The position numbers and the translations under genes are program-made. A model generated the notes under the pieces. That model saw only the letters and a list, made by a program, of their open reading frames with translations, made no database searches and was not told the DNA's origin. From contig CANJCO010000030.1 of NCBI GenBank assembly GCA_947473045.1, positions 1 to 58,212 on the forward strand: a stretch of DNA of 58,212 nucleotides, in the 5' to 3' direction. This document shows, piece by piece, positions 1 through 58,212 of this stretch (its first letter is position 1; each line of letters starts with the position of its first letter). This DNA comes from Myxococcales bacterium (GTDB lineage Bacteria; Myxococcota_A; Polyangia; Polyangiales; Polyangiaceae).

Positions 1-1764
1 CGCGTGGAACAAAAACGCCGAGTGAATGGCCTCCCGAACGGCGTTGTTTCCGCGGAACGAAAACGACAGGTTCGAAATGCCACCCGACACGCGCACCCCC
101 GGGCACGCGGCCTTGATGAGCGTCGCGGCCTCGATGAACGCCTTGCCAAATTCGCTGTGCTCTTCGATTCCGGTCGCGATGGCCAGAACGTTTGGGTCGA
201 AGATGATGTCCTCGGCCGGAAAGCCCACGGTTTCGGTGAGCAACCGGTAGGCGCGCGTGCAGATCTCGACCTTGCGGGCGACGGTGTCTGCCTGCCCCTT
301 TTCGTCGAAGGCCATGACCACCACGCCGGCGCCGAAGCGCAGCACGGTGCGGGCCTTGTCGAGGAAGTCGGCCTCCCCTTCTTTGAGGCTGATCGAGTTG
401 ACGACGCCCTTGCCCTGAATGCATTTCAGCCCCGCCGCGATGACGCTCCACTTGGAGCTGTCGATCATGATCGGAACGCGGGAGATCTCGGGCTCGGTCG
501 CGAGCAAGTTGAGGAACTTGGTCATGGCTGCTTCGCCGTCGAGCATGCCCTCGTCCATGTTCACGTCGATGAGGTTCGCGCCGCTGCGTACCTGGTCGAG
601 CGCCACGGACAGCGCGGCGTTGTAGTCGCCCTTCTTGATGAGGTCGGCGAATTTGGCCGATCCGGTCACGTTGGTGCGCTCGCCGATCATCGTGAAGTTC
701 GTGTCGGTCGTGATCGTGTAGGTCTCGAGGCCGCTGAAGCGCGTGGCCTTCGGCGGCGGCGCAGCGACCCGCGGGGGCATTTCGGCCACTGCGCGGGCGA
801 TGGCGCGGATGTGATCGGGAGTGGTGCCGCAACAGCCGCCGACGATGTTCACGAGGCCGCTGCGCGCCCATTCGGCGAGAAAGCCGGCGGTCTGCTCGGG
901 CAGCTCGTCGTAGCCTGTAGCCGCGAGAGGGTTGGGAAGCCCTGCGTTGGGATACGCCGAGACGAGGTGCCCGGTAATCTGGGAGAGTCGATCGACGTAG
1001 GGGCGCATCTCGTCAGCCCCCAGGGCGCAGTTGAGGCCGACGCTGAGCGGTCGCGCGTGGGCGATGCTGGCGTAGAAGGCGTCGATGGTTTGGCCGGAGA
1101 GGGTGCGCCCCGAGCGATCCGTGATGGTGACCGAGATCATCACCGGCAGGCGCACGCCCATGTCGGCAAACGTCTCTTCGATGGCGACGAGGGCAGCCTT
1201 GGCGTTGAGGGTGTCGAAGATGGTCTCCACGAGAATCACGTCGGAGCCGCCGTCGATGAGCCCGCGCACCTGCTCGGCGTAGGAGACCCTCACCTCGTCG
1301 AAGCTCACCGGCCGAAATGAGGCGTCGTTGACGTCGGGCGAGATCGACAGCGTCTTGTTCATCGGCCCGATGGCGCCGGCCACGAAGCGCGGCTTGCCCG
1401 GGGTCTTTTGCGTGTATTGTGCAGCGACTTTCTTCGCGAGCCGCGCCGCCTCCACGTTGAGCTCGTAGGCGAGCGGCTCGAGGGCGTAGTCGGCCTGCAC
1501 GATGCTGGTCGCGTTGAAGGTGTTGGTTTCGATGATGTCCGCGCCGGCGTCGAGATACTGCGCGTGCACCTCGGAGATCACATCGGGGCGCGTCAGCACG
1601 AGCAAATCGTTGTTGCCCTTGACGTCTTTTCCGTGCGCGGCGAAGCGACTTCCCCGGTAGTCGGCCTCGGCCAGCCGGTAACGCTGGATCATGGTGCCCA
1701 TCGCACCGTCGAGAATCACAATGCGCTGCTGGGCGAGATCTGCAATCGAGGGGCGGGTCGTCAT
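1..1764 (-). CDS. metH: Methionine synthase (cobalamin-dependent), N-terminal part; continues beyond the window
   Basis: Cobalamin-dependent methionine synthase moves a methyl group from methyltetrahydrofolate to homocysteine in the cytoplasm. The frame is open from ATG at 1764 to the window edge, giving 588 codons. The start reads [20 protein letters not shown], the usual opening of the homocysteine-binding barrel (DGAMGTMIQ). The zinc-ligand cysteines are present in GLNCALG and [11 protein letters not shown]. The pterin-binding domain follows ([12 protein letters not shown], then [11 protein letters not shown]-like and DSSKWSV motifs). The cobalamin-binding and reactivation domains lie outside. 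An AGGA ribosome binding site sits 6 nt before the ATG. The family call is very secure; completeness of the gene cannot be judged. Confidence 0.95.
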
Positions 1765-1780
1765 GAAAGTTCCTGGTGGC

Positions 1781-1798
1781 GCGCGACAGAAATCGCGC
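1781..1798 (-). promoter_or_regulatory. Small hairpin in the metH leader
   Basis: A perfect 6-bp inverted repeat (GCGCGA, 6-nt loop, TCGCGC) lies 7 nt upstream of the metH ribosome binding site. It could modulate translation, but nothing resembling a cobalamin, SAM or SAH riboswitch core was recognised in the 140-nt leader. Function is unproven. Confidence 0.3.
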
Positions 1799-1906
1799 AC
1801 AATTGACTACAAATAGGACGCCGAACCGGCGAAGTCCAGCCGCCGGCGCGCTGCGCGTTCTGCGGCTCAGGTCCCGAGGGCCCCTGCGTGTAGCCGCGGC
1901 AACACG

Positions 1907-3145
1907 TCAATCCTTCGCGGCGTCCTTCGCCGCGTCGGCGCCCGCCTCTGCCCCGGCGTCGGCGCCCGGTTGGCACTCGACGAGCGGCTCGACATGAGCG
2001 ACCTTGCCGGCCACCGCCTGGATGGCAGTGAAGCCCACGCCGATGCTGAGCGCGTCGCACGCCACGCCAGGCGCGTTGCCGCCGTCGGCGAGCACGTCGA
2101 GCCCGGTCGACAGGAAGTTCGTCATCACCGAGTAGTTCGTGTCGCCCTCGCAGAACCCGATCAAGCGAAAGGCCGCGATGAGGTCTTCTTTGCGCGACCG
2201 CCCCGCGATGACGCCGTCGTCGACCGACCAGGTGCCGTCGGCCGCTTTGTGGAGCTGACCGGTGACGATCGACTGCGAGAAGGTCAGCGGAAACGCCGTC
2301 GCCGCGGCGCGTTTTCCGGGAAACCAGAACACGGATCCGGGCGGCAGTTGCAAGACGAGCGTGCCTTGTCGCACGTAGGCATTTGCGTCTGCGATGACCG
2401 CGTCGGGCAGCGCCGGTCCGCCCTGCTGCGCGGTGAGCCCGGTGTCACGCACGAGCCATGGCGCGTCCGAAGTAAAGCACGGGTGATTGCGCCAGGTGCC
2501 GTCGGTGCAGCTCCACGGAAGCGGCGCTTCGAGGCCCGGCGACGGGTAGAGGTCGACGCGCACCTGGTCGTCGCTCTCTTTGCCGTTGTAGTGCGAGATG
2601 CGAATGAGAAAGTTGTAATCGCCGCGACAGAGCGCGCAGTTGAACGCGTCGTCGGAGAGCCCGTATTTTCCGCCGATTTCAGGAATATTCGCGGCGTAGC
2701 CCTCGAGCTTGCCGAACATGTTGTCGCGGCAGTAGTTGCCATCGGTCGGAACGGCTGCGCCGGTGGGCTTGCACGACACGACCGGATCGTCCATCGGGCA
2801 GGTGGGCGACGAAGTGCACGTACTGTCGAGGTCGAAGCCGAGGCTCTGCCACGCGTTCGGATCCGCGCCGCCGTCGGGGGCGCGCGAGCCGAGCCGCAGG
2901 TCGCGGATCGCGAGGTAGATCGGCGGCAGCTCTGCGGTGTCGTGCCCCGTGGGGCGCCCGGCCGCCGCCGGCATCTTCGCGCTGTAACAGCCGCTGGCCC
3001 CGACCCCGCTCCACCAGCCGACGCCCTGGCCCGAGGCAGGCCCCGGCGTCGAAGTAACGAGGTCAGCCGTATAGATATTACAAACCGCGCACAATACCCC
3101 GAGCGCGGCCGAAGCGCCGAGGGCGAGTGTGGTCGTGCGCTTCAC
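1907..3145 (-). CDS. Secreted or lipid-anchored protein of unknown function
   Basis: A 412-residue protein from a GTG start at 3145. I preferred it to an upstream TTG at 3175 because it places KRTTT plus a hydrophobic stretch (LALGASAALGVLCAVC) at the N-terminus as a signal peptide. The VLCAVC end is a poor lipobox, so lipidation is possible but not clear. The mature part has many paired cysteines (CTSSPTCPMDD, CALCRGDYNF, WSCTDGTWRNHPC), suggesting a disulfide-bonded extracytoplasmic fold, and an Ala/Asp-rich C-terminal tail ending in AAKDAAKD. No family is recognised. It lies upstream of metH in the same direction with a 142-nt gap, so co-transcription is possible but not obvious. Confidence 0.75.
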   Translation of the reverse strand: MKRTTTLALGASAALGVLCAVCNIYTADLVTSTPGPASGQGVGWWSGVGASGCYSAKMPAAAGRPTGHDTAELPPIYLAIRDLRLGSRAPDGGADPNAWQSLGFDLDSTCTSSPTCPMDDPVVSCKPTGAAVPTDGNYCRDNMFGKLEGYAANIPEIGGKYGLSDDAFNCALCRGDYNFLIRISHYNGKESDDQVRVDLYPSPGLEAPLPWSCTDGTWRNHPCFTSDAPWLVRDTGLTAQQGGPALPDAVIADANAYVRQGTLVLQLPPGSVFWFPGKRAAATAFPLTFSQSIVTGQLHKAADGTWSVDDGVIAGRSRKEDLIAAFRLIGFCEGDTNYSVMTNFLSTGLDVLADGGNAPGVACDALSIGVGFTAIQAVAGKVAHVEPLVECQPGADAGAEAGADAAKDAAKD

Positions 3146-3195
3146 AGGGGCGCAGGTTAGCTGAGGCCGGCGCAAACGACCAAACGCTTGCGCGA

Positions 3196-4191
3196 TTACG
3201 ACTTGTGGAAGTTGGCCGCGATGCGCGCGCCGTCGAAGTCGAAGTGAAAGCGCATCGGCCGCAGTCCGCGCGCCACGAGCGCGTCGTACACGCGGCGCTT
3301 TTCGGCCGGACGAACGTAGAACATGAAGAACCCGCCGCCCCCCGCGCCCATGAGCTTGCCGCCGATCGCGCCGGCCGCGCGCGCGGCGTCGTAGTGCCCA
3401 TCGATCACCGGATCGGTCATGTTCGAGGCCAGCTTGCGCTTCGCAGTCCAGTGCTCGTGCAGCAAATCGCCGTAGCGATCGACCTCGCCCGCGAGCAGCA
3501 GCTTTCGCGTCTCGTAGCCAATTTCCTTGATGCGGTGCATGCGCGCCACGGCGTCGTCTTTGTTGCTCGTGACCGTCTTGGCCTGCTCGCTCAGCACCGC
3601 CGACGCGCTGCGCTCGACGCCCGAATAAAAGATGAGCAGGTTGCTTTCGAGCTCGTCGACGACCTCCGACTTCACGGGCAGGCGCTCGGCGTGCACGGTG
3701 CCGTCTTTGTCGAACGTGAACGCGGTGATGCCGCCATACGCCGCGATGTACTGATCCTGCTTGCCAATAGGCTCCTTGAGCAGGTCGATTTCGATGTGGC
3801 AGGCCTCTTCCGCCAGCTGCGGGGTCGGCACGTATTCACGCTTGAACGCGTGCAGTCCGTTGAGCAGCGCGACGGTGAACGACGACGACGAGCCAAGGCC
3901 GCTGTTGGCGGGAACGTCGGCGAGCGAGTGCAGCTCGAGGCCGCCTTCAATGTTGGCGAAACGCAGCGCCTCCTTGAAAATGCGGTGGTCGATTTGATCG
4001 ACCGATTCGGCCACTTCGAGCTTCGAATAGGCGAGCCGGATGTTGTTGTAGAAGCGTCGCGCGATGACCACGCTCACGTACTTGTCGATCGACGCCGCGA
4101 CGAGGAATCCCCCGTGCTCGCGCGAGTAGCTCGGCAAGTCGGTTCCGCCACCACCCAACGAAAAACGCACCGGCGCCCGCGAAACGATCAT
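3196..4191 (-). CDS. hddA: GHMP-family sugar kinase, D-glycero-D-manno-heptose 7-phosphate kinase type
   Basis: This 331-residue GHMP kinase most resembles HddA enzymes, which phosphorylate heptose 7-phosphate at C1 for nucleotide-activated heptose used in surface glycans. Visible signatures are the N-terminal RAPVRFSLGGGGTDLPSY substrate motif, the ATP loop PANSGLGSSSS (about residues 94-104) and the C-terminal glycine-rich KLMGAGGGGFFMFYV. Its ATG shares a 4-nt ATGA overlap with the stop of the nucleotidyltransferase gene upstream, so the two are translationally coupled and probably act in one pathway. Heptose specificity is inferred from resemblance and from that neighbour; a kinase for another surface sugar is possible. 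Confidence 0.85.
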   Translation of the reverse strand: MIVSRAPVRFSLGGGGTDLPSYSREHGGFLVAASIDKYVSVVIARRFYNNIRLAYSKLEVAESVDQIDHRIFKEALRFANIEGGLELHSLADVPANSGLGSSSSFTVALLNGLHAFKREYVPTPQLAEEACHIEIDLLKEPIGKQDQYIAAYGGITAFTFDKDGTVHAERLPVKSEVVDELESNLLIFYSGVERSASAVLSEQAKTVTSNKDDAVARMHRIKEIGYETRKLLLAGEVDRYGDLLHEHWTAKRKLASNMTDPVIDGHYDAARAAGAIGGKLMGAGGGGFFMFYVRPAEKRRVYDALVARGLRPMRFHFDFDGARIAANFHKS

Positions 4192-4889
4192 CGACTCTCT
4201 CCCAATTTCAAGTCGAGGGCGGCGAGGCCCTCGGGTGACCCAATCTCAAAAAATCGCTGCGCGGCGACCACGGCGCGCATGCGCCGATCGGTCGCGAGGC
4301 GGGACTGCACGCCCTCGAGCCCCATGGCTACGCCGTCGGGCAACGCTGCGATCACTTCGCGACGAAGCGCGAGGGCGCCGTAATCGATGTGGTCGAGCGC
4401 GGCGTCGGTGCCGCCCTTTTCGTAGCGTACGACCCATACGCCGTCGGTCTCGACGTTGGAGGCGTCCCAGCGGCCGTCGTTCTTGTAGACGCTCATGACG
4501 CCTTCGCAGTCGGCGTGGGCGAGCAGGGCATCGAGCGGCGACGCGTAGTCGAACGGCAGGTAACTGTCGCCGTAGGTCACCAAAAACGCCGGAGCGAGCA
4601 GGTGCAGCGCCGCGCGAAGGGCGCCCGCCGTGCCCAGCAGCTTGCCGCCCTCGTGCGAGCAGCGAACGCGCAGGCCGAACCGCGCGCCGTCGCCTACGTG
4701 CGCCTCGAGCTGCTCGCCGAGATGCGCGATGCAGAGCACGACGTCATCGTAGCCGCACGCGCGAAGGCGCTCGAGCTGCCAGTCGATGAAAGGCCTGCCC
4801 GCGACCTCGAGCATCGCCTTGGGAACGGTGAGCGTGCGCGGACGCATCCGCGTGGCGAGGCCGCCCGCCAAAACGACAGCCTGACGCAT
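4188..4889 (-). CDS. hddC: Sugar-1-phosphate nucleotidyltransferase (heptose 1-phosphate type)
   Basis: A 233-residue nucleotidyltransferase of the NTP_transferase fold. The start at 4889 gives MRQAVVLAGGLATRMRPRT, which carries the nucleotide-binding signature, and VPKAMLEVAGRPF supplies the catalytic lysine region. A longer frame upstream adds only non-conserved sequence. Conserved VTYGDSYLPFDY marks the metal-binding aspartate segment. It would transfer a nucleotide to the 1-phosphate made by the overlapping kinase. GmhA (isomerase) and GmhB (phosphatase) homologues are not in the window. The exact sugar and whether ATP or GTP is used cannot be read from the sequence. Confidence 0.82.
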   Translation of the reverse strand: MRQAVVLAGGLATRMRPRTLTVPKAMLEVAGRPFIDWQLERLRACGYDDVVLCIAHLGEQLEAHVGDGARFGLRVRCSHEGGKLLGTAGALRAALHLLAPAFLVTYGDSYLPFDYASPLDALLAHADCEGVMSVYKNDGRWDASNVETDGVWVVRYEKGGTDAALDHIDYGALALRREVIAALPDGVAMGLEGVQSRLATDRRMRAVVAAQRFFEIGSPEGLAALDLKLGESR

Positions 4890-4962
4890 CAGCGGCGGTG
4901 AGCGCAGAGCGCCTTCCTCGTGATCCCTCGCGAGCACATTCGGTTTCGTAGACGAGCAAGCC

Positions 4963-4989
4963 TTGACATGCAACCGGGGCCCGGGTAAT
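4963..4989 (+). promoter_or_regulatory. Candidate sigma70 promoter of tRNA-Lys
   Basis: A perfect -35 box TTGACA at 4963-4968 is followed after 15 nt by GGTAAT (4984-4989), a fair -10 box with short spacing. The tRNA begins 36 nt further on. It lies divergently from hddC. Confidence 0.4.
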
Positions 4990-5025
4990 TGGCCCCTCCT
5001 CGAAAGCGAACAGCTCGCGAGGGAT

Positions 5026-5098
5026 GGGCCAATAGCTCAATTGGTAGAGCAGTGGACTCTTAATCCATTGGCTGACGGTTCAAGTCCGTCTTGGCCCA
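5026..5098 (+). tRNA. tRNA-Lys (anticodon CTT)
   Basis: A full cloverleaf can be folded: acceptor GGGCCAA/TTGGCCC (7 perfect pairs), D-arm GCTC/GAGC, anticodon arm GTGGA/TCCAT with loop CTCTTAA giving anticodon CTT, five-base variable loop, and T-arm GACGG/CCGTC with loop TTCAAGT. The discriminator is A. The following bases are CAA, so CCA is not encoded. It reads the AAG codon. Confidence 0.97.
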
Positions 5099-5109
5099 CA
5101 AGTGCGACG

Positions 5110-5146
5110 ACGCCGAGTCCCCAAAAAGGGCTCGGCGTTCGTTCTT
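5110..5146 (+). terminator. Rho-independent terminator after tRNA-Lys
   Basis: An 8-bp stem ACGCCGAG/CTCGGCGT (5110-5117 and 5131-5138) encloses a loop with an extra CCC/GGG pairing, followed by a T-rich run (TTCGTTCTTTG). It may also serve the convergent CBS gene. Confidence 0.6.
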
Positions 5147-5160
5147 TGTGCGCTTGGCGG

Positions 5161-5580
5161 TCACCGCCTCGGCCCGACCGGATCGCTCGCGCCGTTGAGC
5201 GTTTTTCCGAGCACGCGCAGCGCATCGACCGTCGTGAAGACACCCGCCACGTGCCCGGCCTCGACGACGATAGCGCAGCCGTACTTGTGGCGCGCCATAT
5301 CGGCAGCCACCCGCGCCACGCTGGCGTCGGGCGCGACGATGTAAGGCTCCGCGGTCATCGCCTCTTCAACCAGGGTGTGCGCAAGGTCGACGCCGGGCCT
5401 CGCGACGATGCGCTCGACGTCGCGCTCGGTCACCACGCCAACAAGCACGCCTTCGTCGAGAACAGGCAGATGCCGCACGCCTTTGTCGTGCATAAACCGC
5501 CGCGCGCGCTCGACCGACTCGTCACGCGAGATGGTGTAGGGGCAGACGCTCATGTGCTTGTAAATCGGCTCACGGGGCAT
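5161..5580 (-). CDS. CBS-domain pair protein
   Basis: A 139-residue soluble protein made almost entirely of two CBS domains, the first about residues 8-62 (MSVCPYTISRDESV ... LVGVVTERDVERIV) and the second about 70-130 (MTAEPYIVAPDASV ... VAGVFTTVDALRVL). Stand-alone CBS pairs bind adenosyl nucleotides and act as regulatory modules. No catalytic domain is attached and the partner is unknown. The start ATG at 5580 has a good GGTGAGG ribosome binding site. It is convergent with tRNA-Lys and divergent from the giant TPR gene. Confidence 0.9.
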   Translation of the reverse strand: MPREPIYKHMSVCPYTISRDESVERARRFMHDKGVRHLPVLDEGVLVGVVTERDVERIVARPGVDLAHTLVEEAMTAEPYIVAPDASVARVAADMARHKYGCAIVVEAGHVAGVFTTVDALRVLGKTLNGASDPVGPRR

Positions 5581-6007
5581 TTTGCGACCTCACCGACGCA
5601 GGCTCGCAACCCGCGTGCCTTTGTGGTCGCCCGGAAAATGCGCCCGCTTCGGCGCGCTTGAGCTGCAACCACTGCGCGCCGCGCGAAGGCGCTGCGCCCC
5701 GCTCAGGCGCGGCTGACGCAACACGGAAACCGACGCCCGCGCCGCCCCATGCACGCCGTCACCCGTGCGCGCGGCAAGCGGCGCGCGCCGAGGGGGTCCG
5801 GATCAGCCGCTCGAAGTCGGCCCTGCGCTCGCCAAACTGTTTCCGTCCCCAAGGCGATCTTCGCCCGCCGACGCCTGCTTCGGCGCGCCGCCCTGAACGC
5901 GGGATCAGTCGCGCAAAACGCCCGTCAAACCGACTCACGCGGCGGCGCGAGATTCGGTACGCTGCCCATGCCGCACGCCCCACCCACAGGCGGCGCGCGG
6001 CGCGCCC
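5581..6007. other. 427-nt intergenic region, no gene recognised
   Basis: This gap separates the CBS gene (minus) from the TPR gene (plus) and must hold both promoters. It is very GC-rich, with short open frames on both strands that show no recognisable protein features. I see no convincing -35/-10 pair, structured RNA or repeat. Confidence 0.5.
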
Positions 6008-9000
6008 ATGATCGAGTCAGTCCGCCCCAAAGCTCCTGCTGCAATCGCCGCAACGCTCGCTGCTCTCGACGAGCGAATGGGAGGTGAACGCGAGACGCTC
6101 GACGCGTTCCTGCTCGCGCTGAGTCGCAATCAGTTGCCCGAAGGCGCGTGGCAGAAGCTCGCCGAAGCGGCCGCCCGCGACGGGCGCGTGGCCGAGGTGG
6201 CCTTCGCGTTCGAGGAGCTGTCGCAGGACAAGCGCATCAAGACGCTGACCGCTGCGCTCGCGGCCGAATTCTTCTTTCAGGCGGCTACGTTTTTTCAAAA
6301 CACGCTAGGCGACAACGCGGGCGCGCTCGGGTTCGTCAATCGCGCCCTCGCCGCGCAGGCGACGCACGTCGGCGCCCGCCAGCTACGCGAAGTGCGGCTG
6401 CTGTCCGAGGGTGATTTTGCAGGCCTTGGCGCGCACTACGCCGAGTCTGCAGCGACGCGTCCAAAGGCCGAGCAGGTGGAGCAACTCAAGCGCGCAGCCG
6501 CCGCATTCGAGCAGGCGCCCGAGGCGCTCGACCGACTCATCGAGGTGCTCACGACCGTGGTGCGGCTCGACCCGAACGACGCGCAGGCGCGTACAGATCT
6601 CGCGAGCGCGCTCGGCGCTGCGGGACGAACCAAGGAGCTGTCGCGACTGCTCGAGCAGACGATCGCGAGCCAACCCGACGCGCCTGCCGCGAGACGAAAG
6701 CTCATCGCGATCTACACCGCCGAAAAGCGCGAACTCGAACGCGCGATGCCCCACGTCGAAGCGCTGCTGGCCGAGGACCCGCGCGATTCGGAAGCGCTCC
6801 AAACCGCAGCGCTGCTGCTCGAGATTCGCACGACAACGGCTCGGGCCGCCGAGGCGCTCGCAACGGCCACCGAGGCTACGGGCGAAGTTGCTGCGGCTGC
6901 GCGCCACTGGGCGACGGCGGCGGAGCAGGTTCGCGGACCGAAGCGCGTGGCGGCGCTCAAACGTCTCGCAGCGCTGCGCCGCGACCGGCTCGGCGACGAC
7001 GCAGGCGCGTTCGAGGCGGCCGACGCCGCGCTCGTTCTGGACGCGGGCGACGGCGAGCTGATGACGCAGTACGTGGCACTCGCGCGCTCGCTCGGCAAGC
7101 AGGCTGACGCTCTCAGGACGCTGCAGCGCGCCGGCGCCTCGGCGCGTGAGGCGGAGGGCAAGGGCCGCGTCGGCGTCGAAATCGGCGTGCTCCTCGCAGA
7201 GGCAGGCGACCCAAAGCGCGCTCGAAGCGCGCTGCAGACGGTGCTGGCTGCGGCAGAAATCAGCGATGGTCTCCGCGCGCGCGCCTCGCACGCGCTGGCG
7301 TCGCTACTCGAACAGGTCGGTGATTTTTCAGCCTTGGCGGAGGTGCTCGACGGCCTCGCGCGAATTGAGACGGACGCCGATGCCCGCCAGCGGGTGCTCG
7401 TGCGGATCGCCGAGCTCGCCGGAGCTCCCCCACGCGATCATCGCAAAGCCATGACCGCGTGGCGCGCGCTGCTGACCACCGCGGCGCGCGAGCGTGCGAT
7501 GGCCGAACTCGAAGCGCTGCTCGCTGAGCACGGCGACGACGTGGCGCTTGCCGCGCTGCTGCGCGAGCGCGCAAGCGAGGCCACCGATCCGGCGAGCGCG
7601 CGCGACCTGCTCGTTCGCGCCGCGCGGGCGCTGTCGGGAGCCAGCGGTCACCTCGCGGAGGCCTCCGCGTCGTGGCGCGCGATCGTCGAGCGGTTCGGCC
7701 CCGACGCCGAGACGCTCCGGTCATGGCTGCCACTGCTCGAACTCGAGGGCGACATCGCCGCGCTGACCGGCGGACTCGAGGCCCTCGCGAAGCTCACGCA
7801 AATGCCGGAGCGTGCGAAGGTGCTCACAAAGCTTGGCCTCGTGCGACTGGAGCGCGGGGGCGATCCGCCCGGAGGCGCGGCCGCCCTCGCCGAGTCGTTC
7901 GCGCTCGATGATTCCGACGACGCGTGCCTCCGCGCCCTCGCCGCGCTCGTCGACGGCCCCGACGACGAAGCGGCGCTGATCGCAGCACGTTCTCTCGAGC
8001 CGCGTTATCGCGCCGAGGGTTCGCCGCACGCGCTGCTGGGTCTGCTCGAAGAGCGCGCCCGGCGCTCCCCCGATGTCGGCGTACGCATCGAAACGCTCCT
8101 CGAGGCCACCGAAATTGCCGGTGCGCTGCCGGATGCCCGACCCCGCGCGATCGCGCTCGCGTGTCGCGGACTGCGCGAGGCGCTCGACTCGTCGCTCGCG
8201 TCGGGCGAATGGCTCACTTGCGTAGCAGCGCTGACCGATTCACCGGCGCACGCGCGCTCACTTCCGGCAGCGCTGCTCGGCGCGCTCGGCGGCGCTCCAG
8301 TGAGCAGCGACGCGCGGCTGGCCGTGGCGCTTCGCGCTGCGCGTTCTGCCGCAGCGCTGCGCGACGTCGGTGCGGCGATCGATGCCTACCGCCTCGCGCT
8401 CGCGTATCGTCCAGGCGACGCGGCGCTCGCCTTCGAATTCGAGGCGCTGCTGCGCGAACAGGGCTCCCCAGCCGACCGCCTCGCGCTCCTCCGCGCGACG
8501 CTCGCGCACGGCGGCGACGCGACAACGCTTGGCGCCGGGCATCGCGCGATCGCTGCGCTGTTGCGCGACGAGCTCGGTGATCCGGCGGGGGCACTCGCCG
8601 AGCTGCAGCGAGCCACAGCGCTCGACCCAGACGACCTCCTCGCCGAAAACGCGCTCGTCGATCTGCTGGTCGCGACAGGCCGCGCAGCAGAGGGTCTTGC
8701 TATCCTTGAGACGCGCGCTCGCCGCGCGCCTTCGGGCGGCGAGCGACGGGCAGTGCAGGTCAAGATCGCCGAACTCGCGAGCGTCAGCGGACTGCCCGAA
8801 GTAGCGTCGGCGAGCGCTCGCGGCGTACTGGGCGACGCGGACGTAACCGGCGAGGATCTCGACGTCGTGGAGGCCGTCGCCGAGCGACTCGGTGACATCG
8901 ATCTGGTCCGCGATACGTTCGCGGCAAGAACGTCGCGCGCCGACGGGCACGACGAGCGCATCTTCTGGCTCACGCGCCTCGGGGAGCTCGAGGGCGAGCG

Positions 9001-12000
9001 AAGGAACGACGCCGACGCCGCGGCGACCGCGTGGAAAGCTGCAGCGCGGCTCGCCCGCGAAAACGATGGCCCGCTGGCGGCGCGCAAGCTCTTCGAGCGA
9101 GCCCTCCGCGCGGCGCCTGGCGATCGCGAATCAATGACCGCGCTGGCGCAATTCGCACTCGCGGCGCAAGAGTGGAACACGCGCGGGCAGCTGCTTCGGG
9201 CGCTCGCGGCGAGCGAGACCTCGCCGTCGGCGATGGCGGCTGCGCTCATGCTGCTCGCCGAGCATCTCCGCGACCGCGAAGGCGATGCGCTCGCAGCGTT
9301 CGAGGCAGCGTCGCGCGCGTTCGAGGCGATCCCTGACGACGCAAGCCTCTTGCACGCGGCAGTGGCCTACGCGCACAGCGCCGGCAGCGCGGCGGCGTTC
9401 GCCAAGACCCTCGAGATCGCCACGGAGCGCGTCGACGCCGCGGAGCCCCGCGCCCAGCTTGCTCTCGCCGCCGCGCGATTGCGATGCGCAGACTCCGTCA
9501 AGGAAGCGGTCTGGTTGCTCAAGCCAACGCTCGCGAGCGAAGCGCTCGATGGCGCGTTCCGCGCGCAGCTTGCTCGTGCGCTCGAGCAGGAGATCGCCCG
9601 CGTCGAACCCGCGTCGATCGAGCGTCGCGCGCTCTTAGCGTGGCTGCACGAACACGCCAGCGGCGCAGAACACGCCAGCGCAGCGATGGACTGGGGCCGC
9701 TTCGAAGAGGCACACGGGGACGCGCCGCGCGCGCTCGCGCTCTTCAAGGAAGCGATGGAACTCGGAGCGGCAGCAGCGGCCGATGTCGCGAGACTGCTGC
9801 TCGCTGCCGGAGACGTCGAGGCGGCGATCGCGGTCCTGCGAGCCGACGCGGCGGACGGATCGCGCGAAGCGCAGAGAGGTTCGGCGCGCGCGCTCGCGAG
9901 GCTCCTGGCCGAGCATCCCGGGTTCGAGCCGCTCGCGCTGGCCGAAGTCGAGGCGCTGCTTGACGAGCGCCCCGATGACGCAGAGGCAATTCGCATCGTC
10001 GCGCGGCTCATGAGCGTCGACGCCTGCCGCGAACGAGCCTCGGCGCTGCTCGAATCTGCGCTCGCTGCGCCCGGCGAACCCGCTGAGCGAGCCGTCCTGC
10101 TCGAGGCGCTGCTCGCCGGCGCCCTTGATGCGCCGGCAGACTCTCGCCAGCGCTGGCTCGTCGCGCTCGTCGACGCGTGCCGCGCGATCTCCGCCGCCGA
10201 GACGTTGCGCGCGCTCGTCAGAAGTCTGCCTGAGGTGCCGCTCGATTTCGCGTGGTGGGACGAGGCCGAACTCCTCGCTCGGGAGCTCGACCGTCCACAA
10301 GACGTCGCCGACACGTACCGTCATGCGCTCGCCTCGAAGCTCTCCCCCGACGACCTTCTCGAGCTCGGAGCGCGAGCGGTCGCGTTTCACGAAGAGTGGT
10401 TCGAAGACACCTCGCAGACGATCCGAATCCTCGACCAGCTCGTCGATGCACAGGCCGACGGTGGGTGGGCCTTCGATCGCCTCAGGCTGCTGTACGATTC
10501 GCAAGAACGCTGGGACGATCTGTTCGAGCTGTGCGATCGCGTCATCGCGCGCGCCTCCGACGCCAGAAGAGCGGAGCTGCTCGACGAAGTTGCGCAAATC
10601 GCCAAGGATTTCGCGAAAAATTCAGACCGGGCGATTGGGTATTTCGAGCAACTGCTCATGCTCCGGCCCACCAGCGAGAGGCTCATTGCGGCGCTCGAGC
10701 GGCTGTATGAGCGCAGCGGACGACACCGCGACCTGATCGCGCTGCTCGGCGCACGCGTCGGCGGAGCGAGCGACAGCGATGCCCGCGCGTTGCGCGTTCG
10801 CATGGCGCAGCTCTGGCTCGACGAGCTCGGTGATGCCGGCGCCGCGCTGCTGGTCACCGAAACGCTCATCGAGGCTGCTGACGACCAGGTGACGTCAACG
10901 CGGCTGCTCGAGCGCGTGCTCGCGACGGCCCTGCCGCACGACGAAGTGAAGCGCGAGCTGCCCGTGACCTCCTCGCCCGCGAGCGAGAGCGTCGCCGCAG
11001 CGCGCCCGTCCCAGCGACCGCTCGATCCCAGTCCGCGCAAGGCGGGCCCGGCGGCCGTGCTCGTTCGCGCGCGCGCCGCAGCGCTGCTTGCCGCGCGCTA
11101 TGCGGCGCCCGGTCAGGAGCGCAACCTCGCGCGCGTTCTCGAGGTCGAGATCGAGTACCTCGGCGGCGACGAGAGCGCACAACGTCACCGCGATCTCATC
11201 GCGCTCCACGCCGGCCTCGGCGATCCCGGAGCAGCGCTCGAGCACGCCGTCGCTTTGTTTCTCCACGACCCTGCCGACGCTGCAAATCGCGGAGAGCTCG
11301 AGCGTTTTGCGGCATCGACGGGCCGGTTCGACCGGCTGGCAGACGTCCTCGAGCGCGCCGCGACCGGGAGCGAGGACGTCGCGCTCAGCGCCGCCTTGCG
11401 ACTTCAGGCAGGGCTCGTCTGGAGCGAGGCGGCGGGTGATTCAGCTCGCGCGATCGAACAACTCACGCGCGTCGCGTTCGTAGACGGCGCGACGATTACA
11501 GCGCTCGCGGCGGCGACGCAGCTCGAGCAGCTCCTTCGTGCTGCGCGCCGGGAGCACGAGCGTCTCGGCATCCTCGAACGTATCGCCGCGCTCACAGCGG
11601 AGCCGACCGCCCGCCGCATGGCGCGCGGCGACGTGGCGCGACTGGCCGCGCAGCTGGGCGAGATCGACCGCGCCATCAACGCCTGGGAGGCGTGTCTTGC
11701 AGACGCACCCGGAGACCTGGAGGCGCTCACCGGGCTCGCCGATCTGCTGGAAGCCGACGGACGTTCACGGCCCCTCGTCGCCGTGCTTTCGGCGCGCGCC
11801 GCGGCAAGCACTGACGCCGCAGACGTACGCCGCGATCACGTGCATATTGCACATATTTTGGAGCATGCGCTGTCCGACCGTGCCGGCGCGATCGAAGCCT
11901 GGCTCCGTGTCGAGGCCGGGTTCGGCGAGACCGACGAGACGGTCGCGTGCCTGACGCGCCTCCACGGAGCCCTCGGCGACCACGCTGCGCTCTGCGACGT

Positions 12001-15000
12001 GCTCAGTCGGGCGATCGCGCGGGCGACAAGTGACGACAGCCGCGCCGCGCTGGGAACGCAACGGGGAGACCTGCTTCGCGCGCACCTCGGCGACGACTCG
12101 GGCGCCGCACGCGCCTACGCTGCCGCACTCGACGCCGACATCACCGCGAGGGCCGCCCGCGAAGGCCTGCGTGCGCTCGCGGACTCCCCCGAGGCGGGAC
12201 CGCTGGCGACCCGCACGCTGCTTGCGGTCCTCGCGCGGGCCGAAGACTGGACGGCGTTTCTCGAGCTCACCCCGCACCGCCTGCGCACCGCGGCCGATGC
12301 CCCCGCCAAGGTCGCCATTTTCGTCGAGTCCGCGCGCATCGCCGAGCAGCACACACGCCAGCAGGACGTCGCGTTCGAATGGCTCCAAAGCGCGCTCCTC
12401 GAGTCGGCCGGAGACCCCGACATCGAAGTCGAGGCCGCGCGGCTGGCCGAACTCACGAACAACTGGGAGCGCCACCTGGGCACCCTGACCTCGCTCGAGC
12501 CCGTCATCGCGCAGAGCGGCGAGCCGGAGCGACTGACGGCGCTGCGCCTGAGTCTCGCGCACGTGCTCGACGAAAAGCTCGGCGCGCTCGGCGATTCGCT
12601 CGCGGCCTACGAGCGCATACTTTCCAGCGGCGCTCACAGCCCCTCCGCGGCGGCGCTCGCGATCAGCGTTGCCGCACGTGCGGGGCGCTTCGACGCGATG
12701 GCGACCGTCGCGCTTCGTCACACGCGCGACGCCGAAAGGCTCGACGGTGCGCTCGTCGAGTGCATCGAGCGCTCGCTCCAGGCGGCCGGGGCGTGGAGTC
12801 AAGCCGCCCGCGCATTCGAAGCAGCGGTCTGCGAGCAGCCGGACCTGACCGCGCGCGATCGACGCGACCTCGAGGGTTTGATCGGCATATGGCACCGCGA
12901 TCGCCTCGGCGATCTGGCCTCCGCCGAGGCCGCGTTCTACCGCGCGCTCGCGCACGCGGAGGCAGACATCGAGCTGCTGCAGGCGCTCGCGGAGCTTCAA
13001 CGCAAGGCGCCCGGCCCTTCGCTCGTCCAGACGCTGCTCCGCCTCGCGCGCGGTCTCGGCGACGACCTGCAGCTTATGCGAGAGGCCGCTGAGGTAGCGA
13101 TTCGCGCAGCCGATCGCGAGGGCGCGCTGGCCATCCTTATGGCCACGCTCGATATCGCTGCGACGCGGTGGCAGAGCGCGCGAGCCGGCGATGTCCCCGC
13201 GCAGGAGACCGAGCTCGAGCAGCTCGTCGAATGGGTGCTGGCCGAGCTCGCCCGAATCCACGACCACGCCCGTGCCCCTCGCGAGCGCGTCGCTCTCGCG
13301 CTGCGCGCGGCCGGCCTTCCCTTCAGCAGCGAGCGCAGGCGCGCCCTCGAGCACGAGGCGGCGCATATCGCCGAGACGCGCGCAGAAGACATCGACGCAG
13401 CGCAGGAGATCTACGCGCGACTTTTCGCGGAGTCCGCGCACGACGCAGTCGCGGCCCAGCGATTGACTGCAATCTACACAGATCGGGGCGACGGGCGCGC
13501 CTTGCTCGGAGTTCGGCGCCGTGAGCTCGCCGAGGGTGCGGGGTCCCTGGCGCGTCCGGACCTGCTCGCAGAGATCGCGCGCATCGAAGTGACGCTCGGC
13601 AACGACGAGGCTGCGTTCGATGCACTGAACGCCGGCCTCGCCGAGGCACCACGGCACCCGGGCTGCGCGGCGGCGCTCGCGGCGCTGCTGGAGCGGGGCG
13701 CGCGCTTTGAAGAGCTGTTCACCCTGCTGCAGCAACAGGCGGCACGCGCCGAGACCGACGGCGATCGCGCAGAGGCGTCGTCGCTGTATTCGCGATCAGC
13801 CGAGGTCGCGCGGGCGCAGCTCGCCGATTCGTCGCGCGCCGAGTCGGCGCTCGGCCTGAGTCTGACGCTCGAGCTGCGCATCGGCACGCTGCGCGATTTG
13901 GCACAGTTGCTCGAAGCGCGCGGAGACCACGCGGGCGCTGCAAAGTGCCTCGATCAGCTGCTCCAGCAGTTCCCCGGGGAGCGCACGGGCAACCTGTGCT
14001 GGCTCGCACGGAACCTGGAATCATCCGGGCGCGACGACCTCGCCCAGCAGCGCCTCGAAGGAGCGCGCGCAGACGGCATCGAGCCGCAGGGCGCCCTCGC
14101 AATGCTCGAGGCGATCTACCGAAGAACCGATCAGCATCTGCCCCTCGCCGACATTCTGGCCGAACGCGCCGCGCGCTCGCTCGACTCCGCAGAGCAGCTT
14201 GCCGTCGCGCGCGAAGCCGCCGCGCTGTACCTTTCTCCATGCGCGATGCCCGAACGCGCGATACCGCTACTTGAGCTTGCGCGGCGGCTCGCGCCCGACG
14301 ACCGCGACCTGAGCCTGTCGCTCGCCGACGCGCTTCGCGCAGCGGGCCGAAGCGACGATGCTCGCGACCTGCTGAAAGATATGCTCAGCGCGTTCGCGGG
14401 ACGACGCCCAAAGGAGAGAGCCGTCGTCCACTTCTATCTGGCGAGACTGGCCCTGACGACGGGCTCGCGACCGCAGGCGCTCGCCGAGCTCGAGGCCGCA
14501 ACGCGCATCGACCCCACCAACGCCGAGATCCTGCGCGCGGTCGCGGAGCTCGCCCGTGACGACGGGCAGTTCGAAAAGGCGGAGCGCTCGTATCGGGCCC
14601 TTCTTGCTGTGCTTCGGAGGCAGGCCGAGACCGATCCGCGCGCTCCGATTGTGCGCGCAGAGGTCTTTCTGGAGTTGTCGCTCATCGCCCAGCGACAAGG
14701 CGAAAATGACCGCGCCGGAGAGATCCTCGAGAGCGCGTTCGAAGCGGCTGCGACCTCCGACGTCGACGCTGCCCGGCTCGACGCGGCGCTCCGCGCGCAA
14801 GGCCGACACGCAGACCTCGCGCGATCGCTCGAAGCCCGAATCGCGCGGGCCGGTCACGGCGCCCTCGCGGCCACCCTGCTCGCGGATCTCGCGCGCCTGT
14901 CCGACGAGCACCTTGCGGCGCCAGAGCCCGCATTTCGAGCGGCGATGCGAGCGCTCAGCGAAGCCCCCGAGCTGCCTGTCATTCTAGACGGCGCGCTCGC

Positions 15001-18000
15001 GCTCTGCGCGAAGCTCGGGCGCCTCGGCGACTGCATCGACCAGCTCGAGCGCGAGGCCGCGCGCGCTGCGGCGGCCGGAGATCTTCGCCTCGCGGGCAGT
15101 CTGTTCATGCGAAGCGCGAATGAACTCGCGGCGACCGATCCCGCGCGCGCTTCCAGGCTTTTCGCGCATGCCGAGAGCTCGCCCGAGGTCGCGATCGAAG
15201 CGCTGCGCGCGCAGCGGCAGCTTCACGAGTCGCTCGGAGACTTCGTCGCCGAAACCGCCGCGCTCAAGCGACTCGCGCTGCGCGAGCTCGAGTCTCCGGA
15301 CGCGGAGTCCTCGGCGAGCGCCGAGCTCTTTTGCGAGCTCGGGGAGCGACTCCTCGGCAGCAGCGACAGCGTCGATGAGGCCTGCCTGTGGCTCGGCAGG
15401 GCGATGTCGCAGCCTGGACAGATCGACCGACTGGTCGCCGCGCTCGCTTGCGTAGGCCCTCCCGATGAGACGCGCATGGCGTTTCTGAACCTGCTCGAGC
15501 GGGTCGGACGCGAGCCCGAACAGCAGGCCACGCTGTTTCGGGCGCTGTCGCTTCGCGCGCGCTCGTCGGAGTCGGGCGCGGCCGTCGCCGAGGAGGCGGC
15601 GCGTCTCGCGCTGTCTTTGGGCAACGATTCGGCGGCGGACGCCCTGCTCGAGCTTTGCGAGGCGCGCGCCGTCGGCGACCGGCTGCCTACTGCGCGATGG
15701 GCAGCAGCCGAGCGGGCCCGCCTCTCCGAGACGCGAGGCGATGAGGCCTCGGCGTTGCGGCACCTGGCGCGCGCGTCGGAGCACGCGGGCAGCGACGACG
15801 CCCGCGCACTTCGACTGGAGGTAGCCCGCAGGGCGTTGCCGATCGGCGCTGCCCAGCTCGCCATCAGCATGCTCGAGCGGGCGGTCGACGCGCAGCCTGA
15901 TGATCACGAAGCGCTTGCGGCGCTCGCGCTCGCGTACCGGGCTCAAGCGGACCACGAAAAGCTCGCCGATCTGCTCGGTCGCCGCATCGATTTGAGCACA
16001 ACGGCCGAAGCGCGCGCCGAGCTCAGACGCGAGCGAGCCGAGTTGCTAGCGGACGCGCTCGGTCGCCCCGAAGAGGCCGCGCGCGAGCTCGAAGCGCTGT
16101 TCGACGAAGACCCGCGGGATGCGGCATCCGGGGCGATGCTGCTGCGGCTGCTCGAGGCGAGCGGTGACGAAATCGGGCTCGAACGCGTGCTGCTGCGCCT
16201 GATCGACGCTGCGAAGGACCGGGAAGACGCTGAGGCCGTAGGCGCCCTGTCGCTGCGCCTCGGCGCGATCGTCGAAAAACGCAACGCCGACGACGCGCGC
16301 GACGTCTACCTTGCGGCGCTCGATTGGCGGGGCGACGATGTGCGCTTGCTGCTCGCGGCGCTCGGAGCAACCTCCGACCCCATCGACCGGTCCGAGCTTC
16401 TGAGCAAGCTGATTCCGTTCGAGTCCGGCGAGGTCGCCGAAAAGCACGCGCTCGAGCTCGGCAGACTGCGCATCGAGGCGTGGGACGAGGTTGGCGAGGA
16501 GCGCGCGTATGAGCTCGGCCTCGCGGCGTTCCCGGGCAGCACGGCGCTCAAGGAGCGCCTCGAGAAGGCCTACGCGGCGCGAGGAGACCTACGCAAGAGC
16601 GCGGAGCTGCTCGAGACTATCGGACGCGGTGCGACAGACGACGCGGAGGCTGCGCGGACGCTCATCCGTGCCGCCGCCATTTTCGACACAGAGCTCGGCG
16701 ACCTGAAAGCGGCCGCCCGGGTGCTTCGCGCTGCGGTAGCTCGCGACCCCGGCAACTCTCAACTCTTCGACGACATGCTCTCCTGCGCCGAGCGCGGCGG
16801 CGATTTCGACGGCGCGCAGGCGGACCTCACGACCAAGCTCACTTCGATGGAAGAAGCGCCTGCCTCCGAGCGTGCGCGCGTGTTCGGAAGGCGCGCGCGG
16901 ATGCTGGCGGAGTCAGGCGATCCGCTCGGAGCCATCGCAGACGCCGAAGCCGCGTTCGCCGCAGACAGCGAAGCGCACGCGACCCTGCTCATCGAGCTGC
17001 TCGAGCGCACCGGCGCATCGATCGAATCTCCGGAGCGCGCGCGGGATCATGCCGTGAGGCTGGCGACGGCCCTGGCCGCATCGTCACGCGAGGCAGAGGC
17101 CACTGTCCATGTCGAAGGCGTCCTGCTCGTAGATGATTCGCACACGGGTGCGCTCGAACTCATGGCGGCCTTGCATACGCGCGCGGGTCGTCACGACGAC
17201 GCCGCGCGCGTCTTCGATCGCATCACGGCGATCACGCCCGACAGCGAAGTCGCGGCGCTCGCGCTTCGACTCGTCACCATCGGTGCGTCCATCGGGGCGC
17301 CCTCACTCGCGCGGCAAAGCCTGGAGCGCGCGTGGGCGATCGATCCCGGTGACGCCGCTGTCAGCGCTGAGCTGAAGAGCCTCTACGAGGCCGCCGACGA
17401 CGCGGGGGCGCTCGCCGCAGTCCTGATGAGCGACGCCCGCACCGCCGCTTCCGACGACACCCGGTTCGACGCGCTCATGCGCGCCGGCGCGCTCTACCTC
17501 GAGGCCGACGACGCCGGGAGCGCCACGCTGGCGCTGACGGCCGCGCAGGCGCTCAGGCCGACCGACCTGGCCTCCGCCGCGCTCGTCGCCGAGGCGCTCT
17601 TTCGCGAGGGCCGGCTCGACGAGGCGACCCGGTGCGCACAGTCCGCGATTGTTGCGCAAAAGGGCCGCCGTTCACCCGAGATCGGGGCGCTCTACCACGT
17701 GCTCGCGCGCGTCGAACGTGCGCTTGCGAGCGACGCGGGCGAGGTGAGCATGCTGATGAGCGCCTTCGAAGCCGACGGCCAGAGCGCAACCATCGCCTCC
17801 GAGCTCGCCGAGGCCGCGGCGCGCGAAGGCAAGCTCGAGCTCGCACAGAAAGCGCTGCGCGCGATAACGATGCTCAAAGGGCCGTCACCCCTGCCCAAAG
17901 CCGAAGCCTACGCGCGACTCGGGGCCATCTCGATTCAGCAGGGCGATTCAAAGCGCGCCATCGCTTTGCTCAAGCGCGCCGTCGCTGAAGATGCAGGCAA

Positions 18001-18043
18001 CTCCCTCGCCAGCAGGCTGCTCCAAACGCTGAGCGGCGAGTAG
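6008..18043 (+). CDS. Giant tetratricopeptide-repeat protein (4011 residues)
   Basis: A single uninterrupted frame of 4011 codons with no signal peptide and no membrane segment, so the product should be cytoplasmic. The sequence is a chain of helical TPR-like repeats rich in Ala, Leu, Arg and Glu. A recurring pattern is R..LGD..GA...Y..AL..DP.D..A...L..LL...GR, for example DELGDPAGALAELQRATALD and DPDDLLAENALVDLLVATGR. A Pro/Ser-rich break (VTSSPASESVAAARPSQRP, about residues 1645-1680) may separate two superhelical blocks. No enzyme domain was found, so it is probably a scaffold. The ATG at 6008 has only a weak upstream AGGCGG. glyQ starts 33 nt after its stop and may be co-transcribed. Function is unknown. 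Confidence 0.9.
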   Translation: MIESVRPKAPAAIAATLAALDERMGGERETLDAFLLALSRNQLPEGAWQKLAEAAARDGRVAEVAFAFEELSQDKRIKTLTAALAAEFFFQAATFFQNTLGDNAGALGFVNRALAAQATHVGARQLREVRLLSEGDFAGLGAHYAESAATRPKAEQVEQLKRAAAAFEQAPEALDRLIEVLTTVVRLDPNDAQARTDLASALGAAGRTKELSRLLEQTIASQPDAPAARRKLIAIYTAEKRELERAMPHVEALLAEDPRDSEALQTAALLLEIRTTTARAAEALATATEATGEVAAAARHWATAAEQVRGPKRVAALKRLAALRRDRLGDDAGAFEAADAALVLDAGDGELMTQYVALARSLGKQADALRTLQRAGASAREAEGKGRVGVEIGVLLAEAGDPKRARSALQTVLAAAEISDGLRARASHALASLLEQVGDFSALAEVLDGLARIETDADARQRVLVRIAELAGAPPRDHRKAMTAWRALLTTAARERAMAELEALLAEHGDDVALAALLRERASEATDPASARDLLVRAARALSGASGHLAEASASWRAIVERFGPDAETLRSWLPLLELEGDIAALTGGLEALAKLTQMPERAKVLTKLGLVRLERGGDPPGGAAALAESFALDDSDDACLRALAALVDGPDDEAALIAARSLEPRYRAEGSPHALLGLLEERARRSPDVGVRIETLLEATEIAGALPDARPRAIALACRGLREALDSSLASGEWLTCVAALTDSPAHARSLPAALLGALGGAPVSSDARLAVALRAARSAAALRDVGAAIDAYRLALAYRPGDAALAFEFEALLREQGSPADRLALLRATLAHGGDATTLGAGHRAIAALLRDELGDPAGALAELQRATALDPDDLLAENALVDLLVATGRAAEGLAILETRARRAPSGGERRAVQVKIAELASVSGLPEVASASARGVLGDADVTGEDLDVVEAVAERLGDIDLVRDTFAARTSRADGHDERIFWLTRLGELEGERRNDADAAATAWKAAARLARENDGPLAARKLFERALRAAPGDRESMTALAQFALAAQEWNTRGQLLRALAASETSPSAMAAALMLLAEHLRDREGDALAAFEAASRAFEAIPDDASLLHAAVAYAHSAGSAAAFAKTLEIATERVDAAEPRAQLALAAARLRCADSVKEAVWLLKPTLASEALDGAFRAQLARALEQEIARVEPASIERRALLAWLHEHASGAEHASAAMDWGRFEEAHGDAPRALALFKEAMELGAAAAADVARLLLAAGDVEAAIAVLRADAADGSREAQRGSARALARLLAEHPGFEPLALAEVEALLDERPDDAEAIRIVARLMSVDACRERASALLESALAAPGEPAERAVLLEALLAGALDAPADSRQRWLVALVDACRAISAAETLRALVRSLPEVPLDFAWWDEAELLARELDRPQDVADTYRHALASKLSPDDLLELGARAVAFHEEWFEDTSQTIRILDQLVDAQADGGWAFDRLRLLYDSQERWDDLFELCDRVIARASDARRAELLDEVAQIAKDFAKNSDRAIGYFEQLLMLRPTSERLIAALERLYERSGRHRDLIALLGARVGGASDSDARALRVRMAQLWLDELGDAGAALLVTETLIEAADDQVTSTRLLERVLATALPHDEVKRELPVTSSPASESVAAARPSQRPLDPSPRKAGPAAVLVRARAAALLAARYAAPGQERNLARVLEVEIEYLGGDESAQRHRDLIALHAGLGDPGAALEHAVALFLHDPADAANRGELERFAASTGRFDRLADVLERAATGSEDVALSAALRLQAGLVWSEAAGDSARAIEQLTRVAFVDGATITALAAATQLEQLLRAARREHERLGILERIAALTAEPTARRMARGDVARLAAQLGEIDRAINAWEACLADAPGDLEALTGLADLLEADGRSRPLVAVLSARAAASTDAADVRRDHVHIAHILEHALSDRAGAIEAWLRVEAGFGETDETVACLTRLHGALGDHAALCDVLSRAIARATSDDSRAALGTQRGDLLRAHLGDDSGAARAYAAALDADITARAAREGLRALADSPEAGPLATRTLLAVLARAEDWTAFLELTPHRLRTAADAPAKVAIFVESARIAEQHTRQQDVAFEWLQSALLESAGDPDIEVEAARLAELTNNWERHLGTLTSLEPVIAQSGEPERLTALRLSLAHVLDEKLGALGDSLAAYERILSSGAHSPSAAALAISVAARAGRFDAMATVALRHTRDAERLDGALVECIERSLQAAGAWSQAARAFEAAVCEQPDLTARDRRDLEGLIGIWHRDRLGDLASAEAAFYRALAHAEADIELLQALAELQRKAPGPSLVQTLLRLARGLGDDLQLMREAAEVAIRAADREGALAILMATLDIAATRWQSARAGDVPAQETELEQLVEWVLAELARIHDHARAPRERVALALRAAGLPFSSERRRALEHEAAHIAETRAEDIDAAQEIYARLFAESAHDAVAAQRLTAIYTDRGDGRALLGVRRRELAEGAGSLARPDLLAEIARIEVTLGNDEAAFDALNAGLAEAPRHPGCAAALAALLERGARFEELFTLLQQQAARAETDGDRAEASSLYSRSAEVARAQLADSSRAESALGLSLTLELRIGTLRDLAQLLEARGDHAGAAKCLDQLLQQFPGERTGNLCWLARNLESSGRDDLAQQRLEGARADGIEPQGALAMLEAIYRRTDQHLPLADILAERAARSLDSAEQLAVAREAAALYLSPCAMPERAIPLLELARRLAPDDRDLSLSLADALRAAGRSDDARDLLKDMLSAFAGRRPKERAVVHFYLARLALTTGSRPQALAELEAATRIDPTNAEILRAVAELARDDGQFEKAERSYRALLAVLRRQAETDPRAPIVRAEVFLELSLIAQRQGENDRAGEILESAFEAAATSDVDAARLDAALRAQGRHADLARSLEARIARAGHGALAATLLADLARLSDEHLAAPEPAFRAAMRALSEAPELPVILDGALALCAKLGRLGDCIDQLEREAARAAAAGDLRLAGSLFMRSANELAATDPARASRLFAHAESSPEVAIEALRAQRQLHESLGDFVAETAALKRLALRELESPDAESSASAELFCELGERLLGSSDSVDEACLWLGRAMSQPGQIDRLVAALACVGPPDETRMAFLNLLERVGREPEQQATLFRALSLRARSSESGAAVAEEAARLALSLGNDSAADALLELCEARAVGDRLPTARWAAAERARLSETRGDEASALRHLARASEHAGSDDARALRLEVARRALPIGAAQLAISMLERAVDAQPDDHEALAALALAYRAQADHEKLADLLGRRIDLSTTAEARAELRRERAELLADALGRPEEAARELEALFDEDPRDAASGAMLLRLLEASGDEIGLERVLLRLIDAAKDREDAEAVGALSLRLGAIVEKRNADDARDVYLAALDWRGDDVRLLLAALGATSDPIDRSELLSKLIPFESGEVAEKHALELGRLRIEAWDEVGEERAYELGLAAFPGSTALKERLEKAYAARGDLRKSAELLETIGRGATDDAEAARTLIRAAAIFDTELGDLKAAARVLRAAVARDPGNSQLFDDMLSCAERGGDFDGAQADLTTKLTSMEEAPASERARVFGRRARMLAESGDPLGAIADAEAAFAADSEAHATLLIELLERTGASIESPERARDHAVRLATALAASSREAEATVHVEGVLLVDDSHTGALELMAALHTRAGRHDDAARVFDRITAITPDSEVAALALRLVTIGASIGAPSLARQSLERAWAIDPGDAAVSAELKSLYEAADDAGALAAVLMSDARTAASDDTRFDALMRAGALYLEADDAGSATLALTAAQALRPTDLASAALVAEALFREGRLDEATRCAQSAIVAQKGRRSPEIGALYHVLARVERALASDAGEVSMLMSAFEADGQSATIASELAEAAAREGKLELAQKALRAITMLKGPSPLPKAEAYARLGAISIQQGDSKRAIALLKRAVAEDAGNSLASRLLQTLSGE

Positions 18044-18076
18044 TTGCCCGCGGCTTTGTGCTAACGAAGGCGGGCC

Positions 18077-18982
18077 GTGTACTTTCAAGACATCATTTTA
18101 TCGCTGCAATCGTTCTGGGCCAGCCGCGGGTGCCTCATTGTGCAGCCGTACAACTCGGAGGTCGGGGCCGGAACCTACAACCCCGCCACGTTTCTGCGCG
18201 CGCTCGGTCCCGAGCCCTGGAACGTCGCCTTCGTCGAGCCCTCACGCAGGCCCACCGACGGCCGCTACGGCGACAACCCCAACCGCCTCCAGCAGTTCCA
18301 CCAGTTTCAGGTCATCCTCAAGCCGGCGCCCCTCGACATCCAGGATCTCTACCTCGAGTCGCTCCGCGCGATCGGCACCGTTCCCGAAGATCACGACGTC
18401 CGCTTCATCGAAGACGACTGGGAGTCACCCACTTTGGGCGCGTGGGGTCTGGGCTGGCAGGTGTGGCTCGACGGCCTCGAAATCAGCCAGTTTACGTACT
18501 TTCAGCAGGTCGGGAGCATCGAGTGCAGACCCGTCAGCGGCGAGCTGACCTATGGCCTCGAACGCATCTCGATGTACTTGCAGAATGCAGATACCATCTA
18601 CGATGTCATGTGGGCCAAGGGCGTTCGCTACGGTGAAATTGCCAAGCGCGCCGAGTGGGAGTGGAGCACCTACAACTTCGAGCAGGCCGACACCAGGGCG
18701 CACTTCGCGGCGTTCGATCACTACGAGGCCGAGGCGAAGCGACTGCTCGCCCTGTCGGCGGACCCGCTCGGCAAGCTCGTGCTTCCCGCCTACGATTTCG
18801 TGACCAAAGCCGCCCACATGTTCAACGTGCTCGACGCGCGCGGCGCCATCGGAACCACCGAGCGTGCGCGCTTCATCGGTCGAGTTCGGGGCCTCTCCAA
18901 AGGCGTCGCTGAGGCCTACCTCGCGCAGCGCGAAGCCATGGGCTTTCCGCTGCTCGCGCAGGCGCCGCAAGCCGCAGAGTAA
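18077..18982 (+). CDS. glyQ: Glycyl-tRNA synthetase alpha subunit
   Basis: The alpha subunit carries the class II catalytic core of the bacterial alpha2beta2 glycyl-tRNA synthetase. The 301-residue product is full length. Signatures include [19 protein letters not shown], the [17 protein letters not shown] loop and [20 protein letters not shown]. It uses a GTG start at 18077 with AAGG just upstream. The beta-subunit gene glyS, usually immediately downstream, is absent; the next gene is a lipoprotein on the other strand 4 nt away. Confidence 0.97.
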
Positions 18983-18986
18983 GCCC

Positions 18987-19283
18987 CTACTGGAGGCACT
19001 TCTCGACGGCGTCGGCCGACTTCGCGGCCATCGCGCAGTCGTAGTCGGCTGCGATGATTTCGCTCGTGCAGTTTCGGAACAAATCGTCGCTGCGGGCCTC
19101 TTCGCGTTCACGCGCCTGATCGGCCTTGCGTGCCTCTGCTGAGGCGTCAGGCTTCGCGTCGCGCACCACAAGCTCGGCGTAATGGTCGACGATGGCGTCG
19201 CACTGAGGCTGGCTGACCTTCTTGCTGCAGCCCGCAGCGCAGAGGCCCACGGCGAGCGCGAGGCCCACTTTCACCGCAAGCAT
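18987..19283 (-). CDS. Small cysteine-rich lipoprotein, downstream member of a tandem pair
   Basis: A 98-residue lipoprotein. The signal peptide MLAVKVGLALAVGL ends in the lipobox-like CAAGC (lipidated Cys19). The mature part has four more cysteines: QPQCDAIVDHY, LFRNCTSE, DYDCAMAAKS and the C-terminal EKCLQ. A charged helix rich in Ala, Arg and Glu lies between. Cysteine spacing and the C-D/Q-x-IVD motif match the overlapping upstream gene, so the two look like paralogues. Its ATG at 19283 lies inside the upstream gene (13-nt overlap). No function is known. It is convergent with glyQ. Confidence 0.8.
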   Translation of the reverse strand: MLAVKVGLALAVGLCAAGCSKKVSQPQCDAIVDHYAELVVRDAKPDASAEARKADQAREREEARSDDLFRNCTSEIIAADYDCAMAAKSADAVEKCLQ

Positions 19284-19555
19284 GCTGCGATCTCGTCGGA
19301 GGTTTGTGCGCCCTTGACGCAGCTCATCATCGTGTCGCTGACGCGGCGTCCGACGCACTCTTTCAGCTCGCCCTTGAGCTCCGTTTGCAGCTCTGCCTGC
19401 TTCTTCGCGATCGCCGCGGGGTCGACGACGTGCATCGCACGCATCTGCACGGCGACGTTTTGATCGACGATGAGCTGGCAGTCCGCGACGGTGGCCTTTC
19501 GGCCGCACGCCACAACGCCGGTGAGGAGTGCCGCCGTAACAATCGCGCGCCGCAT
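19271..19555 (-). CDS. Small cysteine-rich lipoprotein, upstream member of a tandem pair
   Basis: A 94-residue lipoprotein with signal peptide MRRAIVTAALLTG and lipobox VVAC. The mature chain has the same layout as its neighbour: ADCQLIVDQN, a charged helical region (KKQAELQTELKGELKE), then KECVG, MMSCVKGA and IAACLR. The start at 19555 was chosen because it opens exactly on the signal peptide; the longer frame upstream is not protein-like. A periplasmic or outer-membrane location is inferred from the lipobox. Function is unknown. Confidence 0.8.
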   Translation of the reverse strand: MRRAIVTAALLTGVVACGRKATVADCQLIVDQNVAVQMRAMHVVDPAAIAKKQAELQTELKGELKECVGRRVSDTMMSCVKGAQTSDEIAACLR

Positions 19556-19668
19556 CGACCCGGTTGGTAGCGCAGTTGGCGCACGCGAGATAGCGCCTTT
19601 TGCCGGCTGACAGAGCGACTCTGCAGCAAAGCTGCCGCTGCTCGCTCGCGTTGCTACACTGTGCGTCG

Positions 19669-20430
19669 ATGTCCAGTTCGCCGAAGGAGGCTCCAGCAGG
19701 TTCGCGCAGAGCGGCGACGCCGGAGGCATGGCTGCGCAAGGCCATGTGCGCGAAGACGCCGACGGGACGGGCCCGCAACGCGCAACGGGGCCTCGCCACG
19801 AAGGCGCCACTCGACCGAACGACCAACGCGATGCTGCTGCGTCAGCTCTACCTCGCGCGCTTCGAGGAGCGGCGCTTCGACGAGGCTCTCGCGCTCGCGG
19901 AAGACGCCGCGAGTCTCGGCATCGACCTGACCGACATCCTGCTTCAGGACGCGGCGCGCGCAGCGGTCGCCGCGGGCAAGGTCTCGCGAGCCGTGACGCA
20001 CTTGCGCGCCGCCTCCCGACGCTCGCCTCCCGAACGCAGGGCCTTTCACTTCTGGACGCTCGGCAGCGTGCTGTTTCTGGCGCAACGCTACGACGAGTCG
20101 ATCGCAGCGCTCGAGCGCGCCGCGCGATGGGGCACCACTGACAAGCCGCTTTATCGCGCCCACCTCGCGCTCGTGCGCATCGCCGCAGGCACGCGCGTGC
20201 TCGGCCTCCAATCGATCGTCGACGAGCTCGCCGCGGCTCCGTGCGGGCAAGGTTACGGCCGCTTCCTGCTCGGGCACCTCGCGTACGCTGGTCGCAACTG
20301 GGCTGCCGCGCGGCGCTACTTGACGGCGTTCGTCACGCGCACCGCGGCGAGCCGTCCCGCGATGGCCATCGCCCTTGAGGGTGAGCTGGCGATGGCCACG
20401 GCCACGCTCGCCAAGATGGCCGAAAACTAG
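19669..20430 (+). CDS. TPR-like helical repeat protein
   Basis: A 253-residue soluble protein from ATG 19669. After a basic N-terminal stretch come helical repeats typical of TPRs: LARFEERRFDEALALAEDAA, WTLGSVLFLAQRYDESIAAL and RFLLGHLAYAGRNWAAARRY. No signal peptide or enzyme motif is visible. A TACACT hexamer ends 8 nt before the start codon, which may mean a nearly leaderless transcript. dsbD follows in the same direction after 123 nt, so a link to thiol or cytochrome maturation is possible but unproven. Confidence 0.8.
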   Translation: MSSSPKEAPAGSRRAATPEAWLRKAMCAKTPTGRARNAQRGLATKAPLDRTTNAMLLRQLYLARFEERRFDEALALAEDAASLGIDLTDILLQDAARAAVAAGKVSRAVTHLRAASRRSPPERRAFHFWTLGSVLFLAQRYDESIAALERAARWGTTDKPLYRAHLALVRIAAGTRVLGLQSIVDELAAAPCGQGYGRFLLGHLAYAGRNWAAARRYLTAFVTRTAASRPAMAIALEGELAMATATLAKMAEN

Positions 20431-20553
20431 CGCCGCTTTTGCCGCTGCGGCGGGCGCTTTACGCAGCCCGGTGCCAGACGGGTTCGTCACCCGGCGGTCG
20501 GGCTGGTAAGCTGCTTCGAGCGGGCCAGAAGGGTCCGCGTAAAAGGTATTGCC

Positions 20554-21864
20554 ATGATGATGCTCAGCGTCCTCGCCCTCGCGCTCGCCGGCGGCCTCGT
20601 TCTCAACGTGATGCCCTGCGTCCTGCCCGTCCTCGCCCTCAAGGCGTTCAGCGTCGTCGACCACGCCCGCGACGACGCCGCGAAGCGACGCAAGCACGGC
20701 TTCGCCTACACGCTCGGGACCATCTCGCTGTTCGTGGCGCTGGCGCTTGTCGTCATCGGAATCAACCATTTCAGCGGCAAGCACTTCGGCTGGGGAAGCC
20801 AGTTTCAACACCCCCAGTTCGTCGCCGTCATGACGTCGATCGTGTTCGCGTTTTCGCTCAACGCGCTCGGGGTTTTCGAGCTGGCCGTGTCGAGCAGCCG
20901 TGAAGACGCCGACGAAGACAAATTCTGGGGGTCATTCAGCAACGGCCTGTTCGCGGCGATCATGTCAACGCCGTGTTCGGCCCCCTTCCTGGGCGGCGCC
21001 GTCGCGTTCGCGCTCAGCGCGACGGCAGCGCCGTGGCAGACGATCGTGGTGTTTGCAACAATCGGCCTCGGGCTCGCGCTGCCTTACCTCATGCTCACCC
21101 TCATCCCGCAGGTGTCGCGCATCTTGCCGAAGCCGGGCGCGTGGATGGAGACCGTCAAGCAGGTCATGGGCTTTCTGCTGCTCGGCACCGCCGTGTGGTT
21201 CTACCGCACCCTTCAAGTGCAGCTCACCCCGACGAGCGCGAACTCGTTTCTGATCTTCCTGCTCGCGCTCGCGTTCGTGCTCTGGCTCGGCGGCCGCTTC
21301 GGCGGGGTCACAGCACCCCCGGCGAGGCGCTGGCTCATTCGCGTGATCGCCGTGGGCGCGCTCGCGTTCGTCGGCACATATGTGGTGAGTTTTGCCAAGC
21401 CCGAGTCCGTGGCCGCGGCCGCGACCGTCACGAGCGCCGCCTCGGCCCGTGAGGCGATCGTGCGCGACGGACATCTGGCGTGGACGCCCTACGGCAAGGA
21501 CCGACTCACGCTCGAACAAGGGCGAAAGCGCCCCGTATTCCTCGATTTTACCGCAGAATGGTGCGCGTCCTGCAAGACCAACGACAAGGCCTTCATCGAG
21601 ACCGACACGGTGAGAGCGGCGTTTGAGCGCACCGGAATACTGCCCATGAAGGTCGACATGACCAACGACGACGACGACAAGTCGGCCATGGTCGACGACG
21701 TTCTGAAAAACGAGAAGGAACGCAGCGGGATCCCGATTTACGTCATCGTTTTTCCCGACGGTTCGCGCGACTTGCTGCCCCTCGTCATCACTGCCGACAT
21801 GGTCGCGCGGCACCTCGATGAGGCCGCGAAGAAATACCCCGCGAGCCAGTTCGCTTCCAACTGA
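20554..21864 (+). CDS. dsbD: Thiol:disulfide interchange protein, DsbD/CcdA type with C-terminal thioredoxin domain
   Basis: This 436-residue inner-membrane protein passes electrons from the cytoplasm to periplasmic thiols. The membrane domain has the two expected redox cysteines in NVMPCVLPVLALK (Cys22) and STPCSAPFLGGA (Cys141) and about eight hydrophobic helices. A periplasmic thioredoxin-like domain follows from about residue 300 with active site EWCASC (Cys337, Cys340). The N-terminal periplasmic alpha domain of E. coli DsbD is missing. The start at 20554 has AAAGG upstream. It is convergent with comF. Export of reductant for cytochrome c maturation is the usual role of such forms but is inferred. 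Confidence 0.92.
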   Translation: MMMLSVLALALAGGLVLNVMPCVLPVLALKAFSVVDHARDDAAKRRKHGFAYTLGTISLFVALALVVIGINHFSGKHFGWGSQFQHPQFVAVMTSIVFAFSLNALGVFELAVSSSREDADEDKFWGSFSNGLFAAIMSTPCSAPFLGGAVAFALSATAAPWQTIVVFATIGLGLALPYLMLTLIPQVSRILPKPGAWMETVKQVMGFLLLGTAVWFYRTLQVQLTPTSANSFLIFLLALAFVLWLGGRFGGVTAPPARRWLIRVIAVGALAFVGTYVVSFAKPESVAAAATVTSAASAREAIVRDGHLAWTPYGKDRLTLEQGRKRPVFLDFTAEWCASCKTNDKAFIETDTVRAAFERTGILPMKVDMTNDDDDKSAMVDDVLKNEKERSGIPIYVIVFPDGSRDLLPLVITADMVARHLDEAAKKYPASQFASN

Positions 21865-21874
21865 TCGCGACCGC

Positions 21875-22504
21875 TTAGCCGCCGAGCAGCGCTTCGGCGA
21901 GCACAAGGCGCGCGACGCGTGCCGCGCCCGCTTCCCTCAGCGCCGTCTCGCAGGCGGCGAGGGTGGCGCCGGTGGTGCGCACGTCGTCGACAAGCAGCAC
22001 ACGCGCGCCTCGGCATGCCGCGCGGACCGCAAACGCGCCGCCGAGGTTGCTCGCCCGCGCTGCGCGATCGAGCTCGGCCTGACGAGGGGTGTGCTTCACG
22101 CGCGACAGCAGGCGCGGCTCGAACGCAACGCGAAGTCGACGCGCGACCGTAGCGGCCAGCAGCGACGCTTGATTATACCCCCGCTCGGCGAGCCTGCGCG
22201 GATGCAGCGGGACCGGCGCGACGATGTCTACGTCGCCCTCGAACGCGCGGGCCCGGCGCGCGAGCAGGTCACCGAGCGGCGCCGCGAGGTCCGGACGCGA
22301 GCTGTACTTGAAGGCGCGGATCGCGTTCGCCAGGGCGCCGCCGTACACAAACACGGCGTCCGGAGAGCTTGAGCGAATCAAGGTGCGCGCGCAGAGCGGG
22401 CAGAAGATCGTTGCGCGGGCGACGCGCTCCGAACATGCCGCGCAGCGTGGCGGGGAGAGCACATCCAGCGAACCGGCGGCGAGGAAGCGGACCCAGGCGA
22501 GCAT
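21875..22504 (-). CDS. comF: ComF-family phosphoribosyltransferase-like protein
   Basis: A 209-residue ComF/GntX-type protein, associated with DNA uptake and single-strand DNA handling. The N-terminus carries a four-cysteine zinc site (PPRCAAC, FCPLC; Cys21, 24, 35, 38). The C-terminal half is a PRTase domain with the PRPP loop VLLVDDVRTTGAT (about residues 169-181) and the family motif VPLHPRRLAERGYNQA. It follows priA by 33 nt in the same direction, a functionally sensible pairing with replication restart. Confidence 0.92.
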   Translation of the reverse strand: MLAWVRFLAAGSLDVLSPPRCAACSERVARATIFCPLCARTLIRSSSPDAVFVYGGALANAIRAFKYSSRPDLAAPLGDLLARRARAFEGDVDIVAPVPLHPRRLAERGYNQASLLAATVARRLRVAFEPRLLSRVKHTPRQAELDRAARASNLGGAFAVRAACRGARVLLVDDVRTTGATLAACETALREAGAARVARLVLAEALLGG

Positions 22505-22537
22505 CCGCGCCCATCGCCGCGAGCCCGCGCGAGTTGC

Positions 22538-24772
22538 TCAGAGAAGTTGCACCGGGTCCACGTCGAGCGAACAGCGAACGCTTCGATGCAAATCGGCGCG
22601 CGCCGCGAGCGCGGCCTGAAGCGCGCGCCGCAAGTGGGAACGCTCACGCGAGCGGAGCATGACGCGATAGCGGTACCGGCCCCGAATGCGCTCGATCGGC
22701 GCAGGCGCGGGCCCGATCACGAGCACCGTGGGGACAGCCGCGTCGCGCACCGCCAGCGCGATGTGCTGGGCGGCGCGCTTGACTTCGCCCTCATCGGGCG
22801 CGTCGAGCCGAAGCAGCGCCATGCGCGAGTACGGGGGATAGTCGAGCTCCCGACGGTCGACCAACTCACGCTCGATGAAGCCGTCGACGTCGTGCTGCAG
22901 CGCAAACACAATCGCGTGATGTTCGGGCGCGTACGTCTGCACCAGCACCCTGCCCTTTGCGTCGCCGCGGCCCGCTCGCCCTGCCACCTGCACCATCAAC
23001 TGAAACGCGCGCTCGGCGGCGCGGTAGTCGGGTAGCGACAGCGCCGCATCCGCGTTGATGACCCCGACGAGCGTCACGAGCGGCAAATCGTGACCCTTGG
23101 TGACCATTTGCGTACCGACCAAAATATCGACCTCGCGCGCGCGCACCCGCTCGATCACTTTTTCGATCGCCTTGCCGCTCGCGACGTCGCGATCAAGGCG
23201 TGCGACGCGCGCGGTCGGAAACGCGGTCGAGAGCGTCTCTTCGAGCTTCTCGGTTCCGAGACCCTCGAGCGCCAACGCAGGAGCCGCGCACTTCGGGCAT
23301 TTCGCGAAAAGGGGCGCCGAAAAGTCGCAGTAGTGGCATCGCAGGATGCCGCCCGCGCGCTTGTGAAACGTCAGCGCGACCGAGCACGACGGGCACGAGC
23401 ACATCTCGCCGCACGCCTCACAGCGAACGCTCGGCGCGAAGCCCCGCCGGTTGAGAAACACAATCGCCTGCTCCCCGCGCGCGAGCGTGGCCTCGAGCGC
23501 CCTGTGCAGCGGCAGGCTGATCCGTTTGTCACCGGTCGGTCCGGCTCCGATGCGACGCAAATCGACCACCTCGACGACCGGCATCGCCTGGGCGCGCGCG
23601 CGGTCGGGAAGGCGCAGTTTTTCGGCTTTTTTGCCGCGCGTCAGCAGCTCACTCTCGAGCGACGGCGTGGCGCTGCCGAGCACGCACACGCCGCCGGATT
23701 TGTGCGCGCGCAAAATCGCCATGTCGCGCGCGTGATAGCGAACGCCCTCCTCCTGCTTGAACGAGCCGTCGTGCTCTTCGTCGACGATGACGAGGCCCAG
23801 ATCGCGGACGGGCGCGAACAGGGCGCTGCGGGCCCCAATCGCGACGTCAAGCTCGCCCTTTCGGAGGCGCTGCCACATCAGCCAACGCTCCTTGTCGGTG
23901 AGCGCCGAGTGGATGACGGCGACCTCGTCGCCGAAGCGCGCGCGAAATCGCGACACCAGCTGCGGCGTCAGCGCGATCTCGGGCACGAGCACGAGCGCAC
24001 CGCGTCCGGCCGCGCGCACGGCGGCGATCGCGTGCAGGTAGACTTCCGTCTTTCCCGAACCGGTGACCCCGTGCAGCAGAAACGTTCGCGCCTCGCCGGC
24101 GGCGACTGCGGCTTCGAGACGCGCGACGGCCTCGGCCTGAGGCCCGGTTAATTCGGGTGGAGCGTCGCGGGCCACCGGCGCGGTGAAGAACGGATCACGC
24201 GCGGCCTCGCGCAGCTCGATCGCGAGCGCGCCGGCGTCGGCGAGCCGCTTGACGATGGCGCGCGCCGAGCTCCACCGCTCGCACAGTCGCGACAGCGGCG
24301 ACGGCCCGGTCCCGCGAACGTGGGCAAGCAGCGCCAGCGCCTGCGCGCTCGATTTCGCCGGCGCCGGAGCGTCGAGAGCGACGACCCAGGCCACCTGCCT
24401 CGGCGCGACTCCTTTCGCCGGACCGAACAGCGAAGGCGTCTCGATTTCCTGCTGCGTCGCCCGTTCGATCGGGGGCAAGGCGAGCTTGAGCACGTCGCCG
24501 ATCGGCGCAAAATAGTAGCTCGCGAGATCGCGCAGGAACGCGAGGAGATCGCCCGGCAACGACGGCGCGTCATCGGGCGCAGACAGCACACGCTTGACGC
24601 CTTTGGGAGGCTCTCCCTCCCTGCGCTCGAGCACGACCGCGACCAGCTTGCGCGAACCGAACGGCACCACCGCGCGCGCCCCTGGCTGAAGCTTCTCGTC
24701 GAGGGCGTCGGGGACCTCATAGGTGAACGCCTGCCCCAGCGGCACCGGTACGGCTACGTCAACGAGGCGCAT
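22538..24772 (-). CDS. priA: Primosomal replication-restart helicase PriA
   Basis: A 744-residue superfamily 2 helicase that reloads the replisome at collapsed forks. The start at 24772 gives MRLVDVAVPVPLGQAFTYEV, the usual DNA-binding N-terminus; a longer frame upstream is not conserved. Motifs: Walker A GVTGSGKT (about 235-242), DEEH box (331-334) followed by the aromatic-rich loop SFKQEEGVRYHARDMA, GSATPS motif, and eight zinc-ligand cysteines between about 451 and 495. The C-terminal VQVAGRAGRGDAKGRV motif is present. It starts 8 nt after the stop of the kinase gene, so they are probably one operon. Confidence 0.97.
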   Translation of the reverse strand: MRLVDVAVPVPLGQAFTYEVPDALDEKLQPGARAVVPFGSRKLVAVVLERREGEPPKGVKRVLSAPDDAPSLPGDLLAFLRDLASYYFAPIGDVLKLALPPIERATQQEIETPSLFGPAKGVAPRQVAWVVALDAPAPAKSSAQALALLAHVRGTGPSPLSRLCERWSSARAIVKRLADAGALAIELREAARDPFFTAPVARDAPPELTGPQAEAVARLEAAVAAGEARTFLLHGVTGSGKTEVYLHAIAAVRAAGRGALVLVPEIALTPQLVSRFRARFGDEVAVIHSALTDKERWLMWQRLRKGELDVAIGARSALFAPVRDLGLVIVDEEHDGSFKQEEGVRYHARDMAILRAHKSGGVCVLGSATPSLESELLTRGKKAEKLRLPDRARAQAMPVVEVVDLRRIGAGPTGDKRISLPLHRALEATLARGEQAIVFLNRRGFAPSVRCEACGEMCSCPSCSVALTFHKRAGGILRCHYCDFSAPLFAKCPKCAAPALALEGLGTEKLEETLSTAFPTARVARLDRDVASGKAIEKVIERVRAREVDILVGTQMVTKGHDLPLVTLVGVINADAALSLPDYRAAERAFQLMVQVAGRAGRGDAKGRVLVQTYAPEHHAIVFALQHDVDGFIERELVDRRELDYPPYSRMALLRLDAPDEGEVKRAAQHIALAVRDAAVPTVLVIGPAPAPIERIRGRYRYRVMLRSRERSHLRRALQAALAARADLHRSVRCSLDVDPVQLL

Positions 24773-24780
24773 CGGGGCGG

Positions 24781-26031
24781 TCAGCGACCGTGCAGCAAAA
24801 ACCAGACGATCGCAGCCGCCAGGGCGCAGGCGATGACCACCCACATCCCCAGATTCGCGTTCGCGGGCGCCGGCGCGTTCGTGCTGTCGCGCACCACCGC
24901 CGGGGCCGACGCCGCGGGCTCGGGAACATCGACGCTCGTCGCGACGAGCGACGCGGGGGGAGCCTCCTGCGGCTCGTCCGGCTCCGCGCTGGCCAGCGGC
25001 TTCGCGATCGGCACCATCACGACAGCAGGGCCGAGCATCATGGCCTGCGCTGCGCGCTCGCGCTGCCTGCGTCGGTCGAAAATTTCGGCGCCGAACCGGT
25101 TGGTGAGCCACTCGCCAAGCCGCAGCGAGCTCGCGTGCAGCTTCGCCGTGCGAACGTAATCGTCGAGGTCACGCGCCATGGCCCCGGCGCTCGCATAGCG
25201 ATCGTCCCGGTTGGGCGCGAGCGCTCTGTTGATGATGGCGGCGAGCGCACTCCACTCCGGAAGATCACGCGCGGGAAGCGTCGGAATTTCGGCCGCGCGC
25301 GCCTGCTCGATCAGGCTCCCGGCCTTGCTCGAATACAGCTTTCTCCCAGCAAAGAGCTCCCAGAGCACGATGCCGGCGGCGAACACGTCGGCCCTCGCGT
25401 CGAGCGAAGGCTCGCCTCGCGCGTGCTCCGGGCTCATGTAGCCCGCCTTGCCTTTGATCGACTGATCGGAATCGGCGCCTGTGATCTCGGTCGCGCGGGC
25501 GATGCCGAAGTCGCAGACCTTGATTTGCCCTTCAAAACTCACGAGCACATTCGACGGGGACACGTCGCGGTGAACGACGCCGAGCGGCCTGCCCTCATCG
25601 GACTTTGCGCGGTGCGCGTAATCGAGTCCCGCGAGCGCTTCGCCAACGATGAGCAGGGCGAACTCGGGCGGCAGCGGCACTTTGTCCTGCGAGCACCGGC
25701 GCAGGAGCGTGGCGAGGTCGAAGCCCTCGACGTATTCCATCGCGATGAAGAGCTTGTCGCCCTCGCGTCCGAGGTCGGTGACCTGGACAACGTTCTTGTG
25801 ACTGAGCCGGGCTGCGAGCTTGGCCTCATTGACGAGCATCTCGGCAAATTCGGAGTGTTCGGCGAGCTCTGGGAGGATCTGCTTGACGACCACGTGGCGC
25901 GCCGCGCCAGCCTCGGTGACCAGCCGCGCGAGATAGATCTCGGCCATGCCCCCGCGACCGATGTCGTCGAAGAGCATGTAGCGACCGAACGTGCGCGGCA
26001 GTCGCGGAGGAGCAGAGGCAGCGGCGGTCAC
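24781..26031 (-). CDS. Membrane-anchored Hanks-type Ser/Thr protein kinase
   Basis: A 416-residue kinase starting at GTG 26031. Kinase domain about residues 17-290: glycine loop IGRGGMAEIYLA, VVVKQ lysine (50), HRDVSPSN catalytic loop (154-161), DFG (174-176), GYMSPEHA. A serine replaces the usual lysine of HRDLKPxN, a variant I associate with myxobacterial kinases. A Pro/Ala-rich linker leads to one C-terminal membrane helix (about 394-414) and a short basic end, so the kinase faces the cytoplasm and almost nothing protrudes outside. It is followed by priA after 8 nt. Substrates are unknown. Confidence 0.93.
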   Translation of the reverse strand: MTAAASAPPRLPRTFGRYMLFDDIGRGGMAEIYLARLVTEAGAARHVVVKQILPELAEHSEFAEMLVNEAKLAARLSHKNVVQVTDLGREGDKLFIAMEYVEGFDLATLLRRCSQDKVPLPPEFALLIVGEALAGLDYAHRAKSDEGRPLGVVHRDVSPSNVLVSFEGQIKVCDFGIARATEITGADSDQSIKGKAGYMSPEHARGEPSLDARADVFAAGIVLWELFAGRKLYSSKAGSLIEQARAAEIPTLPARDLPEWSALAAIINRALAPNRDDRYASAGAMARDLDDYVRTAKLHASSLRLGEWLTNRFGAEIFDRRRQRERAAQAMMLGPAVVMVPIAKPLASAEPDEPQEAPPASLVATSVDVPEPAASAPAVVRDSTNAPAPANANLGMWVVIACALAAAIVWFLLHGR

Positions 26032-26100
26032 AGCGCGGTCATGCGCGACCGGCGCGCGGGGGTCAAGCGCCGAGGGCGCGGAAGGAAGATCACCGTGGCC

Positions 26101-26523
26101 CTACTTGGGCGGAGCCGGCAGCTGCGGCATGGCGATCGGGAAGCCCGACGGGAGCGGGGGCATCGTAAACCCGGACGGAAGCGCCGTGGGAAGACCGCTC
26201 GGAATCCCCATCGGAAACGCGGACGGAAGGCCACTGGGTACCGCGAACGGAAACGCCGTCGGCGCCGAGCCCGGCACCAGGGCGGCTGCGTCCGGAAGCG
26301 CGAGTCCGCCGTCACCGAGCCTGATCGCAGGATGCGCGGGCAAGGCGCCCGGATGGGTCGCGAGGGGCGCGAGCGGCTGGGCCGGGTCCGGCGCCGTGGG
26401 AGCCGTCGGCTCGACAACGGCCGGAGGGGTCACCGCCGCGCCCGCGTCGAACGACGTGTCTCGCTTTCCGCATGCCAGCAGCGAGACGACCAGAGACGCG
26501 ACGACCGGGTAGCGTGCATTCAT
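26101..26523 (-). CDS. Proline-rich lipoprotein with PSG repeats
   Basis: A 140-residue lipoprotein: signal peptide with lipobox SLLAC, then an Ala/Pro/Asp-rich unstructured chain. The last 50 residues form a repeat of the type PSG(L/F)P..(F/L)P, for instance PSGLPSAFPMGIPSGLPTAL. The start at 26523 has a GAGGGG ribosome binding site. No domain is recognised; an extended cell-envelope spacer is plausible. It sits between another lipoprotein and the kinase gene in the same direction. Confidence 0.75.
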   Translation of the reverse strand: MNARYPVVASLVVSLLACGKRDTSFDAGAAVTPPAVVEPTAPTAPDPAQPLAPLATHPGALPAHPAIRLGDGGLALPDAAALVPGSAPTAFPFAVPSGLPSAFPMGIPSGLPTALPSGFTMPPLPSGFPIAMPQLPAPPK

Positions 26524-26574
26524 CCCCTCAGCCTACGGCAAGCATGCACCTCCCCGCCAGCACGTCCGCAGCGG

Positions 26575-27087
26575 TCAACGGCGCCGGGACGCCGGGTCGA
26601 CGGGGCGGTTTTCGTAGGTGGGCATCACCGACGGGACCTTGACGCCGCCGATGTTGGACGGCAGCTCCGGCGGCAGCGGCGAGTCCGGGTACATCACCGT
26701 CGGCATCACGCGGGGCACGCCGTAAGTCGGCTCTTGCTGGGCCCCCTGAAAGGCTCGAACAGCGCCGTCAGCCGACAACATTCCGCCGTCGGGCAACCGC
26801 ACCACAAGGAGCGAAGCCGGCACCCGGTTCGAGGGCTCCGGGGCCGTGAACATCGCCGCCGCTGAGGGCCCGGGGGGAGCCACCGCAGGCGTCCGCGCGC
26901 TCGCGGCGCTGACGACGGGAGCAACGTCCGAAGCCGCGCTCGGCGCGATCGCGCTGTTCGGCGCGGTCAGGGCCCCCGCGGCTGTTTCGGGCGACGACCG
27001 GCTCGCGCAACCGCCGCAACCGCCGCAGCCGCCGCAGCCGGAACACAGCAGCGCGAGGGCGCCCCAAACGATCACGCGACCCCGCAT
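26575..27087 (-). CDS. Lipoprotein with Cys-Gly-Gly repeat at the mature N-terminus
   Basis: A 170-residue lipoprotein. Signal peptide MRGRVIVWGALA ends in lipobox LLCSGC, and the mature chain opens with GCGGCGGCGGCASR, a run of four cysteines spaced every third residue after the lipidated one. The rest is Ala/Pro-rich with no recognised domain. The start at 27087 has a strong GGAGGG ribosome binding site. It heads the minus-strand series lipoprotein, lipoprotein, kinase, priA, comF and diverges from the ABC1 kinase gene. Confidence 0.75.
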   Translation of the reverse strand: MRGRVIVWGALALLCSGCGGCGGCGGCASRSSPETAAGALTAPNSAIAPSAASDVAPVVSAASARTPAVAPPGPSAAAMFTAPEPSNRVPASLLVVRLPDGGMLSADGAVRAFQGAQQEPTYGVPRVMPTVMYPDSPLPPELPSNIGGVKVPSVMPTYENRPVDPASRRR

Positions 27088-27178
27088 CCCTCCAATGTTA
27101 TTCGAAGCGCGGGCGGCAGCGCCAGCCGCCATCCGCGCACGCTGGCCAACAGCCGCGCCGCGGGCGCATACTGCGCGC

Positions 27179-28585
27179 ATGTCCGAGAGCGACGACTCAG
27201 AAGCAAAGCGTCCAGACGCACCGCCCACGTCCCGTTTCGGGCGGCTCGCCAGGCTCACCGCGCTCGCCCCGCGCGCCCTTCCGCTCGCGTCTGCCGCAGT
27301 TCGCAAAGCCCTCGGCGGCAAGGGCACGGCCGAGTCCGACCTCGAAGATCGCAAGCGACTGGCCGCGAGCGCAAAGAAGACCGCCGAGGCGATGCTCAAG
27401 ACCCTCGGAGAGATGAAAGGCCTGCCGCTCAAGCTCGGCCAGATGGCCTCCTACATCGACGGCCTCGCCCCACCGGGATACGAAGAGAAATTTCAGGAGA
27501 CCCTGAAAAAGCTCCAGTCCAAAGCCCCTCCCCTGTCTCCTGCTGCAGCGGTGAAGGTCATCACTGCCGATCTCGGCGCGCATCCCGGGGAGATCTTCGC
27601 CGAGTGGGAGGCAGACCCTTTTGCCGCCGCGAGCATCGGACAGGTTCACCACGCCGTCACCCGGGGCGGCGACAAAGTCGCTGTGAAGGTGCAGTACCCC
27701 GGCATCGACAAGGCGATTGAAAACGACCTCAAGAGCCTGTCGCTGCTCGAACAAATGATCGCGCCGATGGGACGCAAGTACCACACCAAAGAGACGCTCG
27801 ACGAGATCCGCGCAGTGTTCATGGCCGAGCTCGACTACGCGAAGGAAGCCGAGATTAGCGATATCTTCAGACGAATTCACGAAGGAGACGACGAGATCGT
27901 CATCCCGAGGGTGCACCACGCGTTGACCACCCGGCGCGTGCTCACCACCGAGTTGATAGGCGGCGTTGGATACTCCGAGTTCTGCGAGACGGCCTCCCAG
28001 TCCGACCGCAACGCAGCGGGACAGACGATCTGGCGGTTCATGTTCCGCGCCTTCTTCGGGCACAACCTGCTGTATGCCGATCCGCACCCCGGCAACTACC
28101 GGTTTCTGGGAGGTGGCCGCGTCGCGTTCCTCGATTTCGGATGTCACAAAATCATGCCGCCGGAGCTGGTCGCCGGCCAGAAGCGGTATCTCCTCGCGCA
28201 GCAAGCGGGCGACGAGCCTGAGTTCGTTCGCGCGTGCGTCGAGGTGCTCGGCTACGATCCGTCCGACGAAGAAGCGTTCCCGCTTTACATGGAATACACG
28301 CGCCTCGTGACCCGCCCCATCGTCGTCGACGCCCCCTTCAAGTACACGCGGGAATACGCGCGGGAGGCCGTCGCGTTCCTCGTGCGAAACGGAAAGCGAA
28401 TCGTCTTCAAGGACGGCGAGGCGATGCCGAACATGCCGAAGCCCATTCACATGCCGACCGACCACACGTTCGTCAACCGCCTGCAGTGGGGGCTTTCAAG
28501 CGTGCTGGCAGGGCTCGGCGCGGAGGCGAACTGGCGGCAGATGACCGCGCCGTGGATGGGACCGGCCAGGCCCCTTCCGCACTGA
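27179..28585 (+). CDS. ABC1/AarF (UbiB) family atypical kinase
   Basis: A 468-residue member of the ABC1/ADCK/UbiB family, atypical kinases or ATPases linked to isoprenoid-quinone and lipid metabolism. Family signatures: LPLKLGQMASYIDG (KxGQ motif), FAAASIGQVHHA (Ala-rich nucleotide loop), VAVKVQYPG lysine, MAELDYAKEAE, LLYADPHPGNYRF catalytic loop and FLDFGCHKI in place of DFG. The start at 27179 follows a CATACT hexamer by only 6 nt, suggesting a leaderless transcript. No C-terminal membrane helix pair is obvious, unlike E. coli UbiB. The precise substrate is unknown. Confidence 0.92.
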   Translation: MSESDDSEAKRPDAPPTSRFGRLARLTALAPRALPLASAAVRKALGGKGTAESDLEDRKRLAASAKKTAEAMLKTLGEMKGLPLKLGQMASYIDGLAPPGYEEKFQETLKKLQSKAPPLSPAAAVKVITADLGAHPGEIFAEWEADPFAAASIGQVHHAVTRGGDKVAVKVQYPGIDKAIENDLKSLSLLEQMIAPMGRKYHTKETLDEIRAVFMAELDYAKEAEISDIFRRIHEGDDEIVIPRVHHALTTRRVLTTELIGGVGYSEFCETASQSDRNAAGQTIWRFMFRAFFGHNLLYADPHPGNYRFLGGGRVAFLDFGCHKIMPPELVAGQKRYLLAQQAGDEPEFVRACVEVLGYDPSDEEAFPLYMEYTRLVTRPIVVDAPFKYTREYAREAVAFLVRNGKRIVFKDGEAMPNMPKPIHMPTDHTFVNRLQWGLSSVLAGLGAEANWRQMTAPWMGPARPLPH

Positions 28586-28677
28586 GCGGGCATCCGACCG
28601 CGCGCGGCCCGGTTGATCTCGAATTGGTTCGCACGTAAAAGATTGCTACGCGAAACAGTTCGCGAGGAGCCGCGCCG

Positions 28678-29877
28678 ATGATCTCGTTCGAACCCTCCGA
28701 AGACCAACGCATGATGGCCGATCAGGCGCGCGCGTTCGCCAGGTCGCTGCGCCTGCGCATGCGAGAGGCCGAGGCGGCGCGCGAAGTGCCCGCAGACCTC
28801 CGAAAGACCGCCATCGAGATGGGCCTCGGCTCAGTGGCGATCCCCGAGTCGCTCGGCGGCGCAGGCCTCGGACTCGCGACGGCTTCTCTGATCGAGCAGG
28901 AGCTCGCCGCGGGCGACGTGGGCGCAGCGTTCGGGCTCCCCGGCCCCGGAGCGTTCGGCCGCGCGGTCGCCGAGCTCGCCGATACGGCGCAGGCCATCCA
29001 CGCGCTGTCGCTCATCGCGGAAGATGGGTTCGGCGCCGTGGCGTGGGGAGAGCGCGCCCCGCACCCGACGCGCCCGGGCCTGCGCGCGATCGCGCGCCGC
29101 GAAGGCGACGACTGGGTGCTGAGCGGTCAAAAGGCCTACGTCCTGAACGCTGGCCGCGCGAGCGCCTTCGTCGTGTTCGCACAGGTCGACGAGTCGCTCG
29201 GCTGGGCCGGCCTCGGCGCGTTCCTCGTGGCCAGCGATGCGCCGGGCGTGCAGGTCGGCCCGCGCGAGACCACCCTCGGACTCGACGTCGCCAGCGTGGC
29301 TGACGTCACCTTCAACGACGTGCGCGTCAAAGCCTCGGAGCGCCTCGGCGAGGGCGCCAACTTCGAAGCCGCAACGCTGCGGTTTTTTGTAAAAAATGCC
29401 CTGATTATGGCCTCTCGCGCAGTCGGACTCTCGCGCGCCGCCGTCGATGTCACGCGCGACTACGTCGAGCAGCGCAAAGCGTTCGGCAAGCCCGTCGGGC
29501 ACTTTCAGGCCGTGGCGTTCAACGTCGCAGACCGCGCCATGGATGTGGCGGCTTCGTCTGCGATGGTCCTGCGCGCCGCGTGGATGTGGGATGCGGCCGT
29601 GCCCGAGCAGGAGGCCTTGCTCGCCTCGGCGTTCGCGGTCAGCTTCGCGCTCGAGGCCGCCATGCGCTGCGGCGACGACGCCGTTCAGCTGCACGGCGGC
29701 GCGGGGTTCATCCGCGACTATCCGGTGGAGAAGATGATGCGGGACGCCAAACAACTTCAGCTCGCCGGCATGCCGTCGGGCTGCGCCGACCAGCTCGCCG
29801 CCGCAGTGGAGCTGGGACGCCCGCTCGACCTGGGGCTCGTACTTCCCAACGCAGAGTCGCAGAGCGCGCTCGTCTGA
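28678..29877 (+). CDS. Acyl-CoA dehydrogenase family protein lacking the catalytic glutamate
   Basis: A 399-residue protein with the acyl-CoA dehydrogenase fold: N-terminal helical part (GLGSVAIPESLGGAGLGL), middle sheet domain, C-terminal helices with REV-type VEQRKAFGKPVGHFQAVAF and LHGGAGFIRDYPVEKMMRDAK. Two expected elements are missing. The flavin/substrate motif TEP.AGSD reads AWGERAPHPTR (about 122-131), and the IYEGT catalytic segment reads LQLAGMPSG (about 360-368), so no glutamate is at that place. The next gene, a complete dehydrogenase, starts 5 nt downstream. It may be a structural partner in a heteromeric enzyme (inference). Its own activity is doubtful. Confidence 0.88.
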   Translation: MISFEPSEDQRMMADQARAFARSLRLRMREAEAAREVPADLRKTAIEMGLGSVAIPESLGGAGLGLATASLIEQELAAGDVGAAFGLPGPGAFGRAVAELADTAQAIHALSLIAEDGFGAVAWGERAPHPTRPGLRAIARREGDDWVLSGQKAYVLNAGRASAFVVFAQVDESLGWAGLGAFLVASDAPGVQVGPRETTLGLDVASVADVTFNDVRVKASERLGEGANFEAATLRFFVKNALIMASRAVGLSRAAVDVTRDYVEQRKAFGKPVGHFQAVAFNVADRAMDVAASSAMVLRAAWMWDAAVPEQEALLASAFAVSFALEAAMRCGDDAVQLHGGAGFIRDYPVEKMMRDAKQLQLAGMPSGCADQLAAAVELGRPLDLGLVLPNAESQSALV

Positions 29878-29882
29878 CGGAG

Positions 29883-31133
29883 ATGGCCATGATCGAATTT
29901 TCGCTCAGCAAGAGGCAGCTTCAGTTGCGCGACATGGTCCGCGCCTTTGCCGAAAGTGTGGTGCGCCCGCTCGCGCTCACGTGGGACCGCGAGCACCGAA
30001 TCGACGAAGCGTTCCTGTCGAATTTCGTGGCGATGGCTGCCCAGATGGGAGGTCCGGCGGCTTCGTGGGGCGTGCAGGGGCTCGGCGCAGGAAACGCTGA
30101 GCCCGGCCGGCCCGAGACATCCGCCGCGAAGAAATCGGGTTCGGCCAACTTGACGACCGTGTTGTCGGCCGAAGAGCTGGCGTGGGGTGACGCCGCGCTG
30201 CTGCTCAACCTCCCAGGACCTGGACTGGGAGGACCGCCCGTGCGGGCCACCGGCACGCCCGAGCAAAAAGAGCGATTTTTCTCGATCTTCCGCGACATGT
30301 CGAAGGGGCTCAAGTGGGGCGCCTACGCGCTCACCGAGCCCGGAGCGGGCAGCGACGTGGCGGGCATCCGGACCTCCTGCCGCCGGGACGGAAGCGATTG
30401 GGTACTCAGCGGCCGAAAGTGCTACATCACCAATGGCGCGCGCGCGGACTGGAACGTCGTGTTCGCCACGGTCGATCCCGCCCTCGGTCGCGCAGGGCAC
30501 AGAGCCTTTGTCGTCGAGAAAGGCACCCCCGGCTTCACCGTCGGTAAGATCGAAGACAAGATGGGCCTGCGCGCAAGCGAGACGGCCGAGCTGGTGCTCG
30601 ACGACGTGCGCGTGCCCGCCGACAACCTCCTCGGCGGCGACGAAAAGTACACGAACAAGGAAGGCTTCATGACCGCCATGAAGACCTTCGACAACACCCG
30701 CCCGCTCGTGGCCGCCATGGCCATCGGCATCGGGCGCGCGGCGTACGAGTACGCCCGCGACTTCGCCAAACGAAACTACGCCCTCGCGCGCCACACGCCC
30801 CGCTATGCCGCGATCGCCGAGCGGCTCGCCCGCACCGGCCGTCAGCTCGAGGCCGCGCGGCTCGTCACCTGGCAGGCTGCGTGGCTCGCGGATCAAGAGA
30901 AGCCCAACGCGAAGGAGGCCAGCATGTCGAAAGCGATGGGCGGCCAGGCCGCCATCCGCGCGTGCATCGAGGCCATCGAAATTTGCGGGGTGGAAGGCAC
31001 CCTCCAGCGCGATCACCAGCTGCTCGAAAAGTGGTTTCGCGACATCAAGGTCTACGACATCTTCGAAGGCACCGGGCAGATCCAGCGCATCGTGATCTCG
31101 AAGCGGCTCTTCGAGGGCCTGAAGTCGTTTTAG
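29883..31133 (+). CDS. Acyl-CoA dehydrogenase (catalytic residues present)
   Basis: A 416-residue FAD-dependent acyl-CoA dehydrogenase, which introduces the alpha-beta double bond in an acyl-CoA. It retains ALTEPGAGSDVAGI for flavin/substrate binding, FVVEKGTPGFTVGK, and the C-terminal YDIFEGTGQIQRIV with the catalytic glutamate (about Glu395). A segment of about 30 residues rich in Gly, Ala and Ser (near 55-85) interrupts the N-terminal helical part. ATG 29883 has GACGGAG just upstream; an alternative ATG is 6 nt on. It lies 5 nt after the degenerate dehydrogenase, clearly the same transcript. The acyl substrate cannot be told. Confidence 0.92.
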   Translation: MAMIEFSLSKRQLQLRDMVRAFAESVVRPLALTWDREHRIDEAFLSNFVAMAAQMGGPAASWGVQGLGAGNAEPGRPETSAAKKSGSANLTTVLSAEELAWGDAALLLNLPGPGLGGPPVRATGTPEQKERFFSIFRDMSKGLKWGAYALTEPGAGSDVAGIRTSCRRDGSDWVLSGRKCYITNGARADWNVVFATVDPALGRAGHRAFVVEKGTPGFTVGKIEDKMGLRASETAELVLDDVRVPADNLLGGDEKYTNKEGFMTAMKTFDNTRPLVAAMAIGIGRAAYEYARDFAKRNYALARHTPRYAAIAERLARTGRQLEAARLVTWQAAWLADQEKPNAKEASMSKAMGGQAAIRACIEAIEICGVEGTLQRDHQLLEKWFRDIKVYDIFEGTGQIQRIVISKRLFEGLKSF

Positions 31134-31304
31134 GCTCAGGAGCCGCGAAGCAGGCAGGCGCACAGCGCTCGAAATGTGCGCGCCATCACGACGTGCTCCG
31201 CCGTCGCGACGTTCTTCTCACCATCGAGACGGCTTCGCCGCCGGCGGGTGGGCTCGTGACCATCGTGCCCACGCGACTCGCCAAGCGCTGCACGCCGTTT
31301 ATCG

Positions 31305-32276
31305 TTATGGCGAAACAGGGCGTGCGGCGCGTCGGTAGCTGAGCTTCGAGAGCGCCTCATCGACGACCTGCTGCCGGGCGCGGGAGTCCTGATCGCTGTC
31401 GAGCCCGAGGACAAGGCGATGCGCGAGGACGCTGGGGGCGAGCCCTTGAATGTCGTCAGGGGTTACGAAGGCGCGCCCTGCCGTGAGCGCCATCGCCTTG
31501 GAAGCCTGCACCAGCGCGAGAGACGCCCGGGGGCTCGCGCCGAGCGCGACGCGCGGGTGCGAGCGGGTGAACGCCGTGATGGCAACGGCATATTCGAGCA
31601 GGTCGTCTTCGACATGAACCGCAGCGGCCAGCGCCTGCAGCGCGAGGACGCCTTCTGCGGTCAGCACCGCACGGGCGGCGGGGGGCGAGACTCCGAAGGC
31701 CCGCAGCATCGAGACCTCGTCGCGCGCGGACGGGTAGCCCATCGGCACGCGCACCATGAAGCGATCGATTTGCGCCTCGGGCAGCGGGTAGGTCCCCTCG
31801 AGATCGATCGGATTTTGGGTCGCCAGCACGAGGAACGGACTCGGCAGCTCGAACCGGTCGCCTTCCACGGTGACCTGCCGCTCCTGCATCGCCTCGAGCA
31901 GCGCGCTCTGCGTCTTGGCCGGAGCGCGATTAATTTCGTCCGCGAGCACGACGTTGGCAAACACGGGCCCGGGGCGCATCGCGAAGGTGCCCTCGCGCGG
32001 CTGGAGCACGTAGGACCCGGTGATGTCGGCTGGCATCAAATCGGGCGTAAATTGAATGCGTTTTGCGCTGCAGCCGAGGGCGACCGCGAAAGCCTTTACG
32101 AGCGTGGTCTTGGCGACGCCTGGCACGCCCTCGAGCAGCACGTGCCCCCTCGCGAGCAGACACACAATCATCAACTCGAGGGCGCGCGGCGACCCGATGT
32201 AAACGCGCGCGACCTCGCGCCGAAGCGCGTCGATTCGCTCCTTCGCGGCAGCAATCCCGTTCGGTGCATCTTCCAC
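31305..32276 (-). CDS. MoxR-family AAA+ ATPase
   Basis: A 323-residue MoxR AAA+ ATPase, a chaperone-like family that matures or assembles protein complexes. Walker A GVPGVAKTT (about 51-59), FTPDLMPADITGSYVL, Walker B VVLADEINRAP (about 109-119), LATQNPIDLEGTYPLPEAQ and DRFMVRVPMGYP are all standard. It diverges from the DUF4350 gene with 79 nt between start codons. The usual DUF58 partner is not in this window. Control of the neighbouring membrane genes or their assembly is a guess from position. Confidence 0.95.
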   Translation of the reverse strand: MEDAPNGIAAAKERIDALRREVARVYIGSPRALELMIVCLLARGHVLLEGVPGVAKTTLVKAFAVALGCSAKRIQFTPDLMPADITGSYVLQPREGTFAMRPGPVFANVVLADEINRAPAKTQSALLEAMQERQVTVEGDRFELPSPFLVLATQNPIDLEGTYPLPEAQIDRFMVRVPMGYPSARDEVSMLRAFGVSPPAARAVLTAEGVLALQALAAAVHVEDDLLEYAVAITAFTRSHPRVALGASPRASLALVQASKAMALTAGRAFVTPDDIQGLAPSVLAHRLVLGLDSDQDSRARQQVVDEALSKLSYRRAARPVSP

Positions 32277-32355
32277 GATAACCCCTGGAGGCTACATCGA
32301 CCGCCGCGCGACGTCTCGACCTAACATTCGCACCGGCGTGGCATGATTGACAGGC

Positions 32356-33669
32356 ATGCGCCGCCTGCTCTGCTTCGTTGTTGTGGCCCTCGCGTTCGCC
32401 ATCGCGACGACGGGCGCGCGCGCGGACAGCGAGAGGGCCGAAGGCTCCGGGCTCTGGGACGGGCTCGCGCAATTCGTCGCGATGGCTCGCGTCGAGCTCG
32501 GCGACGCGAGCGTGATGGCAAACGGTTCGATCGACTACGCTCACCTCAGTCCGCGAGACGCGATCGTTATGGTGCACCCGACGCGGGAGCTCGACATCGA
32601 GAGCCTCTCGCGGTTCATGCACGACGGCGGACGCGTGGTGCTGCTCGACGACTTCGGTACCGGCGACGCACTGCTCGAGCACTTCTCGATCGAGCGATCG
32701 CCGCAGCCGCGCGATCCCGCCCAGATGCTTCGGCACAATCCATCGCTGGCGATCGCGATCGCCGCCAGCGATCCCCCGCACAGCACGGTCGCGGGCGTGG
32801 CGCGCGTGGTCACCAATCATGCCACCTCGCTCAAGCAGCCCGAGTTGACGCCCGTGCTCGCCGTGCCCACCGCGAGCGGCGAGCGCCCGATGCTCGCGCT
32901 GGCAGGCGCCGTTGGCGACGGACGACTGCTCGCGGTCGGCGACTCGTCGATCGTGATCAACGCGATGCTGCGATACCCCGGCAACAAGGTGTTCGCGCGC
33001 GGGCTCGTACACTACGCAGTGGAAGACGATTCGTGGGGTGAGCGCGGCGGCACGCTCGTGGTCGTCGCCGGCGAGTTCGCACAGGTCGGCGCGTATGGCG
33101 CGGCCGCCGAGACCAGCGCGCTTTCGCGGGCGCTTCGGCAGATCCGCGACGCCGCGCGCGCGATGGGCCAAACCAGCGCTCCGCCCGTCGCGATGTTTGC
33201 CATGGCCGCCGTAGTCGCGCTCGGCGTCGTCGTGTGGACCGGCTCGCGCGCCGCGAGGCTCCACGCCCCCTCGACGCCGCGCTACGCGAGGCCGGTCCCC
33301 ATCGCGGCGCAGGGCGGCATCGCAGGCCACGCCGCGCTGATTTCAGCTCCCGGAACGTCGCGCATCCTCGCGCTCCTGGAGCTCAAGAGCGCCCTCGACG
33401 AAGAGCTGGCGTTTCTTTGCGAGCTTCGCCAGCCGGTGAGCGGCGAGACGCTGCTCCGGAGCCTTGCAGACCAACACCTTCTGGAGCGCAAAGGCCTGCT
33501 CGAGCTCCGGGCGCTGCTGCTGCGCCTGAGCAAGGCTGAGACGTACGTGCTCGCCGCGAGGACGCAGCTTAGCATGAAAGTGAGCGACGCCGAGGTCGTC
33601 GTGGTCGCGCGCGCGGCGCTGAAGGTGCTGCAAGAGGCGCGAGCCCGCGCAAACACGCGGGCTACCTGA
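32356..33669 (+). CDS. DUF4350-type membrane protein
   Basis: A 437-residue protein from ATG 32356 (a TTG 9 nt earlier is possible). Signal peptide MRRLLCFVVVALAFAIATTG ending around ARA-DS. The extracytoplasmic part has the DUF4350 pattern: DAIVMVHPTRELD, LSRFMHDGGRVVLLDDFGTG and LLAVGDSSIVINAML. One membrane helix (about residues 275-295, FAMAAVVALGVVVWTG) is followed by a cytoplasmic helical tail. DUF4350 genes often accompany moxR and DUF58 genes, which fits the divergent MoxR here. The two NuoL/NuoM-like genes follow 56 nt downstream. Biochemical role is unknown. Confidence 0.85.
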   Translation: MRRLLCFVVVALAFAIATTGARADSERAEGSGLWDGLAQFVAMARVELGDASVMANGSIDYAHLSPRDAIVMVHPTRELDIESLSRFMHDGGRVVLLDDFGTGDALLEHFSIERSPQPRDPAQMLRHNPSLAIAIAASDPPHSTVAGVARVVTNHATSLKQPELTPVLAVPTASGERPMLALAGAVGDGRLLAVGDSSIVINAMLRYPGNKVFARGLVHYAVEDDSWGERGGTLVVVAGEFAQVGAYGAAAETSALSRALRQIRDAARAMGQTSAPPVAMFAMAAVVALGVVVWTGSRAARLHAPSTPRYARPVPIAAQGGIAGHAALISAPGTSRILALLELKSALDEELAFLCELRQPVSGETLLRSLADQHLLERKGLLELRALLLRLSKAETYVLAARTQLSMKVSDAEVVVVARAALKVLQEARARANTRAT

Positions 33670-33725
33670 ACGGCCCGCCGCACGCGGCTGGGCCGCTTTG
33701 CTCTCAGGGGCCCGCCTTTGCTAGC

Positions 33726-35975
33726 GTGCGCGCCGTGTTGGATCTCTACGGGCCGCTGCACGGCCTCAGCCTCGCGGCCTGGTTATGGCTCGTTCCCGGA
33801 CTACCCCTCATTGGCGCCTTGCTTGCGGGGTACATCGGGCTGACCGCGCTGCCGCGCGAGGGCGAAGTCGCAGCCGCGCGTCAGCTGCTGGCATGGCGCG
33901 CTGGCGTCGGCCTCTCGGCAGCCGCGCTCGCGCTCATTCGCTGGGGCCACGATCTGCAGCAACTTCAGCACCTCGCCCGCATTTTTAGAGTCGGCCGCAT
34001 CGAGCTCTCCGCCGACCTCCTGCTCGATCCCGTGTCGCTCCTGACAGCGTCGTCGGTGCTGCTCGCTTCGGGCGCGCTTTCGTTCGGACGCGCGGGCGCC
34101 GCAAGGCCCCGCGATTCGGTGCTCATCCCGCTCGCGACTTCGGGCGCGCTCGTCGCGGCGCTCGCAGACGCGGTGCCCATTGCAGTGCTCGGTGGCCTCG
34201 TCGCGTCGCTGTCCGGCGCGATCGTCGCGAGCGCTCATTTGCGTGCATTTTGCATTCATCGCTTCTCGGACGCCCTGCTGCTGCTCGGCGCGGCGACGCT
34301 CGCGTGGGCGCTTGGTGGCGGCTTCGGCGCCGGCGAGTTCACCAGTGACATGAGCCCCCGAATCGCCATCGAGAGCGGCAGCCACGACGACGCGCGCGCG
34401 ACCGCGGCCCGGTCGCTTCCGATGGACGACGACGACGACGATGACGGCCCCCGCCGGCCGGCCAGCGCAGGGCCGAAGCCGCTCGATCTCACAGGCGGCG
34501 GCAAGGCGTCGCTCACGATCGCTGCCCTCCCGGGATCGCTGATTTTTCTCGACGAATCGAAGACGCCACTCCTGAGCGCTGAGAAGATTCCAGTCCGCAC
34601 GCCCGTCGTGCGGCTGTCGATCCCGGCGGGGCTCCACGTGGTGCGTTTGCGGCCTCCGGGGGCGGGCGAAGATTCGCTGCTGTCGCACGTTGTCGCGACC
34701 ACAGGACAGGACGTGCGAATCATCGCAGTGGGGCCGACGACCTCGCTCCGCGAAACCGCCGAGCAACTCGCCGCGAGCTGGCTTCAGGGCGACCGCCCGC
34801 TTCGAACCGACCTGCTCAGCCACGAGGCCTGGCCCGGCACGCGGTTGTCGACGCTGGCCGCCCTCGCGATCGCGCTCGGTGCGCTCTTGCGGCTCGTGTC
34901 GCTGGCGTACTCCGTGCGCGATTTCGTCGGAGTGTCGGCGCTGATTTCACTGCCGATGCTCACGCTGCTCACGCGGCTGTCGCCGCTTCTGACCGTCGAG
35001 CCTGCGGTCGCAGGGATGGTCGCCGCAGCGGCCGCCCTCTGCGCGCTGGTGCTGGCTGCGCGCGCCGCGACGGCCAGCGACGGTCACGGAGCGCTCGTGG
35101 GGGTGGCTGCCTCGAAGGCCGCGCTCAGCGTTGTCGGCGTCCTCGCCGGCGCGCCCGGGGCCGCACTGCTCGATGCAGGCATCACGCTCGTCGCCATCGT
35201 CGCCCTCGAACAGGCCCTCGCAACCACCACGGGCGGCCCGCTGCTAGCTGCAAACGCTAGCAAAAATGCGCCTTCGGGTTGGAATCGCGTGTTCGTCTTC
35301 GCGACGCTGGCCATCACGGCGTCGGCCCCGATCGCGACCGAGCTCGTGGCGGCGCTGGGGTTCAGCGGCGCGAAAGCAGTGCCCGGAGTCGCGCTGCTTG
35401 GCGCCTCGCTTTCGGCAGTCGCGCTCGGTGCGTTTGGTCTCGCTCGCGTGCATGCAATGTCGTTCGCGACGCGGTCCAAAGACCAACCCGCAACCACCCC
35501 CGTCAAGGCCTGGATCGCAGCGGCGGCCTCGCTGATCGGCGCAGCGTGCCTGCTGGGCTTCGACGCCCGCGCGATCGGCTCGGACGCATCGCTTGCCTCG
35601 AGGGTCGTTGGTCACGCGCTCGATGCCGGCCCCGCGAACGACCTGCAGAGCTCGGTTGCCCCCGTGACGCTGCTTTGGCTCGGGCTGACGTTAGGGGCGC
35701 TGGCGCTGGCCCGCAGCCGCTACACGCAGGCGGGAGTCGCCGGGCGCTCCGAACGCAGCGATGCCTCGATGGGCGCGGCTTGGGCGATCGCAAAGCCCGC
35801 AGCGCTCGCGGACCTGGCGCTGGTGCACGCCGAAGCGTTGCTCGCGCGCCTCACGTCGAAGGTCAGCGACGACCAGCCTCCTGCCGAACGGTCCCGAGGC
35901 AGACTAGTCTGGGGGCTCGTCGTCGTCGGCGCGCTTCCTGTCGTCGCGATCATCGCGTCGTGGGTGGAGCGATGA
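33726..35975 (+). CDS. Degenerate NuoL/Mrp-antiporter-like membrane protein with PEGA-like insert
   Basis: A 749-residue polytopic protein (GTG 33726; GTG 33735 also possible). Parts follow the NuoL pattern: IELSADLLLDPVSLLTASS corresponds to the VDGLSLLM region, FCIHRFSDALLLLGAATLA to NRVGDFGFLLG, and VGVSALISLPMLTLLTRLSP to TPVSALIHAATMVTAGVYL. The lysine of GKSAQ.P, the histidine of SALIH and the lysine of TDIKR.LAYST are all absent. Between helices (about 200-375) lies a soluble insert: an acidic run MDDDDDDD (233-240), then a PEGA-like beta domain (about 258-340, SIPAGLHVVRLRPPGAGEDS). Its stop overlaps the next start as ATGA. Homology is by eye; proton pumping seems unlikely. Confidence 0.72.
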   Translation: MRAVLDLYGPLHGLSLAAWLWLVPGLPLIGALLAGYIGLTALPREGEVAAARQLLAWRAGVGLSAAALALIRWGHDLQQLQHLARIFRVGRIELSADLLLDPVSLLTASSVLLASGALSFGRAGAARPRDSVLIPLATSGALVAALADAVPIAVLGGLVASLSGAIVASAHLRAFCIHRFSDALLLLGAATLAWALGGGFGAGEFTSDMSPRIAIESGSHDDARATAARSLPMDDDDDDDGPRRPASAGPKPLDLTGGGKASLTIAALPGSLIFLDESKTPLLSAEKIPVRTPVVRLSIPAGLHVVRLRPPGAGEDSLLSHVVATTGQDVRIIAVGPTTSLRETAEQLAASWLQGDRPLRTDLLSHEAWPGTRLSTLAALAIALGALLRLVSLAYSVRDFVGVSALISLPMLTLLTRLSPLLTVEPAVAGMVAAAAALCALVLAARAATASDGHGALVGVAASKAALSVVGVLAGAPGAALLDAGITLVAIVALEQALATTTGGPLLAANASKNAPSGWNRVFVFATLAITASAPIATELVAALGFSGAKAVPGVALLGASLSAVALGAFGLARVHAMSFATRSKDQPATTPVKAWIAAAASLIGAACLLGFDARAIGSDASLASRVVGHALDAGPANDLQSSVAPVTLLWLGLTLGALALARSRYTQAGVAGRSERSDASMGAAWAIAKPAALADLALVHAEALLARLTSKVSDDQPPAERSRGRLVWGLVVVGALPVVAIIASWVER

Positions 35976-38032
35976 AGACCCTGATCCGGGCGCTTTCGAT
36001 CGCCGTCGGCCTCACGCTCTGCCTCATTTTCCCCGCGCGCGCGCTCGCTGCTCCGAGCGGCCACATCACCATCGAGCGCGGCCCCGTCGAGCTTTCCCAA
36101 AGCGGCGGCAGCTACAAGGGCGGCTTCGCGATCGACAACACGGCCGACACGCCGCTCGTGCTCTCGCGCGTCGCCGTCCGCTCCGACGCCGATGATCCGA
36201 GGGTGCCCCGAAACGTAACCGTCGAGCCCGAGGGCGCGATGCCGCTCACCATCGCACCGCACACCCGCAAGCGTGTGAACATCGCGTGGACGCCCGAGCC
36301 CACGACGCGGCAGCGACAACTTCTCGGACATGTCGTCGTCACGTCGAGCGACGAGTCGTCGGGCGAGGTAGCCGTCGGGCTCCGCGCGCAGATGCCGACA
36401 CCGCTCGGCGTGGTGACCGATCACGCGCTGTCGACCCTGCTGCTGCTGCCGCTGCTCGGGGCGCTCGCGGCGATCGCCCTTTATTTGAGGGGAATATCAA
36501 CCCGATCGGTGCGCGCGGCAGCCATCGCGATCACCGTCACCCAGAGCGCGCTCGCGCTGTGGATGTGGCACGCGTTCGACGGCTCGGTGACCCGCGCAGA
36601 CGGCAACGACGGGCTGCAGTTCGTCGAGCACGCCGCCTGGCTCAGTCGCGCCGGCGCTGAATACTTCGTCGGCGCAGACGCCGCCAACGTCGCCGTCATC
36701 GCGATCATCGCGATCGTCTCCGCGGTCGGCCTTGTCGCGACGGCGCCGCCCGCGCGGGACGCGGTCGCGTTCGATGCGCTTTACCTGATCGCCCAGGCCT
36801 CGGGGATCGGCGCGCTGGCTGCGCAGGACGCGCTGCTTTGGTTGTCGTGCATCGCCACGCTGACCCTGTCGGTCGGGTTCGCGCTCGCGCACTTCGGCGA
36901 CGCGACCGCGGCCGTGTCGGTGCGAAGGGCCCTCGGCTCGCTGGTGCCCGGCTTCGCCGCGATCGCGGGCGCGCTCGTGATTTTGCACCTGCACGCCGAC
37001 AAGACGCTGCTCGCGAGCGGAGCGACCGTCGCGAGATCATGGTCGCTGCCCGAGCTCGCCCGCGTGAGCTTCGTGCTCAAGAGCGGCACCGTGTTCGGGC
37101 TGCCGTTCGTCAAGGTGGCCTACGCGCTCGGTGTCGCCGGCGCGCTCGCCTACGCCGGAGCGTTTCCGGTGCAGTCGTGGTTGTCGGGCGCGCTGTCGAG
37201 CGCTCCGACGGCGCTCGGTGCGCTCCTTGTTGTCACCGTGCCAACAGTCGGCCTGCACGCGCTCGCGCGCATCACGATGACGCTCCCCGAGGCTGCGCGC
37301 TGGGCGGCCACGCCACTGCTCGCGCTGGGCCTCGCGTCGGCGCTGGCGTCGGCGCTGAGCGCGGCCGCGCAGCGCGATCCGGGTCGCGCCCTCGGGCTCG
37401 CCGTCGCCGCCCAAACCGGACTTGCCGTAGCTGCGCTGGCGTCCTCGACCCAGCAGGGCGTCATGGCGTTTTTCGTGCTGATCCCCGCGCGCGCCGCGGG
37501 ATGCGCGCTCTTCGCGCTCGCGTGGGGGCACCTGCGCGACCGCCTGCGCGTTCGCGACGGTCTCGCCATTCGGGGCCTCGGCGCCCACGCCCCGATGCTC
37601 GCCGTCGCGCTGACGCTGGGCGGGCTGTCGGCGATGGCAGCGCCGCTCACCGGCTCCGGCTGGGCCACGATGGCGACGTTATTGGCAGCGGTGCCAAGAG
37701 GCTTCGGGGCCGCGGCAGGCGTCGCGCTGGTGTGGGCCACGCTCGCCGCCGCGCTGGGGCGCCTCACGCTTCGCATCGTCTCGGGCAGCTTGCCCGACAC
37801 CCTGCGCGACAGCCGCGAGCTCGAGCCACACGGAGGCCGGGTGCCCGACCTGCGCGGCCGCCAGCTCGCCGCGATCGCGCTCCTTGCGCTCGTGGTCGGC
37901 GCCGCGGGCGTCTATCCGGGCATGCTCTTCAGCGCGGCCTGGGGCGCCGCGCGCGATCTCGGTCCGGCGCTCAATCCAAAGGGACCGGGCGAAATCAGCC
38001 TGGCGGACGCATTCCCGGCGCAAGAGCGCTAA
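35972..38032 (+). CDS. Degenerate NuoM-like membrane protein with signal peptide and extracytoplasmic beta domain
   Basis: A 686-residue protein. Residues 1-27 look like a signal peptide (TLCLIFPARALAAP). Residues 28-140 form a beta-rich domain like DUF1573/ASH-type folds (FAIDNTADTPLVLSRVAV, PLTIAPHTRKRVNIAWTP). From about 150 a polytopic region follows NuoM: LQFVEHAAWLSRAGAEYFVG corresponds to QFVE..W....GI.Y.LG, and GAFPVQSWLSGALSSAPTAL (396-415) to FPLHTWLPDAH.EAPTAGS. The conserved glutamate of FWE..LIP is lost (DALLWLSCIATL), as are the lysine before the FP motif and those of the DLKRLIAYSS helix (DPGRALGLAVA). It is translationally coupled to the NuoL-like gene. Function unknown; probably a partner subunit. 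Confidence 0.72.
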   Translation: MKTLIRALSIAVGLTLCLIFPARALAAPSGHITIERGPVELSQSGGSYKGGFAIDNTADTPLVLSRVAVRSDADDPRVPRNVTVEPEGAMPLTIAPHTRKRVNIAWTPEPTTRQRQLLGHVVVTSSDESSGEVAVGLRAQMPTPLGVVTDHALSTLLLLPLLGALAAIALYLRGISTRSVRAAAIAITVTQSALALWMWHAFDGSVTRADGNDGLQFVEHAAWLSRAGAEYFVGADAANVAVIAIIAIVSAVGLVATAPPARDAVAFDALYLIAQASGIGALAAQDALLWLSCIATLTLSVGFALAHFGDATAAVSVRRALGSLVPGFAAIAGALVILHLHADKTLLASGATVARSWSLPELARVSFVLKSGTVFGLPFVKVAYALGVAGALAYAGAFPVQSWLSGALSSAPTALGALLVVTVPTVGLHALARITMTLPEAARWAATPLLALGLASALASALSAAAQRDPGRALGLAVAAQTGLAVAALASSTQQGVMAFFVLIPARAAGCALFALAWGHLRDRLRVRDGLAIRGLGAHAPMLAVALTLGGLSAMAAPLTGSGWATMATLLAAVPRGFGAAAGVALVWATLAAALGRLTLRIVSGSLPDTLRDSRELEPHGGRVPDLRGRQLAAIALLALVVGAAGVYPGMLFSAAWGAARDLGPALNPKGPGEISLADAFPAQER

Positions 38033-38082
38033 ATTGGCGCGGCGCGCGGCCGTAGCTATTGGCGCGGCGCGCGGCCCTGGCT
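38033..38082. repeat. 25-bp tandem duplication upstream of the HD-GYP gene
   Basis: Two adjacent 25-bp units begin ATTGGCGCGGCGCGCGGCC, at 38033 and 38058. The first 19 bp are identical and the last 6 differ slightly (GTAGCT and CTGGCT). It lies immediately after the NuoM-like stop and 20 nt before the next gene. Confidence 0.85.
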
Positions 38083-38101
38083 ACGCGAGGCAGGGAGATC
38101 C

Positions 38102-39148
38102 ATGTCCGCTGAAAGTACCCCGAGAGATTCAGAAAAGCATGTGGTCGTGCTCGACGACGACATCATCGTCCTTCGTGCAACGGCCCGGCTGCTCCGCGCC
38201 GCAGGCATGCGCGTGACCCCAACCACGTCGGCAAAAGAGGCGATGGAGCACGTGGTCTGCGACTCCGCCGACGCGATCGTGAGCGATCTCCACATGCCCG
38301 AGCTCGGAGGCCACCTCGTGCTCGCCATGCTGGCGCGGGCCGCTCCTTCCGCTGCGCGGGTGCTGATGACCAGCGAGACCGACTTCGCGCGCGTCGCCGA
38401 GCTGCTGGTGCCCTACTCCGTCGACGCGCTCATCGCCAAGCCAGACGCCGCGGTGAAGCTCGTTCCGATGCTGCGCGATCTGCTCTCTAGCACCCGCGGC
38501 ACGTCGACCACCCGCGGCGACAACGCCCGGGCGCACGCGCGCACGATCGTGCGAGCCCTCGCCCTGCGCGAATACGAAACCGAGTCGCACTGCGAGCGGG
38601 TCGCCGCGTGGAGCAAGCGCCTCGCGCAAGAGCTCGAGCTGTCACCGACCAAAATCCTCGAGGTCGAGCTTGGCGCCCTCCTGCACGACGCAGGCATGCT
38701 CGGCGTTCGCGAAGCCATCATCCAAAAGCCCGGTCCGCTGTCGCCCGACGAGCGGTTCGAGCTTCGACGGCACCCCGATCTTGGCGCCGCTTTGCTCACC
38801 GAAATTCCGGTGCTCGCGGGCGCGCTCGCCATCGTGCAAAATCACCACGAGCGGGTCGATGGCAGCGGTTACCCTCGCGGCCTGCTTCGCGAAGACATTC
38901 CGCTGGGAGCACGCATCTTCGCCGTGGCCGACGCCTACGACGCGATCGTCAGCGACCGCCCGTACCGTCGCGGTCAGCCCGACGCCAGCGCGCGCCAGGA
39001 AATCGCCTCGGTCGCCGGCGTTCAGTTCGACCGCCAGGTGGTCGATGCTTTTCTGCGCATCGACGTCGTCGACTGGCTGCTCGTCGGACAGCGCGCCGTC
39101 GGACAGGCGACCGATCGCCCGCCCGCGCCCGACCACATCGACGCCTGA
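38102..39148 (+). CDS. Response regulator with HD-GYP-type output domain
   Basis: A 348-residue two-domain protein. The receiver domain (about 12-130) has VVVLDDD, the phospho-acceptor Asp62 (IVSDLHMPELGG) and IAKP lysine. The HD-GYP domain (about 140-335) has HCERVAAWS, the HD pair in LLHDAGMLGV (195-196), RRHPDLGAALL and HHERVDGSGYP (248-258). HD-GYP proteins normally hydrolyse cyclic di-GMP. The lysine that normally follows HDxG is methionine here, so activity may be altered. AGGGAGA precedes the ATG. No cognate histidine kinase is adjacent. Confidence 0.92.
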   Translation: MSAESTPRDSEKHVVVLDDDIIVLRATARLLRAAGMRVTPTTSAKEAMEHVVCDSADAIVSDLHMPELGGHLVLAMLARAAPSAARVLMTSETDFARVAELLVPYSVDALIAKPDAAVKLVPMLRDLLSSTRGTSTTRGDNARAHARTIVRALALREYETESHCERVAAWSKRLAQELELSPTKILEVELGALLHDAGMLGVREAIIQKPGPLSPDERFELRRHPDLGAALLTEIPVLAGALAIVQNHHERVDGSGYPRGLLREDIPLGARIFAVADAYDAIVSDRPYRRGQPDASARQEIASVAGVQFDRQVVDAFLRIDVVDWLLVGQRAVGQATDRPPAPDHIDA

Positions 39149-39151
39149 CGC

Positions 39152-39862
39152 CTACTGGCGACGGAAGCGACGGCGGGCAACCCGGCGCGCGCTCGCGAGC
39201 AGCATCACCGCCGCAACGGCGATGACGGCCAGCTTGGGCGCCGAGCGCAGCCACGGGTTCAGCGCGGCCTTCGGCGGCGCCGCGCGCGGCCATTTCAGCA
39301 GTAGTGGCCTGCCGGAGCGAAGCACACCAGAAGCGCTGCGGCTCGCATCGGCCCACAGCACAACTGCGAAGCTCTGATCCCACGACTGCAGCGGGGCTGC
39401 CTCGAACTCGCTGAGCATGCTCGTCGTGAGCGCAATATCCAGCTCCGGATCGCCCTCGGGAAGCGCATACGAAATATTGTATTGTACATATGTTTCCTCG
39501 ACGACGAAGCCAGCGGCGGAAGCAGCCGAAGGCTCTACGATTGACGTCGATCCGACGCTCGCGACCAGCGGCGCTCCGCCCACGCGCACCGACAGGTGCG
39601 AAGCAACGTAGCCTGACGCATCGAGGGCAGCCTTGATGGCCGGCGCGCGCGCGACCTTCAGCGCCGCGTCGTCGGCCGCGCGCGTAATCACGAGCGGCGT
39701 TCGCAGCGTGGTGCGAACCTGAAGTTCGAGCGTGCTCGCGCCGAGGTGCCCTTCGATCCGGTCGACGAGCACCGGATGCGCCCACGCCTCACCCCCTGCG
39801 CACAAAAGCACGAGCGCCGCGTGCAGCGGCGCCCATGGTGCAACCCATCGCGTGACGACCAC
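39152..39862 (-). CDS. Secreted protein with C-terminal membrane anchor, unknown function
   Basis: A 236-residue protein with GTG start at 39862. An N-terminal signal peptide (HAALVLLCAGGEAWA-HP) is followed by an extracytoplasmic domain with YNISYALPEGDPELDIAL and ends in one hydrophobic helix (LAVIAVAAVMLLA, about 211-223) and a strongly basic tail (RRVARRRFRRQ). The layout suggests a domain held outside the inner membrane. The opening AHPVLVDRIEGHL recalls exported domains of HupE-like proteins, only weakly. It follows atpG by 9 nt at the end of the ATP synthase gene string, so it is probably co-transcribed. Confidence 0.78.
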   Translation of the reverse strand: MVVTRWVAPWAPLHAALVLLCAGGEAWAHPVLVDRIEGHLGASTLELQVRTTLRTPLVITRAADDAALKVARAPAIKAALDASGYVASHLSVRVGGAPLVASVGSTSIVEPSAASAAGFVVEETYVQYNISYALPEGDPELDIALTTSMLSEFEAAPLQSWDQSFAVVLWADASRSASGVLRSGRPLLLKWPRAAPPKAALNPWLRSAPKLAVIAVAAVMLLASARRVARRRFRRQ

Positions 39863-39871
39863 GCGCGCGGG

Positions 39872-40786
39872 TTACTCTTTGAGCGCTTCGGCGCCGCCGA
39901 TGATTTCCATCAGCTCCTTGGTGATCGCAGCCTGGCGCGCGCGGTTGTACACGAGCGTCAGACGTTGAATCATGTCCTTGGCGTTCGTCGTGGCCGCGTC
40001 CATCGCCGTCATCTGCGCGCCAAAGAAGCTCGCCTGACTGTCGAGCATGGCGCGAAGCATGGTGATTTCCATGTACATCGGCAGCAGGCGCACCAGCAGC
40101 GCGTCCGGGTTGGGCTCGAAGATGAACCCGGTCGCGTCGGCTTCGACAGCGCCGCCCGCGGTGGGCGCCAACGGCAGCAGCGGACTGACCACGACCTGCT
40201 GGCTGATCGCGCTCTTAAACTCGTTGTAGACCAACGTGATCGAGTCGAACTCGCCGCGCGCATAGAGCCCGGCGAGATGCTGGGCGATGACGCGAGCTCG
40301 GTCGAGGTCGAGCTTCTCGTACGGCTTCGGGAAATCGTGAATCACCTGACCGCCGCGCCGCGCGACGTACTCACGCCCCTTGCGCCCGATGGTCGCGAAG
40401 CGGACCGTCGTGCCGTCGGCCTCCTTCGCTCTCCACTGCACCTCGACGGCCTTGCCGACGTTGGTGTTGATGCCGCCGCACAGCCCGCGATCGCTCGTGA
40501 TCACCACGATGAGCGCGCGCTTTTCCGCGCGGCGCGCGAGCAGCGGGTGGCCGCCGCCCTGAGCCTGCGTGTCGACCTCTGCGCTGCCCTCGCTCGCATC
40601 GGCCGTCATGGAGCCGGCGACAGAACGAAGCACTTCGCCGGTCTTCTGGGCATAAGGCCGAAGGGCGACGATGCGCTGCTGCGCGCGGTTGAGGCGCGCA
40701 CCCGCCACCATCTTCATCGCGCGCGTGATCTTCTGCGTCGATTTGACGCTCGCGATGCGCTTGCGAATGATCTTGAGCGAAGGCAT
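39872..40786 (-). CDS. atpG: ATP synthase F1 gamma subunit
   Basis: The central rotor shaft of the F1 motor. The 304-residue product begins MPSLKIIRKRIASVKSTQKI and contains TRAMKMVAGARL, and ends in the long helix RLTLVYNRARQAAITKELME, both diagnostic. VITSDRGLCGGIN is conserved. It follows atpA by 5 nt. The beta gene atpD, which normally follows, is not here. Confidence 0.97.
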   Translation of the reverse strand: MPSLKIIRKRIASVKSTQKITRAMKMVAGARLNRAQQRIVALRPYAQKTGEVLRSVAGSMTADASEGSAEVDTQAQGGGHPLLARRAEKRALIVVITSDRGLCGGINTNVGKAVEVQWRAKEADGTTVRFATIGRKGREYVARRGGQVIHDFPKPYEKLDLDRARVIAQHLAGLYARGEFDSITLVYNEFKSAISQQVVVSPLLPLAPTAGGAVEADATGFIFEPNPDALLVRLLPMYMEITMLRAMLDSQASFFGAQMTAMDAATTNAKDMIQRLTLVYNRARQAAITKELMEIIGGAEALKE

Positions 40787-40791
40787 TCAGA

Positions 40792-42507
<1,716 letters not shown>

Positions 42508-42522
42508 GATCTTTGGTTCCTG

Positions 42523-43065
42523 TCAGTTCGGCAACAGAGCGTTCTTGAGGCTCGCAAGGCGAGAGCGAATCGAGCCGTCGAAGACTTGATCGCCGATGCG
42601 CGTGACCACGCCGGCGACGAGTGATGCGTCGGTTTTCCTGTCGAGCACAACCTTCTTGCCCGTCATCTTCTCGAGCTGCGCCTGAAGGCGGCCGTAGAAG
42701 GCGTCGGAGAGCGCGACTGCGCTCGTGACCTCGGCGCGGACAACGCCCTTCGCGAGGTCGTTCATTTCGCGCAGCAGCTGTGCGATCTCGGGAAGCAGTC
42801 GCAACCGGCGACGGTCTCCGAGCAGCAGCAGCGAGTTGCGCGTGACCGGACCAAGCGACAGGCGCGCGGCGAGGTCGCTCAGGATCGCCTTCTTCGCGGC
42901 GTGTGAAACGAGCGGATCGCCCATAACGCGCTGCAGCTCGGGCGAGGCGGCGTAGGTCTCGGCCATGGCCCCGGCCTCGGCGACCACGGCGTCAAGCTCG
43001 CCTGATTCGGTTCCCAGCTCGAGGATGGCCCGGGCGTAGCGGCGCGAGATGTTGGCTGCGATCAC
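42523..43065 (-). CDS. atpH: ATP synthase F1 delta subunit
   Basis: A 180-residue delta (OSCP) subunit that ties the peripheral stalk to F1. The N-terminus IAANISRRYARAILEL and the C-terminal GVVTRIGDQVFDGSIRSRL are the family signatures. Its ATG overlaps the stop of atpF by 4 nt, and atpA begins 15 nt after its stop. Confidence 0.96.
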   Translation of the reverse strand: MIAANISRRYARAILELGTESGELDAVVAEAGAMAETYAASPELQRVMGDPLVSHAAKKAILSDLAARLSLGPVTRNSLLLLGDRRRLRLLPEIAQLLREMNDLAKGVVRAEVTSAVALSDAFYGRLQAQLEKMTGKKVVLDRKTDASLVAGVVTRIGDQVFDGSIRSRLASLKNALLPN

Positions 43066-43997
43066 GTGGCACCCGACGCTTTCTGAGTGGCGAGCGTGGC
43101 GAGGTATTCTTCGGCGAGGCGCTCCTGGTCGGCCTGCGTGACGCCCTTGGCGAGCAGGGTCTCGGCCTGCGCGATGGCGCGCTCAACCGTGTCGCGCACG
43201 AGGTCGAGCTGCATCTGCTTGACCTCCTGCTCCATCAGGAAGGCGGCATCTTTTCGCAGTCGGGCTGCCTTTGCGCCCGCCTCGGCGACGATGCGCTCCT
43301 TTTCGGCTTCGCCGGCGCGCACGAGCCCCTGCGTGGCATCGCGAGCGTCGGCATCTTTCGTGGCCAGCTGCGCCTGGTACCGCTCGGCGCGCTCCTCGGC
43401 TTCGCCGAGAATTTTTGCGGCGTTTTCGATATCTTTGGCGATCGCGTCGCGTCGCTCCTGCAGGCCCGCGGCGATCGGCTTCTTGCCAAAATGCACGTAG
43501 GCGAACACGAGCACGGCGAAGTTGATCAGCAGCGCGACGAGCGGGGGCCACTTGCCTCCGTGCTTGTCCTTTTTGCTGAAATCGAGCCAGTTAATGGCTT
43601 CCGGACCGGCTGCATCGTCGGGTTCCGCGCTGTGGTGGGCCTCTGCGCCGTGAGCAGTTGCCGTGTGGCCGTGCTCGCCCGGCGGCGCCGCGATCTCGCC
43701 GCTCGTGGTGTGCGGGGGCTGAAGAGGCGCAGGCGGCGCGTGCGGAATCGGGTCGGCTGCCAGGGCCGTGGAGGGCGCGACCGCTTCGGGCATGGCCGAG
43801 GCCGCGAGCGCAGGCGCCGCTCCTCCCGGGTCGGTCGCAGTGCCCGGATGTTGCACTGCGCCGGCGTCATTTTTCGCCGCTTGCGCGGCAAATTCGACCG
43901 AGCTGAGGGGTCGTCCGGCGTCCGGAGCGGCGCTGGCGGCTGCAGCGCCGACGGAGATCGCCGCGGCGAGGAAGCACGAAGTCGACAGCTTGCTCAT
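43062..43997 (-). CDS. atpF: ATP synthase F0 b subunit with signal peptide and long N-terminal extension
   Basis: A peripheral-stalk subunit of 311 residues, about twice the usual 155-170. Residues 1-23 form an apparent cleavable signal peptide (LAAAISVGAAAASA-AP). Residues 24-145 are Pro/Ala/His-rich and unstructured (HGHTATAHGAEAHHSAE). The membrane helix is at about 151-168 (PPLVALLINFAVLVFAYV), then a long Ala/Glu/Arg coiled coil typical of b (ERRDAIAKDIENAAKILGEA). If processed, the extension faces the periplasm, keeping the normal N-out topology. It overlaps both neighbours by 4 nt as ATGA, so expression is coupled. Confidence 0.93.
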   Translation of the reverse strand: MSKLSTSCFLAAAISVGAAAASAAPDAGRPLSSVEFAAQAAKNDAGAVQHPGTATDPGGAAPALAASAMPEAVAPSTALAADPIPHAPPAPLQPPHTTSGEIAAPPGEHGHTATAHGAEAHHSAEPDDAAGPEAINWLDFSKKDKHGGKWPPLVALLINFAVLVFAYVHFGKKPIAAGLQERRDAIAKDIENAAKILGEAEERAERYQAQLATKDADARDATQGLVRAGEAEKERIVAEAGAKAARLRKDAAFLMEQEVKQMQLDLVRDTVERAIAQAETLLAKGVTQADQERLAEEYLATLATQKASGAT

Positions 43998-44482
43998 GAG
44001 CGCACCTCCCGGCCCATGACCACGCCGGCGACTTGCTGGGCGAGCTTCGCGGCGTCTTTGCCAAGCTGATCGCGGGCATCGGCGAATTCGGCAGCGGCCC
44101 TGGCTCGCCCCGCCGCGGCCGCAGCCGCTGTCTCGGCGCGAACGCCAGCCAGCAAATCAGCCTCTTGTCGAAGGCCCTCGGCGCGGAGCTTCTCGCGCTC
44201 GGTGGCGCCGGCTACGCGCGCAGTATGCATGGCCGCTTCGTACGCGGCCTTCGCGTCGGCGCTCTTTTTGTCGATGCCTCGCGCTTTAACGATGTTTCCT
44301 TCGATGCGCCGCTCGCGCTCTTCGAAGAGCTTGAGCATCGGATCGAACAGCATCGGCTTGAGGAGCACGAGCAACCCAACGAGAATGCCAACCTGAACGA
44401 AGGCAGTCGCGTCGATGTCGAGGTTCACGTCACCGCCGCCAATGACCGCGGACAGTGCGTCGCTTGCGTGGACTGACCACAT
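43994..44482 (-). CDS. ATP synthase F0 b' subunit
   Basis: A 162-residue second b-type subunit that would pair with AtpF in the peripheral stalk. One N-terminal helix (FVQVGILVGLLVLLKPMLF) leads directly to LFEERERRIEGNI and an Ala/Arg/Glu coiled coil. Unlike AtpF it has no signal peptide. It is the first gene of the b'-b-delta-alpha-gamma string. AGGAAC lies upstream of the ATG. Confidence 0.93.
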   Translation of the reverse strand: MWSVHASDALSAVIGGGDVNLDIDATAFVQVGILVGLLVLLKPMLFDPMLKLFEERERRIEGNIVKARGIDKKSADAKAAYEAAMHTARVAGATEREKLRAEGLRQEADLLAGVRAETAAAAAAGRARAAAEFADARDQLGKDAAKLAQQVAGVVMGREVRS

Positions 44483-44540
44483 AATTTCGAGAGGTTCCTG
44501 CGGTGAAGAGGGCGTCGGACGCCCCGAGAAGGTGGGCGCG

Positions 44541-44569
44541 CAGATAGCACCATGACGACAGGGTGTCTA
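44541..44569 (-). promoter_or_regulatory. Candidate sigma70 promoter of the ATP synthase operon
   Basis: On the minus strand TAGACA (44569-44564, 5 of 6 to TTGACA) and TATCTG (44546-44541) are separated by 17 nt. This would start transcription about 50 nt before the b' gene. The rest of the 299-nt gap to the next gene upstream shows nothing else recognisable. Confidence 0.45.
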
Positions 44570-44781
44570 TGGGTTGGCTCGGCGCGGCCGCAGCGGCGCG
44601 CCCACGCAGCTGGCGGAGGAGCGTAGCGCGGGCTCGGCTACGGGCGGGAGCGTGTCCGCTGCGCCGTCCCCCGCGAAAAGCGTGCGCAACGCCGCAGCGC
44701 GCTGCCGCTCAAGCGACGTGGTCGAACGGTGAGGCAAGCCCTCCGGCGGGCAGCGTTTCGACGGGTCAGAGCCGGGGCGAC

Positions 44782-45372
44782 TCAGGTGGCGCGAGCCAGG
44801 GCGGCGCCGCGACTCCGGCGCGTTTTCAACTCGAGCGGAGGCGGCAGGGCCGGCAGGCTCCGGCGCGTCACCGGCGGCTTCGGGAGTCGAATCTCGAGCG
44901 TGGGAGCGGCGTCGTCGCGGGCCAGGACGAGCTTGGCGCGGCCCGGACTGAGCGCCGGCCAGACGCGCGGCGTGGGCGGAGCGTCAAGCTCGTTGGAGGT
45001 GGCTTGCGAGGCCAGCTTTGGAGGGCGATGCGCTGCAGGCATCCCGAGCACCGGCGTAATCGCGAGCTCGTCGACAAGGACTGCCGCAGCCACCCGCTTG
45101 TCTTCGAAGCGAAGGAGCACCGACGTTCGAACGAGCGAGATGCGCCCCTGCTCGTCGGCGACCGCGAAGAGCATCGGCATCCCCACCGTGGGAAGCGCTG
45201 CCAGGCCCTTGTCCGAACCCGTATCGAGCGAAGCGACGTACTGGGCCCCCACGATGCGTTCGCAGCCCTGCGAGCCGGTCATGCCGGGCGCGGAGACGGC
45301 CCACCGGCAAACGCCGGCTTCGTCGAGCATCAGGGTGGCCGCCTCGGTGTATGCCGCGTAGACGATCTCCAT
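44782..45372 (-). CDS. Uncharacterised protein
   Basis: A 196-residue soluble protein; the start MEIVYAAYTEAATLMLDE at 45372 was preferred to one 18 nt upstream because the protein-like pattern begins there. The N-terminal 125 residues look folded (alternating strands, GVCRWAVSAPGM, AGVALPTVGMPMLF-like stretch, RFEDKRVAAAVLVDEL). The rest is Pro/Arg-rich. No signal peptide, membrane helix or known motif. It is the last gene of a minus-strand series beginning near 52.4 kb. Confidence 0.7.
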   Translation of the reverse strand: MEIVYAAYTEAATLMLDEAGVCRWAVSAPGMTGSQGCERIVGAQYVASLDTGSDKGLAALPTVGMPMLFAVADEQGRISLVRTSVLLRFEDKRVAAAVLVDELAITPVLGMPAAHRPPKLASQATSNELDAPPTPRVWPALSPGRAKLVLARDDAAPTLEIRLPKPPVTRRSLPALPPPLELKTRRSRGAALARAT

Positions 45373-45413
45373 GAAAGCCCCACCAAGCAAGGCACGAGCC
45401 GCGCACTGTCGCG

Positions 45414-45719
45414 CTATTTCTTGCGCGACTTGCCCCCGGGAGCGGATCGTTTGCCTTTGGACTGGTGGCCGGATGATCCACCGGCAGGCTCCCCGGCGCT
45501 GACCGTTCGGTAGGCAGTCTGCGCGGCCGTTTTGCTCACCATCAAGCGCGCGCCGGCCGGCCCCATGGCCGGGTGCACGCTCGCGTAGCCTTCGCGCTTT
45601 GCAAAGCCCGCGAGATCGCCCTTGTTGGCTTCCATGTGCTCACTGAAGCGCGTCCAGAAGGCGCGCGCCTCGGCTTCAGGCATGAGCGCGCCGTCGACGA
45701 GGACCTGGAGAGTCGGCAT
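45414..45719 (-). CDS. Small uncharacterised protein with basic tail
   Basis: A 101-residue protein from ATG 45719. The N-terminal 70 residues look compact (MPTLQVLVDGALMPEAEARA, then FWTRFSEHMEANKGDLAGFA), and the C-terminal 25 residues are a basic Gly/Ser/Lys tail ending GGKSRKK. A nucleic-acid or acidic-partner contact is possible from charge alone. It starts 14 nt after the peroxiredoxin stop, so probably shares its transcript. Confidence 0.68.
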   Translation of the reverse strand: MPTLQVLVDGALMPEAEARAFWTRFSEHMEANKGDLAGFAKREGYASVHPAMGPAGARLMVSKTAAQTAYRTVSAGEPAGGSSGHQSKGKRSAPGGKSRKK

Positions 45720-45733
45720 CGCCGGCGATGGTA

Positions 45734-46291
45734 TCACGAGCCCAGGTCGGCCTGAATCTCCTGCGCGTGCTTGCTGACGTCGACGCTGCGATAGATCTTC
45801 TTCACGTTGCCGTCGGCGCCGATAACGATTGTCTGGCGGCTCATGAACGAGAGCGTCATGCCGACCCCGAAACGCTTTGCGAGCGCACCGTCCGGATCGC
45901 TTACGAGCTTGAACGGCAGCTTGTGGTGCTGCGCGAACGCCCTGTGGGAGGCGTCGTCGTCGGAGGAAATGCCGACGAGGACGACTCCCTTTTTCGACAG
46001 CGCGTCCCACGCGTCACGGAATGAGCAGGCCTCGGTCGTGCATCCCGGCGTCTCGTCACGCGGGTAGAAATAGAGCACCACGGGCTTGCCCTTGAGCGCA
46101 GCGAGCTGCAGCCGGGTGCCATCGCTCGCGGTCACGTCGAAATCGGGCGAGGGCGCGCCAACTTCGAGCGGGCCGGCCGGAGCGACGGCGACGGGCGCCG
46201 AAGCGGCCGCGCTGGCCGAGGCAGGCGCGGGCGCGGGCTCTTTGGTGCAGGCGATGAAAACGAGCGGGAGGGCGAATAGGAGCGTGCGCAT
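45734..46291 (-). CDS. Lipoprotein peroxiredoxin (Bcp/PrxQ type)
   Basis: Thiol peroxidase of the AhpC/TSA fold. The 185-residue product begins with a signal peptide and lipobox VFIAC (lipidated Cys15), then an Ala/Pro linker (20-40). The catalytic domain has YFYPRDETPGCTTEACSFRD: peroxidatic Cys84 and resolving Cys89 five residues later, the alpha2 PrxQ arrangement. SFMSRQTIVIGADGNV is also typical. Most Bcp enzymes are cytoplasmic, so the membrane-anchored exported form is unusual. It would detoxify peroxides in the periplasm, perhaps fed by DsbD-type reductant (inference). Confidence 0.92.
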   Translation of the reverse strand: MRTLLFALPLVFIACTKEPAPAPASASAAASAPVAVAPAGPLEVGAPSPDFDVTASDGTRLQLAALKGKPVVLYFYPRDETPGCTTEACSFRDAWDALSKKGVVLVGISSDDDASHRAFAQHHKLPFKLVSDPDGALAKRFGVGMTLSFMSRQTIVIGADGNVKKIYRSVDVSKHAQEIQADLGS

Positions 46292-46411
46292 GGGCCTTTC
46301 GATGCCCACGGCGGCCTCGTCGTTGCCGGTTTCGCGAACGTTTTGCCAAGCCGCAGCCCGGGACTTCATCGACTTCATCGCCGAGGGAGTGCCCGCCGGA
46401 GGTCGCCGCCG

Positions 46412-47107
46412 CTACGGCGCGGGCTCGTAAAAGCGGAGGCCATCGAGCATCAGGCGTGCTTCTTCTTCGCGCGCCGACGCCTCGGGCCACACGGCGACGG
46501 CGAGGTAGGCGACCCCCTTGCGCACAAACATGCGCATAAACGAGCCGGTTTGACGCGCCTGCCCCGCCGACTTGAGAACATACGCGCCCGCGAGCTCGGC
46601 GCCGACGACGCCGTCCTGCGCATGCTCCGCGGGGCCGGCGGTGACGCGAAACGAGTCGAGGTTGGTGGCCATCGCCGACTGCTGATGCGCGAGCAACTCG
46701 GCCGCCGTCGCGTCCGCCGGCACGATCGTCACCGAAATCGTCACGGCGAGCGCGCCGTCGCGATCGGCGGTGTCGCGCGCGAGCGACAGCAGCGGGATCC
46801 CCTTCTGCTTCTGGCCTCGGGCCTCGAGCGACGCCGTAAGTCGCGGGTTCGCAGAGGCACGAATGCGCGACGCGAGCTCGTCATCGCCGAGCACCTTGAA
46901 GCCGGCAGGCACCGCAAAGCTCACCCCGAGATCATCGAATCGCACGATCGACGCCGGAGGCGGGGCAGGCGCGGGCAGAAGGGGCGGCGGCGAGGACGCG
47001 ACGTGCGGGGCGGCCTGATCAGCGGGAGTTTGCGCGGACGGCGGCGGCGCGGCCCCGCAGGCACAGAGCGAAACGCACAGCACGGATGCCAACAGGGCTC
47101 GATTCAT
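46412..47107 (-). CDS. Lipoprotein of unknown function
   Basis: A 231-residue lipoprotein starting MNRALLASVLCVSLCAC at 47107; the lipobox is SLCAC. A Pro/Ala linker of about 40 residues leads to a folded domain that opens with VRFDDLGVSFAVPAGFKVLG and ends with AREEEARLMLDGLRFYEPAP. This arrangement resembles small envelope proteins that bind or sense peptides, but no named family is certain. It lies 61 nt after the hybrid regulator gene. Confidence 0.75.
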   Translation of the reverse strand: MNRALLASVLCVSLCACGAAPPPSAQTPADQAAPHVASSPPPLLPAPAPPPASIVRFDDLGVSFAVPAGFKVLGDDELASRIRASANPRLTASLEARGQKQKGIPLLSLARDTADRDGALAVTISVTIVPADATAAELLAHQQSAMATNLDSFRVTAGPAEHAQDGVVGAELAGAYVLKSAGQARQTGSFMRMFVRKGVAYLAVAVWPEASAREEEARLMLDGLRFYEPAP

Positions 47108-47168
47108 CGGCCACCAGCCTCGCACACCTGCCCTCCCCGCGCGAGCCGGGCGCGAGCAGGGAGCGAGC

Positions 47169-51515
<4,347 letters not shown>

Positions 51516-51521
51516 ACGCGC

Positions 51522-52454
51522 CTACCGCGTTTCGTGGGCCGCCGGCGCCTTCGCGCGCTCGGGCTGCTCGAGGCCGTAATCGCCGCTCATTCCGAACCAG
51601 AATCCGGTGAGCGAAAAGCCCAGCCCGATGCGCGCCTCGAATTGCTTTACCGGCTTGATGCGAATGCCAAGTTGCGGCAGTGACAAATGCAAAAACACGT
51701 TCGGCACGCTGCCGCCGTCGGACCACTTCGACTCAGTGTAGCCGCCCACTTTGGCGACCGTCGCGTTGCTGTGGTCGCCCGTATTGCAGCCCGAGCCCGC
51801 AGGCCCTGTCGCCTGGCACTGATAATAGGTCAACCCGTTGGAGGCCTTCACGCTCGGCGCGCCAGTCTGCGCCGCAGTGGTTACCCAGTTGTTGTTCAAG
51901 TTGCCAAAGAGCGCGCCGACGCCCACGCCAATGCCGTATTCGAAGTCGATGTTCTTGTGCACCGGCGTCGACCAGAGCAAATCGAGCGTCAAGTAGGCGG
52001 CCTTCAGAGAGCTCGAGACCATCGACCAGTTACCGGCGTTGTTCTGGTCTTTTCCCTTCTCCGCAAACAGGGTATTACCAAACCCGTATTCAACGTAATT
52101 GAGGGCGGGAATCAACGAGAAGCGGTCTTTTCGAATATCGACTTCGAGGCCGACCATGTTCGAGAAAAACGCCGCGCCTTCATCGACGAAGATGTTGACC
52201 ATGGCCTTCGGGATGTAATTGCCGCGGTAGCGCAGCCCCACGAAGTAGTACGTCTTGTGGTCTTTCTCGGCGACGTCGGTGGCGGCCTCGGCGGGCATCA
52301 CGCCATCGAGCGGGGCCTCAGTCGCGGCAGCCGCAGGAGCCGCTCCGGCAGTCTCGCCGCCGCCGCCGCCCACAAGGCCCTGCGCCAGCGCCGGGGCAGG
52401 CGCCATCGTCGTAACCAGGGCACCGACAAAAGCTGAAGCAAGCAACGTTCGCAT
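51522..52454 (-). CDS. Outer-membrane-type secreted protein
   Basis: A 310-residue exported protein. I chose ATG 52454 (MRTLLASAFVGALVTTMAP) because AAGAGA lies just upstream; ATG 52472 is the alternative. The signal peptide ends near ALAQ. The mature chain alternates polar and hydrophobic residues with many aromatics (YYFVGLRYRGNYIPKAMVNI, FGNTLFAEKGKD, FLHLSLPQLGIRIKPVKQFE, GLGFSLTGFWFG), as in small beta-barrels. Two cysteines lie in one loop (QCQATG, GCNTGD). No ligand is identifiable. It is followed after 6 nt by the hybrid sigma54 regulator. Confidence 0.8.
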   Translation of the reverse strand: MRTLLASAFVGALVTTMAPAPALAQGLVGGGGGETAGAAPAAAATEAPLDGVMPAEAATDVAEKDHKTYYFVGLRYRGNYIPKAMVNIFVDEGAAFFSNMVGLEVDIRKDRFSLIPALNYVEYGFGNTLFAEKGKDQNNAGNWSMVSSSLKAAYLTLDLLWSTPVHKNIDFEYGIGVGVGALFGNLNNNWVTTAAQTGAPSVKASNGLTYYQCQATGPAGSGCNTGDHSNATVAKVGGYTESKWSDGGSVPNVFLHLSLPQLGIRIKPVKQFEARIGLGFSLTGFWFGMSGDYGLEQPERAKAPAAHETR

Positions 52455-52507
52455 GAGGTCTCTTTCGTTCATGGGGCGCGCACGCGCCGACCTGAAATGA
52501 CCCGCCG

Positions 52508-53581
52508 ATGCTACACTATGCGAGCGCTCCCGCGAAGCCTTCGCTCCGCACGGCCCGCCCCCAAGTGATCCTCCACGGGCACCTCGTCGACCAGACCATC
52601 GACCGCAGCGAGCGGGCAACCTTCGTCAAGGAGGTCGTGGTCACGCGCGGAAAGGTGCCGCTCGCGATGGTGCGCAAGCGCCTCGCCGACCGCCGCGGCG
52701 CCACCCTCGCGCCGGTGCTGCTCATCCACGGATTCGGGCAAAACCGCTACGCGTGGCACCTGCCCCTGCGCAGCTTCGCCAATCATCTGGCGGCGGCCGG
52801 CTTCGACGTGTTCAACCTCGACTTGAGGGGCCACGGGCGCTCGCGCGCGTTCGGAGGCAAGCGCAGCAAGAGCGTCCACGACTACTACGCCGAAGATCTG
52901 CCCAACGCCGTCGAAGAAGTGCAGCGCATCTCGGGCGGCAGGCCCGTGTTTCTCGTGGGGCACTCGCTCGGAGGGCTCGTGAGCTACGCGGGCGCCCCGG
53001 CCCTCGGCGACGCGATCGCGGGCGTCGTCTCGATCGGCAGCCCCTATCACTTCACGCGCGGATCGGCCTCGCTCGGCGCCATCGCCACCTTTGTGCGCAT
53101 GGCCTCGTGGCTCGATTTGCGCCCGAACCCGAGCGTCGCGCTCAAGCCCATCGGGCTGACGTTGTCGGCGCTTCGCCGCTTCGCCGAGAGCCCCCTGTAT
53201 CCGATTCCGCTCCGGGGCTGGCACAAGGGCGCGCTCGAGCCGGAAGTGCTCGCGCAGCACCTCGAGCTTGCGTTCGATCGCGCCGGCGTCGGCGAGCTGG
53301 TCGACATGTTCGAATGGGCCAACGACAAGCAGTTCGGCGGCGCGGGCAGCGGCCTCACCGAGCGCTTCGAGTCGCTCGATTTGCCGCTTCTGGTCATCGC
53401 AGGCACCAACGACGATCTCGCTCCGCCTGCGAGCGTTCGCCCGGCGTTCACCCGCAGCGCCTCGCGCGACAAGACCTACCGCGCGTTGCCGCTGGGTCAC
53501 ATCGATTTGCTCGTAGGCCGCGACGCACCGAAGACAATCTGGCTGCTCGTGAGCGAGTGGCTGAAGGGACGATCCATATGA
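52508..53581 (+). CDS. Alpha/beta hydrolase
   Basis: A 357-residue alpha/beta hydrolase (serine esterase or lipase-like). Oxyanion region LLIHGFGQNR, nucleophile GHSLGG (Ser153), acid in GTNDDLAPP (about Asp307) and catalytic histidine in LPLGHIDLLVG (about His336). No signal peptide, so probably cytoplasmic. The start is uncertain: a TACACT -10-like hexamer lies at 52512-52517, downstream of ATG 52508, so the true start could be GTG 52565, 19 codons later. The next gene overlaps by 4 nt. Substrate unknown. Confidence 0.9.
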   Translation: MLHYASAPAKPSLRTARPQVILHGHLVDQTIDRSERATFVKEVVVTRGKVPLAMVRKRLADRRGATLAPVLLIHGFGQNRYAWHLPLRSFANHLAAAGFDVFNLDLRGHGRSRAFGGKRSKSVHDYYAEDLPNAVEEVQRISGGRPVFLVGHSLGGLVSYAGAPALGDAIAGVVSIGSPYHFTRGSASLGAIATFVRMASWLDLRPNPSVALKPIGLTLSALRRFAESPLYPIPLRGWHKGALEPEVLAQHLELAFDRAGVGELVDMFEWANDKQFGGAGSGLTERFESLDLPLLVIAGTNDDLAPPASVRPAFTRSASRDKTYRALPLGHIDLLVGRDAPKTIWLLVSEWLKGRSI

Positions 53582-54189
53582 GAGCGAACCTCGCAGCGAT
53601 CGCTTGCTTGCTCGTTTCGTGTGGCGCAGCGCCCGCGCCCCAGGAGGCCGCTGCTCCGGTCGCGCGCGCGACGGCGGACTGGCACCCGTCGCAGGTCGAC
53701 GCCGCGAAGGCGCGGCGGGTTGCGCTCGGCGCCAGCGCCACCGTCCGCGAAGCGCAGCGCGCGATCATCGGCAGCGCGTGCTCAGACGCCGTGCTCGTGT
53801 GGGGCGATCTGGTCGTCGACGCGAGCGCGCCCGCAGTAACCATCGCGCTCGGCGACGGCGCTGCCGTGCTCAGCGGATTTCTGCTCTGCGAGCACGAAAT
53901 GGAGCCTTTTTTGCGGGCCCAGCGCGACAATCCGCGGCTGCGTGCAGGCCACGGCGGCTCGGCTGACTTGAAGTGGCGCGACGGCGAGCTGCTGCTGCGG
54001 CGCAAGTGGTCGGCGGGCGATGCGCATCTGGGCACGCTCGCGCCGGCTCCCGAGGGCGTATTCCAAAAAGGCGAGGCGCTCGCGGCGATCTTCAGCTGCG
54101 ACGATCCGAAGGCGAAGCTCCCCGATGTGCTCGCAGCGATCGCGCGCGCGCCGGGCGTGTTCGTGTTCGCGATGTATCCGCTGCGCTGA
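53578..54189 (+). CDS. Lipoprotein of unknown function
   Basis: A 203-residue protein beginning MRANLAAIACLLVSC, with lipobox LVSC. The mature part has a cysteine pair (GSACSDAV, FLLCEHEME) and IFSCDDPK. It contains no recognised domain. It is coupled to the hydrolase gene by an ATGA overlap. Its TGA directly abuts the stop codon of the convergent Kazal gene. Confidence 0.75.
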   Translation: MRANLAAIACLLVSCGAAPAPQEAAAPVARATADWHPSQVDAAKARRVALGASATVREAQRAIIGSACSDAVLVWGDLVVDASAPAVTIALGDGAAVLSGFLLCEHEMEPFLRAQRDNPRLRAGHGGSADLKWRDGELLLRRKWSAGDAHLGTLAPAPEGVFQKGEALAAIFSCDDPKAKLPDVLAAIARAPGVFVFAMYPLR

Positions 54190-54759
54190 TCAGCCGCCCG
54201 GGCAGCTGACTTTGAAGCCGTTCGCAGTGCGCGTGCACATGCAGGGCGCCCCCGGTCCGAAGCACGCGCAGTCGGTCGACCTGGCGCACGCGGCGGGCAG
54301 CGGCGCGCAGTTGTCGAAGCTGCAAGGCTGCCCGGCCCCCCCCACGTCGTTGAGCGCGCTGGAGCAGTAGGAAGTCGCCGCGTCACAAAACCCGCCGCCG
54401 CATGCGACCCAACCTTGAGGCTCGGGACAGCCGCCTGCCGCGTTTACGTCGGCGCCGGCGCCATGCGCATCGCAGTCGTTTGCGTAGGTCTTGCCATCGG
54501 TGCCGCAGACCGGACCGTAGAGGTCGGGACACGCCGAAGGACGCGAAACGCACACTCCGCCGACGCTGCCGCAGGTGTTGTCGCGCTTGCAGTACTCGCT
54601 CGCCGTGCAGCTCGCGCAATTTCGGGGCGCTGCGCTGTCGCCGCGGCCCGCAGCGTCGACGGAGCTTCCCGCATCAGATGGAGCGCCGGCGTCAGAGGTC
54701 GCGACTGCGCCGCCGCAGGCTGACAGACACGCGAGCGCAGCGGCGAGGGCGTTTCGCAT
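54190..54759 (-). CDS. Lipoprotein with a Kazal-type domain
   Basis: A 189-residue lipoprotein: signal peptide with lipobox LSAC (Cys15), a low-complexity Ala/Asp/Ser linker, then a cysteine-rich region. Residues about 70-111 match a Kazal serine-protease-inhibitor domain: CVSRPSACPDLYGPVCGTDG followed by KTYANDCDAHG and a final cysteine. Two further cysteine clusters follow (ACGGGFCDAATSYC, TDCACFGPGAPCMC). Kazal lipoproteins are found in several predatory or fruiting delta-type bacteria, but inhibitor activity here is inferred. A TAAACT hexamer lies 6 nt before the ATG. Confidence 0.88.
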   Translation of the reverse strand: MRNALAAALACLSACGGAVATSDAGAPSDAGSSVDAAGRGDSAAPRNCASCTASEYCKRDNTCGSVGGVCVSRPSACPDLYGPVCGTDGKTYANDCDAHGAGADVNAAGGCPEPQGWVACGGGFCDAATSYCSSALNDVGGAGQPCSFDNCAPLPAACARSTDCACFGPGAPCMCTRTANGFKVSCPGG

Positions 54760-54768
54760 CCGCGGAGT

Positions 54769-55701
54769 TTACATCACCGCAGGCTGGGGCGCATCGTCGT
54801 CGCGCAACATGGCCGCGGCCAGAAGCACGAGGGCGATCCACACGCCGTCGGCGACGAGCAGGTGGGCGAGCTGCATCCACACGGGCGCGAGCAGCGCCAC
54901 GTTCACCAGCCCGAGCAGAAACTGCGCGGCGAACATTCCGAAAACGAGCTTCGATCCCCTCGCCACGTGTGCATCGCGACGCACCACCGGCGCGAGCGAG
55001 GCAAGCGCGACCACCAGCGCGCCTGTAAACGTAGCGATCATCGGGTGCAGCGCGCGCAGCTTGACGAACAGGTGGGCGGTCGCCGCGAGATCCTGCCGAA
55101 AGCCGTCGGCGAGCGACTTCGCCGGAAAGAGCGTGTCGCCGAGCGCAGCCACGGCGCCGCTCATGCCCAGAAAGAGCACCGCGAGCAGCACCGGCGCCAC
55201 CAGCCAGGGGGCGACCCCCTGACGCGAGAGCCTGAGCCTCGGCGCGCCGGTCGCCGCACGCACTGTGAGCGTCAGGCACGCGAGCAGGATGAACGTGTTG
55301 CTGAGGTGGAGCACAATCGACAGCGCGCGCTTCATCGAAGCGTCATGCGCAACAAGCTCGAACAGCACCAAACCGGCACCCACCAGCGCCTCGGTGAAGA
55401 TGAACACCACCGACAAGGTCGCCCAAAAGCGCGCCGCATCGCCCTTGGAGCGCGCGCGAAACGCGACGATCGCGAGCGCTACGACCGCCACCAGCGCGAC
55501 CCCGCTCGAGGCCCTGTGGCTGAACTCGATCATGCGCGCGAGCGACGGCGCCCGCGGTACAATTTCGCCGTCGCACAGCGGCCAGTGCGCCCCGCACCCC
55601 GCCCCGGACCCAGTGGCCCGCACGAAGGCGCCCCACGCGATGACGAGCAGGTTGTAGGCGAGCACGCCCAACGCAAAGCGTGAGAAAAAGTCGCGGCGCA
55701 C
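54769..55701 (-). CDS. ctaA: Heme A synthase (CtaA/COX15)
   Basis: A 310-residue membrane enzyme that oxidises the C8 methyl of heme O to give heme A for aa3-type oxidases. Family motifs: AWGAFVRATGSGAGCGAHWP with PLCDGEIVP, then the histidine ligands in IEFSHRASSG, IVLHLSNTF, ALHPMIATFTG and LAHLLVADGVW. About eight membrane helices. CtaB and oxidase genes are not in the window. Upstream lies tRNA-Arg in the opposite direction. Confidence 0.93.
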   Translation of the reverse strand: MRRDFFSRFALGVLAYNLLVIAWGAFVRATGSGAGCGAHWPLCDGEIVPRAPSLARMIEFSHRASSGVALVAVVALAIVAFRARSKGDAARFWATLSVVFIFTEALVGAGLVLFELVAHDASMKRALSIVLHLSNTFILLACLTLTVRAATGAPRLRLSRQGVAPWLVAPVLLAVLFLGMSGAVAALGDTLFPAKSLADGFRQDLAATAHLFVKLRALHPMIATFTGALVVALASLAPVVRRDAHVARGSKLVFGMFAAQFLLGLVNVALLAPVWMQLAHLLVADGVWIALVLLAAAMLRDDDAPQPAVM

Positions 55702-55793
55702 GAAGCGTAGGTAGTGAAAAAGCGAATGCGGCGCCAGTGCTCACGCGTCGTGTGGACGTAGCCCGCGATGGGTGATAGTCGAGCAGGTGTTCT

Positions 55794-55870
55794 GCGCCAC
55801 TAGCTCAGCTGGATAGAGCGGCGGCCTCCGAAGCCGTAGGTCAGAGGTTCGAATCCTCTGTGGCGCGCCA
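55794..55870 (+). tRNA. tRNA-Arg (anticodon CCG)
   Basis: Complete cloverleaf: acceptor GCGCCAC/GTGGCGC, D-arm GCTC/GAGC, anticodon arm GCGGC/GCCGT with loop CTCCGAA giving anticodon CCG, variable loop AGGTC, T-arm AGAGG/CCTCT with loop TTCGAAT, discriminator G and an encoded CCA (55868-55870). It reads CGG. Its 3' end borders the accessory operon, a common integration position. Confidence 0.97.
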
Positions 55871-56256
55871 GTCGATAGCGTTTACGAACTTTGGTGACCC
55901 ACGGGTCCGGAGGTCGTGGACGCGCATGAGGCGCTGGAATTTGCGAGGCGCGGCTCTCGGGGCGCTCTCTACAAAGAGCACGCGGTGCGTGTAGGGTGCA
56001 CGCGAGTGCTCGGTTTACCCGTCGCGAGGGCGCTCTCCGGGGCAGACTCGGGGAGACGAAGTGACCCGCGGCTCCGGAGGAGAGACCCACGGCTACGGAG
56101 GTTGGTCTCCGGAGCGGCGGGTCGGTGACCCAGGAGTACGAAGAGCGGGGCGTAAGGCGTGGAGATCGTTGAGGGGCGAGCCTTCGCACCACAGACGCGG
56201 TTCGTAACCGTTACTGCATGGGGTTCATGCGTGGGGTGCACCACGGCGCTCAACGT
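55871..56256. other. 386-nt region without a convincing gene, rich in short repeats
   Basis: This stretch links tRNA-Arg to the HEPN operon. Open frames on both strands are short and not protein-like. It contains several copies of a GACCC(A/G)CGG(C/G)T(C/A)CGGAGG unit (see repeat entry) and no clear second tRNA end or integrase gene. Confidence 0.6.
55896..56123. repeat. Direct and inverted copies of a 19-bp unit downstream of tRNA-Arg
   Basis: Direct copies: GACCCACGGGTCCGGAGGT at 55896-55914, GACCCGCGGCTCCGGAGGA at 56063-56081 and GACCCACGGCTACGGAGGT at 56084-56102, the last two at a 21-bp period. An inverted copy (TCTCCGGAGCGGCGGGTC, 56106-56123) can pair with 56063-56080 at 16 of 18 positions. 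A fifth, degenerate start GTGACCCAGGAGTACG lies just after. The role could be recombinase or regulator binding, or an RNA hairpin. Confidence 0.7.
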
Positions 56257-57063
56257 TCAGTCCTCACCCAGCATGCAGGCCACGTGCGTGAGCAGAGAGC
56301 CGCAGGCAGAGCCGAGGAGGACCCCGAGCGCATCGTCCATTTCCCGTTCGCAGACCTCCAGCAACGCGCGGAGGTCGTCCCGCGGGGTAGCAGGCCAACT
56401 TGGTCCGGCCCGATGGTGACCCGGTTCGACCCCGTAGGTCTTTGCGCGATCCTCCACTCGCATCCAGCCTTTGAGCGAGATGCCGAACTTCGACGCGGCG
56501 GTCGGACCATCGAAAAAGTCCGAGCCGGCGACTTGGGCGCCGTCGTGCACGAAGTGGTTGCGGATCGCGTACGACAGTCCGATCGGCCAGCCGAAGGTTT
56601 GCCGAACAGATTCAAAGACCGCGGCCGCTGTCGTCTTCTTCCGTTCCTTCTGGACAAACTGCGAGACAAGTTGCGCAGGGCTCGCCTCGTTGAAGCCTGC
56701 ATCGGGTGTGCAGAGAACGCGGCCGACCATCCCTGCGACTCGGTCGGCAAGAGACCACGTCGTGGACAGGTAGGCCTGAACGCCGATGCGGCGGACGTGC
56801 TGAAACTTTACTCGCGCCGTCCCGAGCGGGACGCAGTCGTTTGCGTCTGCACCTTTCTCGAGGTCGGCCAGAAGCGCACTGGCCGCGGCCCGCGCATGCA
56901 GCAACCCGATCCAATGCTCGATGTCGGCGTCGTAGTCGATCACCGTTCGGAACTGTACCTCCACGTCCGACGGGACCTTCCCCACGTGACGCCCGAGCGC
57001 CGCGTTCGCTTTGCCGAGCGCGGCCTTCGCGTCGCGGAGGCGATCCTCAAGGGTCTTGCTCAT
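56257..57063 (-). CDS. HEPN-like RNxxxH protein of an accessory operon
   Basis: A 268-residue soluble, mostly helical protein. The motif AIRNHFVHDG (Arg168-His173) fits the RNxxxH signature of HEPN domains, many of which are metal-independent RNases in toxin, abortive-infection and defence systems. Helices before it (AYLSTTWSLADRVAGMVGRV) suit a HEPN bundle. N-terminal residues 1-30 form a charged helix. Its ATG overlaps the stop of the large upstream gene (ATGA), so the two are translated together. The family call rests on one motif plus helix layout, and RNase activity is inferred. Confidence 0.6.
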   Translation of the reverse strand: MSKTLEDRLRDAKAALGKANAALGRHVGKVPSDVEVQFRTVIDYDADIEHWIGLLHARAAASALLADLEKGADANDCVPLGTARVKFQHVRRIGVQAYLSTTWSLADRVAGMVGRVLCTPDAGFNEASPAQLVSQFVQKERKKTTAAAVFESVRQTFGWPIGLSYAIRNHFVHDGAQVAGSDFFDGPTAASKFGISLKGWMRVEDRAKTYGVEPGHHRAGPSWPATPRDDLRALLEVCEREMDDALGVLLGSACGSLLTHVACMLGED

Positions 57064-58212
57064 TCGCCCCGTTCCTCCTTGGCCCGCTCTTCCTCATAAC
57101 GGAGGTCGGCTTCGGCTCCTGCGACCCGCCACTCCCAGAACGGCCGCAGTTCGCTGTCGGTCTCATCGGCCAGCGACTTCTTCGCCGATTCCACGGCGGA
57201 CACAAAGATCGCGGGTACCTCTCCGGGTCGACCGGACCATGAGCGAATTCCACGATCCGACAGCGCGCTGAATAGCGAGCGCCGCTCCTCCTGGTCGTGG
57301 GTGCGCGTCAGGAGCGCCTTCGCGATCGTTCTCCAAGGATTGGTTCCGATCGCGTAGGCACCCGCAATTCTTGCGAGACGCCTCAGCTCCTCCGGAGTGG
57401 TCGCACTGGAAAGTCTACGCAGCACCTCCGCAGGTACAAGGTAACCGTGAGGATCGACGTCGCGGAGTATCTCCGGCAGATGGTAACCGACGCTGCCATT
57501 GTCATCGACAAGGGGCAGCAGCGCGGCGATGGCCTTCACTGCCTCTGGGTTGTTGGCGTCGGCGTCCGTGACGTCCACAACATATCGACTGATTGACGCG
57601 TGGGAGCTCACCGCTCTGCCCTTCGGATCGGTCGCCGCCTCAACACGCATCCGCTGAACGAGCGCGCCGGGAAGCCACGAGATTGGCGCGCGTCCGATGC
57701 GCTTGAGGATCTCGTCGATGTGCCACTCGACGTTCCCGCCAAGGTCGTCGATATCGGGCAACCGAAGTAGCTGTCCGAGGAGCCACTGGGCGAGGTCTGA
57801 AGGCGTGGCCGCAGGATCGCTTTCGCGAACGGCCCAGTACACGGCGTCAACAAGGGAGGCAACCACGGCCACCAACTGCTCCTGTGGAGCTCGGGCGAGC
57901 GTGCCCTCAACGATCGGCCTAAGAGTCGCCCAGTCGTGATGCAGCGTCACCGCGACGGCCGCGACGAATTCAGGACCGCGCCCGTACTTCTCGAACAAGG
58001 ATGCGGAGGAGCGTAGAAGGTCGTGCTCCTCACGCGTCAGCGCGCCTGCAGCGCTCGGCCGAGGGACGCCACCGTACGTGCGAAGCAGGACGTTCAAGTA
58101 CTGCTGCTCGCTGCCACAGGCCTTCATCAGCTCCCTGACGAGTGTGTAGGCCTCAGACGGGTTGCTGCCCCTGCGGAGACTCGCCACCCAGCTGGCTGCC
58201 GTGACCGCTCCA
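57060..58212 (-). CDS. Large helical protein, C-terminal part only; continues beyond the window
   Basis: The frame is open to the window edge; the visible 380 or so codons show no stop upstream, so the start (GTG 58187 is merely internal) lies outside. The sequence is a helical solenoid-like chain (FVAAVAVTLHHDWATLRPIV, VEWHIDEILKRIGRAPISWL, LARIAGAYAIGTNPWRTIAK) ending in a charged coiled tail (EEERAKEERGE). No catalytic motif lies in this part. Such C-termini occur in large STAND-type ATPases with helical sensor regions, but no ATPase motif is visible here. It is coupled to the HEPN-like gene and appears less GC-extreme than the neighbouring genes. Confidence 0.65.
   Translation of the reverse strand, partial: GAVTAASWVASLRRGSNPSEAYTLVRELMKACGSEQQYLNVLLRTYGGVPRPSAAGALTREEHDLLRSSASLFEKYGRGPEFVAAVAVTLHHDWATLRPIVEGTLARAPQEQLVAVVASLVDAVYWAVRESDPAATPSDLAQWLLGQLLRLPDIDDLGGNVEWHIDEILKRIGRAPISWLPGALVQRMRVEAATDPKGRAVSSHASISRYVVDVTDADANNPEAVKAIAALLPLVDDNGSVGYHLPEILRDVDPHGYLVPAEVLRRLSSATTPEELRRLARIAGAYAIGTNPWRTIAKALLTRTHDQEERRSLFSALSDRGIRSWSGRPGEVPAIFVSAVESAKKSLADETDSELRPFWEWRVAGAEADLRYEEERAKEERGE

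Follow-up and report, generated by a model that had tools for sequence, protein, structure and literature searches.

Ordinary acyl-CoA dehydrogenases (ACADs) bind FAD at a dimer interface, with the flavin pocket and the catalytic base coming from one subunit and a reach to the ADP side of the cofactor from the other. The best-known heteromeric ACADs come from steroid degraders, and in ChsE itself the base is at position 255. For ChsE4-ChsE5 and ChsE1-ChsE2, passages of PMC11153573 describe structures in which the alpha subunit binds the isoalloxazine and has the Glu while the beta subunit binds ADP-ribose; an excerpt of PMC8399759 describes the ChsE alpha2beta2 enzymes as working likewise, and one of PMC12543098 suggests a heterotetramer for the PimCD-like dicarboxylate enzymes. 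FAD binding in human SCAD is attributed, in a section of PMC13027082, to G160, S161 and T187 from one monomer and R297, Q365 and G369 from the adjacent monomer, and the variant Q365H is stated there to prevent tetramer formation. The mycobacterial FadE23-FadE24 complex is credited in part of a 2025 paper (PMC11980559) with a catalytic activity other than acyl-CoA dehydrogenation; the same part ties the complex to fatty-acid recycling and reports an important reduction of triacylglycerol upon deletion of the FadE24 orthologue.

Two adjacent ACAD genes, A and B, lie in a 58,212-nucleotide stretch of a Myxococcales bacterium genome (contig CANJCO010000030.1; the window). As in ChsE1-ChsE2 and ChsE4-ChsE5 (FadE28-FadE29 and FadE26-FadE27), the flavin pocket and base appear to reside in one subunit and the ADP contacts in the other. 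Gene A (28678..29877, forward strand, 399 aa) is predicted from its open reading frame, Pfam matches and motif mapping to encode an ADP-side (beta-like) ACAD subunit, and gene B (29883..31133, forward strand, 416 aa) is predicted to encode a catalytic (alpha-like) one. A putative ribosome site of A, AGGAG (28665..28669, forward strand), lies 8 nt 5' of its ATG, and one of B, GGAG (29879..29882, forward strand), lies 6 nt 5' of ATG 29889. The preliminary description had put the two genes 5 nt apart, which holds if B starts at ATG 29883; the GGAG fits ATG 29889 better, making this the likelier start, and the spacing is then 11 nt.

Both products contain the N-terminal, middle and C-terminal ACAD domains, all above the Pfam gathering scores, and so belong to the ACAD superfamily. 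The top NCBIfam match of each is to an acryloyl-CoA reductase, far under the cut-off, and neither passes the cut-offs of TIGR03203, TIGR03204 or NF050027, for which scores were far lower or absent among the matches listed. A single-chain AlphaFold model of A has the full ACAD fold (mean pLDDT 90.8); the corresponding model of B is poor (mean pLDDT 56.1), the probable cause being an alignment of 16 similar sequences. By sequence, the solved structures nearest to both proteins are those of MCAD and further homomeric ACADs. The pair therefore resembles the MCAD/SCAD-type enzymes in fold, in nearest solved structures and in the position of the base (Glu376), but these differ in being homotetramers with both FAD-site halves in each subunit.

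Residues were mapped with a human MCAD entry as the ruler, alongside 20 of 80 control loci, namely those with a translated stretch longer than 300 aa, and the correspondence of positions with MCAD and SCAD is presumed from alignment. As had been noted previously, A lacks the TEPxAGSD flavin motif as well as the catalytic glutamate, a Gly (29767..29769, forward strand) aligning at the place of Glu376, and B has both, as TEPGAGSD (30333..30356, forward strand) and as the Glu within IFEGT (31065..31067, forward strand). Absent from that description is the reverse loss in B, from which R281, F284, Q349 and G353 are gone, all four being kept in A. In A the two segments concerned are R-K-A-F-G (MCAD 281-285; 29473..29487, forward strand) and Q-L-H-G-G-A-G (MCAD 349-355; 29686..29706, forward strand), both of which would contact the FAD of the partner. 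Their counterparts in B, N-Y-A-L-A in place of R-x-x-F-G (30774..30788, forward strand) and E-I-C-G-V-E-G in place of Q-x-x-G-G-x-G (30978..30998, forward strand), are predicted from the alignment to have lost the cross-subunit contact. We take F284 to be a cross-subunit FAD contact; the roles of the Arg, Gln and Gly are those given for SCAD in the cited section of PMC13027082. SCAD Q365 aligns with MCAD position 349, where B has Glu. As far as can be judged from sequence, A and B thus lack opposite halves of the same two-subunit FAD site.

An alternative base of the isovaleryl type in A, which the preliminary description named as the finding that would count against its proposal, was looked for at position 255 and is ruled out: A has Asn there, and an acidic residue occurs at this position in 3 of 42 related A sequences.

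The reciprocal loss recurs throughout the relatives of the pair. Conservation was counted over 42 A and 43 B sequences of the window's type after near-copies were collapsed (44 B rows becoming 43), and over 94 other ACAD sequences picked without regard to motif, 3 unassigned ones included. G141, S142 and D143 are kept together in 43/43 B and 0/42 A, and the same split applies to G141, to S142 and to E376 taken singly. The opposite set, R281, F284, Q349 and G353, is complete in 40/42 A and 0/43 B (R281 in 42/42 A vs 4/43 B; F284 in 42/42 vs 0/43; Q349 in 40/42 vs 1/43; G353 in 42/42 vs 0/43). Exceptions to simple loss among the A sequences are Asp143 (kept in 9/42), Thr378 (kept in 36/42) and the three acidic residues at 255 mentioned above. 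In a separate per-position tally of 44 B and 42 A rows, which omitted 4 rows shorter than 330 aa and 3 unassigned rows, B has Thr at position 255 in 43/44 and Ser in 1/44. Among the 94 controls, G-S-D is kept in 91, R/F/Q/G in 89 and Glu376 in 89; 89 keep both residue sets and 5 do not. The negative control, a Priestia plasmid with two neighbouring ACAD genes, has all motifs in both, so adjacency alone does not yield the split pattern.

Decay of A as a pseudogene is ruled out by its intact frame, by its presence in 13 genera of the sample and by a rough dN/dS of about 0.2 (NG86, A against two near relatives, dS about 1.0-1.2). With the loss recurring in both sequence sets (42 A, 43 B) and dN/dS near 0.2, neither chance nor decay accounts for it. 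We also considered a pseudoenzyme role for A, in regulation or acyl-CoA binding and apart from B, with B acting as a homomer, as the presence of its own flavin-pocket and base residues in 43/43 B might suggest. This is very unlikely given that no B keeps all of R/F/Q/G (0/43, against 40/42 A), and that one of these positions is the one at which the SCAD variant Q365H prevents tetramer formation (PMC13027082, in the section cited above).

The pair combines reciprocal residue loss with adjacent, co-directional genes that are kept together, which are the marks of a split-site heteromer. We consider it highly probable that A and B are two subunits of one obligate heteromeric ACAD, most likely alpha2beta2, in which B is catalytic, oxidising an acyl-CoA and passing electrons to ETF. 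In this enzyme B would supply the flavin pocket and the Glu base, and A would supply only the cross-subunit contacts on the ADP side. Each A-B interface would then have a single complete FAD site, its other site being dead, and A-A or B-B dimers would hold no complete site; because a complete site is expected only at an A-B interface, neither subunit should function without the other. B would oxidise its substrate at the alpha-beta bond and electrons would pass from B to ETF, whose alpha subunit is encoded in the genome. A heteromeric dehydrogenase with complementary active-site parts had been proposed in the preliminary description, and that proposal gains from the loss being reciprocal at both halves of the FAD site, which is stronger evidence for a heteromer than was available there.

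A is followed by B, in the same orientation, in 30/30 loci, among which 27 A and 27 B sequences are distinct. The fetched loci contain 83 steps between adjacent ACAD genes on one strand; sorted into crude automatic classes, 58 have an ADP-half gene followed by a catalytic-half gene, 19 have a catalytic-half gene (acidic 255) followed by an ADP-half gene, 5 have an intact or unclear upstream member followed by a catalytic-half gene, and one is intact-intact. A conserved catabolic operon was not found in 13 regions (12 loci and the window), to all of which only the two ACAD genes are common; other upstream genes are shared by up to 6 loci and downstream genes by 5, and ten flanking ORFs from six loci match unrelated Pfam families (4) or none (6).

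Of 377 genomes sampled from the phylum, 19 have a match to A (E<=1e-70): 16 in the same family, counting that of the window itself, 2 in the same order and 1 in the same class. B matches (E<=1e-75) occur in 89/183 same-order genomes, in 51 at 63-100% identity (3 partly covered) and in the others at 40-53%. Twenty of the lower-identity B regions were inspected and 19 have an A-like gene directly upstream. All four cross-subunit residues are present in 18 of these A products, the exception being L172 (Trp284, Met349), and at least two of the four are missing from B in 19/19, with the L170 B keeping R281 and Q349; the twentieth region, L179, has a single gene with all motifs present. Among the matches listed, 14 loci of the window's type are named, all from Myxococcota MAGs (e.g. 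Labilithrix, Polyangiaceae). Close relatives were located by exact peptide patterns, with 80 loci kept, and the restriction to Myxococcota holds within that listing. We found no paper on such pairs in myxobacteria in the open-licence literature searched.

A second kind of pair, referred to here as type II, also occurs in actinobacteria, namely Nocardia, Tsukamurella and Rhodococcus (L201-L203), as well as in two Acinetobacter records. hisN is annotated upstream of the Tsukamurella and Rhodococcus pairs (L202 and L203; 2/3 of the actinobacterial pairs), and from synteny with this gene, rather than from comparison with the mycobacterial proteins, we presume L201-L203 to be FadE24-FadE23 (Rv3139-Rv3140). 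The window's pair is like these three in having the ADP-side gene first and the catalytic gene second, the base at 376, and reciprocal loss. It is unlike them in sequence, with A only 32-34% and B 38-42% identical, and in that their A subunits have Phe142 and still have Glu376, whereas A of the window's type is without the Glu and the window's A has Pro142. Type II A sequences have Phe142 in 19/21 cases and an acidic residue, Glu or Asp, at 376 in 17/21, so these subunits have not generally lost the base. Three other actinobacterial matches (L204-L206) are single genes with both residue sets.

The statement on FadE23-FadE24 in part of PMC11980559 makes dehydrogenation by the window's branch less than certain. 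The heteromer of A and B could instead catalyse a reaction other than alpha-beta dehydrogenation, such as a reduction, and the acryloyl-CoA reductase that heads the NCBIfam matches of both subunits points the same way; sub-threshold family matches say little, however, and 43/43 B have the catalytic Glu together with G-S-D, as in dehydrogenases, so that we regard a different reaction as unlikely and retain acyl-CoA oxidation as the preferred activity.

Pairs of the PimCD/ChsE type are also present in Myxococcota, and like the window's pair they are encoded by adjacent genes, in 19/20 fetched loci of that type. They were picked with the TIGR03203 model, none exceeding its cut-off, and these Myxococcota sequences constitute the ChsE/PimCD group in our trees, from which true ChsE sequences are absent. 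One of them has 6wy8 (Tcur3481) as its best chain match, with 4x28_D also among the matches; we take both to be steroid-degrading heteromeric ACADs. These pairs differ from the window's in having an acidic residue at 255, the catalytic gene first, and separate branches: the alpha sequences have acidic 255 in 18/18 and Glu376 in 0/18, of which only the position-255 result is independent, as the sequences (L181-L200) were split into alpha and beta by motif. The base at 255 in the catalytic subunit, a trait of ChsE, PimCD and IpdE, is not present in the B sequences.

Trees were built from subsets of 105, 95 and 54 sequences, long-branch sequences being omitted from the latter two. In a quick 105-sequence tree, the window's type, the type II pairs and the three actinobacterial single genes form one group (SH-aLRT 97) containing an A sub-group (97) and a B sub-group (99), with the PimCD/ChsE-type pairs apart; the pairs L161, L162 and L174 are nearest to the window's type. 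A careful 54-sequence tree unites A of the window's type with type II A (bootstrap/SH-aLRT 94/96) and B with B (100/99), the B grouping being starred and the A grouping not, and removal of 77 motif-bearing columns gives 89/87 and 100/99 respectively. Both subunits of the window's pair thus group with those of the actinobacterial FadE24-FadE23-like pairs. AU tests do not reject the joining of A with the ChsE/PimCD-type beta subunits (p-AU 0.203) or of B with the alpha subunits (p-AU 0.248), and long branches meet at both places. On account of these long branches and unrejected joins, an origin of the window's line separate from that of the ChsE/PimCD-type pairs is favoured rather than demonstrated by the sequence comparisons.

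We are evenly divided on a broader proposal, that split-site heteromeric ACADs arose at least twice. One origin would lie in the steroid and dicarboxylate ChsE-PimCD group, where the base is at 255 and the catalytic gene leads. The other, independent of it, would lie in an MCAD-like line with the base at 376 and the ADP-side gene leading; this line would include the actinobacterial FadE24-FadE23-like pairs, the Acinetobacter pairs and the divergent subtype of the window, which is so far seen only in Myxococcota and would act outside steroid degradation. A second line with mirror-image losses at the same interface, if real, would mean that dividing an FAD site between subunits is a path that evolution can take repeatedly. 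Asking which half of the FAD site is kept by each of two neighbours also provides a sequence test by which such enzymes may be recognised among proteins annotated merely as acyl-CoA dehydrogenases, and it opens the FadE24-FadE23-like pairs to a testable interpretation.

The preliminary description had likened the pair to FadE28-FadE29 (ChsE1-ChsE2) of steroid degradation, and neither kinship with that group nor a part in steroid degradation is supported. We think it highly improbable that A and B form a dehydrogenase of the ChsE/FadE28-FadE29 group acting on steroid (or bile acid) side chains, even though the split-site logic of the pair is the same as that of ChsE, the AU tests leave both joins open, and the prolines of B and the clustered sister pairs described below lend this reading some support. 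The trees place the pair with the actinobacterial pairs, and the ChsE/PimCD-type catalytic subunits of the same phylum, with their different base, gene order and branches, are unlike B. The steroid markers tried were the IpdE2 and PimD models. At E<=1e-40 no PimD-like protein was matched in the genome of the window (9/12 candidates scored), and IpdE2 was over the cut-off neither there nor in any of 7 carriers of the pair, the model also giving 0/14 in control genomes and hence having no positive control; sub-threshold IpdE2 matches occur in 5/7 carriers. No catabolic gene was recognised beside the pair among the window genes scanned. The analogy with the steroid enzymes is one of mechanism, and a relationship by descent is not supported. 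PimD-like proteins are present in some other carriers (e.g. G014, G022, G033 and G146), so that window-type and PimCD-type pairs can coexist.

An ABC1-kinase gene is beside the pair only in the window, in L170 and in two Acinetobacter loci, many loci having just 1.5 kb flanks, and this linkage was set aside as a general trait.

For the predicted A-B dehydrogenase a specialised bulky substrate is possible, perhaps a bulky or branched acyl-CoA in the case of the window's pair. Pro occupies MCAD position 99 in 44/44 B sequences and position 101 in 39/44. Prolines in this helix are described in a passage of PMC11153573 as widening the pocket in LCAD, ACAD11 and ChsE4. Pro99 and Pro101 of B recall the Pro-loop of ChsE4, the likeness being one of description and not of established positional equivalence. 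In a relative, two paralogous sister pairs on one contig (G007:C17) are located near genes for an acyl-CoA ligase, SCP-x-type thiolases, MaoC hydratases, a CoA transferase and a luciferase-like monooxygenase, a cluster that is consistent with the breakdown of bulky acyl-CoAs by that paralogous subgroup.

The gene upstream of the ADP-side acyl-CoA dehydrogenase gene (28678–29877, + strand) encodes an ABC1/UbiB-like kinase (26846–28585); it is transcribed in the same direction and its 3' end lies 92 nt from the dehydrogenase gene. Among the fetched loci, many of which have short flanks, this kinase matches only the window's own loci, L170 (a lower-identity catalytic-subunit region with an ADP-side-like gene upstream), and two Acinetobacter baumannii loci, L207 and L208; at each of these last three the kinase gene adjoins a related dehydrogenase pair. 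The A. baumannii pairs (L207:3674–6203 and L208:3677–6206) are reciprocal pairs of type II, which are FadE24-FadE23-like with the same gene order, and the catalytic subunit shares 62% identity with its Nocardia counterpart. Both source records are entered as plasmids, with sizes of about 4 Mb.

PimD/ChsE-like acyl-CoA dehydrogenases are present in 70 of 187 Myxococcota genomes (E≤1e-40), and at 19 of the 20 fetched loci (L181–L200) the adjacent gene encodes a catalytic partner whose residue 255 (MCAD numbering) is acidic. One relative encodes two additional, divergent split-site pairs (L161 and L162) about 28 kb apart on a single contig (G007:C17), together with a ligase, SCP-x thiolases, MaoC hydratases and a CoA transferase. 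A further split-site example, in the Bacillota, is possibly provided by a Syntrophomonadaceae contig (L052:1978–4346), where an intact dehydrogenase adjoins one that has the flavin half but lacks the cross-subunit residues, with K, R, D and S at these positions.

In one Labilithrix MAG the gap between the paired genes is lengthened to 179 nt (L035:5923–6102), apparently by a ~19-nt tandem repeat. Elsewhere in the window are a single 4011-aa open reading frame (6008–18043, + strand) and leftwards-transcribed (− strand) ATP synthase alpha/beta-family and B-subunit genes (40792–43997).
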